In this document: positions 1 to 64,000 of the stretch, in pieces
Numbering within the stretch: position 1 is the stretch's first letter
How the letters are laid out: every line of letters starts with the position of its first letter
Assembly: GCF_011927665.1 (NCBI RefSeq)
Contig: NZ_JAATJA010000001.1
Coordinates: 1,283,019 to 1,347,018 of the forward strand
Length of the DNA: 64,000 bases
Direction: 5' to 3'
Source: Desulfobaculum xiamenense
GTDB taxonomy: Bacteria; Desulfobacterota; Desulfovibrionia; Desulfovibrionales; Desulfovibrionaceae
Notes under the pieces: model-generated
Seen by the model: only the letters and a program-made list of their open reading frames with translations
What the model was told of the DNA's origin: nothing
Database searches by the model: none
Made by a program: the position numbers and the translations under genes

Positions 1-31
1 CTGCCTGTTCCTATCCGAGGCCGATCCGAAT

Positions 32-250
32 TCATCCCGGCGCTGGTTCGGAAGGCCCATCAAAAATGTCCGGCCGCAACACATGAGCAGGAATGCCGAA
101 GGCTCTTTCGTATCGCTTCGCAGCGGACGGGCTAACCCTCCGCAACCCTTGACAATGACGCCAAACTGAGGGAGGTCCAAGCCCCACCATACTGGCCATA
201 GCCTCGTACGTGAGGTGATGCGCCTTCCGGAAACGCTCAAGTGTATTCAT
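32..250 (-). CDS. Cro-like helix-turn-helix protein
   Basis: This is a 72-aa protein beginning MNTLERFRKAHHLT. It has a single HTH-like segment (about residues 12–50, including GLGPPSVWRHCQG) and no other domain. It is divergent from the S24 repressor, the usual cI/cro arrangement, so I infer that it is the opposing small regulator of a lysogeny switch. I chose the ATG at 250 rather than the longer open frame because a good leftward promoter (258–286) ends only 7 bases upstream of it. That would make the message leaderless. The HTH is visible; the Cro role is inferred from size and position. Confidence 0.6.
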   Translation of the reverse strand: MNTLERFRKAHHLTYEAMASMVGLGPPSVWRHCQGLRRVSPSAAKRYERAFGIPAHVLRPDIFDGPSEPAPG

Positions 251-257
251 GAGCAAT

Positions 258-286
258 AAATTACCAGTTGGAAATATTTTTGACAA
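258..286 (-). promoter_or_regulatory. Leftward promoter with embedded repressor operator O1
   Basis: Read on the minus strand there is a TTGTCA -35 box (286–281), a 17-bp spacer and a TAATTT -10 box (263–258). The near-palindrome TTACCAGTTGGAAA (261–274) lies across the spacer and -10. It matches the dyad found in the rightward promoter near 1056. A repressor bound here would block transcription of the Cro-like gene. Confidence 0.55.
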
Positions 287-299
287 GAGGCATTGCCCT

Positions 300-989
300 A
301 TGGAAACTAAAACCCACGTAAGCGATGAGGGTATGAGATATTTCGCTGAATACCCCCGCATTGTCGAACTCATCATCGAGCGCATCGAAGCCCTGAAAGA
401 CAAGGGGCAAAGCTACGCTGCGACCGCAAAGCTCATCGGCGTAAAGCCCCCAACCATCACCCGCTGGCTCAAGGGGGATCGGTCGAAATTGTCCCTCGAC
501 ATCTTCCTCCGCTGCATGGACGCGCTTCAGATTCAACCCCACGATGTCTTTTCAGGTATCACGCCAGACCTCCAGGAGTACGACTTCATCCCGAAGGTAA
601 CCGCCAAGCTTGGCTGCGGCAGCGGCTCCCTTCAGGTGGAAAGCGACGTCCAAGGCCTCTACGCCTTCCGCTCGGACTTCCTCGAAATGTGGCACTTCCA
701 CAAAAGCAGGCTTGTCATGTTCGAAGCCACGGGCGACAGCATGAGTCCCACCATTGAGGATGGCGACAACATACTCATCTCCACAGGCACCGACATGGCA
801 CCGCGCACGGGAGAACTCTGGGCTATCGGCATCGACGAAGAGCTTCTCATCAAACGTATTGAGCGCCGCCCCGGTGTTCTCGTTCTGAAATCCGACAACT
901 TGTCGTACAAACCAATCGAAGTCCCTCTTAATGATCACGCCAACATCCGCTTGATTGGCAAAGCCCTTTGGCTTGCCAGAATTCTCTAA
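300..989 (+). CDS. S24-family (LexA/CI-type) phage repressor with self-cleavage domain
   Basis: This 229-aa protein has an N-terminal HTH (about residues 38–60: SYAATAKLIGVKPPTITRWL) and a C-terminal S24 peptidase domain. The self-cleavage bond would be Cys106-Gly107 in KLGCGSGS. The serine nucleophile is Ser147 in GDSMSPTIEDGD and the general base is Lys185 in ELLIKRIE. This is the complete catalytic set, so the repressor should be inducible through RecA-stimulated autocleavage (family knowledge). I chose the ATG at 300 because AGAGG lies 9 bases upstream; a longer frame opens at 249. It should bind the TTACC-N4-GGTAA dyads at 261–274 and 1023–1069. Confidence 0.85.
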   Translation: METKTHVSDEGMRYFAEYPRIVELIIERIEALKDKGQSYAATAKLIGVKPPTITRWLKGDRSKLSLDIFLRCMDALQIQPHDVFSGITPDLQEYDFIPKVTAKLGCGSGSLQVESDVQGLYAFRSDFLEMWHFHKSRLVMFEATGDSMSPTIEDGDNILISTGTDMAPRTGELWAIGIDEELLIKRIERRPGVLVLKSDNLSYKPIEVPLNDHANIRLIGKALWLARIL

Positions 990-1022
990 CTTCCCACCCC
1001 ACAAAAATTTTTTCACTTTTTG

Positions 1023-1072
1023 TTACCAATTGTCAGCGTTTTGTTGACCTAAAAATTACCTCTTGGTAATAT
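1023..1072 (+). promoter_or_regulatory. Rightward early promoter with two operator dyads (O2, O3)
   Basis: A strong sigma-70 promoter is visible: TTGACC (1044–1049), a 17-bp spacer and TAATAT (1067–1072). A perfect dyad TTACCTCTTGGTAA (1056–1069) fills the spacer and overlaps the -10. A half-conserved copy, TTACCAATTGTC, starts at 1023. The same dyad sits in the leftward promoter at 261–274. This is the expected control point for the rightward run of phage genes starting at 1420. Confidence 0.65.
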
Positions 1073-1419
1073 CTGTTTCCAAGAGGAAAACACCACCCCG
1101 ATACGCCCCGAAGCCACGCGAGCCTCGGCCGCAGAAGTAGGGAGACGCAGGAGTGGGGGTTCCAAAGCCACGAGTCCCGAGCACGGCAAGCCGCAAGCCA
1201 CAAGGCGGGAAAGCACGCGACGGCAGGGACGACGGCACAAATTCCGAAACGTCGGGGTTTGCGGAGAGAGAGCCGCGAAGGAAGTCGAGGAGAGGACTTT
1301 CGCCAAGGGGATCCTTCCCCCGCCCACCACTCTTCACGATTCAGCGGTGACTCCTGGCCGGGCGCAAGGACATGTGACCCGGCCCCTCCCCAAGCCCCGA
1401 CACACCACCGGAGGTCGCC
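1073..1419 (+). other. Long leader without a convincing gene
   Basis: About 350 bases separate the rightward promoter from the first convincing start codon. The stretch is GC-rich and open in several frames, but none of the translations looks like a protein and none has a good ribosome site. It may be an untranslated leader with an antitermination or small-RNA role; I see no structure that proves this. Confidence 0.3.
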
Positions 1420-1566
1420 ATGGAATGGGTTTACGACAGCGCGTCGCACCGTCTCATGACGTTCGTGAAGACCCGGTCCGGCCGCATCATGCAGCTCACG
1501 GCGGACGATCTCGGCTCGCTGCGGGCAATGTACGAAGCCATCGTGCGCAAGGCGGTGGCAGCATGA
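1420..1566 (+). CDS. Small phage protein, 48 aa
   Basis: The gene has an ATG at 1420 with GGAGG 5–9 bases upstream and encodes a 48-aa protein starting MEWVYDSASHRLMTFVKT. Its stop codon overlaps the start of the next gene (ATGA at 1563–1566), a sign of translational coupling. The sequence resembles short KTRSG..YxY-type phage proteins (a small basic beta fold), but I cannot assign a family. It opens the rightward early operon. Confidence 0.55.
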   Translation: MEWVYDSASHRLMTFVKTRSGRIMQLTADDLGSLRAMYEAIVRKAVAA

Positions 1567-1727
1567 CCAGCGGCATCCGTAGCGCTTCGCCCCTGCGTCA
1601 CGGCCTCACTCTTATTCTCACCATCGTAGCCGACGCCCTGCAATTCTGGATTCTCGCGGTCCTCTTCATCCTCGCCCTCGGCGCTCTCTGGAAGCTGGGC
1701 AACGTCCTCGAAGCCTCGCTCAACTAG
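1563..1727 (+). CDS. Small single-pass membrane protein
   Basis: This 54-aa protein overlaps the previous gene by 4 bases. A polar N-terminus is followed by a long hydrophobic stretch (about residues 13–46, rich in Leu, Ile, Ala and Val) that can span the membrane once or as a hairpin. Phage early regions often carry such small membrane proteins, but nothing here identifies the function. Confidence 0.5.
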   Translation: MTSGIRSASPLRHGLTLILTIVADALQFWILAVLFILALGALWKLGNVLEASLN

Positions 1728-1788
1728 GCGAACCCCCCTCGGCGTCTGCCACGCGGACGCGCCCGGCCTCGCCGGGAAGGAGAGAACC

Positions 1789-2064
1789 ATGATCATCGTC
1801 GATCCGACGCACACCATCACCGGCAGGCTCTGCCCGAAATGCCTCGAACTGATCGGGCGCTGCGAGCGGCTCCACAAGGCTCCAGACGGCACCCTCGAAT
1901 GCCGGGTCGCGGGCTGCGGATTCCGCGCCACGCCGGAGGAGCGCGACGAACAGATGCGCGCCCTCATCTACGAATCGTGCCTGCGCACGGGCTGCCCCTG
2001 CCCCGACGCCATGCGCCCCAGCTGGGCGCGGTCGGACAACGCCCTCAAGGAGGCCACATCGTGA
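1789..2064 (+). CDS. Small cysteine-rich, probably zinc-binding phage protein
   Basis: This 91-aa protein begins MIIVDPTHTITGRLCPKC and has an upstream GGAAGGAG. It contains a CPKC pair near residue 15 and further cysteines at about 25, 38 and 43, consistent with a small zinc ribbon. Additional cysteines follow near the C-terminus (CLRTGCPC). Its end overlaps the start of the next gene by 4 bases. The function is unknown; a DNA-binding or accessory early role is an inference. Confidence 0.55.
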   Translation: MIIVDPTHTITGRLCPKCLELIGRCERLHKAPDGTLECRVAGCGFRATPEERDEQMRALIYESCLRTGCPCPDAMRPSWARSDNALKEATS

Positions 2065-3035
2065 CCAGCATGCGAAACAACACCGCCGTCGTCCCGGCAA
2101 CGCGACCCGCGGCACAGGTCCCGGCCATGCCCGCGCCCGTCGAGCAGTTCGCCATGCAGGCCGACGAGCTCAAGGCGCAGGTCACGCTCATCCAGAACGT
2201 GATGAACGCCGTCATGAAGCCGGGCGAGCACTACGGCACCATCCCCGGCTGCGGCGACAAGCCCGCCCTGCTCAAGCCCGGCGCAGAAAAGCTGGCCATG
2301 ACCTTCCGCCTCGCCCCCTCCTACGAGATTGAACGCATCGACCTGCCGAACGGGCACCGCGAGTATCAGGTCACCGCCACACTCACCTCCGTCATGACCG
2401 GGTCCTACCTCGGGCAGGGTGTGGGCGCGTGCTCCACCCGCGAAGGCAAGTACCGCTACCGCTCCGAAGACACAGGCCGCGCCGTGCCCAAGGAATATTG
2501 GGACACGCGGGACCGGCAGCTCCTCGGCGGCCCCCAGTTCACGCCGCGCAAGAGCAAAGGGGAATGGTGCATCGTCGAGCGCGTCGAACACGACAATCCC
2601 GCCGACTACTACAACACGTGTCTCAAGATGGCGAAGAAACGGGCGCTGGTGGACGCGGTCCTCACCGCCACGGCGGCCAGCGACATCTTCACGCAGGACG
2701 TCGAGGACGATCCGAGCCTGTACGGCGGCAAGCCCGCCCAGACGGCGCAGCCCGGACAGCGGCAGGCCGCCCCGACACAGGGCGCGGCACCCCGACGCAA
2801 CGGCGGCGGACGCGCCAGCGCCAAGCAGCTCACGGCCATCGGCAGGATGATAGACGGACGGCTCGGCTGGGACGAACGCACCACGCTGGCCGCCGTGAAC
2901 GGCTTCCTCGGCGCGGAGGTGGACACGCTGGCCGATCTGACCATGGCGCAGGCCTCGGCCATCATCGACGCCCTTGGCAACGGCACGCTCGCGGCTCCGG
3001 ACTCCATGAGCCGCATGGACGACGCACCGTTCTAG
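2061..3035 (+). CDS. Phage early protein, possibly recombination or ssDNA-associated
   Basis: This is a 324-aa protein from a GTG at 2061 with AGGAGG about 7 bases upstream; an ATG at 2070 is the alternative. The central block has the pattern PGEHYGTIPGCGDKPALLKP, which I recognise from a phage protein family that is usually encoded beside Gp157 or single-strand annealing genes. The middle region (GGPQFTPRKSKGEW...YYNTCLKMAKKRALVDAVL) is characteristic of the same family. A Pro/Gln/Ala-rich linker precedes a C-terminal helical region. I infer a DNA replication or recombination role from the neighbour rather than from a catalytic motif. Confidence 0.6.
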   Translation: MTSMRNNTAVVPATRPAAQVPAMPAPVEQFAMQADELKAQVTLIQNVMNAVMKPGEHYGTIPGCGDKPALLKPGAEKLAMTFRLAPSYEIERIDLPNGHREYQVTATLTSVMTGSYLGQGVGACSTREGKYRYRSEDTGRAVPKEYWDTRDRQLLGGPQFTPRKSKGEWCIVERVEHDNPADYYNTCLKMAKKRALVDAVLTATAASDIFTQDVEDDPSLYGGKPAQTAQPGQRQAAPTQGAAPRRNGGGRASAKQLTAIGRMIDGRLGWDERTTLAAVNGFLGAEVDTLADLTMAQASAIIDALGNGTLAAPDSMSRMDDAPF

Positions 3036-3048
3036 AAGGAGGCCCATC

Positions 3049-3576
3049 ATGCTCAGGATCCACGACACGGAGCAGGCAATCCATGATCTGTTCGACGCAG
3101 CCGAGGAAATGGCATCCCGGCCCGAGGACTTCACCGACGAGGAACGCGCTGAAATCCAGCGTGCGCTGGAAGAACAAGCCGATCTCCTCGCCAGCGAGGA
3201 GGCGGAACACGCGGACCGCTACGCCTTCGTGATTCGCAAGCGTCTCGACGAGGCGAGCTTTCTCCGCGAGGAGGCCCAGCGACTCCACGAGAGGGCGCGC
3301 GCCGTCGAGAACAACGTGGCGCGATTCAAGACCACGCTGATCGACGCCTTCAGACGGCACGGCATCCAGAAGATCAAGGGCGCGAAGTACACGGTGTTCC
3401 TGCGCACGGCCGAATCCGTGACCCTCGACGTCGATCCCGAGAACCTGCCGTCCGAATTCAGGAACGAGGTGATCGAGTACAAGCCGCGCAAGGCCGACAT
3501 CAAGGCCGCAATCAAGGCGGGCGGCACCGTGCCCGGAGCGCGGATCGTGGAGAATGTCAGCCTCACCATCCGCTAA
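3049..3576 (+). CDS. Siphovirus Gp157-like protein
   Basis: This 175-aa protein starts with an ATG behind an AAGGAGG site. The N-terminal two thirds is a charged helical/coiled region. The C-terminal part (KYTVFLRTAESVTLDV followed by PRKADIKAAIKAGGTVPGA) matches the signature of the Gp157 family (PF05565). That family was first noted in Streptococcus thermophilus siphophages, where it was linked to phage resistance when expressed by the host. The family assignment is strong; the mechanism is unknown. It sits 13 bases downstream of the previous gene in the same operon. Confidence 0.8.
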   Translation: MLRIHDTEQAIHDLFDAAEEMASRPEDFTDEERAEIQRALEEQADLLASEEAEHADRYAFVIRKRLDEASFLREEAQRLHERARAVENNVARFKTTLIDAFRRHGIQKIKGAKYTVFLRTAESVTLDVDPENLPSEFRNEVIEYKPRKADIKAAIKAGGTVPGARIVENVSLTIR

Positions 3577-3675
3577 CCCGGACGAGGCTCACGATACTTG
3601 CGAACAGTCCCCTTCCCTCCAACCGTCCCCGGCCCGACACCCCCCTTCGCTGGGCCGGGGGCACAGGAGAGCGCC

Positions 3676-4026
3676 ATGCATAACGCAAACGCAACCGGCA
3701 TCGTCTTCGGCGTGGTCAAGGCACGCGCCCTGCTCCGGTCCCTCGTGATCGGACCGGGACCGAAGCTCCCCCCGCGCGAGGACGCCATGCTCTGGGAAGC
3801 CTATCAGGCCCTGAATCAGGCCGAGGGAGCCATCGAAAACGCCATCGGCCTGCGCGGCGAACTTGCCGACCACGAGGCCCTGCGACAGGTCGCCGACCGC
3901 ATTGAGACGGACGAGGCCATCCAGGACGCCCGCGAATCCGCAACCGCCCCCATGTCCGCAGCCCTGCGCCGCGAACAGGCCGGATGCGAGGAATCCCACC
4001 GCCGCCGCGACGAAGCCGCGGCGTGA
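3676..4026 (+). CDS. Hypothetical phage protein, helical
   Basis: This 116-aa protein starts at the ATG at 3676 behind AGGAGAG; the open frame extends further upstream without a better start. It is predicted largely helical and rich in Glu, Ala and Arg (DAMLWEAYQALNQAEGAIEN), and ends in an Arg/Glu/Ala-rich tail. I recognise no family. Its position in the early operon suggests an accessory phage function. Confidence 0.45.
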   Translation: MHNANATGIVFGVVKARALLRSLVIGPGPKLPPREDAMLWEAYQALNQAEGAIENAIGLRGELADHEALRQVADRIETDEAIQDARESATAPMSAALRREQAGCEESHRRRDEAAA

Positions 4027-4040
4027 CGGGGACGAAGATC

Positions 4041-4262
4041 ATGCGCAACCGCAACAGCAACGGCTCCATCCACACTCCCCTTCCGGGCGTGTTCCCCGAG
4101 ATACGGCGCGGGGAACGCGTCCGGGTAAGGACCAGCGCAGGCGACCACAGAAAGAGCTTCGCCATGTCCGGCGTCGAATATGATCGCCAGCTCGGCTGGG
4201 GCCTGCGCGTGGCAGGCGAAGGCTTCGTGAAGGTCCACGACCTGCTGGGGATTCTGCCGTGA
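4041..4262 (+). CDS. Hypothetical phage protein, small beta-rich
   Basis: This 73-aa protein starts at the ATG at 4041. A GTG at 4023 overlapping the previous stop is an alternative start. The sequence has several arginines and short beta-like segments (RGERVRVRTSAGDHRKSF, GWGLRVAGEGFVKV). It has no recognised domain. It lies 15 bases after the preceding gene and reads as part of the same transcript. Confidence 0.4.
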   Translation: MRNRNSNGSIHTPLPGVFPEIRRGERVRVRTSAGDHRKSFAMSGVEYDRQLGWGLRVAGEGFVKVHDLLGILP

Positions 4263-4386
4263 GCACCCCAAGGGAACGAAGACAAAACCGTGACGCTCAC
4301 AACAATCGAACATCGCACGTTCCGGAACACATCTCTGCTAAGACGCTGCCCCCCCCCACGCATCGCCTAACCCCACCCCTTCCCCT

Positions 4387-4409
4387 GCCCGGAACGTTCT
4401 GTTCCGGGC
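4387..4409. repeat. Perfect 9-bp inverted repeat (hairpin)
   Basis: GCCCGGAAC (4387–4395) and GTTCCGGGC (4401–4409) are perfect inverted copies around a 5-base loop. No T-run follows, so it is a weak terminator candidate. It lies 35 bases before the next start codon and could be an attenuator, an operator or an RNA-processing site. Confidence 0.5.
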
Positions 4410-4443
4410 GCGGATAAGGGATGGAGAGATAGGAGGAATCCGA

Positions 4444-4725
4444 ATGACCGTCCTCTATAGACCAGGCCTGTGCGAACTGTGCGAGAACAATGTCGAGAAC
4501 AGGGGAAAGGTTTGTGTGCTCGAAAGAAAGCACATCCGCGTCAACGCAAAGACGGGCGAGCCCTACATCTACCGAACGGACACTGTCTTTCACCCCATCA
4601 TCCGGCGCAACGCTGGCATTCCGGGCTGGCACAACATCGAAGGGCCGTATCCTGCGAAATGTGGAAACTTCCGCAAACGCAAGGACGCACTTGACCATGT
4701 TAGTACAGACAAACCGAACACATGA
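4444..4725 (+). CDS. Hypothetical phage protein with N-terminal CxxC
   Basis: This 93-aa protein has a good AGGAGG ribosome site upstream. It carries Cys-x2-Cys near residue 10 (LCELCENN) and further Cys and His residues (VFHPIIRRN, AKCGNFRKR), compatible with metal binding. The stop overlaps the methyltransferase start by 4 bases, so the two are probably translationally coupled. It could be an accessory factor of the methyltransferase, but there is no direct evidence for that. Confidence 0.5.
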   Translation: MTVLYRPGLCELCENNVENRGKVCVLERKHIRVNAKTGEPYIYRTDTVFHPIIRRNAGIPGWHNIEGPYPAKCGNFRKRKDALDHVSTDKPNT

Positions 4726-5507
4726 CCACCGCCCAGCCAACACCGGCACCGACCGTCGGGGAACTCTTCGCAGGGATCGGCGGAATGAGCCTCGGCCTCG
4801 CATGGGCGGGATTCAATGTTCGATGGCAGGTAGAAATAGATGAATGGTGCAGACGCATACTCGAAAGCCACTGGCCAGACGCCATACGCTTCGACGACAT
4901 CCGAACTCTCGACCCAGACAGTCTGGCTCCCGTTGATCTCATCTGCGGAGGCTACCCCTGCCAACCATTTTCCAACGCCGGAAAGCGAAAGGGCTCGCGC
5001 GATGACCGCCACCTCTGGCCGGAGGTTGTTCGCATCCTTCGCCATCTCCGAAGGATGGAACGACACCCCGCTTGGTGCCTGTTTGAAAACGTTGATGGCC
5101 ACGTCTCAATGGGCCTCGACAGCGTGCTTTCTGACCTGGAGGGAATCGGCTACACCTGCTGGCCGCTCATTGTTCCAGCTTGTGCCGTCGGGGCACGACA
5201 CCAAAGAAATCGAGTCTGGATTGTGGCCAACGCCAAACGCGACTTGTTTCAAGGGCGGCCGGCTCTCGCCTCGAAAGGATGTGGCCAATCCACTCAAGAA
5301 CAACTGGCAGGACTTCTGTTCCCTTGTCCTTGGCCATCGCTATCCGTCGCCAGAGCTTTCCGAGCTGGTGATGGGTTTTCCCGACAAGTGGACAGAAACA
5401 GGGCCATCGGAAATGCCGTCGTCCCACAGGTTGCATACATGATGGGCATGGCAATCCGGACCGCGCACGAGATCCACAATCTCCCCTACGCAGGAGACCC
5501 CACATGA
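4722..5507 (+). CDS. C5 cytosine-specific DNA methyltransferase
   Basis: This 261-aa enzyme contains the ordered C5-methyltransferase motifs: ELFAGIGG (I, residues 14–21), GGYPCQPFS (IV, catalytic Cys80), ENV (VI, 122–124), RHQRNRVWIVA (VIII, about 159–169) and RAIGNAVVPQ (X, near the C-terminus). Only about 45 residues separate motifs VIII and IX/X, so the target-recognition region is very short. No restriction endonuclease is nearby, so it is probably an orphan phage enzyme that protects or marks its own DNA. A second long frame overlaps it (see 4840–5442). Confidence 0.9.
   Translation: MTTAQPTPAPTVGELFAGIGGMSLGLAWAGFNVRWQVEIDEWCRRILESHWPDAIRFDDIRTLDPDSLAPVDLICGGYPCQPFSNAGKRKGSRDDRHLWPEVVRILRHLRRMERHPAWCLFENVDGHVSMGLDSVLSDLEGIGYTCWPLIVPACAVGARHQRNRVWIVANAKRDLFQGRPALASKGCGQSTQEQLAGLLFPCPWPSLSVARAFRAGDGFSRQVDRNRAIGNAVVPQVAYMMGMAIRTAHEIHNLPYAGDPT
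4840..5442 (+). other. Overlapping +1-frame ORF inside the methyltransferase gene
   Basis: This is a 200-codon open frame, shifted relative to the methyltransferase. Its translation contains motifs I recognise from annotated phage proteins, notably TACFLTWRESATPAGRSLFQ, SGLWPTPNA (5215–5241) and LVMGFPDKWT (5365–5394). The second and third are encoded by the same DNA as methyltransferase motifs VIII and X. Either this frame is a real overprinted gene, or such database proteins are out-of-frame readings of methyltransferase genes. I cannot decide from one sequence. Confidence 0.25.
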
Positions 5508-5584
5508 CCAAACCCACCGCCGAAGCCCTCCGCCTCACCCTGCTCCACCGCGGCCCGCTTCCGCGGGACTTCGGCATCTGGTGA
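5504..5584 (+). CDS. Very small phage ORF, 26 aa
   Basis: An ATG at 5504 overlaps the methyltransferase stop (ATGA) and encodes 26 residues beginning MTKPTAEALRLTLLHRG before a TGA. Overlap coupling and the otherwise tight packing of the operon make translation plausible. No function can be suggested. Confidence 0.3.
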   Translation: MTKPTAEALRLTLLHRGPLPRDFGIW

Positions 5585-5617
5585 ATCGCAATCGTAAACC
5601 TCAGAGTGAGGAGCGAC

Positions 5618-5878
5618 ATGCCCCGCCACAAAGGCTCTGCCACAATCCGACAGGAATACCTGTCCCGCCCGCAGGCAGCGAGATTCTGCGGAGTCAGCCC
5701 CCGAACGTTCCGGCGGTGGGAAGAGTCCTACGCAATCCCGGCGAAAGGACCCGAACGAAATCGGTTTCTTATCGCTGACCTCTCCGCATTCATGGACAAC
5801 CCTGAAGAATTCCTCGCAACGAGACGAGGAAGCGCCCGACGCCCTGCAACTGGCTTCACTCCGGTTGTCGTGCGTTGA
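5618..5878 (+). CDS. Excisionase-like helix-turn-helix protein
   Basis: This 86-aa protein begins at an ATG behind GAGGAG. Residues about 12–40 (QEYLSRPQAARFCGVSPRTFRRWEE) form a MerR/AlpA-like winged helix of the kind found in excisionases. The rest is a short charged tail. It lies directly upstream of the integrase and nearly touches it, as expected for a recombination directionality factor. The fold is well supported; the excisionase role is inferred from position. Confidence 0.65.
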   Translation: MPRHKGSATIRQEYLSRPQAARFCGVSPRTFRRWEESYAIPAKGPERNRFLIADLSAFMDNPEEFLATRRGSARRPATGFTPVVVR

Positions 5879-5888
5879 AAATTACGGC

Positions 5889-6968
5889 ATGACCGTGGAC
5901 ATGAAACCTGTAACGGCAAGAGCCACAACGGATGGACGATGGTTCGTGTCCTATCGTGTGCAGGGCAAGAAGAGCCCTGTTCGCGAATACTTCGGACGCG
6001 GAAAGACTGGGGAACAGACGGCGAAAATCCGTGCTGCAGAGCTTAACCTGTCCAAGACCAAGGGAGAAACCCTTGGGCGGACATCAACGGACATCTATCT
6101 GGATGAACTGGCACAAGTATACTTGGACGACGCTAAACGGCGCGGAGTCTCCGAGTATTGGCGCAAGGAATTCACCGCGCTCCTCAACACCACGATTCTC
6201 CCGGCACTCTCTTCGCGTCCCGTCGATCAGATTTCCTTCGCGGACATCGTGCGCATGGCCGACGGCTGGGGCAAATCCGTTGCCACAACCAACCGCTATC
6301 TGGGATACCTGCGCGCTGTGTTCCGCTTCGGGCTGGACCAGGACATCACCACCGTCAACCCTCTTCGGAAATGGCGAAAGGCCAAGGAGACAACCAAGCG
6401 CGACTTCCGGCTGACCATGGAAGACTTCGAACGGATCCGCGCGAAGGCAATGCCCCACCTCGCCATTGCCATGGAGATCGAACTAATGACATGGGCTCGC
6501 CCCGGTCCGACGGAACTCTTCAAGCTCCACAAGCGCGACATCGACCCGGAAGCCAAGACCATCCGCATTCGCGGAACCAAGACGCCAACATCGGATCGCC
6601 TCATGCATCTTGATGGCGACGAAGTCTGCAGGCTGCTGGAAATCACAAGCCTCTCGAAATCGGGATACCTGATCGAATACGCAGGCGCACCGGTCAAGCA
6701 GATTGCCAGATCGTGGGCGGCTGCCGTCGAAGCTGCGGGCATCACCTACCATGTCACACCCTATGACATCCGCCACCTCGGCATATCCGAAGCCCTCAGA
6801 GCCGGGGCTGATCTCGCCGCCGTCTCCCAGATGGCGGGGCACGCCGACATCTCCACCACCCAACGCAAATACTACCACTGCCTCAAGGGTGAGAAGGCCA
6901 GAGCGGCCACCCTCAAGGCCAAGGCAGCCCGCCCAAAGGCTGGCAAAGTCGTCAACTTCCCACGATGA
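5889..6968 (+). CDS. Tyrosine recombinase (phage integrase)
   Basis: This 359-aa protein has an N-terminal arm-binding region, a core-binding domain (about 65–165) and a C-terminal catalytic domain. Candidate catalytic residues are Arg204 (TWARPG), Lys231, Arg295 in PYDIRH, His318 in MAGHAD and the tyrosine at 328/329 in RKYYH. The position usually held by His in HxxR is Tyr292. I chose the ATG at 5889; a TTG opens the frame at 5865. The gene lies next to a tRNA-Pro 3' end with arm-type repeats between them, so the target site is almost certainly that tRNA gene. Confidence 0.9.
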   Translation: MTVDMKPVTARATTDGRWFVSYRVQGKKSPVREYFGRGKTGEQTAKIRAAELNLSKTKGETLGRTSTDIYLDELAQVYLDDAKRRGVSEYWRKEFTALLNTTILPALSSRPVDQISFADIVRMADGWGKSVATTNRYLGYLRAVFRFGLDQDITTVNPLRKWRKAKETTKRDFRLTMEDFERIRAKAMPHLAIAMEIELMTWARPGPTELFKLHKRDIDPEAKTIRIRGTKTPTSDRLMHLDGDEVCRLLEITSLSKSGYLIEYAGAPVKQIARSWAAAVEAAGITYHVTPYDIRHLGISEALRAGADLAAVSQMAGHADISTTQRKYYHCLKGEKARAATLKAKAARPKAGKVVNFPR

Positions 6969-6972
6969 TTTC

Positions 6973-7036
6973 TGGTACACACCTTGGTACACACGCACGC
7001 CGTTTTTGGTACACAATCGCCCATTTTTGTGTACCA
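6973..7036. repeat. TGGTACACA repeats between integrase and att core
   Basis: TGGTACACA occurs three times in direct orientation (6973–6981, 6985–6993, 7007–7015) and once inverted (TGTGTACCA, 7028–7036). All four copies lie in 64 bases between the integrase stop and the tRNA-derived core. Clustered short repeats here are typical of arm-type integrase or excisionase binding sites. Confidence 0.6.
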
Positions 7037-7096
7037 AATCAAAAAAATCTTCAATTATTCCAGCATATGCTCTGACGCATCCTTCTTTGGGAGCAG

Positions 7097-7203
7097 GATG
7101 CCGGGGGTTCAAATCCCTCCGCCCCGACCACTCGACCGAAAACGGGTCGCGAGTAATGCTCGCGACCCGTTTTTTCGTTTTATAAGGTCCGCTGACAATC
7201 GCC
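7097..7203 (+). repeat. tRNA-Pro 3'-end direct repeat, copy A (att site)
   Basis: These 107 bases are identical to 15223–15329. They contain the T-arm and acceptor end of a tRNA ending in CCGACCA (CCA at 7128–7130), followed by a terminator. The preceding TTTGGGA (about 7085–7091) looks like the anticodon loop of tRNA-Pro(UGG). No matching 5' half lies upstream, so this is an attachment-site fragment and not a functional tRNA. Confidence 0.8.
7142..7175 (+). terminator. Intrinsic terminator (tRNA-Pro derived), copy A
   Basis: A 12-bp stem (7142–7153 with 7159–7170) with a TAATG loop is followed by a run of T. The identical element recurs at 15268–15301, and the same stem with a different loop recurs at 18289–18321. 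Confidence 0.85.
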
Positions 7204-7350
7204 CCTGTACGCGCACGGATGAATCGGCATCTGGTTGCGGTTGGTTTGGCACTCGAATCAGGCCTGTCATCCCCCAAAGAAAACGCCCGCCCCTCCTGAA
7301 CACATGGTAACCTCCTCACCACGGACGACCAAATCCCAAGGAGGATCCCA

Positions 7351-7635
7351 ATGCCAGACTCCCCAAAAGCCTCCCCCGCCGCTCATCTGGAGAAAAACGA
7401 CCTTTTTTTTAAAACAAGCCCGTATCTTCCCCACTGGCCAACCTGTCCGAAGGATGGGGACCTCCTCTTGAACGCGAGAATGGACAGGGAGCGTAAATCG
7501 CATTTAAAAGTTCACTCCATGGCCACCAATTACAACCGCATTTACGATGCCATAGTCAAGCTTACATCAGATATTCCGTGTGCCCCTGCAGCGTGGATAT
7601 TGCGAACAACCCCAAAATTTCCCGTAACGCCCTGA
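7351..7635 (+). CDS. Doubtful small ORF, 94 aa
   Basis: An ATG at 7351 follows a good AAGGAGG site. The frame encodes 94 residues with a central HWPTCPKDGDLLLN segment. The last 69 bases overlap the antisense end of the kinase gene. The DNA around PTCPKDGD is repeated near 18356. I cannot assign a function. It may be a remnant of the sequence that originally followed the tRNA. Confidence 0.25.
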   Translation: MPDSPKASPAAHLEKNDLFFKTSPYLPHWPTCPKDGDLLLNARMDRERKSHLKVHSMATNYNRIYDAIVKLTSDIPCAPAAWILRTTPKFPVTP

Positions 7636-9723
7636 ACGTTGCCGCATCAAAGAGCCACAACACGGGCAGGTGGGGGTGCTAGATGTGGCAATTGTTTGAG
7701 GTGGTGTAGGTGCTGTGGTGTGGGATATTGGGGAAGGTGGCGGCGTGAAACGGATCGGTGGTGTCATCATCAGTGAGACAGTTGATGCTGGAATCGATGC
7801 ACCCAACGCGCGCAGGTCTTGTTCTGCTTGGGCGCGAACAGCAATCGCGTCGGTCAGCGCCCCGTCGCTTCTGGCCCTCGTGGGCAATGCGTCAAGCCGG
7901 GCTTTGGCGTTTCTCAGGGTCCCCAGCCCGTTGCGGATCGTGGATTCCAGCTTCGCCTTTTCTGCCGCAAATCGTCCACGCAACGCCCTTTCGTCGGCAA
8001 TGTCCTGAGCGTTCGGCGTCCGGTCATACCTAAACCGGGACTCATGTCCCCGCCGCCACGCCATCAGCTTGCCGGTCATCACGTCACCAAAACCCGGCAC
8101 TCGCAGCACGGCGGAATGGTTCACATCAGCGGCGGTCTCGATTCCGAAGGATATCAGTGTTGCCGTTTTCGCCGGGCCGATACCGGAGATATTCGCGCGC
8201 CGGACGGAGAAACGGTCAAGATAGGCCTGTCGCTGGCGCGACTCCCGGTTGGACTTCATCTCCATGAGTTCGCGGGCAAGCGCATCGTCATGGCCCTTGT
8301 AGACGCCGATTGCGGCGTCCAAATCGGCGCGCACCTTCATAACCTCAGTCATGCCGTTACGTTTGACAAAGGCATTCAACTCTCGCTGCACACTTTCATC
8401 GGCATTTTTGAAGGCCTGTTGAAACGGGCCGGGGTCAACTTCACGGTTGGAGAAGATGAGCCACCCCCAGATTGCTAGCCCGATCCACACAAACCACGCC
8501 GGGGCGACGGAGATGAAACCAGCGACTGCGCCGCCCATCATCAACAAGCCCATGAAAGCACTCCCGCGCTTCCCGCTCCTAGCTTGATTCAGTGCATTGC
8601 TGGCACCGCGCGGCGTAGCCGCAGCGGGAAGCAAGTCCGCGACCGTTGGGAAGCGAAATGCCAGAATCTCGCGGATTGCCTGTTCTGTGCCCCGCACATC
8701 GGTTGGGATATTCGATTCCACGGCGGTCAGGTCCGGGAACATGTCAAAACCGCTGTTGGCGATCAGCTTGCACCAGATACACCCACCGGCGGCGCTGGGG
8801 TAGTAGTGTGTCTTGACCTTGCTACACTGGTTCAGTGAGCCTTTCAGAGCCTTGAGGGCGTAAATCCAGTCCATCGCGCTCGGACGCGCGCCCGGTGTCA
8901 GGCCGAATGCGTTCTCGAATGCACGGGAGACAGCATCCGGGAACATATCGAGTGTCAGCGCGCCGGGTGGCGGCGTTGTCCGTGTTGCCGCTTGCCGGGT
9001 GAGCGAAAAGGCAAACCGGTTCTGGGCAATGGCTTCGCCCATGGAAATGTCCGGTCCCTTGTAGCACCCAGCGTAGGGGTGACGGCCCATGAAAAGAAGG
9101 TGGAAGATCGCAACCGCCAGCCCGAAGTTGTCGTGCTCTATAGTGCGCTCCACGTTTTCGAAGCGAATTCCGTGTAGTTCTGGCGGAGTGAATTCAGGAA
9201 CGCCAACAACACAGGGGTAGGTCTTGCCATTCCGCCGAAACTGAAAGCTGTCGGCATCAATGATGGCAACTGTGGCGTCCTGCGCCACAAGCACGCCAGA
9301 ATGGTTTAGATCGCCGATGACACATCCCGTCTGGTGCACCTCCCCAACGGCGCGCGCGACGTTCAATGCAGCGTGAACGAGAAACCGATAATCCGACTTC
9401 GGGAAATGGTGCTGGCGGGATTTGGGGCTATAGAGCTCATGTAGTTCACGGTGTGTTGGCACCAGCCGCATAGCGAACCCAAGGAATTCCCCCGTCGACG
9501 ATGTTGCTACCTCCACAGGATACGTTACCAGAGTCGTCGCTTGACCAAGCCCCTCGGCGACCATGGCCCGTATTTTACCCTCACGGCTACCTCTGTTGTT
9601 CGGCTTGTAGAGCTTGACCGCCAGATCGGACTTCCCACTCAGGCGAAAAACGTCACCTTCGTTTCCACCCCCCAGTTTCTCCCCAACAGTGCACCGTTCC
9701 TTTCCTATTACTACGCTCGGCAC
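7567..9723 (-). CDS. YegI-like protein kinase with HhH and zinc-finger C-terminus (TerY-P triad kinase)
   Basis: This 718-aa protein has an N-terminal kinase domain. A glycine-rich loop GGGNEGDVF (18–26), Lys37 in AVKLYK, a catalytic Asp138 in IGDLNHSG and a metal-binding Asp156 in IIDADSF are visible. Gly143 occupies the position of the usual catalytic-loop Asn, which I believe is common in this subfamily. Then come two hydrophobic segments (about 390–430), a helix-hairpin-helix pair (about 520–570, ISGIGPAKTATL and VPGFGDVMTG) and a four-Cys topoisomerase-type finger at the C-terminus. It follows the phosphatase gene by 2 bases. Domain order and operon match the vWA–PP2C–kinase TerY-P triad and E. 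coli YegI. Confidence 0.85.
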   Translation of the reverse strand: MPSVVIGKERCTVGEKLGGGNEGDVFRLSGKSDLAVKLYKPNNRGSREGKIRAMVAEGLGQATTLVTYPVEVATSSTGEFLGFAMRLVPTHRELHELYSPKSRQHHFPKSDYRFLVHAALNVARAVGEVHQTGCVIGDLNHSGVLVAQDATVAIIDADSFQFRRNGKTYPCVVGVPEFTPPELHGIRFENVERTIEHDNFGLAVAIFHLLFMGRHPYAGCYKGPDISMGEAIAQNRFAFSLTRQAATRTTPPPGALTLDMFPDAVSRAFENAFGLTPGARPSAMDWIYALKALKGSLNQCSKVKTHYYPSAAGGCIWCKLIANSGFDMFPDLTAVESNIPTDVRGTEQAIREILAFRFPTVADLLPAAATPRGASNALNQARSGKRGSAFMGLLMMGGAVAGFISVAPAWFVWIGLAIWGWLIFSNREVDPGPFQQAFKNADESVQRELNAFVKRNGMTEVMKVRADLDAAIGVYKGHDDALARELMEMKSNRESRQRQAYLDRFSVRRANISGIGPAKTATLISFGIETAADVNHSAVLRVPGFGDVMTGKLMAWRRGHESRFRYDRTPNAQDIADERALRGRFAAEKAKLESTIRNGLGTLRNAKARLDALPTRARSDGALTDAIAVRAQAEQDLRALGASIPASTVSLMMTPPIRFTPPPSPISHTTAPTPPQTIATSSTPTCPCCGSLMRQRSGRYGKFWGCSQYPRCRGTRNI

Positions 9724-9725
9724 GG

Positions 9726-10499
9726 TCAGCCCCCGGATATGAGGATGAGCGTCTTGTCGTCATCGGTGCGTTCGCAGACCGATGAACCGGCGAGATATGT
9801 GGCGAGCTTCGCCGATAGTTCGACAAGGCGGCCCTCACCCGATGCGACATCCACCGGTCGAAGCATGGGATCGAAGAACCGGGCGTGCGCGCTCTGTTCC
9901 AGATGCGACAACCCCAGATCTCCGACACCATCGGAAAACAGTGCAAATGCATCGTGTTTGCGTGGGTGGCGGGTGATGTTCAGACGCGGTTCGGGATCAT
10001 CGGTTACAAAGTAGGTGGTGGACGCATATTCGCCGTTCTCAGGCCAGCACAGCACCTCCCACTCGGTGTTTTTCCGGCCGACAACGGCGCTATCGCCGAT
10101 GTGGAGCGTTACAGCCTCATTCGGAGTGACAACGATTGCCGCCAGCGTCGCGGCGAATTGCCGGGGTGTAGATTCTCGCCGGGTAGCTATTGCCGATATT
10201 CGGTCCCGCAGTTCAGCAATCCAGTCCGCCAATATTTCATTGGGCGGCATGTCTGGATTGATGCGAACCCATTCCCGGAATCGAACCGAAAGGAAGCGGC
10301 AAGTAAGCCATGCGCCGTATGCACCAAATTTGGCGCTGCCTGCGCCATCCGAAACAACAGCGAAAATGCCGCCGTTTTCGAATGCGGCAACAGCGTAGGC
10401 ATCTTGCAGCCTACCATCATTCTGAATGTGCGACGTTCCGATTACGGACGCGGACGCCCACCGCCAAGCCACAATTTCACCCTGCAACAGCCCAGCCAT
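9726..10499 (-). CDS. PP2C-family serine/threonine phosphatase (TerY-P triad)
   Basis: This 257-aa protein carries PP2C motifs: an early Asp in [23 protein letters not shown], the core [18 protein letters not shown] and a final DDDKTLIL. These supply the acidic metal ligands. The start at 10499 lies 23 bases inside the end of the vWA gene, so expression is coupled. In this family the phosphatase is thought to reverse the action of the partner kinase on a shared target, possibly the vWA protein (inference from family literature). E. coli YegK is the closest named relative. Confidence 0.85.
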
Positions 10500-11154
10500 C
10501 CGGGGCGGCCGGGTTTTCGAGTGGGACGGCATCACCCGGGTTGGACTGAGAGACAGCGCTTAGGGAGCTGGACAGCCACTGGAATAGCTCCCTGAAGGCC
10601 AAGCCTTTCAGCTTGAGCGGCTGGCGTGTGGCGATCTGTCCAAGAACGTTCATATCCGCCTGTTCCACACCTACAGCATAGAACATGAATTCCTTGCTCT
10701 CTTCGCCTTGGTGCACCCGTCGCTTAGCCTCTTCCCAACTATCGGTCGGGGCGCCATCGGTAATAAGGAACACCCACGGGCGGTAATATTTAACACCATT
10801 CTCACGGTACCGATCTTTACGCTGACGGAGCATATTGAGCCCAGTCACAACCGCTTCGCCCATCGGCGTTGCATTGTCCGCCACCAGTGTTTCGGGATAA
10901 AAGTGATCCACTGTAGTAAAGTCGGATTTGATCTCGACTGGCCCAAAAGTGACCATAGCTAATTCCACGCGCTTTGCGGCCACTGCGTCGTTCATGAGTT
11001 CTTGGCGCAAAGTAGCTAATCCTTCATTTAATTCCGAAATTGGCTTACCGCTCATGGAATAGGATGTATCTAATAGGAGTATTACAGGGCATCTCTGCTC
11101 TGGGTTTTCCGCGAATTCCGCATCGCTGAATGGTTGTTGATCAAATTCACTCAT
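10477..11154 (-). CDS. von Willebrand factor A domain protein (TerY/YegL-like, TerY-P triad)
   Basis: This 225-aa protein is a single vWA domain. The metal-ion-dependent adhesion site is complete: DTSYSMSG (about residues 29–36), a Thr in NATPMGEA and an Asp in ITDGAPTD. It is the first gene of the three-gene minus-strand operon. vWA proteins of this type act as adaptors that bind partners through the metal site; in the TerY-P triad the partners are predicted to be the kinase and phosphatase targets. Named relatives are TerY and YegL. Confidence 0.85.
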
Positions 11155-11178
11155 GGAAATTACGCCCCCTTCACCCCG

Positions 11179-11207
11179 TTAATTTTTGTGTTGTGTTGCA
11201 GTGTCAA
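11179..11207 (-). promoter_or_regulatory. Possible promoter of the TerY-P operon
   Basis: On the minus strand a perfect TTGACA (11207–11202) is followed after 17 bases by AATTAA (11184–11179), a weak -10. It lies 25 bases upstream of the vWA start. Confidence 0.35.
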
Positions 11208-11379
11208 TTTCGCAGTAGTTTCAGACACTCCTGTTTTAGTCTGCCCTTTGCCGCTACCCTCGTCAATCGTAACCGTCCGGAGAAATGACCTCTCCTCACA
11301 TTTTCTGTTTTCTCCTGTTTGCCAGACACTTCATCAACACACTGATACCGTCATCTTTTCTTCGACGTACATTCGTTTG

Positions 11380-11572
11380 AGCAGTTGATTCTCGCGCTAA
11401 GCTCTTTCATGCGTGCCAGCGAGGCGTTCATGGCACCGTACTTGGATTGCCACTTGTAAAATGTGGTGCTGCTCATGGCGTGTTCTCGGCAAAGCTGGGC
11501 GACGGAATTTCCATTCTCGGCCTGCTTTAATATATTCAGGATCTATGCGTCGCTGTACCGTGATTTCTTCAT
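11380..11572 (-). pseudogene. IS3-family OrfA fragment with internal stop
   Basis: Reading leftward from 11572 the frame gives MKKSRYSDA, then a TAG, then ILNILKQAENGNSVAQLC and a typical SSTTFYKWQSKYG segment. This is the HTH part of an IS3-family OrfA transposase protein. The TAG replaces an expected Gln codon, and the coding sequence stops making sense beyond 11380. No orfB or terminal repeats are seen, so it is a scrap left by an old insertion. Confidence 0.75.
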
Positions 11573-11772
11573 GTAGAATCTCCTCCAATTGGGTTAGTGG
11601 AAATTTTACTTTTCAGAGCAACTATTTTGCTGGGGGATTACCTCACGCCCCCCCCCTCTCCGCCAGAGTGGATTGCTAATACAAAATGAGTATTGCCGTG
11701 ATCACCTCTCCGTGGCGACGGACGTGTCCGCCGACAGCCGCGGCACACCCGCCACAAGGTTCTGGGTGAGGT

Positions 11773-13105
11773 TCAGCGCGCGGTCTTGAGATTCCCGGCG
11801 AGGTACTTAAGGAACATGAGGGACTTCACGTCCTGCACCAGCTGGTCCACGCGGTCGGAGTTACGCAGCATGTCCTGCACGTAGCGTGCGGCGTATCCGT
11901 AGAGCCTCGGCTGGCTGGTGGCGTCAATCTCGTACAGCGCATCGATGAATCCCCGCGCCGCGTCCATCTTGGAAAGCCATCCGTACAGCCCGCTCTTGTG
12001 CTCCCAAAGGATGCGCTCAATGTCCTCGGTCTCGAAGCCCGGAACGTCCTTGCGCTTGATGGCGTGGCGCATCCACCCCCGCGTCTTGAGCACGTCTGAC
12101 ACGGACTGGTGAAGCAGCGTCCTCAAAGCGCCCTGCGCCTTGTCGTCCGCGCCGGTGCGCGCCACCGCCGCGTTGATGACCTGCTCCATGGCGTCCACGG
12201 GAATGGCGTGGTCGTACACGTCCTCGGGCAGGCCCTGCACCTTGCCATACTCCCACCGCGCGCTGGGATACTGCGGCTTCAGCTCGCGCATCATGCGGGC
12301 GGCCCGAAGGTCTCCGGCCACGCCACCGTAGAAGTGCCGCCGATACAGGGTCTCGCCGGTTTTCTGATCCAACGCGCGGACATAGTGCGTGCCCCGCCGG
12401 ACGTGGGGAAAATAGTTGTACACCCGGCCCATCGCGGACCGGTACTTCTCGATGGCACCGGGATTGTCGCGCATCTCGCGCATGCCCCGCAGGCGGTCGT
12501 AGACGGCGCGGACTCGACATGAAAGACGAAGTCCGGAGCCGTGGTCGCGCGGGAGAAGCGGGAGTCCGGGGCATGCGGCTTGACCACGCCCTTTTCGGTG
12601 AGTATCTTGTTTTTACTCCGAAGCTCGAAGGCCCTGGGCAATTGCAGCCCAGACATGCGTTGGGTTTCGGAGTACTTTGTTTTGTTCCAATAAAGCAGTC
12701 GCTTATTCGCAGCTTCCCGATTTATCCATTCTGCCGCTTTGCTCCTGCCATAGACACTTGCTATATCGTGGGCTTCAGTCTTGCCATCTCGAACGTTCAG
12801 ATGAACAGCTGCAATGATAGGCAGCCCTGCATGCTCCATTTCCGTGAGCACGACCAAACTGTCCGCCATCGTGGCTGATTTGAAAATCATCAGCGGATCC
12901 GCAAGCTGCCTGGGCAAGTCCCGCAAGGCATCAAGCGCAATGCCATGCTTGAGCTTCGTGATCTTCTTCAGCACGCCCTGACGCATGGTCATAGCGAGAT
13001 CACGCGCCCCCACGGCCCGCAGAACATCCGGGGTCCGGCACACGGTCAGCACGCGGCGAGGATGGATCCGGCCAGCCTCGAAGCGGATGGCGTCGACCAC
13101 GCTGG
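11773..13105 (-). pseudogene. Broken MuF/polyvalent phage protein remnant
   Basis: The part encoded at about 13105–12600 resembles the phage MuF C-terminal domain (ALRDLPRQLADPLMIFKS, LVVLTEMEHAGLPIIAAV, GLQLP). The part encoded at 12515–11773 (for example RVYNYFPHVRRGTHYVRA) resembles a later segment of the very large polyvalent (PLxRFG-type) phage proteins. The two lie in different frames, with the break near 12505–12515. The 5' end is cut off where the RHS fragment begins, near 13105. No intact protein can be made. Such proteins are delivered with phage DNA; here only a fossil remains. Confidence 0.6.
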
Positions 13106-14226
13106 ATATATTCAAACGGGAAATCATCGGCGGCTCAACGACTGACTATCGATATGCGTACGACGAGGACGGAAGACTTTCCCGGGTGTTCGCCAACGGC
13201 GCGCTCACCGAAGCATACGAATACGACGCCGACGGTATCAGAATATCCGATCTGAACGCATACAGACGCGGCAAGAGCAAGACCTACCGATATGACGGGC
13301 ATGGACAGCTCAAACAGGCAGGGGAAACGTATTTCGAACACGACGATGCTGGACGTCTGAGTTCTCGCTCTTTCCGCGGCTCTTCAACGGAATACCTGTA
13401 CAACGACCGCGATTTCATCACGGACATCCTCATTCGAAACAATGGCGATCTTTCCCAAAGGATTCATTACACATACGACGCCAAGAATCGCCGCACCAGC
13501 ATCTCGCTAAACGGTACGCTCACGACAACACTTGAATGGGACGGCTTGCGACTCAAACGCATGTTCGACGGTTCATGGTGGTCATTCGAATATGAAAACG
13601 ACTGCATCCTCCCAACTCGCAGTGAAAGGAATTGCGAAAAATTCGCCTTGTCCTACGACCACGTCGGAAGTCTGCGATGCGCAACTGATGAACGTGGACA
13701 TATCGTATTTGAAACTTTATACGACAGCTTTGGGAACACGATACAGATTTCAAACCCGGACTTCGGCATTCCTTTCGCTTTTGCGGGGGGATTGCATGAC
13801 TACGAGACAGGGCTCATCCACTTCCTCTATCGCGATTACGCTCCAGATGTCGCCCGGTGGACGACCAAGGATCCTCTTGGATATGCGGCAGGCGACAAAG
13901 ACCTCTACGGTTACTGCCTTGATGACCCGATCAACCTCAAGGATTTCACAGGAACAAAGGCTACGGCTGGTGATATATTCTTCGGAGCTGGAAGCGGATT
14001 TTACAAGGGTGCGCAAACTGGCGCAACGTTCTCAACTGGAGCCGGACTCGGACCTATACCCGGAGCGATAGCTGGGGGTTTTTTGGGATCTGCGCTTGGC
14101 ATGCTCAGTACGATATTCGTATGTAAGGCAGTTGATGGCATCAATTCAACCATAGCGGTGTCACATAAGGACGACCTCGAAAATACCAAAAACAAAAAAT
14201 ACAGCCCCCGAATTGGCGGGAGATAA
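13106..14226 (+). pseudogene. 5'-truncated RHS/YD-repeat protein with C-terminal tip
   Basis: The frame shows YD repeats (YRYAYDEDGRLSRVFANG, YEYDADGIRISD, YRYDGHGQLKQAG, YTYDAKNRRTS) and the RHS core end (GLIHFLYRDYAPDVARWTTKDPLG). DLYGYCLDDPINLKD marks the usual cleavage and variable-tip boundary. The tip, about 80 residues, has a glycine-zipper-like hydrophobic stretch (GAGLGPIPGAIAGGFLGSAL). Thousands of residues normally upstream are absent, and no secretion signal is present. It is opposed head-to-head to the MuF fragment. I treat it as a displaced C-terminal cassette. Confidence 0.7.
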
Positions 14227-14250
14227 TCAAGGGACAAAGGTCCACGCCGC

Positions 14251-14427
14251 ATGAATCACAAAGCAATCGCAAACGGATTAGCCAAAAAGCTTCTCTCCAC
14301 CTATCTGATATTTATGGCTTTCAGATATCTCGGCTTTTTTGAACTAGGATCCATCTGTCCAAGCATCGTGTGCGATCTTAGCTTTCTCTGGACCCTGATT
14401 TACATCCGAATTTATAGCGAGGATTAA
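14251..14427 (+). CDS. Small membrane protein downstream of RHS tip; possible immunity protein
   Basis: This 58-aa ORF begins 25 bases after the RHS stop. It encodes a hydrophobic protein (MNHKAIANGLAKKLLSTYL then mostly Ile, Phe and Leu) with two likely membrane segments. RHS toxin tips are normally followed by a small cognate immunity gene. A membrane immunity protein would suit a tip with a glycine-zipper membrane segment. That pairing is inference from position only. Confidence 0.4.
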   Translation: MNHKAIANGLAKKLLSTYLIFMAFRYLGFFELGSICPSIVCDLSFLWTLIYIRIYSED

Positions 14428-14452
14428 GAGAAACAGAAAAAGAGCGAGCCCC

Positions 14453-14701
14453 TCACAACTCCCCCCGCTCCACCTTCAGGCGCACCCAGGCCTGAACGCG
14501 GGATGGCCATGCCATGACGACGGGGCGGCGGGCGCGGCCTACGCGGAGCTTGAAGAGGCAACCGGTCTCGAAGAGTTCCTGCGCGTGCTTGGTGCGAAGG
14601 GTGGTGAGGGAGAAGTAGGGGTGGGGGCCGTTGCGATGTTCGTAGTGAAACAGGCGTAGCCAGATTTCTTTCCACGTGGCGATGGCGCGTTCCTCGTTCA
14701 T
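14453..14701 (-). CDS. Hypothetical phage protein downstream of endolysin
   Basis: This 82-aa protein starts at 14701 with a start/stop overlap (ATGA) with the end of the truncated endolysin. The sequence begins MNEERAIATWKEIWLRLF and is rich in aromatic and basic residues. It has no membrane segment and no recognised domain. Its coupling to the endolysin suggests a lysis-module or packaging-adjacent phage gene that survived when the upstream gene was truncated. Confidence 0.45.
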   Translation of the reverse strand: MNEERAIATWKEIWLRLFHYEHRNGPHPYFSLTTLRTKHAQELFETGCLFKLRVGRARRPVVMAWPSRVQAWVRLKVERGEL

Positions 14702-15159
14702 CGCACGCCCTCCCGCACGGCGATGGTTCGGTTGAGCCAGCCGAGGAGAAAGGTTCGTGCCCAGTCGCGGGCGGCAAGGCGGGTGTAGTGGCTCACGCGG
14801 CGCATGAGTAGGGAATCGAGGATGCCCAGCCCATGACCATCCCTGTTCGCCCTGCCGAGCACCGACAGCGTGTTGGGACCGATGTCGCCGTCCACGCGCA
14901 GGACCGCCCGCAGAGAAGAGCGCCGCTCGTTCAGCGCCACCTGAAGCCACACAGCGGTGCGCCTGCGCCCCACGTTCACCGCGGTATCGAACAGCACCGG
15001 TGCCAACTGCCACGACTGCGCCACCACATCGTCCAGACGAAGGCGGTACCAGAAGTAGCGCCGGTAGATGTCCGCCGCCTGCGCAGCGTCCATCGCTGCC
15101 ACGTTCTGCCACGTCACGGTGCCGTCGCGATTCAGAACAGCATCCCGCAGGGCCGGTAC
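14698..15159 (-). pseudogene. N-terminally truncated GH108-type endolysin
   Basis: The readable part (VTWQNVAAMDAAQAADIYRR then FDTAVNVGRRRTAVWLQVAL and VDGDIGPNTLSVLG) matches the C-terminal half of the GH108/secretion-activator muramidase family with its peptidoglycan-binding segment. The N-terminal part with the catalytic Glu is missing. The coding sequence ends exactly where the repeated att-arm sequence begins (about 15151–15160). A recombination event at the att site removed the 5' end, so the enzyme should be inactive. Confidence 0.7.
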
Positions 15160-15225
15160 GTGGACAGGCGGTTAACCAATGTTTTAAGGTGGTCAAACCA
15201 ACGCATCATACTTTTGGAGCACGAT
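15151..15225 (+). repeat. Left arm of att copy B, homologous to copy C
   Basis: These 75 bases match 18172–18245 with scattered differences (both contain AACCAATGTTT and GGTGGTCAAACCAACGCATC). They have no counterpart beside copy A. They adjoin the 107-bp repeat B, so copy B joins a C-like left arm to an A-like right arm. Confidence 0.75.
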
Positions 15226-15329
15226 GCCGGGGGTTCAAATCCCTCCGCCCCGACCACTCGACCGAAAACGGGTCGCGAGTAATGCTCGCGACCCGTTTTT
15301 TCGTTTTATAAGGTCCGCTGACAATCGCC
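15223..15329 (+). repeat. tRNA-Pro 3'-end direct repeat, copy B (att site)
   Basis: These 107 bases are identical to copy A (7097–7203), with the encoded CCA at 15254–15256. The anticodon-loop-like segment upstream reads CTTTTGGAG, one base different from a usable Pro(UGG) loop, and no 5' half is present. It marks the junction between the A–B and B–C blocks. Confidence 0.8.
15268..15301 (+). terminator. Intrinsic terminator, copy B
   Basis: This is identical to the terminator in copy A: a 12-bp stem, TAATG loop and T-run. Confidence 0.85.
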
Positions 15330-15908
15330 TCTCCTCCCCCCCTGCCGTGCCGCCTCAAATTCAGCTGATAGGTCCATCGGTCAGGCGCTTCCTCACCTGT
15401 ACCGATCAGGACAAAAGCCAGCCACGCATTGCGCTCCGCGCATACACTCCAAGTTATATAACGAACCACACCCGCAACAGGTTATTCCAACGCAGTACAT
15501 CCCGTTTGGGATATCGTCCATTCGCGATTTTGCCCATCAGGCAATACAAAAAACCGCTTTTGGCGCATGCTCTAAAAAAACTCGTCAAATTAATGTTTAT
15601 CACGTACAGCTTAAAGCAACATTGCATCGTTATTTACATAAAAATCTATTTACTCAGCTGCAAGAAGACTATCCCCAGTTCAAAATACTTTGTCATGCAG
15701 CGATGTCAAGCCGCAGCAGTTCGACGGAGTGATCGGCAAACAGCCTAAACGTAGCCGCAGGGGAAACGAGGTCAAGCCGCAACTTCAAGATCGGTGCTCC
15801 AGTCTCGAAACTCGTACATCACCTCATCAATGGTTATCGCAGTACGAGGAAGACAAGTATACGGCGATAAACATTTTGGCACCAAACCCAAACAAGTGAG
15901 GTAGTAAA
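15330..15908. other. AT-rich gap upstream of the tailspike
   Basis: This 580-base stretch changes from GC-rich to AT-rich after about 15450. None of the short open frames has a ribosome site or protein-like composition. It probably contains the tailspike promoter and decayed phage sequence. Confidence 0.4.
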
Positions 15909-18035
15909 GTGCTCCCTTCAAACAAAAGCAGTGTGAAACTCCCCGGAAATGGAATCGCGACGGAATTCGATTTCGATTTCATCGTCTGGGATGTTTCGCA
16001 ACTAGCGGTGTTCATTGAGGATATAGTAGGAAACGTGACACAAATCACCTCGAACTGGTCCGCAGTACTAAACGCAGACCAGGAGACGAACCCCGGGGGG
16101 ACGATCACATATCCACTTACCGGGACGCCACTTGCAAACGGGTATTTCATCACCACGCTTCGCGATATGCCCTTTACGCAGGACGTGGACCTGTCCACGT
16201 TCGACCCCACCGTGATCGAAACCGCGCTGGACATCGCGACGGCGGAACGCCAACAGCTTCAGGAGGCTGTTGGCCGCGCCGTACTCGCTAAGCCCGGGCA
16301 GACCCCAGGAAACTACCTTGAGCAGTGCGAAGCAGCACAGCTCGCAGCGGAAAACGCACAGACCGGATCCGAATCCGCTCGCGATGCGTCTGTGGTCGCA
16401 CAGGGCGCAGCTGAAGCGGCACAGACCGCCGCAGAGGCCGCCGTGGCTAACGCAGGCCTCCCGTCCATCTCCGCAGCAGACGCGGGCCGCAGTCTCGTGG
16501 TCAAACCCGACGGCTCTGGGTATACGTTGTTCGACATGCTGCCCTGCTTCAACGTCACGAACTACGGGGCTGTCGGCGACGGCGTGACAGATGATACAGC
16601 GGCGGTGCAAGCAGCCCTCAACGCAGCTCACGCCGCTGGGGGCGGAACGGTCTATGTTCCGAATGGAACATTCGGACTGACCGGGCAACTCGAAATCTAC
16701 GACAACACCACGCTTCTCGGGTCCGGTTGGGGGTCGGTGCTTAAGGCCATCGCCGTGTACGATTACGTGATCCACCCGGCTCTAAACGGGATGCTTCACA
16801 ACGGAGGGCTTCTGTCCGCGCTCAACTATGACATACACGTCGAGAATATATGTTTCGACGGCGGATCAAACGGGAATGTTCAAAATGGAATTTGGTACGA
16901 TGAGGTCCGTCGGGCGTCTGTACGTGGGGTACAAATCCGCAATATCGGGGCCACCGGGGGAAATGCATGTATCGTTGCCGCGATGTCCGATGCAATAATC
17001 AGCGGCTGCTTGATTACCTCCAGCTTCGGACTTGTGAGCGGCATGTGGATCACCAACTCAAAAGGGCACGACGTTGTAGTCAGCGGGAATATCGTCCACG
17101 GATGCCATTGTGGTATTTTCACCGATGACGGCGTGTATCGTCTTTCGATCACCGGAAACATTGTCACGTCATGCCGCGCCAGCGGAATTTCAATGATTGA
17201 CGCCAATGATATTGTTATTTCTGGGAATATGATACGCGAATCAGCAGGGCACGGGATTGAATTCTCATGCGGAACACCGACCCGTTTCGGCGGAGTAATC
17301 TCCGGAAACAATGTACATGGCGTGGGAAGTCACGGTATCCGTTGTTACAAAACTACCGACATTACGGTATCTGGCAACATCCTCACCAGTGTGGCAGCTA
17401 CACATTCTTGCATTGAGCTGCACACGACACAACATGCCGCAGTATCAGGGAACCAGTGTAGATCAGGTGTATATGGCATTCAGCTCGTTGACGCCGCATA
17501 TACGAAACTCGGTGACGATAACGCGTGTTTCGAAAATACCTCTGGGTCAATTAACTTTATCGGGAGCACCACCAGAGCCACGCGACCGCAGGCATTTCAG
17601 CTTTGGATCAAGAACGATGGTGGAACTATCAAGCACGCGCTCGGGGCGGCCGGATCTCCAGCGATCAATGCGGAAGGATTCGTTGAGCGCATCAATGGTG
17701 CCATTAATACACTACAAGTAACACCAATTGGAGCGGATTCTACGACTCCGTTTGCATACGGCGGGAAAATTGCAAATGATCACGCGAAATTTATTTTTGA
17801 CATAAAGGCTTCAACACTTCCACAGTCAATGTGCGTGACGTGTATTCCGTTGTACAATACGACCGGTGTAGCAATCACAGTAAACACCATTATTGCAGCC
17901 GAAAACGTCAATGGTGTGCAAAAAAATCGCTTGAAACTGGGCTTTGCTAATGCTGCGTCCGGGGCAGGGGTGTCTCTGTCTACGATCCCCATAGGATCGG
18001 AAATCAGAGTACTCATTACGGGGGATTTCGAATGA
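15909..18035 (+). CDS. Phage tailspike / tail fibre with pectate-lyase-type beta-helix
   Basis: This 708-aa protein starts from a GTG at 15909. Residues about 1–115 form an N-terminal adaptor of the podophage tail-fibre type (FDFDFIVWDVSQLAVFIED). An Ala/Glu-rich helical linker follows (about 130–190). A pectate-lyase superfamily entry motif, NYGAVGDGVTDDTAAVQAAL, starts at about 219. A run of beta-helix coils (repeats of the type ISGNIV..C...GI) extends to about 550, followed by a C-terminal domain. This is the architecture of a polysaccharide-degrading or -binding receptor spike. The gene looks intact although the rest of the phage is gone. Confidence 0.8.
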   Translation: MLPSNKSSVKLPGNGIATEFDFDFIVWDVSQLAVFIEDIVGNVTQITSNWSAVLNADQETNPGGTITYPLTGTPLANGYFITTLRDMPFTQDVDLSTFDPTVIETALDIATAERQQLQEAVGRAVLAKPGQTPGNYLEQCEAAQLAAENAQTGSESARDASVVAQGAAEAAQTAAEAAVANAGLPSISAADAGRSLVVKPDGSGYTLFDMLPCFNVTNYGAVGDGVTDDTAAVQAALNAAHAAGGGTVYVPNGTFGLTGQLEIYDNTTLLGSGWGSVLKAIAVYDYVIHPALNGMLHNGGLLSALNYDIHVENICFDGGSNGNVQNGIWYDEVRRASVRGVQIRNIGATGGNACIVAAMSDAIISGCLITSSFGLVSGMWITNSKGHDVVVSGNIVHGCHCGIFTDDGVYRLSITGNIVTSCRASGISMIDANDIVISGNMIRESAGHGIEFSCGTPTRFGGVISGNNVHGVGSHGIRCYKTTDITVSGNILTSVAATHSCIELHTTQHAAVSGNQCRSGVYGIQLVDAAYTKLGDDNACFENTSGSINFIGSTTRATRPQAFQLWIKNDGGTIKHALGAAGSPAINAEGFVERINGAINTLQVTPIGADSTTPFAYGGKIANDHAKFIFDIKASTLPQSMCVTCIPLYNTTGVAITVNTIIAAENVNGVQKNRLKLGFANAASGAGVSLSTIPIGSEIRVLITGDFE

Positions 18036-18127
18036 TGAAGATAGAACTCATCCACGTCGAGAAAAATCCGGAGCACGGCACGTTCGGCGGACTTCGGATC
18101 AATGACAGCCCATCTGCGCACCCTTGA
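18032..18127 (+). pseudogene. Truncated DUF5675-like phage protein
   Basis: An ATG overlapping the tailspike stop opens 31 codons reading MMKIELIHVEKNPEHGTFGG, the typical start of the DUF5675 family often found next to phage tail genes. After a probable 1-base slip near 18110 the next frame reads TLEPPDRDYAPT, the expected continuation, until the att C arm. The gene is therefore broken by a frameshift and then by the att junction. Confidence 0.55.
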
Positions 18128-18171
18128 GCCGCCGGACCGCGACTACGCGCCCACATGCCCAGTATCCCCTA

Positions 18172-18321
18172 GGCCCGGTACGTGAACCGGCGGATAACCA
18201 ATGTTTCAAGGTGGTCAAACCAACGCATCATACTTTGGGAGCACGATTCCGGGGGGCGAATCCCTTCGTCCCGACCACAAGAAATCGAACGGGTCGCGAG
18301 CTTTGCTCGCGACCCGTTTTT
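18172..18321 (+). repeat. tRNA-Pro-like att copy C with terminator
   Basis: The left arm (18172–18245) matches the left arm of copy B. The T-arm/acceptor part (about 18240–18277, CCA at 18275–18277) resembles A and B but is altered: the T-loop lacks the TTC. The terminator stem (18289–18300 with 18306–18317) is conserved with a different loop. This is probably the oldest or a heterologous attachment site. Confidence 0.7.
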
Positions 18322-18401
18322 CCGTTTGCGCCATGTGATTATCGATAAGCCACAAACCTGTCCGAAGGATGGAGACCACCTCTCGTTAACATGTCACAGC
18401 C

Positions 18402-20270
18402 TCATCTTATAATCCGTACGAGATTGAGCTCTTCAAGTGTAGAGTCCAAAGGATTCTTATCAAAGTGCTCAAGTTCGACTGCGACGAGACGTAACGTCTT
18501 TGGCGCGACATCAATATTGATCGTTATCAACGACGGAATTGGCGTTGGGAGATAAAGTGCTTTAAAATTAGCAACATTCTGTTTTACATCGTAACACAGA
18601 CACGGCAAACAAGAATTAAATGTCGCAAAAACAGTGACAGTATCATGCGCACCATCTGGTGAGGTGAACGTCAGTCGCGGCACATAATATCCTACCGCGT
18701 AGGAGAATGCATTCACCGCAAATTTTGTATACTGTTCATGCTTATTAACAATAAAGTCCTCAGTGAAAAACGTTTGTCCATAGAGTAATGCAGGAAGAAT
18801 AGCGTCTGTTTGCCCATGGAAATGATGCAAGACATGCGGTGGTGAGACCCCACGAACCCCACAGGCGTCGTCAACCAGCACCTTATCAGAAGAAAACTGA
18901 GAGAGATCTAAGTATGGGCGTGCGATCTTTTTGCTTGGTTTCAGTTGAAAGGCCGTTTCGACGGGGACTCGCCAGACATATCCCGGCGCATTGAAGGTCA
19001 TGAATCCTTGTACGATCACGAAGCACGCAATCGTGGCTGTAACAATCCGCGATACAGATGGCGGTGTGTAGTCGTACAGAATATTTGTGGACGCCCCCAA
19101 AATGAGCACTATAAGGGTCGAGAATATAGCGAGAGTGTGGTTTCCCCATTCATGAAAAGTATTGACCATAAACAGCCCGACGAAAAACACAAGCGTTATG
19201 GAGAGCGACCGTGGCATAGCCTTTGGCGAGCAAAATTGCTTTGGTGCGCGGATTACTGCAGCAATCGAGAGGAAAAGCAATGGGTAGACAGGTATCGGAG
19301 TATGCCAGATCAGCCGGAGTATCCATTGGAACTCTCTGAGGACACTCCAGTTGACGTGTATCAATGGAGCACCAGCCTTCGGATTGCTTAACCACGGGAA
19401 TTCGATGAACAGGTGCGATCCCGCGAGACTAACGACGTTGCGGTACGATCGCTCGTCATCAAGACCGAGATATGATCCAAATAGAATGCGCGACTTGACT
19501 TCAGAAAAATCAGAGTTCCACTGTTGCGGGTTGGTCGCGTACAGGACTAGTGACGATAGGGTCACAAGCACCATCGTGTATATCAAAACCCGCTTGATGC
19601 TTTTTGTCTCTAGATAAAACATAACTGTTCTAGCAAAAATCATAGCATAAGCGTAGCTCGTAGAGCCTAACATCAATCCTATAAACAACACCTCGCCACA
19701 GACTGACTTTACCGATGTCTCGCGAGTATCAATGTACAACACATACAACAGCATAATCATTATCATAAAATTATATGTGTTAACTGCGCGAGAATAAGCA
19801 ATCGATATCGGATCACACGCAAGAATAAATGCAACAAAAATGGCGACACTTTGGTGCCGCCCTCGGCCAAGTATTTTATAGACAAGATACACTGAGATTG
19901 TTGAGAACAGTACCGAAAGGAGGCGCAATGTTTGCAGTTCACTTCCGGTAAAATTATGGGGGATCCTCATGTCTATCCCAAAAATCATACCCCATAAGAT
20001 GTAAATATATTTGAACAGTAGCCCGTGATACATCCAATCGACCTGAAGCCATGATTCACTGAATAACTCCCCGCTTCCCAGTAGGTTTGCGATGCCGAAT
20101 AAAGAATCGAGATCAAAAGTCTCGTCACTAAGATATGGCTGGCGTATATAAGCAAATCGAAACCAAAAGGCCAAAACAACGACAAGCGCTACAGCGATAC
20201 GCATAAAAATTGCTTTGTGCGCATCATGAAAGTGTACGATTCGCAAAACGAGGAGTTCAGCCTTTGACAT
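18402..20270 (-). CDS. GT-C type membrane glycosyltransferase (PMT/ArnT-like)
   Basis: This 622-aa protein has a first membrane helix at about 22–38 followed by a loop containing Asp49-Glu50 (PYLSDETFD), the acidic pair expected in the first extracytoplasmic loop of GT-C enzymes. About ten further hydrophobic segments extend to residue ~430. A soluble C-terminal domain of roughly 190 residues follows. Such enzymes use polyprenyl-phosphate sugars outside the cytoplasmic membrane, consistent with the polysaccharide locus to the right. The gene stands alone, is AT-richer than the core, and ends close to att copy C. Confidence 0.65.
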   Translation of the reverse strand: MSKAELLVLRIVHFHDAHKAIFMRIAVALVVVLAFWFRFAYIRQPYLSDETFDLDSLFGIANLLGSGELFSESWLQVDWMYHGLLFKYIYILWGMIFGIDMRIPHNFTGSELQTLRLLSVLFSTISVYLVYKILGRGRHQSVAIFVAFILACDPISIAYSRAVNTYNFMIMIMLLYVLYIDTRETSVKSVCGEVLFIGLMLGSTSYAYAMIFARTVMFYLETKSIKRVLIYTMVLVTLSSLVLYATNPQQWNSDFSEVKSRILFGSYLGLDDERSYRNVVSLAGSHLFIEFPWLSNPKAGAPLIHVNWSVLREFQWILRLIWHTPIPVYPLLFLSIAAVIRAPKQFCSPKAMPRSLSITLVFFVGLFMVNTFHEWGNHTLAIFSTLIVLILGASTNILYDYTPPSVSRIVTATIACFVIVQGFMTFNAPGYVWRVPVETAFQLKPSKKIARPYLDLSQFSSDKVLVDDACGVRGVSPPHVLHHFHGQTDAILPALLYGQTFFTEDFIVNKHEQYTKFAVNAFSYAVGYYVPRLTFTSPDGAHDTVTVFATFNSCLPCLCYDVKQNVANFKALYLPTPIPSLITINIDVAPKTLRLVAVELEHFDKNPLDSTLEELNLVRIIR

Positions 20271-20725
20271 TTACATTTCCCCATTCTTAAGCCAAACTTT
20301 CACAGTTAGCATGTGCGATTTTATCAGATCAATCTCTACATGGTGCAATCATTACAAATATATTTACCGCGCAATACGCCCAGTTACACACCTGCGCACC
20401 ACACATCCACTACATCATTAAGAGATATTTTTTACGCTCATTTAATCATATGAAGCCATTTTGTAGACGCTTAACGTCTGTACATTTAACGCTTTTTTTG
20501 ACAATCATCACCCACCATTAATTTTAGATGGGGCGACAAAACGACACCAATCGAGCAGCTAGTCGCGCGATGAATCTGTAGACACAATGCATTCCAATCA
20601 TAAAATATGGAAACGTCATCACAGAGAATGGTCCCATTATTGCTACTGAAACGAGCCTGACGCAGTCTGTAATTATAACGATTTCACTATATGCATTATT
20701 AACCCCATTCCATTTCTCTTGTCAG
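20271..20725. other. AT-rich intergenic region
   Basis: About 450 AT-rich bases lie between the membrane transferase start and an IS remnant. Several TATAAT-like segments are present by composition. I see no convincing gene or RNA. It should contain the promoter of the leftward transferase gene. Confidence 0.4.
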
Positions 20726-21609
20726 TTATTTTTTGCAACCATGCCCACCGGTAAGGAAAAGGCTCAAATCCAAAATATCGGCCGGAAGGAAATCATAGCT
20801 GACGACCTGGATTCCTCTGTCGCTGCGGACAGGAGGCCCGGCGACGGTCTTCTTCGCAAGAGTCTTGTGAAACGCCCTGATTGCCGAATGTCTTTCGAGC
20901 GAATCGCTCAAGCTCCCCCCCAGTAATGCGTGAGAACAGGTCAATGAAGACCGTGAGATCATGCCTTTTCCGGCCGATCTTGAAATAGGAGATGTCTGTA
21001 ACCAAAGCGGTGTAGGTCTGACAGCGCAACACAAGCTGCCGCGTGTGACGAGCACCCCGCGGTCGACTCTCATGCCGAAATTCGGTCTCGGCACGCAGAT
21101 CGGCAGTGATCATTGGACTGCCGACACATCCTGAATACTTTTCGTAGAGTTTAGGAATTCGATGGATAAGCCGTAGGTCGTCTCGGCGGCCCGCCGGGAC
21201 GACCTACGGCTTATCCATGCTGAATACTCGCCCTTGGAAACACTGAGGGCACGGTGCATCTCCTTCGCCGAGAAATGCGAACGGTGGCCCCTAATGGACC
21301 AGACTCTCATTTCGGCATCTTGCTGAAGATGTCCAATGCGTTTTTGAAAATATCCCGGCCAAGCTCGGCATCCTTGAGTTACTTTTCCAACTTCCAAATC
21401 CTGCGCCGCTCATTCATGATGACCTCTTTGCCCTGCCCCGGAAATGCGATGTACCCTTGGCAAGCATTTCAGGTCGTCAACGCGAGACGTAATCCACTCC
21501 TATCCCGAGGCGCTTCGCAACCTCGGACACCGCCCATCCCAATTTTCTCGACAATCCGAACAGCATCCCACTTGAATTCCGCGTCGTACCCTCTGCGATT
21601 CCGGCTCAT
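20726..21609 (-). pseudogene. Decayed IS3-family element (orfA+orfB)
   Basis: Leftward from 21609 the frame reads MSRNRRGYDAEFKWDAVRIV, a typical IS3-type OrfA start. It then shifts frame repeatedly. OrfB pieces follow, such as HFSAKEMHRALSVSKGEYSAW, GSPMITADLRAETEF and the YTALVTDISYFKI and LTVFIDLFSRIT segments of the DDE domain. Several frameshifts and stops make it inactive. A 57-bp palindrome (21163–21219) lies inside it. Confidence 0.8.
21163..21219. repeat. 57-bp near-perfect palindrome
   Basis: The 28-bp arms 21163–21190 and 21192–21219 are inverted copies with one mismatch around a single central base. It lies in the decayed IS3 orfB. The right arm fits the expected transposase coding sequence less well than the left, so one arm is probably an inverted duplication. 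Confidence 0.85.
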
Positions 21610-21837
21610 CCACATCTCCTGTGTGCTCGTCGAGATAGTGGCGTAACTCCGTGACCCCACCTCTGTAGCGGGATCAAAGCTGTTGGTGATTTCATCGGCT
21701 GGGCGTTATGTTCTAGATTTAACCTTGACCAAAGGCCTGCCGAATATTTATGTGTTTTCGGTTTGTTCGAAATGTAACTGTAGCCACGCCCCTTAAAATA
21801 CAATCACCTATACGTGCCACAAATAAAAATCCAAGTG

Positions 21838-22620
21838 CGGCGGTATGGAGGCTACGGATATCAAATGTCTCAAGGAGTTTGAGGAGGAGAATCGTAAGCT
21901 CAAGCGCATGTTCGCCAACTTCAGCCTTGAGCGCGAGGTATTGAAGGACATCATCGCAAAAAAACTCTGAGGCCAGCCTAGAAGCAGGAGATCGTCGACT
22001 ACGCTCGCGATGAGTTCGGGCTGAGCGGACCAGGGCATGCGCCATCGTGCTCATTAGCCGGACGCTGTACGCCTACGCTGCGTGACGGCACAACGTTATC
22101 GCGACGCTCATCCGGTTGGCTGACAGCTATCCCCGATACGGATTTGGCAAGCCCGTTTAGCCTGCTACGACGGCAAGGGTACCAGTGGAACCACAAACGA
22201 TTCATCGTATCGACCGTCAACTAAAGCTCCTTCTGCGCCGCAAAGGGAAGAAGCGACGATCCGCACCGCAGTCCTTGGCCGTCCCGCCACAGGCCAACTG
22301 CTGGTCCGGGGACTCATACATGACTCGCGCTCAAACGGACTGCGGTTCCGCACATTTAGCGTAGTTGCTGATTACAGCCGCGAATGCCTCGCCATTGAGG
22401 TGGACACCAGCCTCTCCGCAGCCGGACTGTGGGTTCTGGACAAGGTGGCGATGGCGTAGATTTGGATTTTATCCAGCCGGGCGAGCACACCCAAAATCGT
22501 ATGTGGAACGGTTTAACAGGACGTATCAGACTGAGGCTCTGGAAATCAATTCACCTCAGAATGTCTCTACTGTCGGATGATACTAACTTGGGGAGGTTTA
22601 TTCTGCCACCTCAAAGTCAG
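21838..22620 (+). pseudogene. Second decayed IS3-family element
   Basis: The plus strand shows an OrfA tail (KCLKEFEEENRKLKRMFANF ending in DIIAKKL and a stop). OrfB pieces follow in shifting frames: LIRLADSYPRYGFGKPV, RQLKLLLRRKGKKRRSAPQ, SRECLAIEVDTSLSAAG and SYVERFNRTYQTEALE. Stop codons interrupt it at several points. It resembles the IS2/IS407-like branch and differs from the neighbouring remnant. It ends just upstream of the giant glycosyltransferase. Confidence 0.8.
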
Positions 22621-22670
22621 GTTTCATTTTGAATGAGTTCAATCGAAACAAACATCCAGAAGAAAATTAT

Positions 22671-25600
22671 ATGAAAGATCGAAAGATTGTCCTTGATTCT
22701 CAACCACCGGAAAATCGAGAGTTTTTTTTAGGCAAGACCTTCATCAACAAGGTTGGAAGCAATGATGCATGCGTCACAACCCAGGAAGGCATCCCGTACG
22801 ACAGCAGCTTCTATTATGACCAGGCTGAAAAAAGTCTTAGATCGGCCAGAATTGTCCTTGATGTTCTCGAAGAATACCTGGCCCCCAAAAAAGTTATTGA
22901 TTTGGGCTGCGGCCTGGGAACTTGGCTTTTCCCATTCCATGAAAAGGGCATTGATGTGGTTGGCGTCGACGGGGACTCTGTTCCACAGAGCCGGCTTTAT
23001 ATCCCATCAAATAAATTTGTAAACTGGGATTTGGCTCAAGGTGCAGAAGTGCCGGTTGATGGTCCCTTCGACTTGGCAATATCCTTGGATGTGGCCGAAC
23101 ATCTTCCAGAGGACAAAGCGTCTTTTCTTGTCGATCAATTAACTAGGCTGTCCGATTGCGTCCTTTTCTGCGCGGGCATTCCCGGGCAAGGCGGTGCGGG
23201 GCATATCAATGAGCAATGGCAGTCGTATTGGAAAGAGCGATTCGCAAAAAAACAATATACTTGTTTCGATTTGATACGCCCGAAGATTTGGCAAAACGAG
23301 AAGGTGAACTATAGGTATAGGCAGGGTGCGCTCTTGTATATCAAAAAAAAGGCAGCCAAGACGATCCTTGGCGAAGACTTTGGGTCTTTCCAGCCTGAAT
23401 TCATAAATTTAGTCCATCCCGCTGGATACCAGCTTGAAGTAAAGAGGTATGCGCAGGCCGCAGAGCGATGCTCAAGCATAGAGGAAAAGCTGGTAAAGTT
23501 CGGACTCCTTGAAGAGCAGCTTAAACCGCTTGAGCAGGAAAAGCGTAGCGAAAAACTAGGCAAAGACTTGGAACAGTCCCACGTGGAACTGGAACGGTTG
23601 AATGGTCTCGCAAATCAACGCGAAGTGCACAAGCAAAAAGAAGACATAGGGAGTGTCGAGCACAGTAGCGTGGCCACGAAAAGCGAGGCTCTTTGCAAAA
23701 TCAAAGAGGTCGAAAAGAAACTCCTCAAGGTGCAGCAGGAACTGGTCAGGCAAAAGGACGAGTTTGCATCATTGGAACAGCAGTTTGTTTCAAGAATTGA
23801 AGGCTACAGGCGTCGTACGAGCCAGTTAGAACACTCTGTTTTCGACTTGCGAAAGTCGGTTTCCTATCGGATCGGCCAAGCTTTTGTGGATATTGCCATT
23901 CGCCCAATAACCGGCAGCATCAAGCTCTTTCCCCGGTTGTTCAATATCGTCTGGTCGCAGGCAACCAAGAAAAACGACACCGTGGCAAGCCGCCTGCAGC
24001 CTGAAACTATACCAATCGAAGCAAATGCTCCTGCCTCCCCCTCCCCTTACAAGTTGGACAAAAGGCCCAGACTGGTCTTCGCTATCACAACCTATAACAG
24101 ACTTGATTACCTGAAAGATTGTGTTGAATCGTTCCTTGCGACCTGCAACAAAAATTATGATTGGCTGGTCATCGTCGCCGACGACGGCTCTGATGAGTCC
24201 GTCGCGCAGTATCTCGACCAAATCGATTCGCCGTTTGACATTTATTTCATCAGAAATAAGAGACGGTATTGCGTCGGACAGACCAATACCATTTTTGCAC
24301 TTTCCCAGCTGCTGGGTTTCGATATAGGCTTCAAGGTGGATGATGATGTCTTGTTTACCCGCAAAGGGTGGGATGACCTCTACTTGAACGCAATGGAAAA
24401 GAGTAATTATCAGCATCTCTGCTATATGAACTATAATCATTTCTTGTGGAACAGGAAGCGTGAAGACCCTGACTACACAATGCCGGGAAAGGTGGCCGAT
24501 GAATCCGGAGCATGCGAGGCAATTTGCAACGCATATAAGTGTATGGGTGCATTTTTTACGTTTACACCTGACTTAATAGATAAAGTTGGGTCTTGTGACG
24601 AATCCAACTTCCCCATTCGTGGACAGTGGCACATTGATTTATCAATCAGATGCTGTAGGGCTGGATTCAATAGGTTCGATACGTTTTTTGATGCAAAGGG
24701 GAGCAACGATTACATCGAACTTCAGAACAATGTAGTTGATGATTATCGCTGCAGCATCCCGTGGAACAGCGAATACGCCAGCACCAAGGATCCAAAGGAA
24801 TTGCAGAAAAGGTATGCTCTGATAGATGACACATCGCGCGTGCACCTTCCTTTCGATCCATCCTCAGTTTTGACGCCAGTCTCAATCAACGAATTCTTCG
24901 ACAAGATATTCGTGCTCAACCTCGAACGTCGTTCCGATCGATGGACTTCTGCCATGCAACGTGCGGAACAATGCGGTATGAAAGTTGATCGATTCGATGC
25001 CGTAGACGGTAAGGAGGAGCCCTTCGTCTCTCAATGGCAGGAATACTACGACAAGGGGACGTGCCCGAGGCAAAGCGGTGTTCGGGAGATTGCGTGCAGC
25101 AAGGATTACTATCTCAATTACGAAGACGATGCCGCAAGAATCCATTTCATCGAAAAGCGAACAGGTAAGAAAGCCATATCGAGTCCTGGTGCCTGGGGAT
25201 ACCTCAAGACGATGGAGAGGATGCTCGAGCACGCGATCAAAAATGATTATGCCTCCATCCTGGTCTTGGATGATGACTTTATCTGTCACAATGACTTTCA
25301 AAAGCAGTTTACGTTATTCGCGCATCAGGTGCCCATGGACTGGCTTGTTCTAAAGCTCGGCGCCATACAGTATGAATGGGGGGAGGATTGGATCCAATTC
25401 CACAGCAAAAACGCTTATCGTTGCAACGGGTCCAGTGTGGCCTCGCATGCGGTAGGCCTTCGTCGGCCAGCATATGAAGAACTCTTGGATTATACCCGAC
25501 GACTGCTGCTCCCTTATGACGAGGGAGCTCTCCACAAACTCATGCATAATCACTCGGAGCAGTGCTTCGTAGCGTACCCCAATCTTTTCATCCAAGACGT

Positions 25601-26759
25601 GTCCGAAAGCGACATTAACGGCGGGGTACAGAAAGAGATCGGCGCCAAACGTGACAACATCTATCGCTGGAACCTTGATGACTATTCCCGCATCCTTTCC
25701 TGCGACACGAAAAAGCCCTCGGCCAGCATAACCACAGATGAAACCGAGGCGGGACGGCGGGCACAGGATATACTGAACAATGACAAGGCCGACTTGCTTG
25801 TTGTCAAGCCTTCCGGCATCGGCAACATGCTCATGTTCATGCCCGCGATGCAGGCACTGAGGGAAAAATATCCCGCCGCGAACATCTCAGCCGCCTGCTT
25901 CAGTCCGGAAGCAGCCATCATAGAGCGGTTGGTGGATGAAGTTATTGTGATAAAAAGCCTCCGAGACAAAACCGCCGCCTTGGTCCAGGCTCTTGATGGT
26001 CGGACCTTTGACGTCGCTATATACCCACCCTTTACTGATGTGGGCAAAATGTCCGATGCTTTGAAGCCTATTGCCAAAGTCCACGTTTTTCACCCCCATG
26101 TTGATTTCTCAAAAAAGCACGAGGTTGAACACAATAACGACATCGCGAGAATGCTGGGCATCACCGGCACGATTCCTCCTTACCGCCACCATAGTGAAGA
26201 CTGTGCCTTACTCGATCAATTCAAAAATACTGACTTCATTTGTATTCATATCGGGGCCTGCGGTTCGGAACAAATGCAAAAGAAGAAATGGCCTTTAGAG
26301 TATTGGAGTCAGTTATTGCCGATGGTTAGTGACAAGTATGAGGTGCTTATTTTGGGTGGCCAGGGAGAGCTAAAAGACGCAAAAATCCTTTTCTCAATGC
26401 TGCCAAAAAGCATGAAGGATCGGGTTCACGTGCTCTCCGGCAAGCTGACCCTAGCCCAGACGGCACGAGCCATCGAAATGTGCAAGACGTTAATTAGTAC
26501 AGATTCCGGCGTTATGCACCTGGGCGCATTTGTTGGCGCCAAGATAGTTGCCATTTTTGGCCCGACGACCCCTAAAAAAAATGCTCCATGGGGCAATCCG
26601 GCAAACTTCAGAATCGTTACGCCCCCTGACACTGTAACGTGTGCCCCATGCTTCCTCAACTGCGGGACACAATTGTTGAGTTGCAAGGACCAAAAGTGCC
26701 TACATCAAATCACGCCGTCCATGATCAATGAAGCGATAGTGTCATTAACTTGCGATTAA
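22671..26759 (+). CDS. Four-domain fusion: SAM methyltransferase – GT2 – GT25 – GT9
   Basis: This 1362-aa protein starts at the ATG at 22671; a TTG at 22629 would add 14 residues. Domain 1 (about 60–230) is a class I methyltransferase with VIDLGCGLGTW and SLDVAEHLP. A coiled-coil stretch follows (about 265–400). Domain 2 (about 466–700) is GT2, with FAITTYNRLDYL and KVDDDVLF. Domain 3 (about 741–1000) is a GT25 LPS-type transferase, with FFDKIFVLNLERRSDRW and LVLDDDF. Domain 4 (about 1040–1362) is a GT9 heptosyltransferase-like domain, with LLVVKPSGIGNMLMF and STDSGVMHLGAFVGAKIVAIFG. I infer that it builds and caps a surface oligosaccharide from one polypeptide. Confidence 0.85.
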   Translation: MKDRKIVLDSQPPENREFFLGKTFINKVGSNDACVTTQEGIPYDSSFYYDQAEKSLRSARIVLDVLEEYLAPKKVIDLGCGLGTWLFPFHEKGIDVVGVDGDSVPQSRLYIPSNKFVNWDLAQGAEVPVDGPFDLAISLDVAEHLPEDKASFLVDQLTRLSDCVLFCAGIPGQGGAGHINEQWQSYWKERFAKKQYTCFDLIRPKIWQNEKVNYRYRQGALLYIKKKAAKTILGEDFGSFQPEFINLVHPAGYQLEVKRYAQAAERCSSIEEKLVKFGLLEEQLKPLEQEKRSEKLGKDLEQSHVELERLNGLANQREVHKQKEDIGSVEHSSVATKSEALCKIKEVEKKLLKVQQELVRQKDEFASLEQQFVSRIEGYRRRTSQLEHSVFDLRKSVSYRIGQAFVDIAIRPITGSIKLFPRLFNIVWSQATKKNDTVASRLQPETIPIEANAPASPSPYKLDKRPRLVFAITTYNRLDYLKDCVESFLATCNKNYDWLVIVADDGSDESVAQYLDQIDSPFDIYFIRNKRRYCVGQTNTIFALSQLLGFDIGFKVDDDVLFTRKGWDDLYLNAMEKSNYQHLCYMNYNHFLWNRKREDPDYTMPGKVADESGACEAICNAYKCMGAFFTFTPDLIDKVGSCDESNFPIRGQWHIDLSIRCCRAGFNRFDTFFDAKGSNDYIELQNNVVDDYRCSIPWNSEYASTKDPKELQKRYALIDDTSRVHLPFDPSSVLTPVSINEFFDKIFVLNLERRSDRWTSAMQRAEQCGMKVDRFDAVDGKEEPFVSQWQEYYDKGTCPRQSGVREIACSKDYYLNYEDDAARIHFIEKRTGKKAISSPGAWGYLKTMERMLEHAIKNDYASILVLDDDFICHNDFQKQFTLFAHQVPMDWLVLKLGAIQYEWGEDWIQFHSKNAYRCNGSSVASHAVGLRRPAYEELLDYTRRLLLPYDEGALHKLMHNHSEQCFVAYPNLFIQDVSESDINGGVQKEIGAKRDNIYRWNLDDYSRILSCDTKKPSASITTDETEAGRRAQDILNNDKADLLVVKPSGIGNMLMFMPAMQALREKYPAANISAACFSPEAAIIERLVDEVIVIKSLRDKTAALVQALDGRTFDVAIYPPFTDVGKMSDALKPIAKVHVFHPHVDFSKKHEVEHNNDIARMLGITGTIPPYRHHSEDCALLDQFKNTDFICIHIGACGSEQMQKKKWPLEYWSQLLPMVSDKYEVLILGGQGELKDAKILFSMLPKSMKDRVHVLSGKLTLAQTARAIEMCKTLISTDSGVMHLGAFVGAKIVAIFGPTTPKKNAPWGNPANFRIVTPPDTVTCAPCFLNCGTQLLSCKDQKCLHQITPSMINEAIVSLTCD

Positions 26760-26772
26760 TGCTCTGATTTGT

Positions 26773-27855
26773 GTGAATGACTGCTATAAAATCATGAGGT
26801 GCCGAGTGTCTAATTTATTCAACGAAGCTAAAGTCTTGCAAGATAATGGCCTTTTCAAAGAGTCAATCCCTGTGCTGGAGAAATTCATATCGTCCTTTCC
26901 AGATAATGCATCTGGACACTTTCGGTTGGGGATAGCCCACAGAAGATGCAGTGACCAGGATATGGCTTTACGCATGTTCACACGAGCCTCGAAATTAGCA
27001 CCCCGCAACATTCGCTATCTGAGCTTCATCTTTATTACATTGTCCAAACTCCAGAGATATGACGAGGCATGTAAGGTCGCGTATAAGGCTTGTAAACTGA
27101 TTAATTGGGGCCAGCCGGAGGAGAACGGGTACCGATTTTACAAAGAATGCGTGTTCCCTGAAAGGGCGAAGGAACTAAGAGAGTGGGTCGCGCCCTTTGT
27201 CGGTAAGGCTGACGTCTGCTTCGGTGAAATCGGATGTTTTGAAGGTCTGTCCACCTGTTGGTGGCTGGATAACGTTTTGACTCATCCAACTAGCAGTCTT
27301 GTGTGCTTTGATCCTTTATTCCAGCAAAATTATTGGCACAACATCAAGGCTAGCGGCTCGCAGGATAAGGTGACGGCGAACGAGATCGAGTCACAACTCG
27401 GGCTGCCGGGACTACAGCCTGATTCTTTAAGTTTGCTTTATATCGACGGCCTCCATATTGCTTGGGCTGTTTTATTCGATTTTCTAATGAGTCTTCCGGC
27501 TGTAAAAACTGGTGGGCTTTTTATTTTTGATGATTACGATCATGCCGACCAAAGTGGTGTTGGGCAGACCGTAAAACAAGGCGTTGACTTCATTATGAGC
27601 ATTTTACCCCCCGCCGCCATCAAGGTTGAGCACTCTATATCACCTGTGATTTTCCGGAAGATTTCTTCTGATATTGAGCCGGGATTTCTAAATAAAATCT
27701 TGACATTCTTTGACAAGGTGTACGCTATTGACATAGCACCGTGTGCCGGTATGAAATATCAAGAAATTATGAAATACTGCCATAACGAGGTCGTCAAGGC
27801 CCCGCTCGTGCGGTGGGATTCACAGGTGCTCAATGAAATTGGAACAAGAGGCTAA
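26773..27855 (+). CDS. TPR-like / class I methyltransferase protein
   Basis: This protein is 360 aa from the GTG at 26773; an ATG at 26794 is an alternative. Residues about 15–115 form TPR-like helical pairs (FNEAKVLQDNGLFKESIPVL, FRLGIAHRRCSDQDMALRMF). The rest resembles the Methyltransf_24 type, with GEIGCFEGLSTCWW, SLVCFDPL, LLYIDGLH and GGLFIFDDYDHA. It follows the giant transferase by 13 bases. Methylation of a sugar residue or chain terminus is a plausible role. Confidence 0.65.
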   Translation: MNDCYKIMRCRVSNLFNEAKVLQDNGLFKESIPVLEKFISSFPDNASGHFRLGIAHRRCSDQDMALRMFTRASKLAPRNIRYLSFIFITLSKLQRYDEACKVAYKACKLINWGQPEENGYRFYKECVFPERAKELREWVAPFVGKADVCFGEIGCFEGLSTCWWLDNVLTHPTSSLVCFDPLFQQNYWHNIKASGSQDKVTANEIESQLGLPGLQPDSLSLLYIDGLHIAWAVLFDFLMSLPAVKTGGLFIFDDYDHADQSGVGQTVKQGVDFIMSILPPAAIKVEHSISPVIFRKISSDIEPGFLNKILTFFDKVYAIDIAPCAGMKYQEIMKYCHNEVVKAPLVRWDSQVLNEIGTRG

Positions 27856-27991
27856 TAAAGAATCAACGATACGTTTTTTAGCCTGCCACTTCTTTTGGAA
27901 TTGACGCTTCCTTGGTTTTCGATTTCCCATGTATAGGCTAACACCGAGTTGTCATTTACTTTATTAATTGGATAAAAATTTTATTATAATT

Positions 27992-28837
27992 ATGAAACCA
28001 AAAAACATCGTCATGGGTGGAAGCGGCAGGAGCGGGACAACAATTTTCGGAGATATTGTCCGAGCAGCTGGAAAACACGCAGTGTTGTATGAGCCAAGGC
28101 TGATGATGGGTAATGTATGCCTGTGCTCTTTGCTGAACAACACACGAAGCATTAACGACGCGATAAATAGCGCCCAAGACATTAGCGTAAAAGTACTCAA
28201 CAGCCTTTACTACGCACACGCCAAGTGCGAATTGGCTCAGAAGCTTTCAAAACAGCGCATTGAGCAGCTTGCAGTTGACATCCTTGGATCTGATGCTGCC
28301 GATGCGGGAAAGGCACCCAAAGAATTCGTCCAATCTATTTTGGGGATTGCTCAGGATCACCTCGCCGTTGATGCATGGTGTGAAAAAACACCACATAACA
28401 TCAAGGTTGCCGACACCGTATTGAGGACCTTTGACGATGCTGTTTTTATTCATATAATTCGCGAACCGGTAGAGGTGTACTGGTCTATTAAGAAATTTGA
28501 TTGGGGTCCGAAGACGCCAAAGGATTTCGTAAAATGGTATATCGACTGCATGGGGCACGGAAAACGCGCCTATGAAAGGGCTGATCACAAGAGATACCTG
28601 ACCATCAGCCTTGAATCCCTTGGCCAGACCCCTCGCTCGATCATCAACCACGCACTACAGTTTGTCGACGTGGACCTCCCGGAAGACTCGCTGTCAAAAG
28701 TCGCCGATATCGTTGCGCCGGAGAAGTGTATCAGGGATAAAGCGAAGCGTTCGCTACCCACGGCCGAGTTGGACTACATTGAATCGAGTTGCCAAGACTT
28801 GTATGATTTTTGGCTCAGTCTGGCTGCGAAGGTATGA
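27992..28837 (+). CDS. PAPS-dependent sulfotransferase
   Basis: This 281-aa protein starts at the ATG at 27992. It opens with a PAPS 5'-phosphosulfate loop, VMGGSGRSGTTIFG, and has the 3'-phosphate-binding segment IIREPVEVYWSIKKFDW near residue 155. These are the two hallmarks of the sulfotransferase family. The gene overlaps the next transferase gene by 4 bases. With cysC downstream and a second sulfotransferase at 34837, it points to sulfation of a polysaccharide. Confidence 0.75.
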   Translation: MKPKNIVMGGSGRSGTTIFGDIVRAAGKHAVLYEPRLMMGNVCLCSLLNNTRSINDAINSAQDISVKVLNSLYYAHAKCELAQKLSKQRIEQLAVDILGSDAADAGKAPKEFVQSILGIAQDHLAVDAWCEKTPHNIKVADTVLRTFDDAVFIHIIREPVEVYWSIKKFDWGPKTPKDFVKWYIDCMGHGKRAYERADHKRYLTISLESLGQTPRSIINHALQFVDVDLPEDSLSKVADIVAPEKCIRDKAKRSLPTAELDYIESSCQDLYDFWLSLAAKV

Positions 28838-29817
28838 TGACCGGGCTTGAGTACATAGTTCGCGCCCGCCAAGCGTATGACAAGGGGGACTTCCAAACCG
28901 CTATCGCTTATCTTAAGCGTTATGCAGCGGTTCGAAATGTCGATGCATTACCTGGATCGGACGATCGCAATCAGATGACTCCCGCCGTTTCTGTCATCAT
29001 CGTCACAAACAGTATGGATGACCGTTTGCGGGCATGCCTCAAGTCACTTCAGGAACAGAGCTGCAAAGATTACGAATTGATCATCGTTGACAACGGAGTA
29101 GACAGGGACGCTCAAGACTGGTTCACCAATGATTCCATTCTGCACTTACGATTGCCGGTCAATGTCGGCTTGAGTGAAGGGCGCAACATAGGTGCAGACT
29201 GCGCCCGCGGCAATATACTCTTGTTTCTGGATGATGACGGCATCGCAGATTCGAATCTCATCGAACAGACAAGAGCTGCTTTTGATGAATTTGACTTTCT
29301 TGCTGTCAGGGGGCGTGTCTTGGCTTTTGATAGCAACTCCCGACGCAACAATAAACACCCGGGAAACTACGATTCCGGGTGTTACCCGTTGCCAGCCGTT
29401 CTCAATACTGAATGCGTGATCGCCGTGCGCCGTGAAATATGGATGGCGGCTTCTGGGATGGACCCGTTAATGCTGCATGGCGAGGGAGAAGAGTTTTCTC
29501 GGCGTATATTGGATCAAAACCCAGGGAAGGATATCTACTATTGGCCAAAGATGATCTTGTACCATGATTACGGGGCAGGCAAGAAACTTTATAACAAGAT
29601 GAAACGTGAAGAAATATTGAAAGCATATTTGGCTTTCAAAAAATCTGAAGCCTCCGGCATCGGCCTGAACTATGGAAGATGGTACCATCAGCATCCATCC
29701 GGCACAATCATTGTAGACAACAGGTCTTTGCTTACTCGATTGCTAGCACAGGCACGAACGTCAATCCTCAGATTCCGCATCAGGCGGCAAGCCAAACGCA
29801 GCTTAATCAAGCGCTAG
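28834..29817 (+). CDS. GT2 family glycosyltransferase
   Basis: This is a 327-aa enzyme. A short TPR-like helical stretch (AYDKGDFQTAIAYLKRY) precedes the GT-A domain, which has VSVIIVTNSMDDRLRACLKS, YELIIVDNG, NVGLSEGRNIG and the metal-binding LFLDDDG. Its start overlaps the sulfotransferase stop, so the two are co-translated. A basic C-terminal tail (about 30 residues) may bind the membrane surface. The sugar donor cannot be predicted. Confidence 0.8.
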   Translation: MMTGLEYIVRARQAYDKGDFQTAIAYLKRYAAVRNVDALPGSDDRNQMTPAVSVIIVTNSMDDRLRACLKSLQEQSCKDYELIIVDNGVDRDAQDWFTNDSILHLRLPVNVGLSEGRNIGADCARGNILLFLDDDGIADSNLIEQTRAAFDEFDFLAVRGRVLAFDSNSRRNNKHPGNYDSGCYPLPAVLNTECVIAVRREIWMAASGMDPLMLHGEGEEFSRRILDQNPGKDIYYWPKMILYHDYGAGKKLYNKMKREEILKAYLAFKKSEASGIGLNYGRWYHQHPSGTIIVDNRSLLTRLLAQARTSILRFRIRRQAKRSLIKR

Positions 29818-30077
29818 GCTAGGATGGCAAACGGATAATCGTCGATTTCGACTTTTAATTTGGAGCTGTACCAGACTTAATTCACTGTTCCAATTATTCA
29901 AACAGGCGCTGTAGATTTGTGTTGGTCAAACGCCACTCATACTCCTTCAAAAGGATGTAAAATTTTCTTATGTTGTGCTTGGCTTGGTTCCAAATAATCT
30001 TCTATAAACTGATTCTAAATAATATTTCGAAAGAAATTCACATACTGACAACGACTTATAATGGTTGCAAAAAAGAA

Positions 30078-30671
30078 ATGAGTGACAAGCGGTACATTAA
30101 AATACATACAGGCGAAATATCCAGACCCGACAGAGAAAAAAAGAATGGACACAAAGGTCACGTCTTCTGGTTTACCGGATTATCCGGTTCAGGAAAGTCT
30201 ACCATTGCTCATCATGTTGAAACACATCTTCATCATCATGGCATTCGGTCATATGTACTTGATGGAGACAATGTCCGTCACGGTCTGTGTTCGGATCTGA
30301 GTTTTTCTCCCGAGGCACGGAGTGAGAACGTTCGACGGATTGGTGAAGTTTCCAAGCTGTTCGTAGACGCAGGGATCGTATGCCTGTGTGCTTTTATCAC
30401 CCCGCTGAAAGCAGACCGCGATCTCCTTCGACAAATTTTGGGCACGAATTTCAGCGAAATTTTTGTTTCATGTCCGCTGTGTGTCTGCGAGTCACGGGAT
30501 GTAAAAGGGTATTACAAACTAGCTCGAGAGGGGAAAATCAAAAACTACACGGGCATATCTGCTCCGTACAAAATACCAGAGCAGCCTGATCTCCGCCTAG
30601 AAACAGCCAGTCTTTCTATTGAAAGATGTGTGGAAAACACTCTGAATTATGTCATGGATACAATTCTGTAA
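30078..30671 (+). CDS. cysC: Adenylylsulfate (APS) kinase
   Basis: This is a 197-aa protein. The Walker A loop is GLSGSGKST (34–42), followed by LDGDNVRHGL and ENVRRIGEVSKLF, all diagnostic of APS kinase. The CAFITPLKADR segment corresponds to the FISPxRxxR element of the family, with Thr in place of Ser. It phosphorylates APS to PAPS, the sulfate donor of sulfotransferases. A dissimilatory sulfate reducer uses APS directly, so a lone cysC beside two sulfotransferases most likely serves glycan sulfation. An in-frame upstream extension to 29970 is AT-rich and improbable. Confidence 0.9.
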   Translation: MSDKRYIKIHTGEISRPDREKKNGHKGHVFWFTGLSGSGKSTIAHHVETHLHHHGIRSYVLDGDNVRHGLCSDLSFSPEARSENVRRIGEVSKLFVDAGIVCLCAFITPLKADRDLLRQILGTNFSEIFVSCPLCVCESRDVKGYYKLAREGKIKNYTGISAPYKIPEQPDLRLETASLSIERCVENTLNYVMDTIL

Positions 30672-30735
30672 TTGAGTATTTTCGTAAAATTTCAATAACA
30701 CACTGTGATCCTGCCACACAAAAGTAGACCACCCG

Positions 30736-30958
30736 TTAAGCCACGTCCTTCATAACGTGTTGTTTCTCGAATTCGCCAGGCGACATCCAGCCATTTGAGG
30801 AGAGGTGGCCCCCAAACTCGGACAGGTGTATAAGGTGGAGCCGAGACAAAAAGAGGGGCATGTCCGAAGACAAAAGAAATCGTTACTCGGCGAAATTCAA
30901 GGCCAAGGTTGCCAAAGAAGCCTTGAAGGGTGAATTTACCTACACCGATGCGCGATAA
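30736..30958. pseudogene. IS3-family remnants (orfB end and orfA start)
   Basis: On the minus strand 30801–30736 reads SNGWMSPGEFEKQHVMKDVA and a stop, the usual end of an IS3-type OrfB. On the plus strand 30860–30958 reads MSEDKRNRYSAKFKAKVAKE and ends at a premature TAA after 32 codons, the start of an OrfA. The opposite orientations show at least two insertion or rearrangement events between cysC and the ABC exporter. Confidence 0.7.
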
Positions 30959-31071
30959 ATATCGTCTTTCGCCACAAATCTGAACATGAAGTTGAGTAAT
31001 ACATCCCCGCGAAGCGGACGCATCGCCACCGAACTACTCAATCTCTAGCACATGATAAATCTGATTACAGG

Positions 31072-31839
31072 ATGACGACGAATAATTTCATCAGCCTCGC
31101 GTTCTACAAGGTTGGCGCGAATCTTCGGGCGGAAGTGACCCGCTACTACATGAACTACCTGTGGTGGGTTTTGGAGCCTTTGTTCAGCATGGGCATCTAT
31201 TATGTCGTGTTTGGAATATTCATGCATAGAGGGACGCCTAACTTCATCTGGTTCCTGCTCGTTGGACTGACTTCGTGGCTATGGTTCGCCAAGGCCGTGG
31301 GGCATTGCTCGGCAAGCATATTCAATGCGCGAAGTCTATTGATGCAAATCCAACTGACAAAGACATTCTTTCCCCTCGTGACCTGTATCCAGGACACGGT
31401 CAAACAGCTCTTCGTGCTGACGCTTCTGCTGCCGGGGCTTGCGATTGTCGGCGGAAGCGTGACCTGGTGCTGGTCAGCACTTCCTCTTCTCCTCATCATC
31501 CAGTTCCTGCTGATCCTTGGCTGTGGATTTCTGGCCGCAGCCATTGTTCCCTTTTTCCCCGATCTCAAGTTTATCATCGGTACGGGTCTGCAGCTTCTTT
31601 TCTTTGCCACGGGTGTCTTCTACGACATCGAAAAGTTTGTCTTGCCCCAGCACCGGCCGATTCTCTATCTGAACCCCATGGCTGGACTCATAAAAAACTA
31701 CCGGACAGTGCTGCTTGATGGCGCATGGCCGGACTGGGAGTATCTGGGCTGTGTGCTTCTGGCTTCCATCGTCCTCATCGCGGTGGCCACGGCCATGATT
31801 CGCAGGCTGGACCATGTATATCCGAGGATTTGCCAGTGA
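31072..31839 (+). CDS. ABC-2 type polysaccharide export permease (Wzm/KpsM-like)
   Basis: This 255-aa protein has six predicted membrane helices (for example residues 25–45, 60–80, 105–130 and 140–165). Its cytoplasmic N-terminus includes the ABC-2 permease pattern RYYMNYLWWVLEPLF. The C-terminal YLNPMAGLIKNYRTVLLDG is typical of O-antigen and capsule exporters. Its stop overlaps the GTG start of the ATPase gene. The pair would export a finished polysaccharide across the inner membrane. Confidence 0.85.
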   Translation: MTTNNFISLAFYKVGANLRAEVTRYYMNYLWWVLEPLFSMGIYYVVFGIFMHRGTPNFIWFLLVGLTSWLWFAKAVGHCSASIFNARSLLMQIQLTKTFFPLVTCIQDTVKQLFVLTLLLPGLAIVGGSVTWCWSALPLLLIIQFLLILGCGFLAAAIVPFFPDLKFIIGTGLQLLFFATGVFYDIEKFVLPQHRPILYLNPMAGLIKNYRTVLLDGAWPDWEYLGCVLLASIVLIAVATAMIRRLDHVYPRICQ

Positions 31840-32555
31840 GCATTCAAGACCCCAACACGCTTGTCGCCTTCGATCACGTGGGCTACCGCTTTCGCATCAG
31901 GCAGGGGCTGTTTCGCTCGAAGAGCTACCCCGCCCTGCGTGACGTGAGCTTCGATGTGCGACGCGGCGAGACGCTGGCTCTTGTCGGGCGCAACGGCGCA
32001 GGAAAGTCCACGCTCCTGCGTCTTATCTGCGGAATATACAGACCCGATACGGGCACGATATCCAGCAGGCCAGGACTGTGCATCTCGCTTTTGAGTCTTT
32101 CCGCTGGGTTCGACAACGAACTGTCCGGGCGGATCAACGCCGTGCTAAATGGCATGCTTCTGGGATTCAGCCGTCAGGAAATGGAGTCTCGCCTCGATGA
32201 CATCATCGCATTTTCCGAACTCGAAGATGCCATCGACGACCCTTTGAAGACCTATTCTTCAGGCATGCGGGCACGGCTGGGGTTTGCGGTGGGGCTGGAA
32301 CTGTCGCCGGACATCCTGCTCGTTGACGAAGTCCTTGGCGTCGGAGACATCAATTTCCGCAAGAAAGCCGTTACGGCCATGAAGGCCAAAATGGCCTCGC
32401 AGCAGACCGTGGTGTTTGTCTCGCATGACATGTCCACCGTCAGCACGCTGTGCGACCGTGCGGTGTGGATCGAGGAAGGGGTTACGAGGAACATCGGCCC
32501 CGCGAAGGATATCGTGGAGGAATACACTGCACACATGAACGGCAGGCAGCGCTGA
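31836..32555 (+). CDS. Polysaccharide ABC transporter ATP-binding protein (Wzt/KpsT-like)
   Basis: This is a 239-aa protein from a GTG that overlaps the permease stop. It has Walker A GRNGAGKST (51–59), the signature YSSGMRARLGFAVG and Walker B DILLVDEVLGVGD, followed by a switch His in FVSHDMSTV. It lacks the C-terminal carbohydrate-binding extension of O9a-type Wzt proteins, so export is unlikely to depend on a terminal-cap recognition domain in the ATPase. It ends shortly before the polysaccharide-side terminator. Confidence 0.9.
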   Translation: MSIQDPNTLVAFDHVGYRFRIRQGLFRSKSYPALRDVSFDVRRGETLALVGRNGAGKSTLLRLICGIYRPDTGTISSRPGLCISLLSLSAGFDNELSGRINAVLNGMLLGFSRQEMESRLDDIIAFSELEDAIDDPLKTYSSGMRARLGFAVGLELSPDILLVDEVLGVGDINFRKKAVTAMKAKMASQQTVVFVSHDMSTVSTLCDRAVWIEEGVTRNIGPAKDIVEEYTAHMNGRQR

Positions 32556-32721
32556 CCGCGTCTGCCTGCCGTTTCGAATTTTTATCCACCCAACCGTCAC
32601 ATGTTTGCGGCGGTTACCAGGCACCACGCCTTTATCTGCAAAACGCCTTGTCCCGTGAGCTCTGTCGGATTCTCATCGGTTCACTGGCGTGAATCGCAAG
32701 AGATCGAGAATCTCTTTCTCT

Positions 32722-32765
32722 ACGACAAACCCCAATCAACTTACAGGCTGATTGGGGTTTGTCGT
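32722..32765. terminator. Bidirectional terminator-like hairpin
   Basis: A perfect 17-bp inverted repeat (32722–32738 and 32749–32765) with a 10-base loop lies between the convergent ABC exporter and GT4 genes. There are short T-rich segments but no long T-run. Confidence 0.65.
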
Positions 32766-33952
32766 CACAAGGACTGGAGGGAAGGGGTTGTCTCATGCGC
32801 GCGAGGCTCCGCGCGCTTTTCGATTTCATCCATGAGCTGGCTGCACATGTGCGACCAATCAGCCTGCCGAGCGTATTCCTTTTCAATGGCATGGCTCTGT
32901 TTTTCCAGCTCGACGAGTTTCAACATCTCCACGCATTCGTTGGGAGTTGAAAAAAGTTTTGCAGGGCTTTTCATTCTTTCAACCTCCGGCCAGCGAGCGC
33001 AAACGACAGGCAAACCGCTAGCCATGTATTCCAATAGCTTGAGTGGACGAACTCCGGATAAGCGTTCCTTGGCCCGATGAATATCAAACGGGATGAAACC
33101 GATATCGGCCTGATGCAGGATGGCGGGCAAATCCGCGTGCGGAACGGAACCATGAAAGATCACGTTGTCCGGGAAGCCGTCAGGACTAAATCCTTCACTT
33201 TGCGGACCAAAGAATTCAAAGGAATATTGTGGAAGCGCTGCTGCAACGTATTTTACCAATCCCACGTCAATTCTGTCGTCCAGCGTACCGGAGTAGGCCA
33301 CAACCGGCCTGTTCCTCTTCGCAAATGAAGAGTCAGGAGCCCCCACCTGCCGAAAAAACTCGTAATCCACACCGTTGGGAACCAGAAAGGACTCCTGTGC
33401 GCCAAGCTCCTTCACATAGGCTTCAAGCCCCCGCGCCGAATACACGGTCAGGTCGCACTTTTCGGAAACCTCCCGGGCCAGTTGCTTGGCGTTCGATGCC
33501 CACCCCGGAAACTGGTCGTGTCGATCCATCACCCTCATCACGGAGGTGCGGTACTGCACCTTGTCGAGCAGCCAGCCCAGGAAGATGTTGTCAATATAGA
33601 CCACATCGAAAGGCTGCGCCTTGAGTACTGTCGAAATGGAATGCGCAATCACAAAACGGGACCAATTGCGAAGCACAGCCATTTTATTCAGCGGAAAGAC
33701 TCCACACGGTGCAAAAAGAGCGAGCGGAATGCTTTCAGTCAATCGCCCATTAAGATGAGTGACGCCCTCTCTGGCGATACGATACCGTGTCTTCAAATCC
33801 TGTGTCTGTCGCTCCAACAAATGCAGCGGGGTCAAAGGTGCGGATAGATAATGCACCTCATTCCCTTCTCGACAAAAATTCCGCGCAATATGCTGACTCC
33901 CAACCTGCCTATCGGATCCAAAATGGTGAGTGCAGCACATGAGTATTTTCAT
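32765..33952 (-). CDS. GT4-like glycosyltransferase
   Basis: This 395-aa protein has a GT-B fold pattern. The N-terminal half starts MKILMCCTHHFGSDRQVGSQ. The linker contains LVPNGVDYEFF, and the C-terminal half has VVAYSGTLDDRIDVGLV, FHGSVPHADLPAILHQADIG and LKLLEYMASGLPVV, the nucleotide-sugar binding region of GT4 enzymes. It is transcribed toward the exporter genes, with a shared terminator between them. It probably adds a sugar to the same surface glycan. Confidence 0.75.
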   Translation of the reverse strand: MKILMCCTHHFGSDRQVGSQHIARNFCREGNEVHYLSAPLTPLHLLERQTQDLKTRYRIAREGVTHLNGRLTESIPLALFAPCGVFPLNKMAVLRNWSRFVIAHSISTVLKAQPFDVVYIDNIFLGWLLDKVQYRTSVMRVMDRHDQFPGWASNAKQLAREVSEKCDLTVYSARGLEAYVKELGAQESFLVPNGVDYEFFRQVGAPDSSFAKRNRPVVAYSGTLDDRIDVGLVKYVAAALPQYSFEFFGPQSEGFSPDGFPDNVIFHGSVPHADLPAILHQADIGFIPFDIHRAKERLSGVRPLKLLEYMASGLPVVCARWPEVERMKSPAKLFSTPNECVEMLKLVELEKQSHAIEKEYARQADWSHMCSQLMDEIEKRAEPRAHETTPSLQSL

Positions 33953-34836
33953 AATGACTGGACCTTCAAATTGACATCGAACTATAGAAAAGCTTTGCCG
34001 CTCCAGTAACCGACAGAGCTATACACATCAATGTCAAACAAGTCAAAGAAGCAAACCAATGCAGGCTGACAGCGTTTCACGAAACCATTCGGCGCGTCGA
34101 ATGTACAACCGGCTTTTTACCTATTCATAACAGGGGCAAAAGCATCCTACACTGCGCTGCGCAGCCGTGGTCGGAAAGATGCGGCTCTGTTCGTCGGGTT
34201 GCGGGTCCGAGGTTGGCGAGATCAAGGACGGCGGCCGCGCAGAGGTGCGTGCCCGCCGGTGTGGTGATCGCCGGAATCCACAATCATCTCCACATATGCG
34301 GCTTCAGATTTGTCCAACGACAACGTCTGATCTTTGCGATGTCAATTGCTATACATAGGCAATATGTATTCAAAATATTATACGGCAACCTCTAAAACAC
34401 GTTATACGTTCAGACCGACGCTTGGCTTTCTTTTCACCCTTGCCGTGATTGTTGTCCTCCCAAGCCCAGACTTCTAGATGATGCACAATCCGTATCAATT
34501 TATTCTGATTGGCTTATACAAGGACGACAAGAATGTCCAAGACAAAGATACAGACGCGAACTTAAAAACAGACAACAATGATTCAAACAATTTCACAATC
34601 ATAAATCACAAAATTTTCGCAAAAACGATTAGCAAAGCCCCTCATTCCCGCCAATATTGTCTTTACAGTCATCAGATACACTGGATTCTTGTGGATAGAT
34701 TCCTTCAATCCAAATATCGTATGTGTTATTCACTTGCTTTGGATTTTGATATGTATTCGTGTTTACGATATAGATTGAAACGATGGCAAAAAAAGACAAA
34801 TCATTCCCCACCACGTGGCATAACAAGCTGGTGCGC
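33953..34836. other. Intergenic region without convincing genes
   Basis: About 880 bases separate the GT4 gene and the second sulfotransferase. A GC-rich patch at about 34130–34270 is embedded in AT-rich DNA, which suggests a scrap of a former gene. A 38-codon frame from 34363 (starting MYSKYYTATSKTRYTFRPTL) and a 120-codon frame at 34478–34840 have unlikely composition. I see no RNA gene. Confidence 0.35.
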
Positions 34837-35706
34837 CTAGAGTAGCGCCATCCACAAGGCGTACTTCTCCTCAAGGTACCCCCGGAACGGTTGAGCCCGC
34901 TCCGAAATCGCCTTCTTCACCGTAGCCGGAGTGATATAGTGCGGAATATGGCCATCCTGGCCACCTATTGCACTACTCGTTTCGCTGACAACGAACGCCT
35001 TTTCCCTGCGGCTCTGTTCATACATCCAATCAAGCCGCTCACGACTCACCGGCAAACCAAACGCCTCAAGACAATGCCGCACCTTCTCTCTATCGCCCAC
35101 CAAGTCGGCAAAAGAAAGAGAAACGACCTGCGCATCGCTGTACAGCGGCAACTTCTTCCATGAGAAATAATGCTCCGGCCACGAACCATAACCGTACAGG
35201 CTACTCGTCGGGCTCAGGTTGAATGCGGAAAAATATCTGAAGTAGTTCATAAAATGCGCATCAAGTAGCTTTTCATCATGACATACCGAATAGTATTCCG
35301 ACGCGATGAAATCGGACACGGCGACCTCAAAGGGATTTCTGAACAGATGGATGGCTCCGAAGGTCCGGTCCACGAACTGCGCCATGGCATTGCACATGAA
35401 GTGGGATTTAATAAACACGACGCGCGTTCCCTGAATTTCCGCCTCGGGCAGGGCCTGTACATGCTCCAAGGTAAAGCGCGCATGCAAATCCAGAGTCGCG
35501 GTTCTATAATCAGCCATATCCGTCGCCCTCGGATTGAGCGCAAAATACAGCAAGGCGCGGAGCATTCCGTTGCCGGAGCGAGGATACGATGCAAGCCATA
35601 CGATCTTCGCGCCCTTCTCCTCAAGCGCGCGCTCCAGAACATTGACCCTTTCACGGAATTCCTCCGCCTGTAAGAACGGCGGCTGGACAAACTCATTCAC
35701 TTTCAT
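34837..35706 (-). CDS. Sulfotransferase-domain protein
   Basis: This 289-aa protein starts at 35706 behind AAGGGG. The PAPS-binding start is VWLASYPRSGNGMLRALL (about 35–52). The core also has VVFIKSHFMCNAM and the 3'-phosphate segment IHLFRNPFEVAVSDFI, matching the Sulfotransfer_1 family. It is AT-poorer than the locus core but isolated from other genes. With the enzyme at 27992 and cysC it forms the sulfation set of the locus. Confidence 0.75.
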   Translation of the reverse strand: MKVNEFVQPPFLQAEEFRERVNVLERALEEKGAKIVWLASYPRSGNGMLRALLYFALNPRATDMADYRTATLDLHARFTLEHVQALPEAEIQGTRVVFIKSHFMCNAMAQFVDRTFGAIHLFRNPFEVAVSDFIASEYYSVCHDEKLLDAHFMNYFRYFSAFNLSPTSSLYGYGSWPEHYFSWKKLPLYSDAQVVSLSFADLVGDREKVRHCLEAFGLPVSRERLDWMYEQSRREKAFVVSETSSAIGGQDGHIPHYITPATVKKAISERAQPFRGYLEEKYALWMALL

Positions 35707-35863
35707 GACGACCCCTTGAAATAACATTGACTCCCGAAACTTCTCAATTGAGCACAGTGCCTTTCAAGGCTTATGAATTCCACACAATCCTGTCCACAGG
35801 AAACCTCCCCCCCCGCCGCTTCGCCCCCTCCCGTCCGCATTTCGTTTTTTTTCAAATTTTCAC

Positions 35864-35892
35864 TTGCCAAGCCCGGCCGAATTCTCTAATTA
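35864..35892 (+). promoter_or_regulatory. Promoter of tRNA-Gly
   Basis: TTGCCA (35864–35869), a 17-bp spacer and TAATTA (35887–35892) lie 19 bases before the mature tRNA start. Confidence 0.5.
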
Positions 35893-35910
35893 CCGCCTTC
35901 GCCGGCGCGA

Positions 35911-35988
<78 letters not shown>

Positions 35989-35999
35989 TGGAGCATCAT

Positions 36000-36037
36000 G
36001 AAGGGCTGTGAACAAATGTTCACGGCCCTTCTTCTTT
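36000..36037 (+). terminator. Intrinsic terminator after tRNA-Gly
   Basis: Arms 36000–36013 and 36018–36031 pair over 14 positions with one G-U type mismatch around an AAAT loop. A T-rich tail follows. Confidence 0.7.
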
Positions 36038-36189
36038 GCCCCAGAACGTCCTTCCGCAAACGACGTGCCCGTCATCCCGCCCATCCCCCTCGACGCACCG
36101 CGCAATCTGTGCTTTCATGGAAACTTGCGATCAACGCGCCATGGCTGGTCCATCTCCGCCTCCCCAAACAGACCGCACGGAGCCGATGC

Positions 36190-37590
36190 ATGTCCCGCAT
36201 TCTTCTGGCCGCGCTATCCACCTATGTCCTGTGCGCCCTCACGCTGGCGCACCTGCTCGACCGCCCCGGCGACGGCACTCCGCCCTCGCTGACATGGACG
36301 CTGGCGCTCCTTTTTGTCGCATCCATCGCCGCGCAAATCGCGAGTAAGCCCCGGCGCGATGCCCTCGCTCTCGTCGCCTGTTCCACGTTCGTGTGCCTTC
36401 TCGCCGCAGAAGCCGCCCTGCACGCGCTGATGCCATCCCGCCTGCCAATTCCCGAGGACTGCGCCTCCTGCGACCGACGTTCCAAATACGAAGTCGTCCG
36501 CGATCTGCGCAACGACGGCATCGACGCGTTCCCCACCATCCACTCGGTGCACTGGCTCGGCGTGGAGCAAACACGCGCCGCATGGCCGGAACCGCTGCTG
36601 CCACTGGCAGGAATCGCGCGCAGGCCCACGGTCTACTGCAACGAAACCGGCCAGTGGCTCGTCTACGACAGCGACGAATACGGCTTCAACAACCCAGTCG
36701 GCACCCTTACGGCTCCCGTGGACATTCTCGTCGTCGGCGATTCCTTCGCCCATGGCGCATGCGTTCCCGTGGACCAAAACATCGCGGCCCAACTTCGCGC
36801 GCTGGGCCAACGCGCGGCGAGCATCGGCTACGGCGGAACAGGTCCGCTCACGGAGCTTGCCACCCTGCGCGAATACGCTGCGCCGCTCCGGCCCGGCATC
36901 ATCCTGTGGCTGTACTACGAGGGCAACGACCTCACGAATCTCAAGCGCGAGATGCAATCACCGCAACTCATCAACTATCTCCAGCCGGACTACTCGCAGG
37001 GCCTGTCCCACCAGCAGGACAAGGTGGACGCCATCATCCGCCGCCACGTGGACGCCGAATTACGCGCAGCCGAAATCGCCGCCCGCGTAAACGCCCTGCC
37101 GCTCGACCTGCTCGCCCTACGCGAACTGCGCACGCGCCTCGGCATCCTCGCGCGCACAGCCGGTCTCATGGAACGCGGCTCCGGAACGCGCTGGCAGGGC
37201 AAACCCATCTCTCCAGCCATTCTTGAGGATATGCTGTCGCGCATCCTCACCCTTGCCGATACCGAGACGAAAGAATGGGGCGGGCGGCTGATCTTCGTCT
37301 ATCTCCCGGCCTTCCAGCGCATCGCCACGCCTCAGGCGGCGCATCACGAACTCAAACGCCACATCGCCGATGCGGCGGCGCGCAGAGCGAACGTCCCATT
37401 TCTCGACGCTGTGCAACTCTTCGCGACGCATCCCGATCCGCTTTCGCTCTTCGCCAACAGGGTCAACGCGCACTACAGCCCGGAGGGATACGCGCTACTC
37501 GCCCGCGCCGCCCTCGCCTTCACGCAAGACACAAACGGCGAAATTCCCGCCCGACAGGCCGACGCAGCGTCCGACGTCCCCACGCCGTGA
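36190..37590 (+). CDS. Membrane-anchored SGNH/GDSL-type hydrolase
   Basis: This is a 466-aa protein from the ATG at 36190; earlier starts run into the tRNA and terminator. Three hydrophobic segments (about 3–20, 33–50 and 60–80) anchor it. The extracytoplasmic part has the SGNH blocks ILVVGDSFAHG (Ser nucleophile), IGYGGTGP, YYEGNDL and HYSPEGY (catalytic His). Such proteins often remove or transfer acyl groups on cell-envelope polysaccharides. It is followed 47 bases later by hrpB; no direct functional link is evident. Confidence 0.7.
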   Translation: MSRILLAALSTYVLCALTLAHLLDRPGDGTPPSLTWTLALLFVASIAAQIASKPRRDALALVACSTFVCLLAAEAALHALMPSRLPIPEDCASCDRRSKYEVVRDLRNDGIDAFPTIHSVHWLGVEQTRAAWPEPLLPLAGIARRPTVYCNETGQWLVYDSDEYGFNNPVGTLTAPVDILVVGDSFAHGACVPVDQNIAAQLRALGQRAASIGYGGTGPLTELATLREYAAPLRPGIILWLYYEGNDLTNLKREMQSPQLINYLQPDYSQGLSHQQDKVDAIIRRHVDAELRAAEIAARVNALPLDLLALRELRTRLGILARTAGLMERGSGTRWQGKPISPAILEDMLSRILTLADTETKEWGGRLIFVYLPAFQRIATPQAAHHELKRHIADAAARRANVPFLDAVQLFATHPDPLSLFANRVNAHYSPEGYALLARAALAFTQDTNGEIPARQADAASDVPTP

Positions 37591-37637
37591 CCAGTCCCCT
37601 TGCCCCACGCGCCCAAATGCGATACCCGCAATCCGCA

Positions 37638-40091
<2,454 letters not shown>

Positions 40092-40260
40092 CTGACCGAA
40101 CGCGACATTCCTCCATCATCACAAGCCATTCCGCACCGAGCGGAATTTTTTCTCCACGGCATTTGACAAAGTGTCCACTCTTTGCGGAAACTCACTCTTC
40201 CGCAAAGGAGCCGCGCAGCCGCAACGTTGCGAAACGCATGCACATTGCCATTCCCCATGC

Positions 40261-40276
40261 TGGCACGCTCCTTGAA
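40261..40276 (+). promoter_or_regulatory. Sigma-54-like promoter
   Basis: TGGCAC, 5 bases, then TTGAA (40261–40276) matches the -24/-12 consensus TGGCAC-N5-TTGCA except for one base. It lies about 40 bases upstream of the FmdE/MoeA-like start. A sigma-54 activator gene is 4 kb downstream. Confidence 0.5.
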
Positions 40277-40316
40277 CACTCGTGCGCATTTCCACAATCT
40301 GCACAGGAGCACTCAC

Positions 40317-41986
40317 ATGTCCGTCACCGCATCGTCCGGAACCGCCGGATATCGCAATATCGGCCAGCACACCTTCGAGGAATTCATCGAGATGGCCCGC
40401 CTATTCCACAACTACCCCGCCCCCGGCCTGCTCATCGGCGGATACATGGTGGAAGAGGCCCGACGCCTCATGCCAGAGGGCACGCTGTACGAGGCCATCT
40501 CCGAGACCTCGTGGTGCCTGCCCGACGCCATCCAGATGCTCACCCCCTGCACCACCGGCAATGGCTGGATGCGCATCATGAATTTCGGCCTCTACGCCAT
40601 GAGCCTGTACGACAAGTACACCGCGAGGGATTCCGCGTCCGCCTCGACGTGGACAAGATGCCCGAAGGCTCGGAGCTGCGCGTGTGGTTTCTCAAAGAGA
40701 AGCCTAAGCAGGAGCAGGATTCGGCACGCCTGCGCGAGGAGATCGGCACCCTCGGGCCGGACATCCTCAGCGTGGAGCCCATCCGCGTGCGCCGCGACAT
40801 GCTCGTCAAGCGCTCGAAGGGCGGCATCGCCATCTGCCCCATGTGCCACGAGGCCTACCCCGCCGTGCACGGCCCCATGTGCCGCTCGTGCCGTGGCGAA
40901 TCGCCCTACGTAAAGCATGACGAGGACTCCGCCTGTGTCGTATTCCCCGTGCCCGAGGCCGTGCATGCCGTGCCCGTAGACCACGCGCTGGGCGAGCAGG
41001 CCGTGCACGACATGACGCGCATCGTCCCCGGCGAGAGCAAGGGCGCGGCCTTCCGCAAGGGCCAGACCTTCGAGGCAGGCGACCTGTGCCGCCTCCAACA
41101 GATGGGCCGCAACAACGTCTACGTCACCGAAGCCGCCGTGGGCGAGGACTGGGTGCACGAGAACGACTGCGCCAAGGCCTTCGCCGCCGCGCTGGCGGGC
41201 GACGGCGTGATCCCCGGTGGCGAGCCGCACGAGGGCAAGGTGGGCCTCAAGGCCGACCGCGACGGTCTGCTGTGCGTGAACACCGACCGCCTCTACTCTT
41301 TCAACATGGCCCCCGGCGTCATGGCCGCCAGCCGCAGCGGCTGGACCATCGTCAACAAGGGTGCCGACATCGCCGGAACCCGCGCCATCCCGCTCTACCT
41401 CAAGCGCAATCTCTTCGAGCGCGCCATGGCCGCGCTGACCGACGGCCCGGTGTTCTCGGTACTGCCGCTTCGCGCCGCGCGGGCGGGCGTGCTCGTCACC
41501 GGCGACGAAGTCTTCAGCGGCAAGATCGAGGACCGCTTCGAGGGCATCATCCGCGCGAAGCTCACGGCCCTCGGCTCCAACGTGAACCGCTCGGCCATCG
41601 TCCCCGACGACAGGGAGCAGATTCGCGACCACGTGAAGCAGTTCATCGCCGACGGCTGCGACCTCATCATCACCACCGCAGGCCTGTCCGTGGACCCGGA
41701 CGACGTAACGCGCCACGGCCTCGTGGACGCTGGCGCGACGGACCTCGTCTACGGCGCGCCCATCCTGCCCGGTGCCATGACGCTGGTGGGCCGCATCGGC
41801 GAGGCACAGTTGTTGGGCGTTCCGGCCTGCGCGCTGTTCTTCGCCCGCACCAGCCTCGACCTGCTGCTGCCGCGCCTTCTGGCGGGCCTGTCCATCACCC
41901 GCGAGGATCTCGCCCGCATGGGTGAGGGCGGCATGTGCCTCGGCTGCGCCAATTGCAGCTTCCCCAAGTGCCCCTTCGGCAAGTAG
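40317..41986 (+). pseudogene. FmdE-like / molybdopterin-binding (MoeA-like) protein, frameshifted
   Basis: The N-terminal part (frame from 40317, GGAG site) resembles FmdE: TFEEFIEMARLFHNYPAPG and WCLPDAIQMLTPCTTGNGW. The usual metal-binding HGHxCPG is changed to HNYPAPG. The sequence continues one frame away with GFRVRLDVDKMPEG, a zinc ribbon (CPMCHEAYPAVHGPMCRSC), a long middle region and a MoCF_biosynth-type domain (VLVTGDEVFSGKIEDRF, DLIITTAGLSVDPDD). A Cys-rich tail (CLGCANCSFPKCPFGK) ends it. The two frames join if one G is restored near 40622. A homopolymer-free 1-nt loss could be a sequencing error or a real mutation. A role in molybdenum cofactor handling for the adjacent molybdoenzyme is likely. 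Confidence 0.75.
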
Positions 41987-42015
41987 CATCCACCGACCAT
42001 AATGCACGCGGTTCC

Positions 42016-42040
42016 CGCCCCGTCCGCACAGGACGGGGCG
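42016..42040. terminator. Hairpin between the FmdE/MoeA-like gene and the sensor kinase
   Basis: CGCCCCGTCC (42016–42025) and GGACGGGGCG (42031–42040) pair perfectly around a 5-base loop. No T-run follows, so it may only attenuate. Confidence 0.5.
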
Positions 42041-42071
42041 GACCGCGCGCATTCAGGAAAATTTCGTTCGC

Positions 42072-44645
42072 ATGACCATCCGCCCCGTCCACGCCCTCAT
42101 CCTGCTCGTCGCACTCGTCCTGTGCGCCTGCGACAGCCGCTCCGCGCAGGACCCGTTCACCCCCGAGGAACGCCGCTTCATCGCCGAGCACTCCGACGGC
42201 CTGACCGTGGGCGTAAGCCTGCACTACCCGCCCTACGAGACCTACCACCTCGACGGCGGATTCGAAGGCCTCGGCGCGGACTACCTCGCCCTCATCGGCC
42301 GCAAGGTGGGCCTGCGCTTCAATCCGGTACGCTTCCCCAACCGCGACGACCTGCTGCAAAGCGCCATGGCGGGCGGAGTGGACATCGTCACCGCCCTCGA
42401 AATGACCGACGACCGACAACGGCACCTCGACTTCACGCAGGCCTACGTCAGCGTCCCTGCGGCCATCATCACCCGCAAGGAATTCCGGGACGACCTTACC
42501 ATCGACCGCCTCGCCGGGATGCGCATCGGCGTCACGGTCTCGCCGGACTTCATGGACTACCTGAAGAAGCGCATCCGCGAGGACTGCACGCTGGTGCCGA
42601 CCACCGGCGGATATATCGGCGGGCTGCGCGCCCTCGCCGTGGGCGACATCGACGCCCTCATCTGCGACATGGCGTTGGCCTCGCACTACATCGCCAACGC
42701 CCGCATCAGCAATCTGCGCATCGCGGGGCTGACCAACTACTCCATCGACCTGCGCATGGCCTCGCGCAACGACATGCCGGAACTGAAGAACATCCTGCGC
42801 AAGGGCCTCGCGCTCATCCTCCCGCACGAGCGCAAGGCCATCGAGGAAAAGTGGCTGTCCCTGCAGTACGAGCCGTTCTGGATGAGCCGCACCTTCTGGT
42901 TCGCCGTGCTCGGCGCGGTGGGCGTGGTCCTCGGCGGGGTGATGCTCATCCTCACGTGGAACCGCAGCCTCAAGAAACAGGTCGCCCAGCGCACCGCCGC
43001 GCTCAGTTCCATCAACCGTGTTCTGCTCGGCTCGCTGGAATGTCGCACGGAGCGCGAGGTCATGCTCCATTGCCTCGACGAGGCGCGCGGCATCGCCAAT
43101 AGCGACTATGCGGCGTGGGCACGGGTCAACGAGGACGGCACCATCACCGAACTTCTCGGCACCAGCGCCGGAGACGGCCCGGCATGGGATCAGAGTCTGC
43201 TCCCCTCCGCTCTGCTTGGGACAGGGCAACTCGGAGATTTGGCGGCCGGGCATGTCATTAAGGCCACAGGACGCGCCACAGACGGCGACGGGGCCAACCG
43301 CGCGGACCTGCACATCGTGGCCGTGCCGTTGCAGGGCGAGGGCGACAAGCGCCCGCACATCATCGCAGCGGCGCGCATGCGCTTTCCCCACACCCCCGGC
43401 GAGGTGATGCTGCTTTCGGAAATGCTCTTCGCCTTCGAGGAGGCCCTGCATCGCAAGCGCGCGGAAATTTCCCTGCACGACAAGGAACGCCAACTCCAGC
43501 GCGCCCAACGCATGGAGGCCATCGGCACGCTGGCGGGCGGCATAGCCCACGATTTCAACAACATCCTCGGCGTCATCATCGCCAACGGCGAACTCGTCGA
43601 GATGTTCCACTGCGACGGCGACGAGGCCCTGCAAGGCAAAATCAGCAACGTGCTGGCCGCGGCGGACCGGGGACGCGAACTAGTCAGCCAGATACTGACC
43701 TTCGCCCGCAAGGGCGGCGAGGAAACCGCCCTGCTGCGCGTCAGCCCCATCGTGAAGGAGACGGTGAAATTCCTCGAAGCCTCGCTTCCGGCGTCCATCG
43801 TCATCGAGCATTCCATCCGCACGCCGGAACCCCACGTGCTGGCGGAGCCGACACAGGTCCATCAGGTGCTCATGAACCTGTGCACCAACGCGGCCCACGC
43901 CATGCGCGGCGAAGGCGGCAGGCTGTCCATCGTCCTCGACACGGTGCGCATTGCCCCCGGAGACGACGCCACGAGCGCCGAGGGCCTCAAACCCGGCGCA
44001 TACCTGTCCATCGCCGTTTCCGACACAGGCATGGGCATGTGTCCGGAGCTTGTGGAACGCATCTTCGAGCCGTTCTTCACCACCAAGGGCACCGGCGAGG
44101 GCACGGGACTCGGCCTGTCCGTGGTGGACGGCATCGTGAAGTCATGGGGCGGCACGGTGCGCGTGACCAGCGAACCCGGACGCGGCAGCCGCTTCACGGT
44201 GCTACTGCCCGCGCGCGAACCGGCAGCCGAAACAGAAGCGCAAGCCCAGACCACCGCGCCGCCCTGCGGCGGCACCGGCAGCATCCTCTTCGTGGATGAC
44301 GAACGCGAACTCACGGACTCCTACCGCGACTTCCTCGACAGGCTCGGCTACCGGGTGCTGGCCGTCACCGACAGCCGCGAGGCGCTGACCATTTTCCGGC
44401 GCGACCCCTGCGCGGTGGACCTCGTCATCACGGACTACAACATGCCCGACCTGCGCGGAGACCGGCTGGCGCGAGAGATTCTCGCCCTGCGCCCCGACGT
44501 CCCGGTCATCCTGTGCACTGGCTTCAGCCACAGTTTCAGCGAGGCCGACGCCTCGACCATCGGCATCAGCGACTACCTGCGCAAGCCGATAAGCCTTCAG
44601 GATCTCGCGGTGACCGTGCGGCGCTACCTGCGCCCCACGGTGTAA
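42072..44645 (+). CDS. Hybrid histidine kinase with periplasmic SBP3-like sensor
   Basis: This 857-aa protein has an N-terminal signal or lipoprotein-like segment (LLVALVLCACDS). A periplasmic solute-binding type-3 domain follows (about 40–265; LTVGVSLHYPPYETY). One membrane helix lies at about 278–298, then a poorly conserved GAF-like region. The kinase core has the phospho-acceptor His493 in GGIAHDFNN, and the ATPase has FEPFFTTKGTGEGTGLGL. A C-terminal receiver carries Asp788 in LVITDYNMPD. It would sense a small periplasmic ligand. The next gene encodes its probable partner regulator, 33 bases downstream. Confidence 0.85.
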   Translation: MTIRPVHALILLVALVLCACDSRSAQDPFTPEERRFIAEHSDGLTVGVSLHYPPYETYHLDGGFEGLGADYLALIGRKVGLRFNPVRFPNRDDLLQSAMAGGVDIVTALEMTDDRQRHLDFTQAYVSVPAAIITRKEFRDDLTIDRLAGMRIGVTVSPDFMDYLKKRIREDCTLVPTTGGYIGGLRALAVGDIDALICDMALASHYIANARISNLRIAGLTNYSIDLRMASRNDMPELKNILRKGLALILPHERKAIEEKWLSLQYEPFWMSRTFWFAVLGAVGVVLGGVMLILTWNRSLKKQVAQRTAALSSINRVLLGSLECRTEREVMLHCLDEARGIANSDYAAWARVNEDGTITELLGTSAGDGPAWDQSLLPSALLGTGQLGDLAAGHVIKATGRATDGDGANRADLHIVAVPLQGEGDKRPHIIAAARMRFPHTPGEVMLLSEMLFAFEEALHRKRAEISLHDKERQLQRAQRMEAIGTLAGGIAHDFNNILGVIIANGELVEMFHCDGDEALQGKISNVLAAADRGRELVSQILTFARKGGEETALLRVSPIVKETVKFLEASLPASIVIEHSIRTPEPHVLAEPTQVHQVLMNLCTNAAHAMRGEGGRLSIVLDTVRIAPGDDATSAEGLKPGAYLSIAVSDTGMGMCPELVERIFEPFFTTKGTGEGTGLGLSVVDGIVKSWGGTVRVTSEPGRGSRFTVLLPAREPAAETEAQAQTTAPPCGGTGSILFVDDERELTDSYRDFLDRLGYRVLAVTDSREALTIFRRDPCAVDLVITDYNMPDLRGDRLAREILALRPDVPVILCTGFSHSFSEADASTIGISDYLRKPISLQDLAVTVRRYLRPTV

Positions 44646-44678
44646 CGCGGTCCGCAGAACCTACGGAGCAACGCATTC

Positions 44679-46127
44679 ATGGCGAAAGTACTCATCATCG
44701 ACGACAACCAGCCCACCTGCGAGGCCCTTGCCGAACTGGTGCGCAACATCGGCCACGAAGGCAGCTACGCCCTCTCGCTCGCCGACGGTCTAAACCGCGC
44801 CCTCGGCGGTGATTTCGACGTGGTCTTTCTCGACGTGCGCATGCCCGATGGCAACGGGCTGGACATCCTGCCCCGGCTCAAGGCGCTCCCCATGCCACCC
44901 GAGGTCATCATCATGACCGGACTGGGCGACCCGGACGGCGCGGAACTGGCCATCAGAAACGGCGCGTGGGACTACCTCCAGAAGCCGCTGTCGCCCAAGA
45001 AGATTCTCCTGCCGCTCACCCGCGTGCTCAAGTATCGCGACAACCTGCGCGAACTGACCACCCCGCCGCCCATGAAGCGCTGCGGCATCGTCGGGCACAG
45101 CGCCGCCATCCGCGCCACCATGGACCGGCTGGCCGTTGCCGCTCGCGGCAACGCCAACGTTCTCATCACCGGCGAGACGGGCACCGGCAAGGAGCTGTTT
45201 GCCCGCGCCCTGCACGAAAACAGTGCCCGTGCGGACCGCCCCTTCGTGGTGGTGGACTGCGCGGCCATCCCAGCCAACCTGCTCGAAAGCACGCTCTTCG
45301 GCCACGTTCGCGGAGCCTTCACCGGTGCGGACGCGCCGCGCACGGGCCTTGTGAAGGAGGCCGACGGCGGCACGCTGTTCCTCGACGAGGTGGGCGAACT
45401 CTCGCCCGATCTCCAGAAAAAGTTCCTGCGCGTGCTTCAGGAAAAGCGCTTCCGCCCCGTGGGCGCACAGCACGAGCTGACCAGCGATTTCCGCCTCGTG
45501 GCCGCCACCAACCGCGACCTCGAAGACATGTCCCGCCGGGGCGAATTCCGCGAGGACCTGCTCTACCGGCTGTGCTCGGTGGCCATCCACCTGCCACCGC
45601 TTCGCGAACGCGCCGAGGACATCGACGAGCTGGCACAGGAGTTGGCCGCGCGCATCTCGCGCAAGAACGGCATCGCACCGAAGACCTTCGCCCCGGACTT
45701 CATCGACACGCTTCGCGCCTACGGCTGGCCCGGCAACATCCGCGAGCTGTCGAACACCCTTGAAAGCGCCATCGTGGGCGCGTATTTCGAGCCGGAGCTG
45801 TTCGCCACGCACCTGCCGGAGCGCATACGCATCTCGACGCTCAAGAGCGCCATCGCGGACGCATCCGCCGTGACGCCGAACGCCGCCGCCCCATGCCCAA
45901 ACGAAACCGGAAACCGCGACGGCCTCGTGTACGGCTTCGACACGCGCCCCGAGCATTTCCCGGAGTACAAGGACTTCCGCAACGACGTGCTGGACGCCGC
46001 GGACAGGGAATACTTCACGCGGCTCATGGAAGCGGCGGACTGGAAGGTCAGCCGGGCCTGCGACCTCTCCGGCCTCGGCAAGAGCCGCCTCTACGTGCAG
46101 CTTCGAAAGTACGGAATAGACAGATAG
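44679..46127 (+). CDS. Sigma-54-dependent response regulator (NtrC family)
   Basis: This 482-aa protein has a receiver domain with Asp52 in FLDVRMPD. The AAA+ domain has Walker A GETGTGKE (165–172), the sigma-54 contact loop GAFTGA (212–217) and Walker B GGTLFLDEVGEL. A C-terminal Fis-type HTH ends in GLGKSRLYVQLRKYG. It is placed between its likely sensor and the molybdoenzyme genes, and should activate the -24/-12 promoter seen at 40261 and perhaps others in the cluster. Confidence 0.9.
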   Translation: MAKVLIIDDNQPTCEALAELVRNIGHEGSYALSLADGLNRALGGDFDVVFLDVRMPDGNGLDILPRLKALPMPPEVIIMTGLGDPDGAELAIRNGAWDYLQKPLSPKKILLPLTRVLKYRDNLRELTTPPPMKRCGIVGHSAAIRATMDRLAVAARGNANVLITGETGTGKELFARALHENSARADRPFVVVDCAAIPANLLESTLFGHVRGAFTGADAPRTGLVKEADGGTLFLDEVGELSPDLQKKFLRVLQEKRFRPVGAQHELTSDFRLVAATNRDLEDMSRRGEFREDLLYRLCSVAIHLPPLRERAEDIDELAQELAARISRKNGIAPKTFAPDFIDTLRAYGWPGNIRELSNTLESAIVGAYFEPELFATHLPERIRISTLKSAIADASAVTPNAAAPCPNETGNRDGLVYGFDTRPEHFPEYKDFRNDVLDAADREYFTRLMEAADWKVSRACDLSGLGKSRLYVQLRKYGIDR

Positions 46128-46146
46128 AAACGCCACGGAACACGGA

Positions 46147-48531
46147 ATGGACCGCCGCAAATTCCTGAAATGGAGCGCCGCGCTTGGCGGCATGACCGCC
46201 CTGACCGGTGGGGGGCTTCTCCACTGCGTCGGTTCGCGCACGGCACAACCGCCCCTTCGCGAGCGCGATGTCTGGACCTCGTGCAACGTGAACTGCGGCG
46301 GACGCTGCGCCCTGCGCGCCCACGTGGTGGATGGCGTGGTGCGCGCCATAGACTCCGAGGCCGACACCGCAGGCCACGCCGCCACGGCCTGCCTGCGCGG
46401 ACGGGCCATGCGCCACCGGCTCTACGCGCCGGACCGCCTCAAGTACCCGATGCTGCGCGTCGGTGCGCGCGGGGAAGGAAAATTCCGCCGCGCTAGCTGG
46501 GACGAAGCCCTCGACCTCCTCGCCGCACGCCTGCGCGAGGCCATCGACACCTGGGGCAACGAATCCGTGTATCTGAACGTGGGCACGGGCAACTGGGGAG
46601 CCGTGCTCTCCAACTCCTGCTCGTCCGGCGCGCCGACCATCTCGCGGCTCATGAACTGCCTCGGCGGGCATCTGCGCTCCTACGGCACCTACAGCTACGC
46701 CATGCTCGAAGCGGCCCTGCCCTACACCTACGGCGGCGCTTGGGTCGATGGAAATCCCATCACGGACGTGGCCCACAGCGAACTGGCCGTGTTCTTCGGC
46801 AACAATCCCGCAACCACGCGCATGGGCGGACTGGGAGTAAGCCACGACCTCGCCCGCGCCCTGCGCCGCTCCGGCACGCGGCTCATCGTCATCGACCCCC
46901 GCCACTCCGACACGGCGGCCACCTTCGCCGACGAATGGATTCCCATCCGACCGGGCACGGACGCGGCGCTGGTCAGCGCCCTGGCCCATGTGCTCATCAC
47001 CGAGAATCTCGTGGACCACGACTTCCTCGCCACCCACACCATCGGCTACGACGAGGATTCCATGCCGGACGGCGTGCCCGCCGGACAGTCCTACCGCTCC
47101 CACATCCTCGGTCTCGGGCCGGACCGCACGGCCAAGACGCCGGGCTGGGCCGAGGCCATCACCGGCATCCCGGCCGAGCGCATCGTGCGCCTCGCCCGCG
47201 AAATCGGCGCTGCCAAGCCCTGCTACATAGCGCAGGGCTGGTCCCTCCAGCGGCAGGCCAACGGCGAGCAGAACTGCCGCGCCGTGTGCATGCTGCCCAT
47301 CCTCACCGGCAACGTGGGCATCCGCGGCGGCAACACCGGCGCGCGCGAAGGCTTCTTCACCATGCCCTTCGCGGGCTTCCCCACCCTCGACAATCCCGTG
47401 GCCGCGTCCATTCCCTGCTTCATGTGGACCGAAGCCGTCCGGCGCGGGCACGAGATGACCGCCACGACAGACGGCGTGCGCGGCGTGGACAAACTGCCGT
47501 CCGACATCCGATTCATATGGAATTTCGCAGGGAACTGCCTGATCAACCAGCACTCGGACGCCAACCGCACCGCGCGCATCCTCGTCGATGAAACGAAATG
47601 CCGCACCATCGTGGTCATCGACAACGTCATGACCGCCAGTGCGCGCTTCGCGGACATCCTGCTGCCCGGCGTGACCAATCTGGAAGAGGACGACTTCGCG
47701 CTGAGCGACTACGCCACGGACATCGGTTATGTCATCTTTGCCCGCAAGGCCGTGGAACCGCTGTTCGAGTCCCGCTCCATCTACGACATCTGCGCCGCCG
47801 TCGCCAAACGCCTCGGCGTGGGCGAAGCCTACACCGAGGGCCGCGACAGGGCGGGCTGGCTCGCCCATCTCTACGAGGAATCCCGCAGGCTTCTCCCGGG
47901 CCTGCCCGAACGCATGGACGACGCCTTCGACACTGGCATCTTCCGCATGCGCGATCCCGAGGCCCCGCGCGTTCCGTACGCGGCGTTCAGGCGCGATCCG
48001 GTGGCGAACCCGCTAGACACGCCATCCGGCCGCATCGAAATCTTCTCCAAGCGACTGTGGGACCTCGGAAAGACGTGGCAACTCGGTCCCGACGAGCGCA
48101 TCCCCGGCCTGCCCGAATACGTCCCCGCATGGGAGGGCGTAGAGGACCCGCTGCGGCGCACCTATCCGCTCCAGCTCATCGGCCATCACCCCCGCCAGCG
48201 CACGCACTCCACCGGCGACAACGTGGACTGGCTGCGACGCATCGAGCGTCAGGAACTGTGGATGAACCCCGCAGACGCAGCCCTGCGCGGCATCGCGCAG
48301 GGCGACATGGTTCGCGTGTTCAACGCGCGCGGTGCGGTGCTCATACCGGCGAGGGTCACGCCGCGCATCGCGCCGGGCGTGCTCAGCCTGCCAGAGGGCG
48401 CATGGTACGCCCCCGCGCAGGACGGCGCGGACACCGGCGGCTGCATCAACGTGCTCACCACACAACGCCCCTCGCCGCTGGCCAAGGGCAATCCCCAGCA
48501 CACCAACCTCGTTCAGGTCGAGAAGGCCTAG
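46147..48531 (+). CDS. Tat-exported molybdopterin oxidoreductase, DMSO reductase family (DmsA-like)
   Basis: This 794-aa protein has a Tat signal (RRKFLKWSAALGG). A [4Fe-4S] motif of the type C-x3-C-x3-C is formed by Cys46, Cys50 and Cys54, with Cys82 in TACLRGRA as the fourth ligand. Middle motifs include VFFGNNPATTRMGG and CYIAQGWSLQRQANGEQ. The C-terminal molybdopterin-guanine-dinucleotide domain has LIGHHPRQRTHSTGDN. This is the catalytic subunit of a periplasmic-facing reductase or dehydrogenase. The substrate cannot be read from the sequence; DMSO- or TMAO-like S/N-oxides are only the nearest family members. Confidence 0.9.
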   Translation: MDRRKFLKWSAALGGMTALTGGGLLHCVGSRTAQPPLRERDVWTSCNVNCGGRCALRAHVVDGVVRAIDSEADTAGHAATACLRGRAMRHRLYAPDRLKYPMLRVGARGEGKFRRASWDEALDLLAARLREAIDTWGNESVYLNVGTGNWGAVLSNSCSSGAPTISRLMNCLGGHLRSYGTYSYAMLEAALPYTYGGAWVDGNPITDVAHSELAVFFGNNPATTRMGGLGVSHDLARALRRSGTRLIVIDPRHSDTAATFADEWIPIRPGTDAALVSALAHVLITENLVDHDFLATHTIGYDEDSMPDGVPAGQSYRSHILGLGPDRTAKTPGWAEAITGIPAERIVRLAREIGAAKPCYIAQGWSLQRQANGEQNCRAVCMLPILTGNVGIRGGNTGAREGFFTMPFAGFPTLDNPVAASIPCFMWTEAVRRGHEMTATTDGVRGVDKLPSDIRFIWNFAGNCLINQHSDANRTARILVDETKCRTIVVIDNVMTASARFADILLPGVTNLEEDDFALSDYATDIGYVIFARKAVEPLFESRSIYDICAAVAKRLGVGEAYTEGRDRAGWLAHLYEESRRLLPGLPERMDDAFDTGIFRMRDPEAPRVPYAAFRRDPVANPLDTPSGRIEIFSKRLWDLGKTWQLGPDERIPGLPEYVPAWEGVEDPLRRTYPLQLIGHHPRQRTHSTGDNVDWLRRIERQELWMNPADAALRGIAQGDMVRVFNARGAVLIPARVTPRIAPGVLSLPEGAWYAPAQDGADTGGCINVLTTQRPSPLAKGNPQHTNLVQVEKA

Positions 48532-48541
48532 GAGACCGCAG

Positions 48542-49186
48542 ATGCTCAAGCGCCCGGCCTTCCACGTGGACATGCAAGCCTGCACCGGTTGCCGGACCTG
48601 CGTCATGGCCTGCATCGACCGGAACGATCTGCCCGAGGGCATCCTCTACCGCCGTGTCGTCGAGTATTCCGGCGGTACCTGTAGCCGCAACGCGGACGGA
48701 ACCTTTGCGCAGGACGTCTTCGCCTACCACCTGTCCATCGCCTGCAACCACTGCCAGAACCCCATCTGCGTCCGCTCCTGCCCCACGGGAGCCATGCGCA
48801 AGGACGAGCACGGCATCGTCAGCGTGGACGCGAAGCTCTGCGTGGGCTGCCGCTACTGCGAATGGGGCTGCCCCTACTGCGCCCCCCAGTTCGACGCCAA
48901 AGCGGGCCGCATGACCAAGTGCGACCTCTGCCGCGACCTGCTGGAGCAGGGCCAGCCCCCGGCCTGCGTTTCCGCGTGCCCCAACCGGGCGCTGCACTTC
49001 GGCGAATACGAGGACCTCGCGTCCATGTTCGGTGAATTCGAGGTGGTCGCTCCGCTGCCGGACAGAGCCATCACCCAGCCCAACCTGCTCGTGACCCCGG
49101 CCCGAAACGCCAGACCGTCCGGCTCGCGCAGCGGCTGCATCCGCGCGGCCGCGCACCCCGGCACACCACGGAACGACACCACATGA
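48542..49186 (+). CDS. 4Fe-4S ferredoxin-type electron-transfer subunit (DmsB-like)
   Basis: This 214-aa protein has four ferredoxin-type Cys clusters: CTGCRTCVMAC, CNHCQNPICVRSCP, CVGCRYCEWGCPYC and CDLCRDLLEQGQPPACVSAC. This is the DmsB/NrfC pattern with four [4Fe-4S] centres. It starts 11 bases after the catalytic subunit and overlaps the chaperone by 4 bases. It should carry electrons between the catalytic subunit and a quinone- or cytochrome-linked partner, which is not encoded in this operon. It has no signal peptide and would be co-exported with the Tat-bearing subunit. Confidence 0.9.
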   Translation: MLKRPAFHVDMQACTGCRTCVMACIDRNDLPEGILYRRVVEYSGGTCSRNADGTFAQDVFAYHLSIACNHCQNPICVRSCPTGAMRKDEHGIVSVDAKLCVGCRYCEWGCPYCAPQFDAKAGRMTKCDLCRDLLEQGQPPACVSACPNRALHFGEYEDLASMFGEFEVVAPLPDRAITQPNLLVTPARNARPSGSRSGCIRAAAHPGTPRNDTT

Positions 49187-49845
49187 CCACGCCCAGTACG
49201 GAAGCGCTGACCGGCTGTGCCCTCGCCCTCGCCTTTCTGGGGCGTAGCCTGTACTTCGAGCCGGACCACGACTTCCCGGCGGGACTCGACAACGGCCTGC
49301 TGTTCCGGGACTGGCCGCTGCCCGCAACCGATCCGGACACCCGCGAGGGCCTCGCCCTCATCGCGGCCTTCTTCGATGCCCACGGCACCGACGCGGCCCC
49401 CCTCGTGCGGACGGACTTCACGCAACTGTTCCTCGGCCCCGTGGCCCCCCTCGCGGCGTGGGAATCGGTGTGGACATCATCCGAGGGGCTGCTCTTCGAC
49501 GAATCGACACAGGCCGTACGCGAAGCCTACGCGCACTACGGTCTCGAAACGCCAGACACGCGCCGCGAGCCGGACGACCATATCGGCCTCGAACTCGCGT
49601 TCCTCGCCCACGCGCTGCTTCTGGCTGCCTCCGCACAGGCCGACGGAAATGCCCGCGACGCGATGGAGCATATCGACGCGGCGCGCATCTTCCTCGCCAA
49701 GCACCCAGCCCGATGGGCGGCGTCTTTTCTCCATCGCATGGCCCAGCGTGCCGCCACGGACTACTACCGGGGCATCGCTCGCCTGTGCATCGGCACGCTG
49801 AACCACGTCTCGGACCTGCTCGACGCTGACTGGCACCACGCATGA
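49183..49845 (+). CDS. TorD/DmsD-family molybdoenzyme chaperone
   Basis: This 220-aa all-helical protein contains the family pattern (RTDFTQLFLGPVAPLAAWES followed by EPDDHIGLELAFLAHAL). TorD-type proteins bind the Tat signal and apo-enzyme during cofactor insertion. The start overlaps the stop of the 4Fe-4S subunit by 4 bases. The operon order A–B–D lacks a DmsC membrane anchor. Confidence 0.85.
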   Translation: MTTPSTEALTGCALALAFLGRSLYFEPDHDFPAGLDNGLLFRDWPLPATDPDTREGLALIAAFFDAHGTDAAPLVRTDFTQLFLGPVAPLAAWESVWTSSEGLLFDESTQAVREAYAHYGLETPDTRREPDDHIGLELAFLAHALLLAASAQADGNARDAMEHIDAARIFLAKHPARWAASFLHRMAQRAATDYYRGIARLCIGTLNHVSDLLDADWHHA

Positions 49846-50151
49846 AGGATTTCCACCCAAGCGCATAGGGAATGTTCCCATTCGATACAAACCGGCTTCC
49901 CGACCTCTCCCCCACTTAGCCCACAAATAGCAATCATCTCCTTGTAATCAAAAAACTTTTTTCGTAACAATCGCCCTAGGGCTCCCCCCTATACTTTTGG
50001 GATGGAACGACGTATACCTCAACGGTTTGCAGTGAACCTGATCGAAATCAAGATAACGATGAGGAACCGCCCACCGTTCGCGACGCTCCGGCCCAGCCGG
50101 AAATGACCCACGTCTTCCCGGCCGCGACGGAATGCGGAAACGGAAGACCAC
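49846..50151. other. Intergenic region upstream of the HD-GYP gene
   Basis: These 306 bases hold an AT-rich island (about 49915–49995) likely to contain the promoter of the HD-GYP gene. I looked for c-di-GMP riboswitch hallmarks here and see none. Confidence 0.35.
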
Positions 50152-51153
50152 ATGCCAACCAGCACGACTCTCAGACGTCCCGCGACGTCTTCCCGCAACG
50201 ACAGCTACATCGCGGTCTCTCCGCTCATGATCTACCCCGGATGCATGGGACGCTTCAGCGTCTACCTCCGGCAGGCAGACGGCTACGTCCTCTATGCCTC
50301 CGGCGAGGAATGCTTCACGGAGCGCCACCGCCGCGCCCTGTACGATCACGGCGTCACGGAGGTCTTCATCCGCGCAAGCCAGGCCGGGCACTACCACGAA
50401 TACGTCGAGCGCAACCTCGGCACGATTCTCATGAACGAGACCGTCCCGCTTCCGGAACGCGCCAAGCTCTTCCACGGCGTCTCGCTCGACATCGTGAAGG
50501 AAGCCTTCGAGACCCGCCTGCCCGACTCTGTCGCACGCAAGGAGAGCTTCAACAGGATCATCGATTTCGTGAATCAGGGCATCCAGTTCCTGACGCTGGA
50601 GAACTCCTTCAAGGCCGTGGCCCAACTTGTGGAACACGACTACAAGACCTACGCCCACTGCATGCACGTGTTCCTGTACTCGACCGCCATTCTCCAGAGT
50701 TACGGCTTCGACGAGGAACTGCTGGTCCAATGCGGGCTGGGGGCCATGCTCCACGACATCGGCAAGACCGTCATCCCCGAGAACATCCTCAACAAGCCCG
50801 GGGCGCTCTCCAGCGAGGAACGCACAATCGTCAACACCCATCCGGTACAGGGCATCGGCCTGTGCGCCCAACTGCCCCTTTCGCAGACGACCTACAACTG
50901 CATCCTCTTCCATCACGAGCGCATGGACGGTAGTGGCTACCCCGGCGGCATCCGTGGCTACGACATTCCCATCGAAGCCCGCGCCGTGGCCATCGCCGAC
51001 GTCTACGACGCCCTGACCTCGGACCGCCCCTACGCCAAGGCCATGAATCCCTTCCAGGTGCTGCGCCTCATGCGCGACCAGATGTCCAACGAAATCGACC
51101 TTGAAATGTACAAGCGTTTCGTACAGATACTTTCCGGCGCAGACGTACTCTGA
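50152..51153 (+). CDS. HD-GYP domain cyclic-di-GMP phosphodiesterase
   Basis: This 333-aa cytoplasmic protein has an N-terminal domain of about 130 residues seen in HD-GYP proteins of this type. The HD-GYP domain contains AMLHDIGKTVIP (His-Asp 201–202) and HHERMDGSGYPGG (254–266), followed by ADVYDALTSDRPY. The full set of metal ligands and the GYP signature are present, so it should hydrolyse cyclic di-GMP. It has its own strong terminator downstream. Confidence 0.9.
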   Translation: MPTSTTLRRPATSSRNDSYIAVSPLMIYPGCMGRFSVYLRQADGYVLYASGEECFTERHRRALYDHGVTEVFIRASQAGHYHEYVERNLGTILMNETVPLPERAKLFHGVSLDIVKEAFETRLPDSVARKESFNRIIDFVNQGIQFLTLENSFKAVAQLVEHDYKTYAHCMHVFLYSTAILQSYGFDEELLVQCGLGAMLHDIGKTVIPENILNKPGALSSEERTIVNTHPVQGIGLCAQLPLSQTTYNCILFHHERMDGSGYPGGIRGYDIPIEARAVAIADVYDALTSDRPYAKAMNPFQVLRLMRDQMSNEIDLEMYKRFVQILSGADVL

Positions 51154-51176
51154 TCCGCACCACACACCGATTTTCG

Positions 51177-51210
51177 AAGGCCGCACGCCGCTGGCGCGCG
51201 GCCTTTTTTT
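51177..51210 (+). terminator. Intrinsic terminator of the HD-GYP gene
   Basis: An AAGGCCGC stem (51177–51184 with 51198–51205) encloses a GC-rich inner region and is followed by seven T. Confidence 0.85.
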
Positions 51211-51243
51211 CACCACGCGCCATCCGGGGCGGCAACTCCGGCG

Positions 51244-51299
51244 TTGACGCCCCGCGCCTCCGGCTGTAGTAGTACCAAAAGGAACTACTACAGCCGGAG
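51244..51299 (+). promoter_or_regulatory. Promoter and 16-bp palindrome before the TrmB-like regulator
   Basis: TTGACG (51244–51249) and TAGTAG (51267–51272) are 17 bases apart. A perfect inverted repeat (51258–51273 and 51284–51299, 10-base loop) covers the -10 and ends with GGAG, the ribosome site, 5 bases before the start codon. It is a likely autoregulatory operator and could also hide the ribosome site as an RNA hairpin. Confidence 0.65.
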
Positions 51300-51304
51300 C
51301 AGCC

Positions 51305-52009
51305 ATGGACCCCATCGACGCCCTCAAGAGTTTCGGATTCACGCGGCAGGAAGCCACCGTCTACCTGACGCTGCTCACCCACGGGGAGCAGAGCGGATAC
51401 GAAGCCGCCAAGAACGCGGGCATTTCGCGTTCCAACGCCTACGCCGCGCTGGCGGGGCTGGCGGAAAAGGGCGCGGCCATGCAGGGCGGCGGGGAAACCC
51501 GCACCTACAGCGCCACCCCTGCGGCGGAGTTGGTGGGCAACCTGCGCCGCCAGTGCATGAAGACCCTCGATGCCCTCGAAAGCGCCCTGCCCGCCCGGCG
51601 CGAAACCGAAGCGCCCTACCTCGCCGTGACCGGAAGCGACAACGTGCGCGACAAGATCGTCAACGTGCTCGATGCGGCGACGAGGCGGGTCTACGTCTCC
51701 CTGCACGGGGACGATCTGGCGGGTCAGATCGCCGAGGCGCTTCGCCGCGCGGCGGACAGGGGGCTGAAGACCGTAATCCTGTGCGACGCCGACCCCGGCA
51801 TCCCCGGTGCGGCCTTCCACCACACCCAGCGCATGCCCGGCCAGTTCAACATCATCGCCGACACCGAGGCCGTGCTCACCGGGAGCCTGCGTCCCGATGC
51901 CACGGCCCAATGCCTCTATTCCAGAAACTCCAACCTCGTGCGCCTGATGCGCGAGGCCTTCGTCAACGAGCTGGAACTTGTACGCCAGCGCGAGGAAACT
52001 TCCCGATGA
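51305..52009 (+). CDS. TrmB-family transcriptional regulator
   Basis: This 234-aa protein has an N-terminal winged helix typical of TrmB (ALKSFGFTRQEATVYLTLLT, then AGISRSNAYAALAGLAEKG). The C-terminal ligand-binding part belongs to the phospholipase-D-like TrmB region (RVYVSLHGDDLAGQIAEAL, VLTGSLRPDATAQCLYSRN). It overlaps lysA by 4 bases. With the palindrome directly upstream I infer an autoregulated repressor that also controls lysA. TrmB proteins often bind sugars, but a lysine-pathway effector is possible here. Confidence 0.8.
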   Translation: MDPIDALKSFGFTRQEATVYLTLLTHGEQSGYEAAKNAGISRSNAYAALAGLAEKGAAMQGGGETRTYSATPAAELVGNLRRQCMKTLDALESALPARRETEAPYLAVTGSDNVRDKIVNVLDAATRRVYVSLHGDDLAGQIAEALRRAADRGLKTVILCDADPGIPGAAFHHTQRMPGQFNIIADTEAVLTGSLRPDATAQCLYSRNSNLVRLMREAFVNELELVRQREETSR

Positions 52010-53277
52010 GCCAGACCATCCAGATTCACGGCGGCCACACCACGCGCACCGCCTTCTTCGGTTCCGCAACCCCCTTCGAGCTGACCAGCCGCTACGGCAG
52101 CCCGCTCTACGTCTACAACGAAACGATCCTGCGCCAGCGTTGCCGCGAAATCGCGCACCTCGTGGACTACGAACGCTTCAGCGTGAACTTCTCCGCCAAG
52201 TCCAACAGCAACCCGGCGCTACTGCGCATCGTGCGCTCCGAGGGCCTCAAGGCCGACGCCATGAGCCCCGGCGAAATCTGCATGGACCTCGCGGCGGGCT
52301 TCACCCCGGACGACATCTTCTTCATCTCCAACAACGTCAGTGCGCAGGAATTCGAATTCGCGGCGGACAGGGGAGTTCGCGTATCCGTGGACTCGCTCTC
52401 GCAGCTCGAACTCTTCGGTAGCGTGAATCCGGGCGGGAGCGTGGCTGTGCGCCTCAACCCCGGCGTGGGCGCGGGACATCACAAGAAGGTCGTGACTGGC
52501 GGCAAGGAGACGAAATTCGGCATCGCGCCGGAGGACGCAGAAACCATCGCCGACATCTGCGCCCGGCACAGGCTGACGCTTCGCGGCATCAACCAGCACA
52601 TCGGCTCGCTGTTCATGGAGGGGGACGCCTACCTCGCGGCGGCGGCACGGCTGTTGGAACTCGCCGAGGGATTCGGCGAACTGGACTTCATCGATTTCGG
52701 CGGCGGCTTCGGCGTGCCCTACCGCAAGCTCGACGGACAGGGACGCCTCGATCTGGCGGAACTCGGACGCGGGCTGACGGCGCTCATCCGCGACTGGACC
52801 ACGCGCACCGGCCGCAAGCCGGAAATCATGGTCGAACCGGGGCGCTATATCTCCGCCGAATGCGGCGTGCTGCTCGGCACGGTGCATGCCGTGAAGGCCA
52901 ACGGCCCCACGCACTTCGCCGGAACGGACCTCGGCTTCAACGTCCTCGCGCGGCCGATGCTTTACGATTCGCACCACGACATCGAGCTGCACCGCCTCGG
53001 CGGAGAACCGCTCGCGGAGCCGACCCCGGTCACCGTCGTCGGCAACATCTGCGAATCCGGCGACATCATCGCGCGCGACCGCATGCTCCCCGCCCCCCGC
53101 GAGAACGACATCCTCGCGGTGCTCGACGCAGGAGCCTACGGCCACGCCATGAGCTCCAACTACAATCTGCGACTGCGCCCGGCGGAAGTACTCGTCGCCG
53201 CCGACGGCTCGCACAGCCTCATCCGCCGCAGAGACAGCCTCGACGATCTGCTGGCCCCCTACCGCATGGCCGTATAA
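52006..53277 (+). CDS. lysA: Diaminopimelate decarboxylase
   Basis: This 423-aa PLP-dependent group IV decarboxylase has the PLP lysine at Lys65 in NFSAKSNSN, where most family members read YAxKAN. The HIGSLF segment, FGGGFGVPY and EPGRYISAECG form the barrel phosphate-binding region. The second-subunit motif ICESGDIIARDR and the C-terminal AGAYGHAMSSNYN complete the active site. It catalyses the last step of lysine synthesis. It is co-translated with the TrmB-like regulator, an unusual pairing for lysA. Confidence 0.85.
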   Translation: MSQTIQIHGGHTTRTAFFGSATPFELTSRYGSPLYVYNETILRQRCREIAHLVDYERFSVNFSAKSNSNPALLRIVRSEGLKADAMSPGEICMDLAAGFTPDDIFFISNNVSAQEFEFAADRGVRVSVDSLSQLELFGSVNPGGSVAVRLNPGVGAGHHKKVVTGGKETKFGIAPEDAETIADICARHRLTLRGINQHIGSLFMEGDAYLAAAARLLELAEGFGELDFIDFGGGFGVPYRKLDGQGRLDLAELGRGLTALIRDWTTRTGRKPEIMVEPGRYISAECGVLLGTVHAVKANGPTHFAGTDLGFNVLARPMLYDSHHDIELHRLGGEPLAEPTPVTVVGNICESGDIIARDRMLPAPRENDILAVLDAGAYGHAMSSNYNLRLRPAEVLVAADGSHSLIRRRDSLDDLLAPYRMAV

Positions 53278-53331
53278 TCCAAGAATTTCCCGCATCGACC
53301 AATGCGGGATGGTTCAGTCCTCCACCTCCCG

Positions 53332-53367
53332 GAACTCCCGAGACGAAACCCACCGTCTCGGGAGTTC
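53332..53367. terminator. Bidirectional terminator-like hairpin between lysA and the MscS gene
   Basis: Perfect 14-bp arms (53332–53345 and 53354–53367) flank an 8-base loop between convergent genes. Confidence 0.6.
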
Positions 53368-53399
53368 TCGGTTTCGGAGGCGAAACGCGAAAAGGGAGG

Positions 53400-54686
53400 C
53401 TACTTCGTGCGGATATGCACGTCGCGCTGGGGGAAGGGAATTTCGATGCCGTTATCGCGGAAGCGGTCCCAGATGCCGAGCAGCACGGCGCTTCGCACGT
53501 TGACGAGGCCGTTTTCCGGGTCCTGTATCCACAGTCGCAGTTCGAGGTCCACGGAGCTATCGCCGAAATTCACCAGATGGCAGACAGGTTCCGGATTCGA
53601 CAGCACACGTGGCACTGCGCGCGCCGCGTCCAGCATCAGCTCGATGGCCTTGCGCGGGTCGCAGCCGTAAGCCACGCCCACGGGAATCTTCAGGCGCACG
53701 TTACGGTCGGTAAAGGACCAGTTCACCACCTGCGAGGTGATGAGGTCCTCGTTGGGGATGAGGATTTCCTTGCCGTCGCGGGTGACCACGGACACGAACC
53801 GCGCCCGCAGGTCGGTGATCCAGCCGTACACGCCGCCGACTTCCACCACGTCGCCGGGCTTGATGGAGCGATCCATGAGCAGGATGAAGCCGCTAATAAG
53901 ATTGGCGGCCACCTTCTGCAGGCCGAAGCCGACGCCAACGCCGACGGCACCGGAAAACACCGCAAGCGCCGTCAGGTTGATACCCACGCTCGACAGCGCC
54001 GTCATCACCACCACGACGAGAATGAAAATCTTGAGCAGCTTGACCAGCAGCACCCGCACGGAAGGCGTCAATTCCGGCACGCGGGCGAGGCGTCCCTCAA
54101 GATGCGTGGCGAGCCACATGCCCAAGCGGTAGAGCAGCACCATGACCAGCCCGGCCTTGGCCAACGACAGCACCGAGAGCCGCGCGTCGCCCATGGTGAA
54201 CCCCAGTCCGTCAAGAAACTTGAGCGCCGGGGACAGAAGCCCAACGATGTTCAGCGCGGCTGCGCCCCACGCCACGGCCGCGAACACCCGCCCCCAGAAG
54301 CGCGAAAGCAAAAGCGACGACACGAGGCGTATGGCTATCCACGCGCCGAGCAGGCTCTCCGCCAGATGCAGGAAGCGCCACGGCAGGTCCACCCGCCGCG
54401 CGACGACCACACACACCCACACCAGCACGAAGGCCAGCGCCACGGGGATGGTCCGCATCGCTGCGGACACGAAGCGGTCCAGCACCCCCTCACCACGAAA
54501 GCGCCCATCCAGCCGCGCTCGAAGCGTGCGGCGTATCGCCCCGGAAGCTATCCACGCCAGCGCGAGGATGCCAACGACAACGATGCCCTGGGCCAGCGTA
54601 GCCGGCACCAGCACCTCGGTACGCACCCAGCGCGCGAGCGACACCGCGAACGACTCGATGGTCGCCGCGTCAAGCAGGTCTGCCAT
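53400..54686 (-). CDS. MscS-family mechanosensitive ion channel
   Basis: This 428-aa protein has about five or six membrane helices (starting 30–50, 75–95 and 105–125). The conserved pore helix and beta domain follow: AVFSGAVGVGVGFGLQKVAA (about 240–260), NLISGFILLMDRSIKPGD and ILIPNEDLITSQVVNWSF. The C-terminal alpha-beta domain ends near residue 428. It acts as a pressure-release channel in the inner membrane. It is the last gene of a leftward group but separated from the next by about 30 bases. Confidence 0.9.
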   Translation of the reverse strand: MADLLDAATIESFAVSLARWVRTEVLVPATLAQGIVVVGILALAWIASGAIRRTLRARLDGRFRGEGVLDRFVSAAMRTIPVALAFVLVWVCVVVARRVDLPWRFLHLAESLLGAWIAIRLVSSLLLSRFWGRVFAAVAWGAAALNIVGLLSPALKFLDGLGFTMGDARLSVLSLAKAGLVMVLLYRLGMWLATHLEGRLARVPELTPSVRVLLVKLLKIFILVVVVMTALSSVGINLTALAVFSGAVGVGVGFGLQKVAANLISGFILLMDRSIKPGDVVEVGGVYGWITDLRARFVSVVTRDGKEILIPNEDLITSQVVNWSFTDRNVRLKIPVGVAYGCDPRKAIELMLDAARAVPRVLSNPEPVCHLVNFGDSSVDLELRLWIQDPENGLVNVRSAVLLGIWDRFRDNGIEIPFPQRDVHIRTK

Positions 54687-54719
54687 GAATTCGAAATCTC
54701 CGAATGAAACCCGCGAATC

Positions 54720-55754
54720 CTACGCGGGGAAGCTGATACGGAAGGTTGTTCCGTTTCCACGATCAACAGCCATGAAGCCGCCAACCTGCGCCACGAGGCT
54801 ACGCACGAGTTCGAAGCCAAGCGTCCCGGACGTTTCCGGGTTGAGCGATACCGGCAGGCCGCTGCCGTTGTCCGACACCTGCAATTCATACCCCGGACCG
54901 CTTCGGGCGAAGCCCACGCGCACCTCACCGGTTCGTCCGTCCTCGAAGGCATGACGCAGCGCGTTGGACACCAGTTCGTTGAGGATGAGCCCCATAGGCA
55001 TGACCTTGTCCGGCTCAAGGTGGAATTCGCCGCAATCGAGGCGGACGTCAACCCTTCCGGCCACTGCGGTGGTGCGCGCCTGCGCATCGGCGATGCTCTG
55101 GAAATAGCCTGCGCAGTCGATGGTCTCGGCACTGTCCGCCGCGTGCAGGCGCTCGTGGATGCGGGCGATGGTCACCACCCGGCTGCGCACGGCCTGCAAG
55201 GCGTCCACACACTCCCGGCTGCGCGAATGCAGGGCCTGCAAGGCCAGAAGGGACGTGATCATGTTGAGATTGTTCCGGATGCGGTGATGAATCTCCTTGA
55301 GTTGCAGACGGCGATCCTCCGCCGTGTGCCGAAGTCCGGACACCATGCCATCAAGGTTGCGCTCCATGTCCTTCTTTTCGAGCACGATCTCGATGGTGGC
55401 CCGTATCTGGTCATTCTGGCTGGGCTTCAGGATGTATCCGTAGGGATGCACGGCCTTGGCGCGCGCCACGTGCCGCTCGTCCCCGTAGGCCGTCAGCAGG
55501 ACGACCGGAATGTCCATCTCGCTCTGGATAATGCCGCAGGCGGTGATGCCGTCGATCTCTCCCGGCATGACGACGTCCATAAGCACGATGTCTGGATGCA
55601 GTTCCCGCGCAAGGCGCACCGCGTCGCTCCCGGCCGAGGCCTTGGCCACGACACGGTAGCCAAGGCTGTCGAGCATCTCTTCGAGCTGCGTGATGATGAC
55701 GCCTTCGTCATCGACGACCATTATCGAATGATTGTGCATGTCTTCGCTATTCAT
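54720..55754 (-). CDS. Response regulator fused to HisKA_2-type histidine kinase
   Basis: This 344-aa protein starts with a receiver domain (IMVVDDEGVIITQLEEML, phospho-acceptor Asp in IVLMDVVMPGE). Its second half is a HisKA_2 kinase with EIHHRIRNNLNMITSLL and LILNELVSNALRHAF, followed by a DNGSGLP ATP lid. A receiver in front of a HisKA_2 kinase suggests relay from another kinase. It overlaps the end of the multi-PAS kinase gene by 8 bases, so that enzyme is the probable phosphodonor or partner. Output would be through a further regulator, not present here. Confidence 0.8.
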   Translation of the reverse strand: MNSEDMHNHSIMVVDDEGVIITQLEEMLDSLGYRVVAKASAGSDAVRLARELHPDIVLMDVVMPGEIDGITACGIIQSEMDIPVVLLTAYGDERHVARAKAVHPYGYILKPSQNDQIRATIEIVLEKKDMERNLDGMVSGLRHTAEDRRLQLKEIHHRIRNNLNMITSLLALQALHSRSRECVDALQAVRSRVVTIARIHERLHAADSAETIDCAGYFQSIADAQARTTAVAGRVDVRLDCGEFHLEPDKVMPMGLILNELVSNALRHAFEDGRTGEVRVGFARSGPGYELQVSDNGSGLPVSLNPETSGTLGFELVRSLVAQVGGFMAVDRGNGTTFRISFPA

Positions 55755-58700
55755 TGGCACCTCCCTGCGGGGCAACGCCAAAGGTGATGGTGACGGCGGT
55801 TCCGTTGTCGGTTTTCATGTCCAGCGTACCGCCCAACTGAAATTCGACGATATTGCGCATGAGCCGCAGGCCGAGGCTGCTCGCGGTGGCGAAGTTCACC
55901 CCACCAGGAATGCCGGGCCCGTCGTCGACGACGCAAATGCGCACCCTGCCGTCATCGGTCCGGCCTATGCTCATGGCGAGCGAACCGTCCCGCTTCTCAC
56001 GGTAGGCGTGCTTGAAAGCGTTGGACAGCGCCTCGCTCAGAACCAGCCCGCACGGGATGGCCAAATCGAGCGGCAGGTGGATCGTCTCCATGTCGAAGAC
56101 GGGGGTCACCCACGCGGCATTGTACATCTGCCCGAGTTGCCACGTCAGCATCTGGGCGTAATCGCTAATGTCGATGCTGCCGTAGTTCCCAAGGCCGTAA
56201 AGCTGCATGTGGATCATACCCATGCTGTGGATCTTGGATTGCAGATCGCGAATGATCTCCGAGGCCTTGGCGTCGCAGATCCGCCGACCGGCCATATCGA
56301 GCAGGCTGGAAATGATCTGGAGATTGTTCTTGACCCGGTGGTGGATTTCCTGAAGCAACAGTTCCTTCACCCGCAGGGACTCGCGAAGGCTCGCGTCCAC
56401 GAGCTTGAGTTCCGTGATGTCCGCGGTGATGCCCGCGATGAGCCGCCGCTCGCCCGTTTCCCCATGCACGAGGAAGGCCCGGTCCCTGAACCAGCGTTCC
56501 TCGCCGTCTATGCACTTCAGCCGATACTCCACCTCCCACTGCTCGCGGTCCGTCTCGTCGTACACGGCGCGAACGCGCTCCAGATCGTCCGCATTCACAG
56601 CATTGAGAAAGCGCGTCCGCGCAGCATCGGTCGTCTCGCAGTCCCCGAGCCAACGCGCCAGCGTAGGGCTGAAATAGTCCAGCACATGCCGCCCCGGCTC
56701 GGAAATCCAGAACACATCCTCCACCGTGCCCGCGATGAGCCGGAAACGGTGGTCGCTCTCGCGCATTGCACGTTCGACATTCCCGCGCAGCACGGCATTG
56801 CCGAGCATATCCGCAGCGACCACGAGGGATTCCAGCTCCACCGAATACCAGTCGCGGTCGTGGCGGCACTCGTCGACGCCAAGCGCCCCCCACCACTGCC
56901 CCCCCGCAAACACGGGCACAATAGCCACGGAGCGTATGTCCTGCGGTTCGAGGACAAGGCGGTCTGCTTCGGGCAGACACTGCGTATGGCCGAAAAACGC
57001 GTGGCGCGTGGCGAGGGTATCGCGCAGGTCATGCAGGTCCGCTCGGCTGAAGCTCAAAAATTGCAGATCCGGCGCATCCAGCTGCGACGCGATTCCCGGC
57101 GCGCACCACTCGTGCTCCAGCCGCATTCCCGTATCGCCGGACTCGTCCGTCACGAGCCGGAACACATAGGCGCGGCTAACGTCCGCCGATTCGCCAAGCA
57201 ATTCGAGCACGTCATCGATATGCTCGTGCCAGTCCGTCGAACCGAGAAAACGCCGCGCGGCGAAGGCCACGGCCTCCAGCACGCTGTCGCGACGCATCAG
57301 CGCGTTCTCCATGCGCTTGCGCTGCGTGATGTCGCGCACCACGGACAGCGTGACCGGCCGCCCAGCCAACAGAAAGGCATGCGCCGCGATCTCGACCTGC
57401 AACTCGTCCCCCCCGCCCGAGCGGACCGTAGACTCGAAGGTCCGGACGCGGGTGGAACACCCGGCCTGCCCCACAAGCCACTGCGGATTCATGGACAGCA
57501 GTTCGTGGCGTTCTAAGCCAAGCATGGCGCAGGCCCTGTCGTTGCATTCGAGCATGCGCCAGCCCTGCCCATCCGGCGCGGCCGCATGCAGAAAAATGGC
57601 GTCCGAGGCGTTGTGGAACAGACGACGATACTTCTCCTCGCTGTCGCGCAGGGCCTGCTCCGCCAGCCGGCGCTCGGTGATGTCGGCCAGGATGCCGCCT
57701 ATGGCCCACAAAACTCCGGCCTCATCGCACATGGGAAATTTGGTAATCAGAATGGCGCGTTCACCCGAAAGCAGTGGCATCACCACCTCGCGCTGGATGG
57801 GCTGCCCAGCGGCGATGACCTCACGATCCTGCGCCCTAAACGTGGCCTCAGTCTCCTTCGGCAGGATGTCATAGACGCTCACCCCCCGCAGGTCCCTATC
57901 CGGAGAAACGCCCATGAACTCCCGCCAACTGCGGTTGACGTGGATGATCCGCGATTCGACGTCCTTGAAGAATATGGCCGCTGAAGAATTATCCAGGAAC
58001 GCGCGAAGCTGCTGGTTGGTCCGCTCCAGCTCCTCCTGGGCGCTGCGGCGAGACGTCACGTCCACAACCATCGCGCTGACGAGGCGCACCTCGCCCTTGC
58101 CATCGCGCACGGCCGATGCGGTCACCCGCACCCACACGTGCCGACCGTCGCGCCGCAGATAGCGCCGCTCGAAATCGTACAGGGGGCTTGTCCCTTCGAC
58201 CAGTTGCGCATAGGCCGCCGCTCCGCTAGCCCGCTCGTCGGGATGCAACACATCGAAAACCTTCATTCCGAGGAGTTCCGCCCGCGTATAGCCCGTAATC
58301 GCGCAGTAGCGGTCATTCACCTTGAGGAAACGCCCGTCCGGAGCGCTGTGGACCATACCCACGGCCACCTGCTCGAAGGCGGCACGGTAGCGCCCCTCGC
58401 TCTCGAAGAGTTCCCGCGTGGCACGCATGCGGTCCTCCTCGGCGGCGATGGCCGTGGTCAGAAGGCCCATGAGCCACTCGTCCTCGTAGTCAGGATCGTA
58501 ATCCGCCGCATAGACCGCGCACAGCGACCCCACGGCCTCTCCTCCGGACATGACGGCCATGCCCAGATAGGTTTGCAGCCCGTAGGCCAGCACGTTGGGA
58601 TCACTCTTCGCGTAGGGCGTCTTTCCCAGATCGCGGATGACCAACAGCCGATCCAGTTCGCCGCGCTCGATGACGTCCGTGCAGATATGCCCCGGTGCGG

Positions 58701-60102
58701 TGTCGACGCGCGGCATATCCGGCGGCGCGTTCCACGATTCCCTCGAACAGAGCATGCCGCCTTCCAGGCGGTTGTAGACCGCGCAATCGGCGGCGAGCAG
58801 TTCACCGCACAGGGCGACCAGCGCGGCGATGTTCGCGGCGTGATCGCGCCCGAGTGACAAAAGCCCCCGGTTGAGTCGGCGCAGCCTGTCCCGCGTGCGG
58901 CGCTCCCATGTCACGTCGATGCCCACACCGAGGCATGCCCGGTGGCCATTCTCGCCCTCCATCGGGATGAAGGAGCACTGGACGATGCGATCCACGCCGG
59001 TTGCGTCGCGGAAAGGCAGGGCGGGTTCCGTACGCGGCTCACCAGTCAGGATGACCTTCCTGTCCTGCGCGAGAAACCGACACTTCCCGCCCTCGCAAGT
59101 GCAGTAGCGCTCATGCGGGGTGCCGATCATCTCCTCCACCGTCGTCCCGCAGGACTCGGCCATGGCGCGGTTGGCCATGATGTAGCGGCCACGCGCGTCC
59201 CGCGCAAAGATCATATGCGGCACGAGGTCCATGATGCGACGGAGCCTGCGCTCGCTGGCGGCCAGTGCCTCCCGCGCCACGACCGTATCCGTGACGTCTG
59301 AATAAAAGGTCATGACGGCGGGCAGGCCGTCCCACACGATGCGCACGTTGCTGCCGCTCACCCAGCGCACCGCCCCGTCGCGCGAGACGATACGGAAGGT
59401 GTAAGTCTCGGGAGCGTCCCCACCCTGTACACGCAGGGCGCGATTGGAAAGCACGGCGTCCCTGTCGTCGGGATGCAGCAAATCACCAAGAGGCATCGCG
59501 TGCAGTTCGTCCAGCGAATACCCCGTCAACGCGGCTGTACTGGCATTGGCGAACAGCACGCAGTCCTCGCCGACCACGGTCACGGCCTCGCGGGCGTTCT
59601 CCACCAAGAGCCCGTACTTTTCCTCGCTCATCCGCGCCGCATGCTGCGTGGCCCGCAGTTCGGACACATCCTGCACCGTGCCGACGATGTAGCGCAGCCC
59701 GCTCGCCGCATCGACATGGGGGCTCTTGAGACACAGGGCTTGTCGCTGCCCGCCGAGCCACGTCCTGCGCCCCTCGAAGAAGTGCGGACAGCCCTGCGCG
59801 AGGACTGTGTCGTCCTGCCGCCATATGTCGGCGGCCTCGTCAGGCGGGTAGAAATCCGTATCCGTACGCCCCAGCATCTCTTCCGGCGTCCGGCCGAACA
59901 CGGCCCCGGCGGCCCGGTTGAGATAGACCCAGCGATGTTCCTCGTCCTTGACGAATACCGGAATATCCAGATTGTCGACGACGTGATGGAGCAAATCGCC
60001 TTCGACCGGTTGGCGCTCAGCCTCCAACTGACGCACTCGCTCGCGCAGCTCCTCGACTTCCCGTTCGAGTTCCGCCCTGCTCGGTTCCCAGTCCTTCTTC
60101 AT
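55747..60102 (-). CDS. Giant multi-PAS/GAF HisKA_2 histidine kinase
   Basis: This 1451-aa protein starts at 60102 (MKKDWEPSRAELE), which follows the natural coiled-coil start better than the longer frame to 60150. I count about seven PAS domains (for example FVKDEEHRWVYLNRAAGAVF, GYTRAELLGMKVFDVLHPDE, FFKDVESRIIHVNRSWREF) and two GAF-like regions (about 430–570 and 965–1110). The kinase has EIHHRVKNNLQIISSLLDM near residue 1254 and an ATPase domain with VVDDGPGIPGG. No membrane helices are seen, so it senses cytoplasmic signals such as redox state or small ligands. It is co-transcribed with the receiver-kinase downstream. Confidence 0.85.
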   Translation of the reverse strand: MKKDWEPSRAELEREVEELRERVRQLEAERQPVEGDLLHHVVDNLDIPVFVKDEEHRWVYLNRAAGAVFGRTPEEMLGRTDTDFYPPDEAADIWRQDDTVLAQGCPHFFEGRRTWLGGQRQALCLKSPHVDAASGLRYIVGTVQDVSELRATQHAARMSEEKYGLLVENAREAVTVVGEDCVLFANASTAALTGYSLDELHAMPLGDLLHPDDRDAVLSNRALRVQGGDAPETYTFRIVSRDGAVRWVSGSNVRIVWDGLPAVMTFYSDVTDTVVAREALAASERRLRRIMDLVPHMIFARDARGRYIMANRAMAESCGTTVEEMIGTPHERYCTCEGGKCRFLAQDRKVILTGEPRTEPALPFRDATGVDRIVQCSFIPMEGENGHRACLGVGIDVTWERRTRDRLRRLNRGLLSLGRDHAANIAALVALCGELLAADCAVYNRLEGGMLCSRESWNAPPDMPRVDTAPGHICTDVIERGELDRLLVIRDLGKTPYAKSDPNVLAYGLQTYLGMAVMSGGEAVGSLCAVYAADYDPDYEDEWLMGLLTTAIAAEEDRMRATRELFESEGRYRAAFEQVAVGMVHSAPDGRFLKVNDRYCAITGYTRAELLGMKVFDVLHPDERASGAAAYAQLVEGTSPLYDFERRYLRRDGRHVWVRVTASAVRDGKGEVRLVSAMVVDVTSRRSAQEELERTNQQLRAFLDNSSAAIFFKDVESRIIHVNRSWREFMGVSPDRDLRGVSVYDILPKETEATFRAQDREVIAAGQPIQREVVMPLLSGERAILITKFPMCDEAGVLWAIGGILADITERRLAEQALRDSEEKYRRLFHNASDAIFLHAAAPDGQGWRMLECNDRACAMLGLERHELLSMNPQWLVGQAGCSTRVRTFESTVRSGGGDELQVEIAAHAFLLAGRPVTLSVVRDITQRKRMENALMRRDSVLEAVAFAARRFLGSTDWHEHIDDVLELLGESADVSRAYVFRLVTDESGDTGMRLEHEWCAPGIASQLDAPDLQFLSFSRADLHDLRDTLATRHAFFGHTQCLPEADRLVLEPQDIRSVAIVPVFAGGQWWGALGVDECRHDRDWYSVELESLVVAADMLGNAVLRGNVERAMRESDHRFRLIAGTVEDVFWISEPGRHVLDYFSPTLARWLGDCETTDAARTRFLNAVNADDLERVRAVYDETDREQWEVEYRLKCIDGEERWFRDRAFLVHGETGERRLIAGITADITELKLVDASLRESLRVKELLLQEIHHRVKNNLQIISSLLDMAGRRICDAKASEIIRDLQSKIHSMGMIHMQLYGLGNYGSIDISDYAQMLTWQLGQMYNAAWVTPVFDMETIHLPLDLAIPCGLVLSEALSNAFKHAYREKRDGSLAMSIGRTDDGRVRICVVDDGPGIPGGVNFATASSLGLRLMRNIVEFQLGGTLDMKTDNGTAVTITFGVAPQGGANE

Positions 60103-60384
60103 GGCCCCCCGGCGCTGCGTCGCCAGACGCTGTTGGTACAGTGCAGCCACTGCTACACGGCATGGATTCTTCAGGATTCAAGGTCCATAGCACAGGCCGT
60201 CACACACTCACAAGAACATCGTTCACGTCATGAGTGCCTCGCCCTGGGGCAGCTCGGGCCAGGGCGTCGCGCCCCGAGCCGCCCGCGCCGCCTCTGGACG
60301 CCCGCCACGCGTTGTTGTATCCGTATCATGTTCCCGCCGCCCGCCAACCGTGGGCACATTACGGGAAACAAGGCAGGACCGGAC

Positions 60385-61188
60385 ATGAGGCACCTTATAC
60401 ATGTGCCAGACCTGGGACCGTGGAGACTCGTCCCCGGCGCTAACGACGCCAGAATCCGCTCGTTCGCGCCCCCGGCGACACAATGGGGCGCAGTCTGCCA
60501 TGTCGTCGAGACACCGCAGACCATCATCGTGGTGGACCCCGGCCTCCCCGAGGACATGGCCGCGGAACTCCACGGTCTGCTCCTCGAACTGGTCCTCGAC
60601 ACACCACGCCCCGTCAGCGTCTTCATCACCCACGCCCATGCGGACATCTGCCGCGCGGCGGGTCCGCTTCTGGCGGACACGACTCTGCGCGCCACCGTCC
60701 TGTGCCACGGGCTGGCCGTGACGCCGCTGGCGTCCGGCGACGCGGAGGTGACCCTCGCGGACGACATGCACCTTGCACTACCGCACTTTCCCCGGCTGAC
60801 GGGGCTGTTTCGCGGGCACGGCGCAATCGGCGTGTATCGCTCGCTGCTCACCCCCCACGGGGAGCTTGAGGCGCTGGCCCTGCCACTGACGAACGCCACG
60901 GCCCTTCAGGTGTACAACGCACCGGGCCATACGGTTGACAGCATCTGCCTGCGCGTGAAGGGCGCGCTGTTCACGGGCGACCTTCTGGCCTCGCTCGACG
61001 ACGACACCGCGGCGCGCACCGCCCCCGGGCGCGTGGCGCAATGCCCGCAGACCCTCGCGACCACTGCTGGCAAGATGCTCTGGATCATGGACAATTCCGG
61101 GGTGAGCGACGTGTTTCAAAGCCACGGCCCCACACTGACGGCCACCGAGGCGACACGGCGTCTACGCACCCTGATGGCGACGCAATGA
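60385..61188 (+). CDS. Metallo-beta-lactamase-fold hydrolase
   Basis: This 267-aa protein starts at the ATG at 60385. It has the MBL core THAHADICRAAG, where the second His of the usual HxHxDH is replaced by Ile. It also has VYNAPGHTVDSICLRV and LFTGDLL, which supply the other ligands. A partial metal site suggests a mononuclear or altered enzyme. It overlaps the frame of the following ORF but not its likely start. No substrate can be inferred. Confidence 0.7.
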   Translation: MRHLIHVPDLGPWRLVPGANDARIRSFAPPATQWGAVCHVVETPQTIIVVDPGLPEDMAAELHGLLLELVLDTPRPVSVFITHAHADICRAAGPLLADTTLRATVLCHGLAVTPLASGDAEVTLADDMHLALPHFPRLTGLFRGHGAIGVYRSLLTPHGELEALALPLTNATALQVYNAPGHTVDSICLRVKGALFTGDLLASLDDDTAARTAPGRVAQCPQTLATTAGKMLWIMDNSGVSDVFQSHGPTLTATEATRRLRTLMATQ

Positions 61189-61205
61189 TTTTCACGGAGA
61201 CGGAA

Positions 61206-61724
61206 ATGAACGACCAGTACGAAGACGAATTCGAAGAACCGGAACGAAAGAGCAAATCCCAGAAGAAGCGCGAGATGATCGCCCTGCAGGAAATGGGTGA
61301 GCGCCTGTGTTCCATGCCGCCGGACACCGTGCGCAGACTGCCCATTCCCAAACCGCTCATCGAGGCCGCGCTGGCCTACAAGGACGTGCGCAGCCACGAG
61401 GCGCGACGCAGGCACATGCAGTACATGGGCCGCCTCATGCGCGAGGCATCGGACCTCGAAGCCATCACCGAGGCGCTCGAAGGCTTCCAGACCGTCCAGC
61501 AGGCGGACAACCGCCACTTTCAGAAGCTCGAAAAATGGCGCGACGCGCTCATCTCCGGCGATGCCGACATGATCGAAACCATCGTTGCCGAACACCCCGC
61601 AGCGGACCGCCAGCGCCTGCGCCAGCTCGCGCGAAACGCCGCCCGCGAGGCCGAGGGCAACAAACCGCCCAAGTCCGCCCGCTTGCTCTTCCGCTACCTG
61701 CGGGAGCTTAGCGAGGAAGCCTAG
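61206..61724 (+). CDS. darP: Ribosome-associated protein DarP (YjgA/DUF615)
   Basis: This 172-aa protein has a GGAGA site 5 bases before the ATG at 61206; an ATG at 61185 is possible. The sequence shows KSKSQKKREMIALQEMGERL, the LPIPKPLIEAA segment and HEARRRHMQYMGRLMR, the conserved blocks of the YjgA family. In E. coli the protein binds late pre-50S particles and aids large-subunit assembly (family knowledge). Confidence 0.9.
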   Translation: MNDQYEDEFEEPERKSKSQKKREMIALQEMGERLCSMPPDTVRRLPIPKPLIEAALAYKDVRSHEARRRHMQYMGRLMREASDLEAITEALEGFQTVQQADNRHFQKLEKWRDALISGDADMIETIVAEHPAADRQRLRQLARNAAREAEGNKPPKSARLLFRYLRELSEEA

Positions 61725-61733
61725 CATCCAATC

Positions 61734-61761
61734 CGGCAAGGCTCCGCCCGGAGCCTTGCCG
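61734..61761. terminator. Terminator-like hairpin after darP
   Basis: Perfect 12-bp arms (61734–61745 and 61750–61761) enclose a 4-base loop. No T-run follows. Confidence 0.55.
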
Positions 61762-61991
61762 ATTCGCCCATCCGCCCCTTCCGCTTCCGTTACCGCCACC
61801 TCGCCCATCCACACGCGACACAGTAGTCCAAGCCCCCCGGAATGCCTCGGGCTTCTAGTTTTTTGGGACTGGAACCGTTTTTTTCCTGTTGCTTTTCCTT
61901 TTCAAACGTGGAATGCACAATCAAGGGTTTTGCGCGCAACGCCATCCCGGCCGCGCCGCACTCCATCCAACAAAACCCTTGGAGATATGGA

Positions 61992-63401
61992 ATGGTTTCC
62001 CAGACCGAAGAAAAGAATTTTGACGTCATCATCGTCGGCGGCGGTCCCGCCGGACTGTTCGCAGCCTATCATCTGGCCGAGAATTCCAACCTGAGCGTGC
62101 TCATCCTCGAAAAGGGCAAGGCCCCCCTGAGCCGCAAGTGTCCCATCGGCCACGGCGAGGAATGCATCCGCTGCAAGCCGTGCAACATCCTTTCCGGCAT
62201 GGGCGGAGCTGGCCTGTTCTCCGACGGCAAGCTCAACTACATCCCCATCCTCGGCAAGACGGACCTCACCCAGTTCATGCCCCTTGCGCAGGCGCAGGCG
62301 CTCATCGACGAAACCGAGAGCATCTACAACGCCTACGGCATGGACGGACAGGTCTACCCCACCGACATGGCCGCCGCCCGCGAAATCCGCAAGAGCGCCA
62401 TGAAGAACGGCGTGGACCTGCTCATCATCAAGCAGAAGCATCTGGGAAGCGACAAGCTGCCCCACCACATAAACGGCATGGTCGACGACCTGAAGAAGAA
62501 GGGCGTCGTGGTCCGCACCTCCGAAGAGGTCAAGGACATCATCGTCGACGGCGACCGCGTCACCGGCGTGCTGACCAAGCATGGCGGCTTTTACGCCCCC
62601 AACGTCATCCTCGCCCCGGGCCGCGTCGGCGCGGAGTGGGTGTCCCGCGTGGTGCAGAGCCACGGCCTCAGCGTGACCCAGCGTGGCATCGAAGTCGGCG
62701 TGCGCGTGGAAGTGCACAACGAAATCATGCGCGACCTGTGCAACATCGTCTACGACCCCACCTTCTTCATCCGCACGCCCAAGTACGACGACCAGACCCG
62801 CACGTTCTGCACGAACTTCGGCGGCTTCGTCGCCCTCGAAAACTATCAGGACTTCGTGTGCGTCAACGGCCACGCCAACATGGACCAGAAGTCCGAAAAC
62901 ACGAACTTCGCGTTCCTGTCCAAGGTCGTGCTCACCGAGCCGGTCACGGACAATCAGGCCTACGGCGAGTCCATCGGCAAGCTGGCCACCATCATCGGCG
63001 GCGGCAAGCCCATCCTCCAGCGCTTCGGCGACCTCAAGCGCGGACGCCGCAGCACTTGGACCCGCATCAACAATAGCTACGTCGAGCCGACCATGAAAAA
63101 CGTCACCCCCGGCGACATCGCCATGGCGCTGCCCGAGCGCATCGTGACCAACCTCGTAGAAGGCCTCGAACAGTTGAACCTCGCCGTGCCCGGTGTGGCC
63201 AACGACGAAACCCTGCTCTACGCGCCCGAGATCAAGTTCTTCGCCACGCAGGTGGAGACCTCGAACATGCTGGAGACCCAAATCAAGGGCCTCTTCGTTG
63301 CGGGCGACGGTCCCGGCGTTGCTGGCAACATCGTTTCCGCCAGCGCCACCGGACTCATCCCCGCAAAGGAAATCGTCCGCAGGGGCGGCAAGGTCGAATA
63401 G
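61992..63401 (+). CDS. FAD-dependent oxidoreductase
   Basis: This 469-aa protein begins with the dinucleotide-binding fold (FDVIIVGGGPAGLFAAYHLA, then VLILEKG). A short Cys cluster follows, CPIGHGEECIRCKPCNI, as found in NAD(P)/FAD-dependent dehydrogenases of the BaiN/HI0933-like and FAD-binding groups of anaerobes. The C-terminal LFVAGDGPGVAGNIVSASAT closes the FAD site. The physiological substrate is not evident. It has its own promoter region upstream and an intrinsic terminator downstream. Confidence 0.8.
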   Translation: MVSQTEEKNFDVIIVGGGPAGLFAAYHLAENSNLSVLILEKGKAPLSRKCPIGHGEECIRCKPCNILSGMGGAGLFSDGKLNYIPILGKTDLTQFMPLAQAQALIDETESIYNAYGMDGQVYPTDMAAAREIRKSAMKNGVDLLIIKQKHLGSDKLPHHINGMVDDLKKKGVVVRTSEEVKDIIVDGDRVTGVLTKHGGFYAPNVILAPGRVGAEWVSRVVQSHGLSVTQRGIEVGVRVEVHNEIMRDLCNIVYDPTFFIRTPKYDDQTRTFCTNFGGFVALENYQDFVCVNGHANMDQKSENTNFAFLSKVVLTEPVTDNQAYGESIGKLATIIGGGKPILQRFGDLKRGRRSTWTRINNSYVEPTMKNVTPGDIAMALPERIVTNLVEGLEQLNLAVPGVANDETLLYAPEIKFFATQVETSNMLETQIKGLFVAGDGPGVAGNIVSASATGLIPAKEIVRRGGKVE

Positions 63402-63439
63402 ACCACCACGCCCAGCGCTCGCTCTCCAAACGAGACGAC

Positions 63440-63471
63440 AGGGGGAATTCCGCATGGAATTCCCCCTTTTT
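63440..63471 (+). terminator. Intrinsic terminator after the oxidoreductase
   Basis: The arms GGGGGAATTCC (63441–63451) and GGAATTCCCCC (63456–63466) are followed by five T. Confidence 0.9.
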
Positions 63472-63623
63472 CGCGCCCGGGCCGCATCAGCCCCCGCGCC
63501 ACAGCGCGACAGGCGCGGACATGTTGCCCACCCCGCGCCATCCTGCTACGATCATTCGTCATCCAGGCGAAGACGCGCGGCCGTGCGCGTCGTGCCCATG
63601 GACCACACACGCGGGAGGTGCGC

Positions 63624-63851
63624 ATGATCATCTATGCCGTCGCCATTTTTCTCGTGCTTCTGCTGGCATGGCACTTCTTCCTGCACGGCCTGCTGACCGA
63701 CGCGGTCCACCCGCGCCTCATCCGGACCCCGTTCGCCGTCCGGGTGCTGTCGCTGGTGTGCTTCATCGTCGCGCTGATCATCGTATGGACTCTGGCTGGC
63801 ATTTCCGTGCTGACCTACCTCGCCGCCGTCCTCGGGTACGGCGGCGAATGA
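63624..63851 (+). CDS. Small two-helix membrane protein
   Basis: This 75-aa protein starts at the ATG at 63624 with GGGAGG upstream; a GTG at 63618 is an alternative. Two hydrophobic segments (about 3–22 and 42–65) flank a charged loop (HPRLIRTPF). I recognise no family. Its position between terminators suggests an independent transcript. Confidence 0.6.
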   Translation: MIIYAVAIFLVLLLAWHFFLHGLLTDAVHPRLIRTPFAVRVLSLVCFIVALIIVWTLAGISVLTYLAAVLGYGGE

Positions 63852-63916
63852 GCGCAGGCCGGCGCGAACGCCTCAACTGATCTCCGGCACAGCCGAAAGG
63901 AGCATGGATTCCACCC

Positions 63917-64000
63917 ATGGCACAACCACGCACTCTCCCAGCACCAGCCCTCAAAACGCTCGTCGAGTCCACGGAGCAGGCGAAGGAAACGGCCCGCGAG
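63917..64000 (+). CDS. Partial CDS at the right window edge
   Basis: An ATG at 63917 opens a frame to the window end reading MAQPRTLPAPALKTLVESTE, which looks helical and protein-like. An ATG at 63904 in another frame, closer to an AAAGGAG, gives low-complexity sequence. Too little is present for a product name. Confidence 0.35.
   Translation, partial: MAQPRTLPAPALKTLVESTEQAKETARE

Follow-up and report, generated by a model that had tools for sequence, protein, structure and literature searches.

A C5-cytosine DNA methyltransferase gene in Desulfobaculum xiamenense contains a second long open reading frame, shifted by +1. The locus raises the question whether this inner frame is a gene in its own right and, if so, what its product contributes. 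It lies in a stretch of 64,000 nucleotides, referred to here as the window. An earlier note, made from the letters of this DNA, offered a choice of two options: the pair might be an overprinted gene, or out-of-frame readings of methyltransferases might make up a class of database proteins. We consider it highly probable that the two frames encode a heterodimeric C5-cytosine methyltransferase of the M.EcoHK31I type, with the smaller subunit translated from its own internal start.

Two nested frames and the division of motifs

The outer frame (4722..5507, + strand) encodes a protein of 261 amino acids, termed alpha, with matches to PF00145 (7.6e-43), phrog_363 (8.3e-69) and TIGR00675 (5.1e-31). 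Its single chain carries the motifs that define a C5-methyltransferase of the PF00145 family, all encoded on the + strand: motif I (FAGIGG, SAM binding, 4767..4784; G18, I19 and G21 are invariant in alignment A1), motif IV (GGYPCQPFS with the catalytic Cys80, 4947..4973; PCQP invariant), motif VI (ENV, 5085..5093; E122 and N123 invariant), motif VIII (QRNRVWIVA, 5202..5228; R162 and R164 invariant) and motif X (GNAVVPQVA, 5409..5435), the last situated over the final codons of the inner frame. The earlier note had credited this frame with all C5-methyltransferase motifs, which proved wrong. Both the target-recognition part (TRD) and motif IX are absent from the alpha frame and found in the +1 frame, so that alpha does not qualify as a single-chain enzyme, and its motifs VIII and X are joined by nothing more than a linker of about 54 residues. 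Because of this absence, the PF00145 match is restricted to profile positions 3-164 of 324.

The inner frame (4840..5442, + strand) comprises 200 codons from its ATG and is fully nested in alpha, as the earlier note had described; its product is termed beta and is supported by a phrog_1008 match and by the codon-position, fourfold and recoding tests. The peptides SGLWPTPNA (5215-5241) and LVMGFPDKWT (5365-5394) were likewise found where they had been reported. Of the overlaps claimed for them, that of SGLWPTPNA with the end of motif VIII stands, but LVMGFPDKWT does not reach motif X: it is located just upstream, over the poorly conserved alpha linker, where motif IX belongs. The N-terminal domain of beta (TATSG...STACFLTW...ATPAGRSLFQLVPS) is encoded in a dual-coded region over alpha motifs IV-VIII (4912..5214, + strand), supported by fourfold divergence and recoding. 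It is followed by the TRD (SGLWPTPNATCFKGGRLSPRKDVANPLKNNWQDFCSLVLGHRYP..., 5215..5364, + strand), over which the alpha frame encodes linker only, and by the motif IX-like segment LVMGFPDKWT on the same strand. Judged by its place and pattern, the stretch LWPTP...LVMGFPDKWT represents the TRD and motif IX in their canonical place between motifs VIII and X. Motif IX was assigned on its location, its pattern and a comparison with the single-chain relatives L299 and L300, which have it in the same position; a profile match to a curated motif IX model was not obtained.

Related loci were gathered in separate searches with alpha, with beta and with only the TRD of beta, and annotated phage records were added. 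The alpha-selected set consists of the 80 best-scoring alpha loci, of which 79 distinct loci were counted; since these are top scorers, the following motif counts describe a subfamily and not all C5-methyltransferases. A motif IX pattern (MGxPxxW-like) in an unbroken +1 frame is present in 76 of the 79 and in the alpha frame of none; the alpha frame contains motif X (GNxV) in 78 of them. The three loci without the exact motif IX pattern do possess the +1 ORF, with a variant motif.

The resemblance of the +1 segments to annotated phage proteins was borne out. Beta matches PHROG_1008, 'DNA methyltransferase' (9.7e-20, residues 30-156), and 79 phage records (tblastn). Pfam and NCBIfam contain no family or curated model that matched beta, and a beta profile search against PDB sequences gave no match. 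An AlphaFold2 model of beta alone, computed with 62 aligned sequences, is of low confidence (pLDDT 64.6, pTM 0.34), and a PDB fold search with this model found no match.

Only jointly do the two frames supply the full C5-methyltransferase set, with motifs I-VIII in frame 0, TRD and motif IX in frame +1, and motif X again in frame 0. This division of motifs is a computed result, as are the conserved arrangement and the selection on both frames. Alpha would bind SAM and supply the catalytic cysteine (motifs I-VIII and X); beta would start at the internal ATG behind a Shine-Dalgarno sequence and supply target recognition together with motif IX, presumably setting the target site. From their complementary motifs, which the earlier note had overlooked, the two products very probably form one DNA-methylating enzyme; both proteins would be made and would bind each other.

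The start of beta and the role of its product

The ATG of beta at 4840 directly follows an in-frame stop. The Shine-Dalgarno-like sequence AGGTAG (4828..4833, + strand) ends six bases upstream of it, with a duplex energy of -6.8 kcal/mol. A relative (L075) has the same beta start (MNSAQRFSKKTGQTF) with a value of -8.8, and the beta proteins of Lily, Paisley and Jacopo begin with MES... behind Shine-Dalgarno sequences of -7 to -12. Across loci, the Shine-Dalgarno sequences ahead of ATG and GTG codons near motif IV are stronger in the open beta frame than in the other two frames (p 4e-8). The start of alpha itself displays no clear Shine-Dalgarno sequence; its ATG overlaps the stop of an upstream ORF of 93 amino acids (4444..4725, + strand; no PHROG match) as ATGA, an overlap that suggests translational coupling.

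Programmed ribosomal frameshifting could offer another route to a complete enzyme. Ribosomes would begin at alpha and slip by +1, producing a fusion of motifs I-VIII, TRD and motif IX instead of a separate beta. The motifs follow each other on the DNA in canonical order, so that such a fusion would read correctly, and in some loci the +1 frame is open far upstream of the likely beta start. In the window, any slip must fall after 4840 because of the stop directly before the beta ATG. A slip near the junction of motif VIII and TRD would leave the upstream +1 frame unneeded, yet that frame is selected all the way from motif IV to motif VIII (133 vs 51 bits, see below). The fusion would also lose motif X unless a second shift occurred, and it does not account for the excess of Shine-Dalgarno sequences at beta-frame start codons. 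We rejected this fusion on the grounds of the selection and of the excess at beta starts, and regard it as very improbable.

Beta might also be a real protein with a different task, for example anti-restriction or regulation, while alpha works alone. The N-terminal domain of beta, for which no known relative exists, would fit such a role. On the other side, TRD and motif IX are missing from alpha and are supplied by beta at the very place on the DNA where single-chain relatives have them; and M.EcoHK31I needs two proteins, going by the title of Lee 1995 as cited in PMC3404938. A separate function of beta thus appears very unlikely, and the two-subunit enzyme with an internal beta start remains the preferred reading.

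Selection on the two frames

In a +1 overlap, codon position 3 of alpha is position 2 of beta, and position 1 of alpha is position 3 of beta. Mismatch rates were determined in 56 independent pairs with 62-92% alpha identity, aligned as plain DNA; all 456 pairs were compared as well. Four regions were distinguished: R1 before motif IV, R2 from motif IV to VIII, R3 from motif VIII to the beta stop, and R4 behind the beta stop. At alpha positions 1/2/3 the 56 pairs display rates of.154/.088/.397 in R1,.125/.070/.234 in R2,.269/.138/.148 in R3 and.145/.118/.410 in R4. Position 1 exceeds position 3 within R3 in 51 of the 56 pairs (p 1e-10), and within R1 and R4 in no pair. The window displays the same R3 pattern against relatives with its TRD (e.g..66/.20/.18 against L029).

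Fourfold sites agree with this picture. The earlier note had proposed to compute the synonymous-site constraint in each frame: alpha fourfold divergence falls from 0.437 in R1 to 0.223 in R2 and 0.090 in R3, and returns to 0.490 in R4 after the beta stop. Beta fourfold divergence in R3 amounts to.319. Sites synonymous in alpha are thereby suppressed 2-5 fold within the overlap. Single-chain P2-type methyltransferases, compared in 30 independent pairs, served as a control; position 3 exceeds position 1 in 30/30 pairs in every region, and fourfold divergence (.465,.617,.669 and.626) displays no reduction in R2 or R3. According to the position and fourfold patterns, therefore, R1 and R4 are constrained by alpha only, R2 is constrained in both frames, and in R3 beta dominates. 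The +1 frame is a real, selected gene, and both frames are under selection. Stops freely interrupting the +1 frame in homologues, with undiminished synonymous variation, had been named as the outcome that speaks against such a gene; what was found is the reverse, with the +1 frame open and carrying motif IX in 76/79 loci.

The open frame of the window by itself is only mildly unusual. When alpha is recoded synonymously, the 200-codon +1 frame stays open in 13-22 of 1000 recodings, depending on the null, and by permutation in 2.7%. With 1-3% of recodings open as well, the openness of the window ORF was not taken to suffice as evidence, and the real evidence for beta is hence comparative. Among the relatives, beta frames are open given alpha in 66 loci vs 2.4 expected, and alpha frames are open given beta in R3 in 67 vs 6.3 expected, both in a set that had been filtered for open frames; the unfiltered count of openness is the 76/79 of the alpha-selected loci.

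These recodings bear on the second option of the earlier note, that of database proteins read out of frame; the +1 similarity would then be a by-product of conserved codons in alpha. A beta profile was built from 94 relatives, each <46% identical. Recodings that preserve alpha only still reach 60.5 +/- 12.4 bits (max 105) and 74.6 +/- 11.7 bits (max 117) against this profile under two nulls. A shadow similarity of 60-75 bits is thus real, and a GC-rich +1 frame of this length is open in about 1-3% of recodings. The shadow does not, however, explain the 190.4 bits of the window beta, which 2000 alpha-synonymous recodings (at most 117) never approach and which lie about 10 standard deviations above them. 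The part of beta over motifs IV-VIII scores 133 bits vs 51 +/- 11 when recoded (max 97), and the part behind motif VIII 47.9 bits vs a recoded maximum of 23.5, where alpha is poorly conserved. Moreover, the synonymous suppression in the overlap is absent from the monomeric controls, and of the two readings of R3, that of alpha is the one with poor conservation. The artefact is refuted by the tests on synonymous sites and on recodings, and we consider it extremely unlikely. The first option, an overprinted gene, was right; synonymous sites, recodings and the frames of relatives all agree on it.

Relatives, known systems and the prophage setting

The earlier note had also asked whether +1 matches are always embedded in methyltransferase genes. 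The best beta-like match is situated inside alpha, in the +1 frame, in 231/235 distinct loci. Two of the remaining four are in contigs that end near the gene, and two (L014, L077) resemble single indels. In these two and in L291, the TRD region displays a joint shift of both frames, which a single indel or an assembly error would produce; such errors stand out readily in a gene that is read in two frames. A broken or mis-sequenced single-chain methyltransferase, in which a pair of indels put TRD and motif IX out of frame, might be imagined from these three loci and from the single-chain relatives L299 and L300, but as a general explanation it is refuted by the same arrangement in >200 distinct loci with selection maintained in both frames, which leaves it a negligible chance.

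The arrangement was found in these >200 distinct viral and prophage loci across many hosts, and the closest relatives of the window are only about 50-55% identical. A search of genome contigs with the TRD alignment gave no confirmed relative. In four family genomes (L044, L049, L052, L057), alpha has one long open antisense frame (237-273 codons), which GC-rich codon usage probably brings about through its effect on composition.

Split and fused forms occur among actinophages. The alpha of Nyxis and GordDuk1 stops shortly behind motif VIII, and the +1 ORF contains TRD, motif IX and motif X; in Jabberwocky and prophiT49-1, a single chain has matches to the alpha as well as the beta PHROGs. Three actinophage loci (L019, L026, L301) are split, and two (L299, L300) are single chains with the alpha and beta PHROGs in one ORF. 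In the actinophage set, which includes L020 and L021, the enzyme occurs split, partly shifted or fused, and its TRD contains several LLPTPxAxDxKG repeats. From the split and single-chain states, the C-terminal half of beta can be read as the ordinary C-terminal half of a C5-methyltransferase, and the N-terminal domain over motifs IV-VIII as the overprinted novelty. On this comparison the overprinting is mutual, with the beta N-terminal domain laid over alpha motifs IV-VIII and the alpha linker over beta TRD and motif IX.

Sequence identities with the window run crosswise. Loci L066-L076 are 62-69% identical in the TRD, 40-54% in the alpha catalytic part and 22-48% in the N-terminal part of beta, whereas L149 and L156 have 58% in the alpha catalytic part and 57-61% in the beta N-terminal part, with only 35-37% in the TRD. 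The TRD therefore moves as a unit, which suggests that recombination within the dual-coded stretch swaps TRD modules. Based on this dataset, we lean slightly towards the view that methyltransferases with mutual overprinting make up a large phage family, most of it without a name: each subunit would consist of an old part and of a new part laid over the old part of the other, with the overlap kept across unrelated hosts and whole TRDs swapped inside it. If so, each TRD exchange must leave both frames open, and the N-terminal domain of beta would have arisen through overprinting, with no counterpart in Pfam or among solved structures.

Methylases made of two proteins from two frames are known from a few bacterial enzymes. 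M.EcoHK31I (YGGCCR) is a C5-methyltransferase of two polypeptides, and M.EaeI is a second case. In M.EcoHK31I, the large gene reportedly encloses the small one, which is read in a different frame. The large subunit of this enzyme has motifs I-VIII and X, and motif IX is on the small subunit (PMC3404938). Compared by description of the layout, alpha corresponds to this large subunit in having motifs I-VIII and X without IX, and beta to the small one through LVMGFPDKWT; a small gene nested in another frame, with both frames selected, is likewise found here. On the other hand, the TRD of M.EcoHK31I has been assigned to the large subunit (PMC3404938), while a TRD-like block is present in beta here, and M.EcoHK31I is part of a restriction-modification system, while the present gene is a prophage orphan.

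Among phages, the same layout is present in Paenibacillus phage Lily (gp62/gp63) and its relatives (Fernvirus, Harrisonvirus). The beta of Lily was annotated by the depositors as 'g62 internal gene', belongs to phrog_1008 and is 39% identical to the window beta; it differs in its TRD sequence and in a strictly internal start with a strong Shine-Dalgarno sequence. Streptococcus (pneumococcal) phage MM1 (L017; DQ113772 orf13/orf14) has depositor-annotated alpha and beta subunits (phages MM1/VO1, Obregon 2003); beta (1640-2065) occupies the +1 frame entirely within alpha (1489-2646). Its alpha is longer, however, and its beta belongs mainly to PHROG 16143 (5e-82), with a weak match to phrog_1008 (5e-4). 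MM1 and a Faecalimonas phage (L027) represent a second beta type in the +1 frame, without MGxPxxW; that of MM1 ends with SLSDILEEEVDERYFLSAEMVQRLL. The M.AquI type and the actinophage pairs (Nyxis gp78/77, GordDuk1, Jamun) also have the catalytic half and the TRD-IX half on separate polypeptides, and in the actinophage pairs the second ORF is likewise in the +1 frame. They differ in that the first polypeptide ends soon after motif VIII and the second holds motif X along with motif IX. Since motif X stays in alpha in the window, the overlap is a full nesting.

In view of the M.EcoHK31I layout and of the depositor annotations in Lily and MM1, this kind of gene pair is already known. A literature search on overprinted phage C5-methyltransferases found nothing specific among the papers covered; the breadth of the family, the change of the selected frame along the gene as measured here and the exchange of TRDs inside dual-coded DNA seem to be little described. 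Apart from small viruses, cases of fully nested genes on the same strand with selection shown in two frames are rare, and such genes are discarded by most gene callers. With many independent loci in tailed phages and prophages and a matched monomeric control, the family could serve as a test bed for the evolution of overlapping genes. Searches for long ORFs only will miss the subunit that sets specificity, for which Pfam and NCBIfam hold no model. Crediting a methylome to alpha alone, or working with a recoded alpha clone, would mislead. Codon optimization of alpha would destroy beta.

Judged from its neighbors, the methyltransferase gene is located in the early region of a prophage, with a CI-like repressor (249-989), a Mu Gam-like protein (3049-3576), an excisionase-like HTH protein (5606-5878) and the tyrosine integrase of the surrounding prophage or integrative element (5865..6968, + strand; phrog_1 4.4e-48; PF00589). 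No restriction enzyme was recognized among the neighbors examined. Because of this early region, the adjoining integrase and the lack of a recognized restriction enzyme nearby, the enzyme is probably an orphan methylase that shields phage DNA from restriction. Beyond the integrase, three adjacent genes on the - strand (7567-11154) encode a kinase-like protein of 718 amino acids with a zinc-ribbon-like C-terminal end, a phosphatase-like protein of 269 amino acids and a VWA-like protein of 225 amino acids. Their PHROG matches are to families of unknown function only, and the set presumably resembles a TerY-phosphorylation triad.

Follow-up and report, generated by a model that had tools for sequence, protein, structure and literature searches.

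The window, i.e., the whole stretch of 64,000 nucleotides analysed here, carries on its minus strand three uninterrupted open reading frames (ORFs) between positions 7567 and 11154. Each has a Pfam match, which bears out the intact set of vWA, PP2C and kinase genes described in the earlier note:

10477 to 11154, minus strand: vWA protein of the TerY/YegL type, 225 aa, with a complete MIDAS (DTSYS...T...D)
9726 to 10535, minus strand: PP2C phosphatase, with its likely start at the GTG at 10472 (~248 aa) and not at 10535
7567 to 9723, minus strand: kinase, 718 aa, assigned from Pfam PF00069 and PF01396, an alignment to YegI, an AlphaFold model and hydropathy

The vWA protein matches Pfam PF00092 (2.1e-9) and phrog_28389 (1.5e-83), the phosphatase matches PP2C_2 PF13672 (5.4e-46), and the kinase matches Pkinase PF00069 at 1.5e-7, its 31.5 bits lying slightly below the 31.7 cut-off. 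The genes had been called overlapping or touching, and only the second holds. A 59-nt overlap between vWA and PP2C appears because a more upstream GTG is taken as the PP2C start; the GTG at 10472, which is the start used by relatives, lies 4 nt beyond the vWA stop, and a 2-nt gap separates the PP2C gene from the kinase gene. We found no sigma-70-like promoter on the triad strand within 7400-11700 and no fourth conserved operon gene, the same-strand neighbours of related triads being mostly unrelated beyond single genera.

In four-sequence alignments, the invariant positions include the MIDAS residues of the vWA protein (D29, S31, S33, T96 and D133), acidic residues of the phosphatase (e.g., D63, D148, D202 and D259) and K37, D138, N140 and D156 of the kinase. 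Asp138 had thus been named correctly. Some of the residues that usually accompany it in the catalytic loop are non-standard, and the same is true of YegI.

The predicted layout of the kinase begins with the kinase domain (residues 1-300) and a CxWC motif (315-318), followed by a membrane hairpin (~388-425) and then helices. The C-terminal half comprises a helix-hairpin-helix (HhH, ~512-560), a helical stretch, a low-confidence linker (654-681) and a TopoI-type C4 zinc ribbon (685-718); the AlphaFold model has a pLDDT of 86.4 and a pTM of 0.65. A topoisomerase-type finger had been proposed earlier, and the match to Zn_ribbon_Top1 (PF01396, 2.4e-11) confirms it. The ribbon also superposes on the E. 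coli TopoI-ssDNA complex 4rul (41% identity over 34 columns), at an E of 0.84, so the Pfam match is its main support. For the membrane stretch followed by the HhH, the YegI alignment, the model and hydropathy agree. The proposed HhH therefore stands on the alignment and the model, and it has no Pfam match on the window protein; HHH_5 matched weakly in two of nine related kinases scanned (L084, 0.0015; L099, 0.0043). We found no OB-fold on the kinase, either by Pfam or in the predicted models. Foldseek with the whole kinase returned only kinase domains among the named matches in the best 50 per library, and with the C-terminal half nothing reached E<=0.001. The highest-ranked matches of that half, long helices in very large chains, were taken as chance and set aside.

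Around the triad, the window contains phage-related features and three att-like sequences:

5865 to 6968, plus strand: tyrosine integrase of the neighbouring prophage (PF00589, 5.4e-15; phrog_1, 4.4e-48)
7104 to 7180, plus strand: att-like copy A, the tRNA-Pro 3' part and a downstream hairpin
15230 to 15306, plus strand: att-like copy B, 100% identical to A over 77 nt
18251 to 18327, plus strand: att-like copy C, 79% identical to A

The earlier note placed the triad in a tRNA-Pro island. It is indeed flanked by direct repeats A and B, but the copies hold the 3' part of the tRNA only: ARAGORN called no tRNA at them, and the intact tRNA-Pro(UGG) gene lies ~29 kb left of the window (G000:C1:1254070-1254146). 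Left of copy A is a 36-kb tailed prophage, and the integrase sits just outside A-B, also left of copy A. No integrase was found among the A-B ORFs scanned (a scan that did not include ORF 14453-15196). The other scanned ORFs were a MuF_C fragment and an RHS fragment, with an IS3-like orfA remnant seen by eye, which is consistent with the triad being the sole intact operon between A and B. Against one same-genus genome, a comparison for an empty site matched left-flank pieces and the tRNA only. The triad's relatives do not generally sit near tRNA genes: a tRNA gene was present at 12/55 loci of the zinc-ribbon branch (leaving out L030, a further ribbon-type locus with a tRNA gene) and in 6/34 control stretches (p=0.79).

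The fragmentary state of the neighbouring ORFs scanned in A-B could mean that the triad is a passenger without present function, decaying along with the surrounding prophage debris. We regard this as very improbable, as all three ORFs are intact and the triad genes are under purifying selection: dN/dS is 0.10, 0.37 and 0.28 for the three genes in comparison with the nearest relative, and with five others the computable values are 0.01-0.20 (vWA dS being near saturation).

The triad had been linked to E. coli YegL/YegK/YegI, and this kinship is clear, with 58, 34 and 33% identity to YegL, PphC (YegK) and YegI and an identical gene order. The kinase core, CxWC motif, hydrophobic stretch and HhH are also common to both. 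YegI differs in lacking the C-terminal C4 zinc ribbon, and E. coli K-12 differs in having yegJ between pphC and yegI. YegI is reported to be a membrane-bound Ser/Thr kinase which PphC dephosphorylates (PMC13232886). In the available part of the same paper, YegIKL is described as weakly expressed in E. coli and an anti-phage role is not named.

These E. coli genes suggest a second explanation, i.e., that the triad serves as a module for stress or envelope signalling in general, perhaps as YegIKL does, is mobile by chance and has no phage-specific role. The YegIKL branch behaves as such a module might: YegIKL is core in E. coli (5342/5426 genomes at >=80% coverage), YegIKL-branch loci in Saccharibacillus species have flanks in common, and the reported YegI-PphC relationship fits signalling. 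The ribbon branch, unlike the YegIKL branch, has a patchy distribution and is mobile. Housekeeping neighbourhoods, which the earlier note would have counted against its reading, were therefore found for the YegIKL branch and not for the ribbon branch.

Several results support the triad as mobile cargo. The part common to the nearest relative is a cassette with exact edges:

7469 to 11219, minus strand: cassette common to the nearest relative, 93.6% DNA identity

None of the 85 loci compared had a DNA match beyond the cassette edges. Occurrence is patchy, the triad being found in 2/58 relatives besides the host. In the tree, the host copy falls inside a clade made up mostly of alphaproteobacterial copies (nodes starred 98 and 95), which also holds copies from Chlorobi, Desulfobulbia and Verrucomicrobia, with vWA proteins 90-92% identical across phyla. 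The tree omits L030 (by choice) and L036, L045, L055, L071, L073, L074 and L087 (kinase missing or short), and some contigs were reached twice (L014/L020 and L015/L030; also L100, L149 and L231; L101 and L232). All three genes were detected in 81/83 related loci and were in order in 79/83; the GDxN motif occurs in 76/76 kinases longer than 600 aa and the MIDAS in 78/83 vWA proteins. The C-terminal tip, by contrast with this conserved core, varies among close relatives: it can be a C4 zinc ribbon, a WYL, peptidoglycan-binding or FGE/C-type-lectin-like domain, or absent. A branch which is patchy, spread across phyla, present in phage loci and variable in its tips does not resemble a housekeeping module, so we consider the general signalling explanation unlikely.

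A published system of similar make-up is TerY-P (Gao et al. 2020), described as a vWA protein, a PP2C phosphatase and a Ser/Thr kinase needing no further partner. This three-protein make-up supports the proposed TerY-P-like identity. In a PADLOC search of the triad, TerY-P did not appear among the matches at E<=10, but the PADLOC set may lack TerY-P models. Only the kinase matched, weakly (PD-T4-6, 3.7e-5; MkoA, 2.5e-4), which may reflect general kinase likeness. Our comparison with the Gao and Pseudomonas systems uses their published descriptions, not their sequences. The stand-alone TerY-P kinase of Gao is described with a C-terminal OB-fold (PMC11090510), whereas the window kinase has the HhH and C4 ribbon. 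TerY-P is reported to act against T7-like phages (PMC7699616), and a Pseudomonas variant to act on Autographiviridae, also at high MOI, the majority of cells staying alive (PMC10889362). The TerY-P triads found in type II/III-A CoCoNuT systems have a vWA protein, a PP2C and a kinase with a terminal zinc ribbon, as here (PMC11090510). CoCoNuT operons are described as also containing McrB/McrC-like and CnuH/CnuE genes, whereas the window triad stands alone: no McrBC-like, helicase, CnuH or CnuE genes were found among ten proteins scanned at 4.7-20.3 kb.

TerY-P has also been hypothesised to sense metals (Anantharaman et al. 2012, cited in PMC11090510). On this view, the vWA protein could sense tellurite or a divalent metal, with the kinase passing on the signal, and the complete MIDAS suits this. 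We give it very little credence: ten window proteins scanned gave no Pfam ter-family match, and metal sensing leaves the nucleic-acid-type tip unexplained.

The position of the triad's relatives is more informative. L025 (a 7.6-kb MAG contig) has a triad 91/84/74% identical to the window's, and L100 has one 58/34/35% identical; both lie between the terminase GpA and portal genes, on the same strand, in related phage loci (terminases 68.5% identical). This slot holds an insert of 2.2-7.2 kb in 72/73 loci of that phage group (loci with both terminase and portal; 8/81 lacked one). Triads are two of 45 insert types. DNA-methyltransferase motifs occur in the slot of 46/73 loci and in 50/137 ORFs inside the slot vs 7/289 outside (p=7e-21, with loci that are not independent). 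Slot representatives match structures of HsdM, a single-chain restriction-methyltransferase, type III Mod and HsdR. Relatives thus occupy a phage slot which often holds restriction-modification genes, so the triad's suggested role as defence cargo is supported by position. The literature available to us yielded no description of a terminase-portal prophage defence hotspot.

The same location invites a different explanation, in which a kinase/phosphatase balance sets the lysogeny or virion production of the carrier and defence is a side effect. The precedent is KKP, a prophage kinase-kinase-phosphatase module reported to do both, in which kinase activity is opposed by a phosphatase as in the triad and which is published as a defence against lytic phages (PMC11341870). 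The same-strand position of the phage-borne copies would suit such control. KKP has two Ser/Thr kinases, however, and no vWA protein is mentioned in the available part of that report, whereas the window has one kinase and a vWA. Moreover, triad copies lie on conjugative plasmids (L145/L146) and, at L020 as judged by eye, amid metabolic genes, and other loci have unrelated restriction systems in the same phage slot. We therefore judge control of a carrier prophage to be quite improbable. Annotated phage records hold distant relatives only (2 and 3 records).

Outside the slot, defence enrichment near triads is not clear: at E<=1e-20, PADLOC gave 42 families for 137 flanking genes (38 loci) vs 30 for 135 control genes (34 stretches of 24 related genomes, without one 1800-aa ORF, L112), only the 25 commonest families being itemised, and by eye both sets include likely false positives. 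Integrase Pfam matches did not differ significantly (3/137 vs at most 1/135). A strict integrase regular expression was too stringent, missing the window's own integrase; a loose one matched 5/55 ribbon-branch loci vs 0/34 control stretches, of which only L033, L052 and L060 were integrase-like by eye. On conjugative plasmids, the triad's partners are an exonuclease and a HerA-like ATPase, and at L063 it stands with HsdR-like and AAA_5 genes.

Since the cassette moves between distant bacteria and its relatives sit in a phage slot rich in anti-phage genes, we take the triad to be a probable defence device whose type is known but whose sensing end is unusual. Our favoured explanation, which we hold with reasonable but limited confidence, is that the triad works by itself as a phosphorylation switch against phages, akin to TerY-P and YegIKL, and that it is cargo of prophages and plasmids, stranded here in prophage debris. 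The mechanism we infer, including its anti-phage activity, DNA ligand, membrane topology, switch direction and substrate, would work as follows. The helical hairpin would anchor the kinase in the inner membrane, with the kinase domain and the C-terminal HhH/TopoI-type ribbon both facing the cytoplasm, and the Mg-binding vWA protein would be a scaffold for kinase and phosphatase. In an uninfected cell, PP2C would hold the kinase targets dephosphorylated. When phage DNA enters or replicates near the membrane, the C-terminal tip may bind its single strands or ends, kinase output would then be more than the phosphatase can reverse, and proteins of the host or phage, once phosphorylated, would stop an early infection step. 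If the tip is exchangeable, different lineages would watch different triggers.

A broader version is more tentative and, on our assessment, rather doubtful: a conserved membrane-tethered kinase/phosphatase/vWA chassis with a plug-in C-terminal recognition tip (including, from the published description, the OB-fold), in which the ribbon-branch tip recognises single strands or ends of phage DNA at the inner membrane and the branch spreads partly via a terminase-portal prophage defence hotspot. We found no account of how TerY-P recognises infection in the literature available to us, and a compact, intact, mobile triad with a tip of recognisable nucleic-acid type, whose close relatives bear other tips on an almost unchanged chassis, makes recognition testable by tip exchange. 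The relationship further connects the E. coli YegIKL genes, themselves a puzzle, with cargo borne by phages, and the many terminase-portal inserts of unknown kind may be more defence systems.

With regard to how the cassette moved, we considered a transposon origin and rejected it, as we identified neither inverted ends nor a second copy of the right flank. A sequence of ~30 nt ending at 7468, the left edge of the cassette, does recur, at 18355-18383 in the window and at C1:1704702-1704733.

The window carries a real, intact and mobile vWA-PP2C-kinase triad that is TerY-P/YegIKL-like and most likely serves as anti-phage cargo of prophages. The intact triad and topoisomerase-type finger proposed in the earlier note both hold: at 7567-11154 on the minus strand there are three intact reading frames with matching Pfam domains, and the kinase ends in a zinc ribbon.

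Triad genes and tRNA-Pro copies (window positions; C1, host contig 1)
7567-11154, minus strand: whole triad
vWA gene, minus strand: 225 aa, Pfam VWA (2.1e-9)
PP2C gene, minus strand: Pfam PP2C_2 (5.4e-46)
Kinase gene, minus strand: 718 aa, Pfam Pkinase (1.5e-7, slightly under the curated cut-off)
Kinase residues 685-718: C-terminal zinc ribbon, Pfam Zn_ribbon_Top1 (2.4e-11)
C1:1254070-1254146: intact tRNA-Pro(UGG), 29 kb left of the window
7104 and 15230 (copies A and B): partial tRNA 3' copies, 100% identical over 77 nt
18251 (copy C): partial tRNA 3' copy, 79% identical

Relatives start their PP2C 4 nt beyond the vWA stop, and 2 nt separate PP2C from the kinase, so the genes, described as overlapping or touching, touch but do not overlap. 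No promoter-like site was found on the triad's strand. NCBIfam gave weak general matches only (e.g., Stp1 at 8.7e-8 for PP2C). Each protein has its own PHROGs family (phrog_28389, 1.5e-83; phrog_37072, 1.4e-23; phrog_37888, 7.8e-83), so related triad proteins are already in a viral protein family library, and annotated phage records hold distant relatives only (2 and 3 records).

In the 3.64-Mb host genome (8 contigs), a tailed prophage some 36 kb long spans the tRNA to copy A, which its integrase adjoins; the ten proteins scanned include terminase, portal, head morphogenesis, scaffold, major head and tail. The triad lies in the next unit, the 8.1 kb between copies A and B, along with phage and RHS fragments, which agrees with the phage debris noted there before. 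By eye, an IS3-like orfA remnant with an early stop (11397-11588) sits immediately upstream of the vWA gene. Between copies B and C (15306-18327), a third unit has a phage tail-spike gene at 15909-18035.

Kinship with E. coli YegL/YegK/YegI was likewise upheld: identities to K-12 are 58% (YegL), 34% (PphC) and 33% (YegI), with gene order kept. The predicted HhH matches that of YegI closely, with ten consecutive identical residues at one place, and appears in the AlphaFold model; YegI does not have the zinc ribbon. YegI and PphC are treated in PMC13232886 (accessible part).

PADLOC gave no TerY-P match; the kinase weakly matches PD-T4-6 (3.7e-5) and likewise MkoA. According to the accessible parts of the sources, TerY-P acts against T7-like phages (PMC7699616), a TerY-P island occurs in Helicobacter (PMC4978471), and KKP, a comparison system, is described in PMC11341870. 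The accessible part of PMC10889362 assigns Pseudomonas aeruginosa PAO1 TerY-P to Autographiviridae and reports that it protects at both low and high MOI and that most cells survive; this speaks against a purely suicidal mechanism.

A search of the host genome and 58 relatives (59 in all) turned up the kinase at E<=1e-10 in three, the host included; a phylum draw of 395 genomes at E<=1e-30 gave the host and two matches limited to the kinase domain. A species-genome scan confirmed 472 vWA relatives, and the best 80 of 472 plus 3 viral loci formed a set of 83. All three genes were detected in 81 of these and in order in 79; the GDxN motif is present in 76/76 kinases longer than 600 aa, and 78/83 vWAs have the MIDAS pattern. 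In a quick tree of 77 rows, the host copy and that of a relative in the Desulfovibrionaceae (97/93/89% identical for vWA/PP2C/kinase) fall inside a clade of chiefly alphaproteobacterial copies, which also includes some from Chlorobi, Desulfobulbia and Verrucomicrobia; the set of 12 rows is starred at 98 and that of 21 rows at 95.

When 85 loci were compared with window 4001-19000, 81 had a DNA match and none matched outside the cassette (7469-11219). In the nearest relative, the cassette lies by eye between glycogen-metabolism genes, and the 12.7-kb locus has no tRNA by ARAGORN. A stretch of some 30 nt (7437-7468) ends exactly at the cassette's left edge and has two further copies in the genome at 93-97% (window 18355-18383; C1:1704702-1704733); this may be the end of an element or a recombination site.

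Triads are not enriched beside tRNAs (12/55 loci of the ribbon branch, to which the window's triad belongs, versus 6/34 controls), and adjoining defence genes showed no clear general enrichment. Conserved housekeeping neighbourhoods, which the earlier note set against a defence role, are true of the YegIKL branch but not of the ribbon branch. In E. coli, YegIKL is present at >=80% of length in 5342 of 5426 genomes, and Saccharibacillus species, too, have flanks in common; of 1485 pairs of ribbon-branch loci, 12 have at least 500 bp of flank in common (7 of the 12 intra-genus). This contrast suggests two lifestyles, with YegIKL as the resident branch and the ribbon branch as the mobile one.

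The kinase model (45 sequences; mean pLDDT 86.4, pTM 0.65) has a helical hairpin (about 376-425), an HhH (about 512-560) and, ahead of the ribbon, a linker of low confidence; hydropathy gives at least one membrane-like stretch at the hairpin in 70/76 related kinases. Its top PDB matches are kinases such as PknB. For the C-terminal half modelled alone, Foldseek returned nothing at E<=0.001. Its ribbon superposes on the ssDNA complex of E. coli TopoI (4rul; probability 0.99, E 0.84, 34 columns at 41% identity), and its HhH on N-terminal domains of the Rad51 type, with E values of about 0.5 or poorer. At these values, that the tip may bind DNA is something we infer from its family.

Judged from sequence, the tip appears unusual and exchangeable. 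The C4 motif is present in 49/77 tree kinases, with at least 6 changes on the tree. Among kinases of the class 72-80% identical to the window's, one ends in a WYL domain (L029, 2.5e-6), two are without a ribbon (L027, L034), one diverges past the HhH (L028) and one has ribbon DNA in another frame (L023). More distant kinases carry a peptidoglycan-binding domain (L099, 4.6e-5) or an FGE-sulfatase domain (L102, 1.1e-27). A fixed chassis with a changing end fits a recognition part, which the tip may be. For comparison, PMC11090510 (accessible part) gives an OB-fold as the end of the Gao kinase and a zinc ribbon as that of CoCoNuT kinases.

The frame break in L023 lies in the linker (L023:3797), with the ribbon intact in the other frame; it may be an error or a real break. 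In the Chlorobi loci L027 (11390 onward) and L034 (5789 onward), the kinase ends ahead of the ribbon and is followed by a short reading frame that, by eye, is similar in the two. L102:9403-11409, in the divergent triad of a viral contig, is a kinase fused to an FGE-sulfatase/C-type-lectin-like domain; domains of this kind are often varied by diversity-generating retroelements.

Two triads of different branches, in L025 (a Rhodobacteraceae MAG contig; 91/84/74% identical to the window proteins) and L100 (a viral contig; 58/34/35%), are flanked by terminase GpA and by a portal of the lambda family, with all genes on one strand, and the phage genes are akin (terminase 68.5%, portal 66-69%). From a scan for the L100 terminase, the best 80 of 180 relatives were kept and, with L025, made 81 loci; L025 and L100 are the only triad carriers among them. 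Terminase and portal are both present in 73/81, with a gap of 114 bp in one locus and 2.2-7.2 kb in 72/73. The inserts are of 45 types, 25 with a DNA-methyltransferase motif, which occurs inside the slot in 46/73 loci and outside in 6/73. By ORFs of at least 200 aa, the motif is in 50/137 inside versus 7/289 outside (p=7e-21, related loci not being independent). Five single insert proteins compared with solved structures matched HsdM (2.7e-147), type III Mod (8.4e-46), HsdR (7.9e-26), a single-chain restriction-methyltransferase (7lo5, 1.5e-34; LlaBIII, 1.8e-26) and an SF1 helicase (4e-12). The slot behaves as a defence hotspot. The accessible part of PMC9122126 has prophage hotspots elsewhere and none at terminase-portal, and that of PMC12429752 has no such slot. 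As a likely prophage defence hotspot, the slot merits a separate survey. Beside methyltransferases, the 2-7 kb inserts (72/73 loci; L149-L228 and L025) hold many unknowns.

Ribbon-type triads also occur on two further viral contigs, L229 (80/69/72% identical to the window) and L230 (78/64/64%), the latter by eye just 3' of an integrase-like ORF. On two sphingomonad conjugative plasmids (L145, L146), the triad comes directly after genes for a DNA repair exonuclease, two hypotheticals (one large) and an ATP-binding protein, in the same order in both; in the plasmid scanned, the last of these is HerA-like. In another locus (L063), HsdR-like and AAA_5 genes and one further gene precede it.
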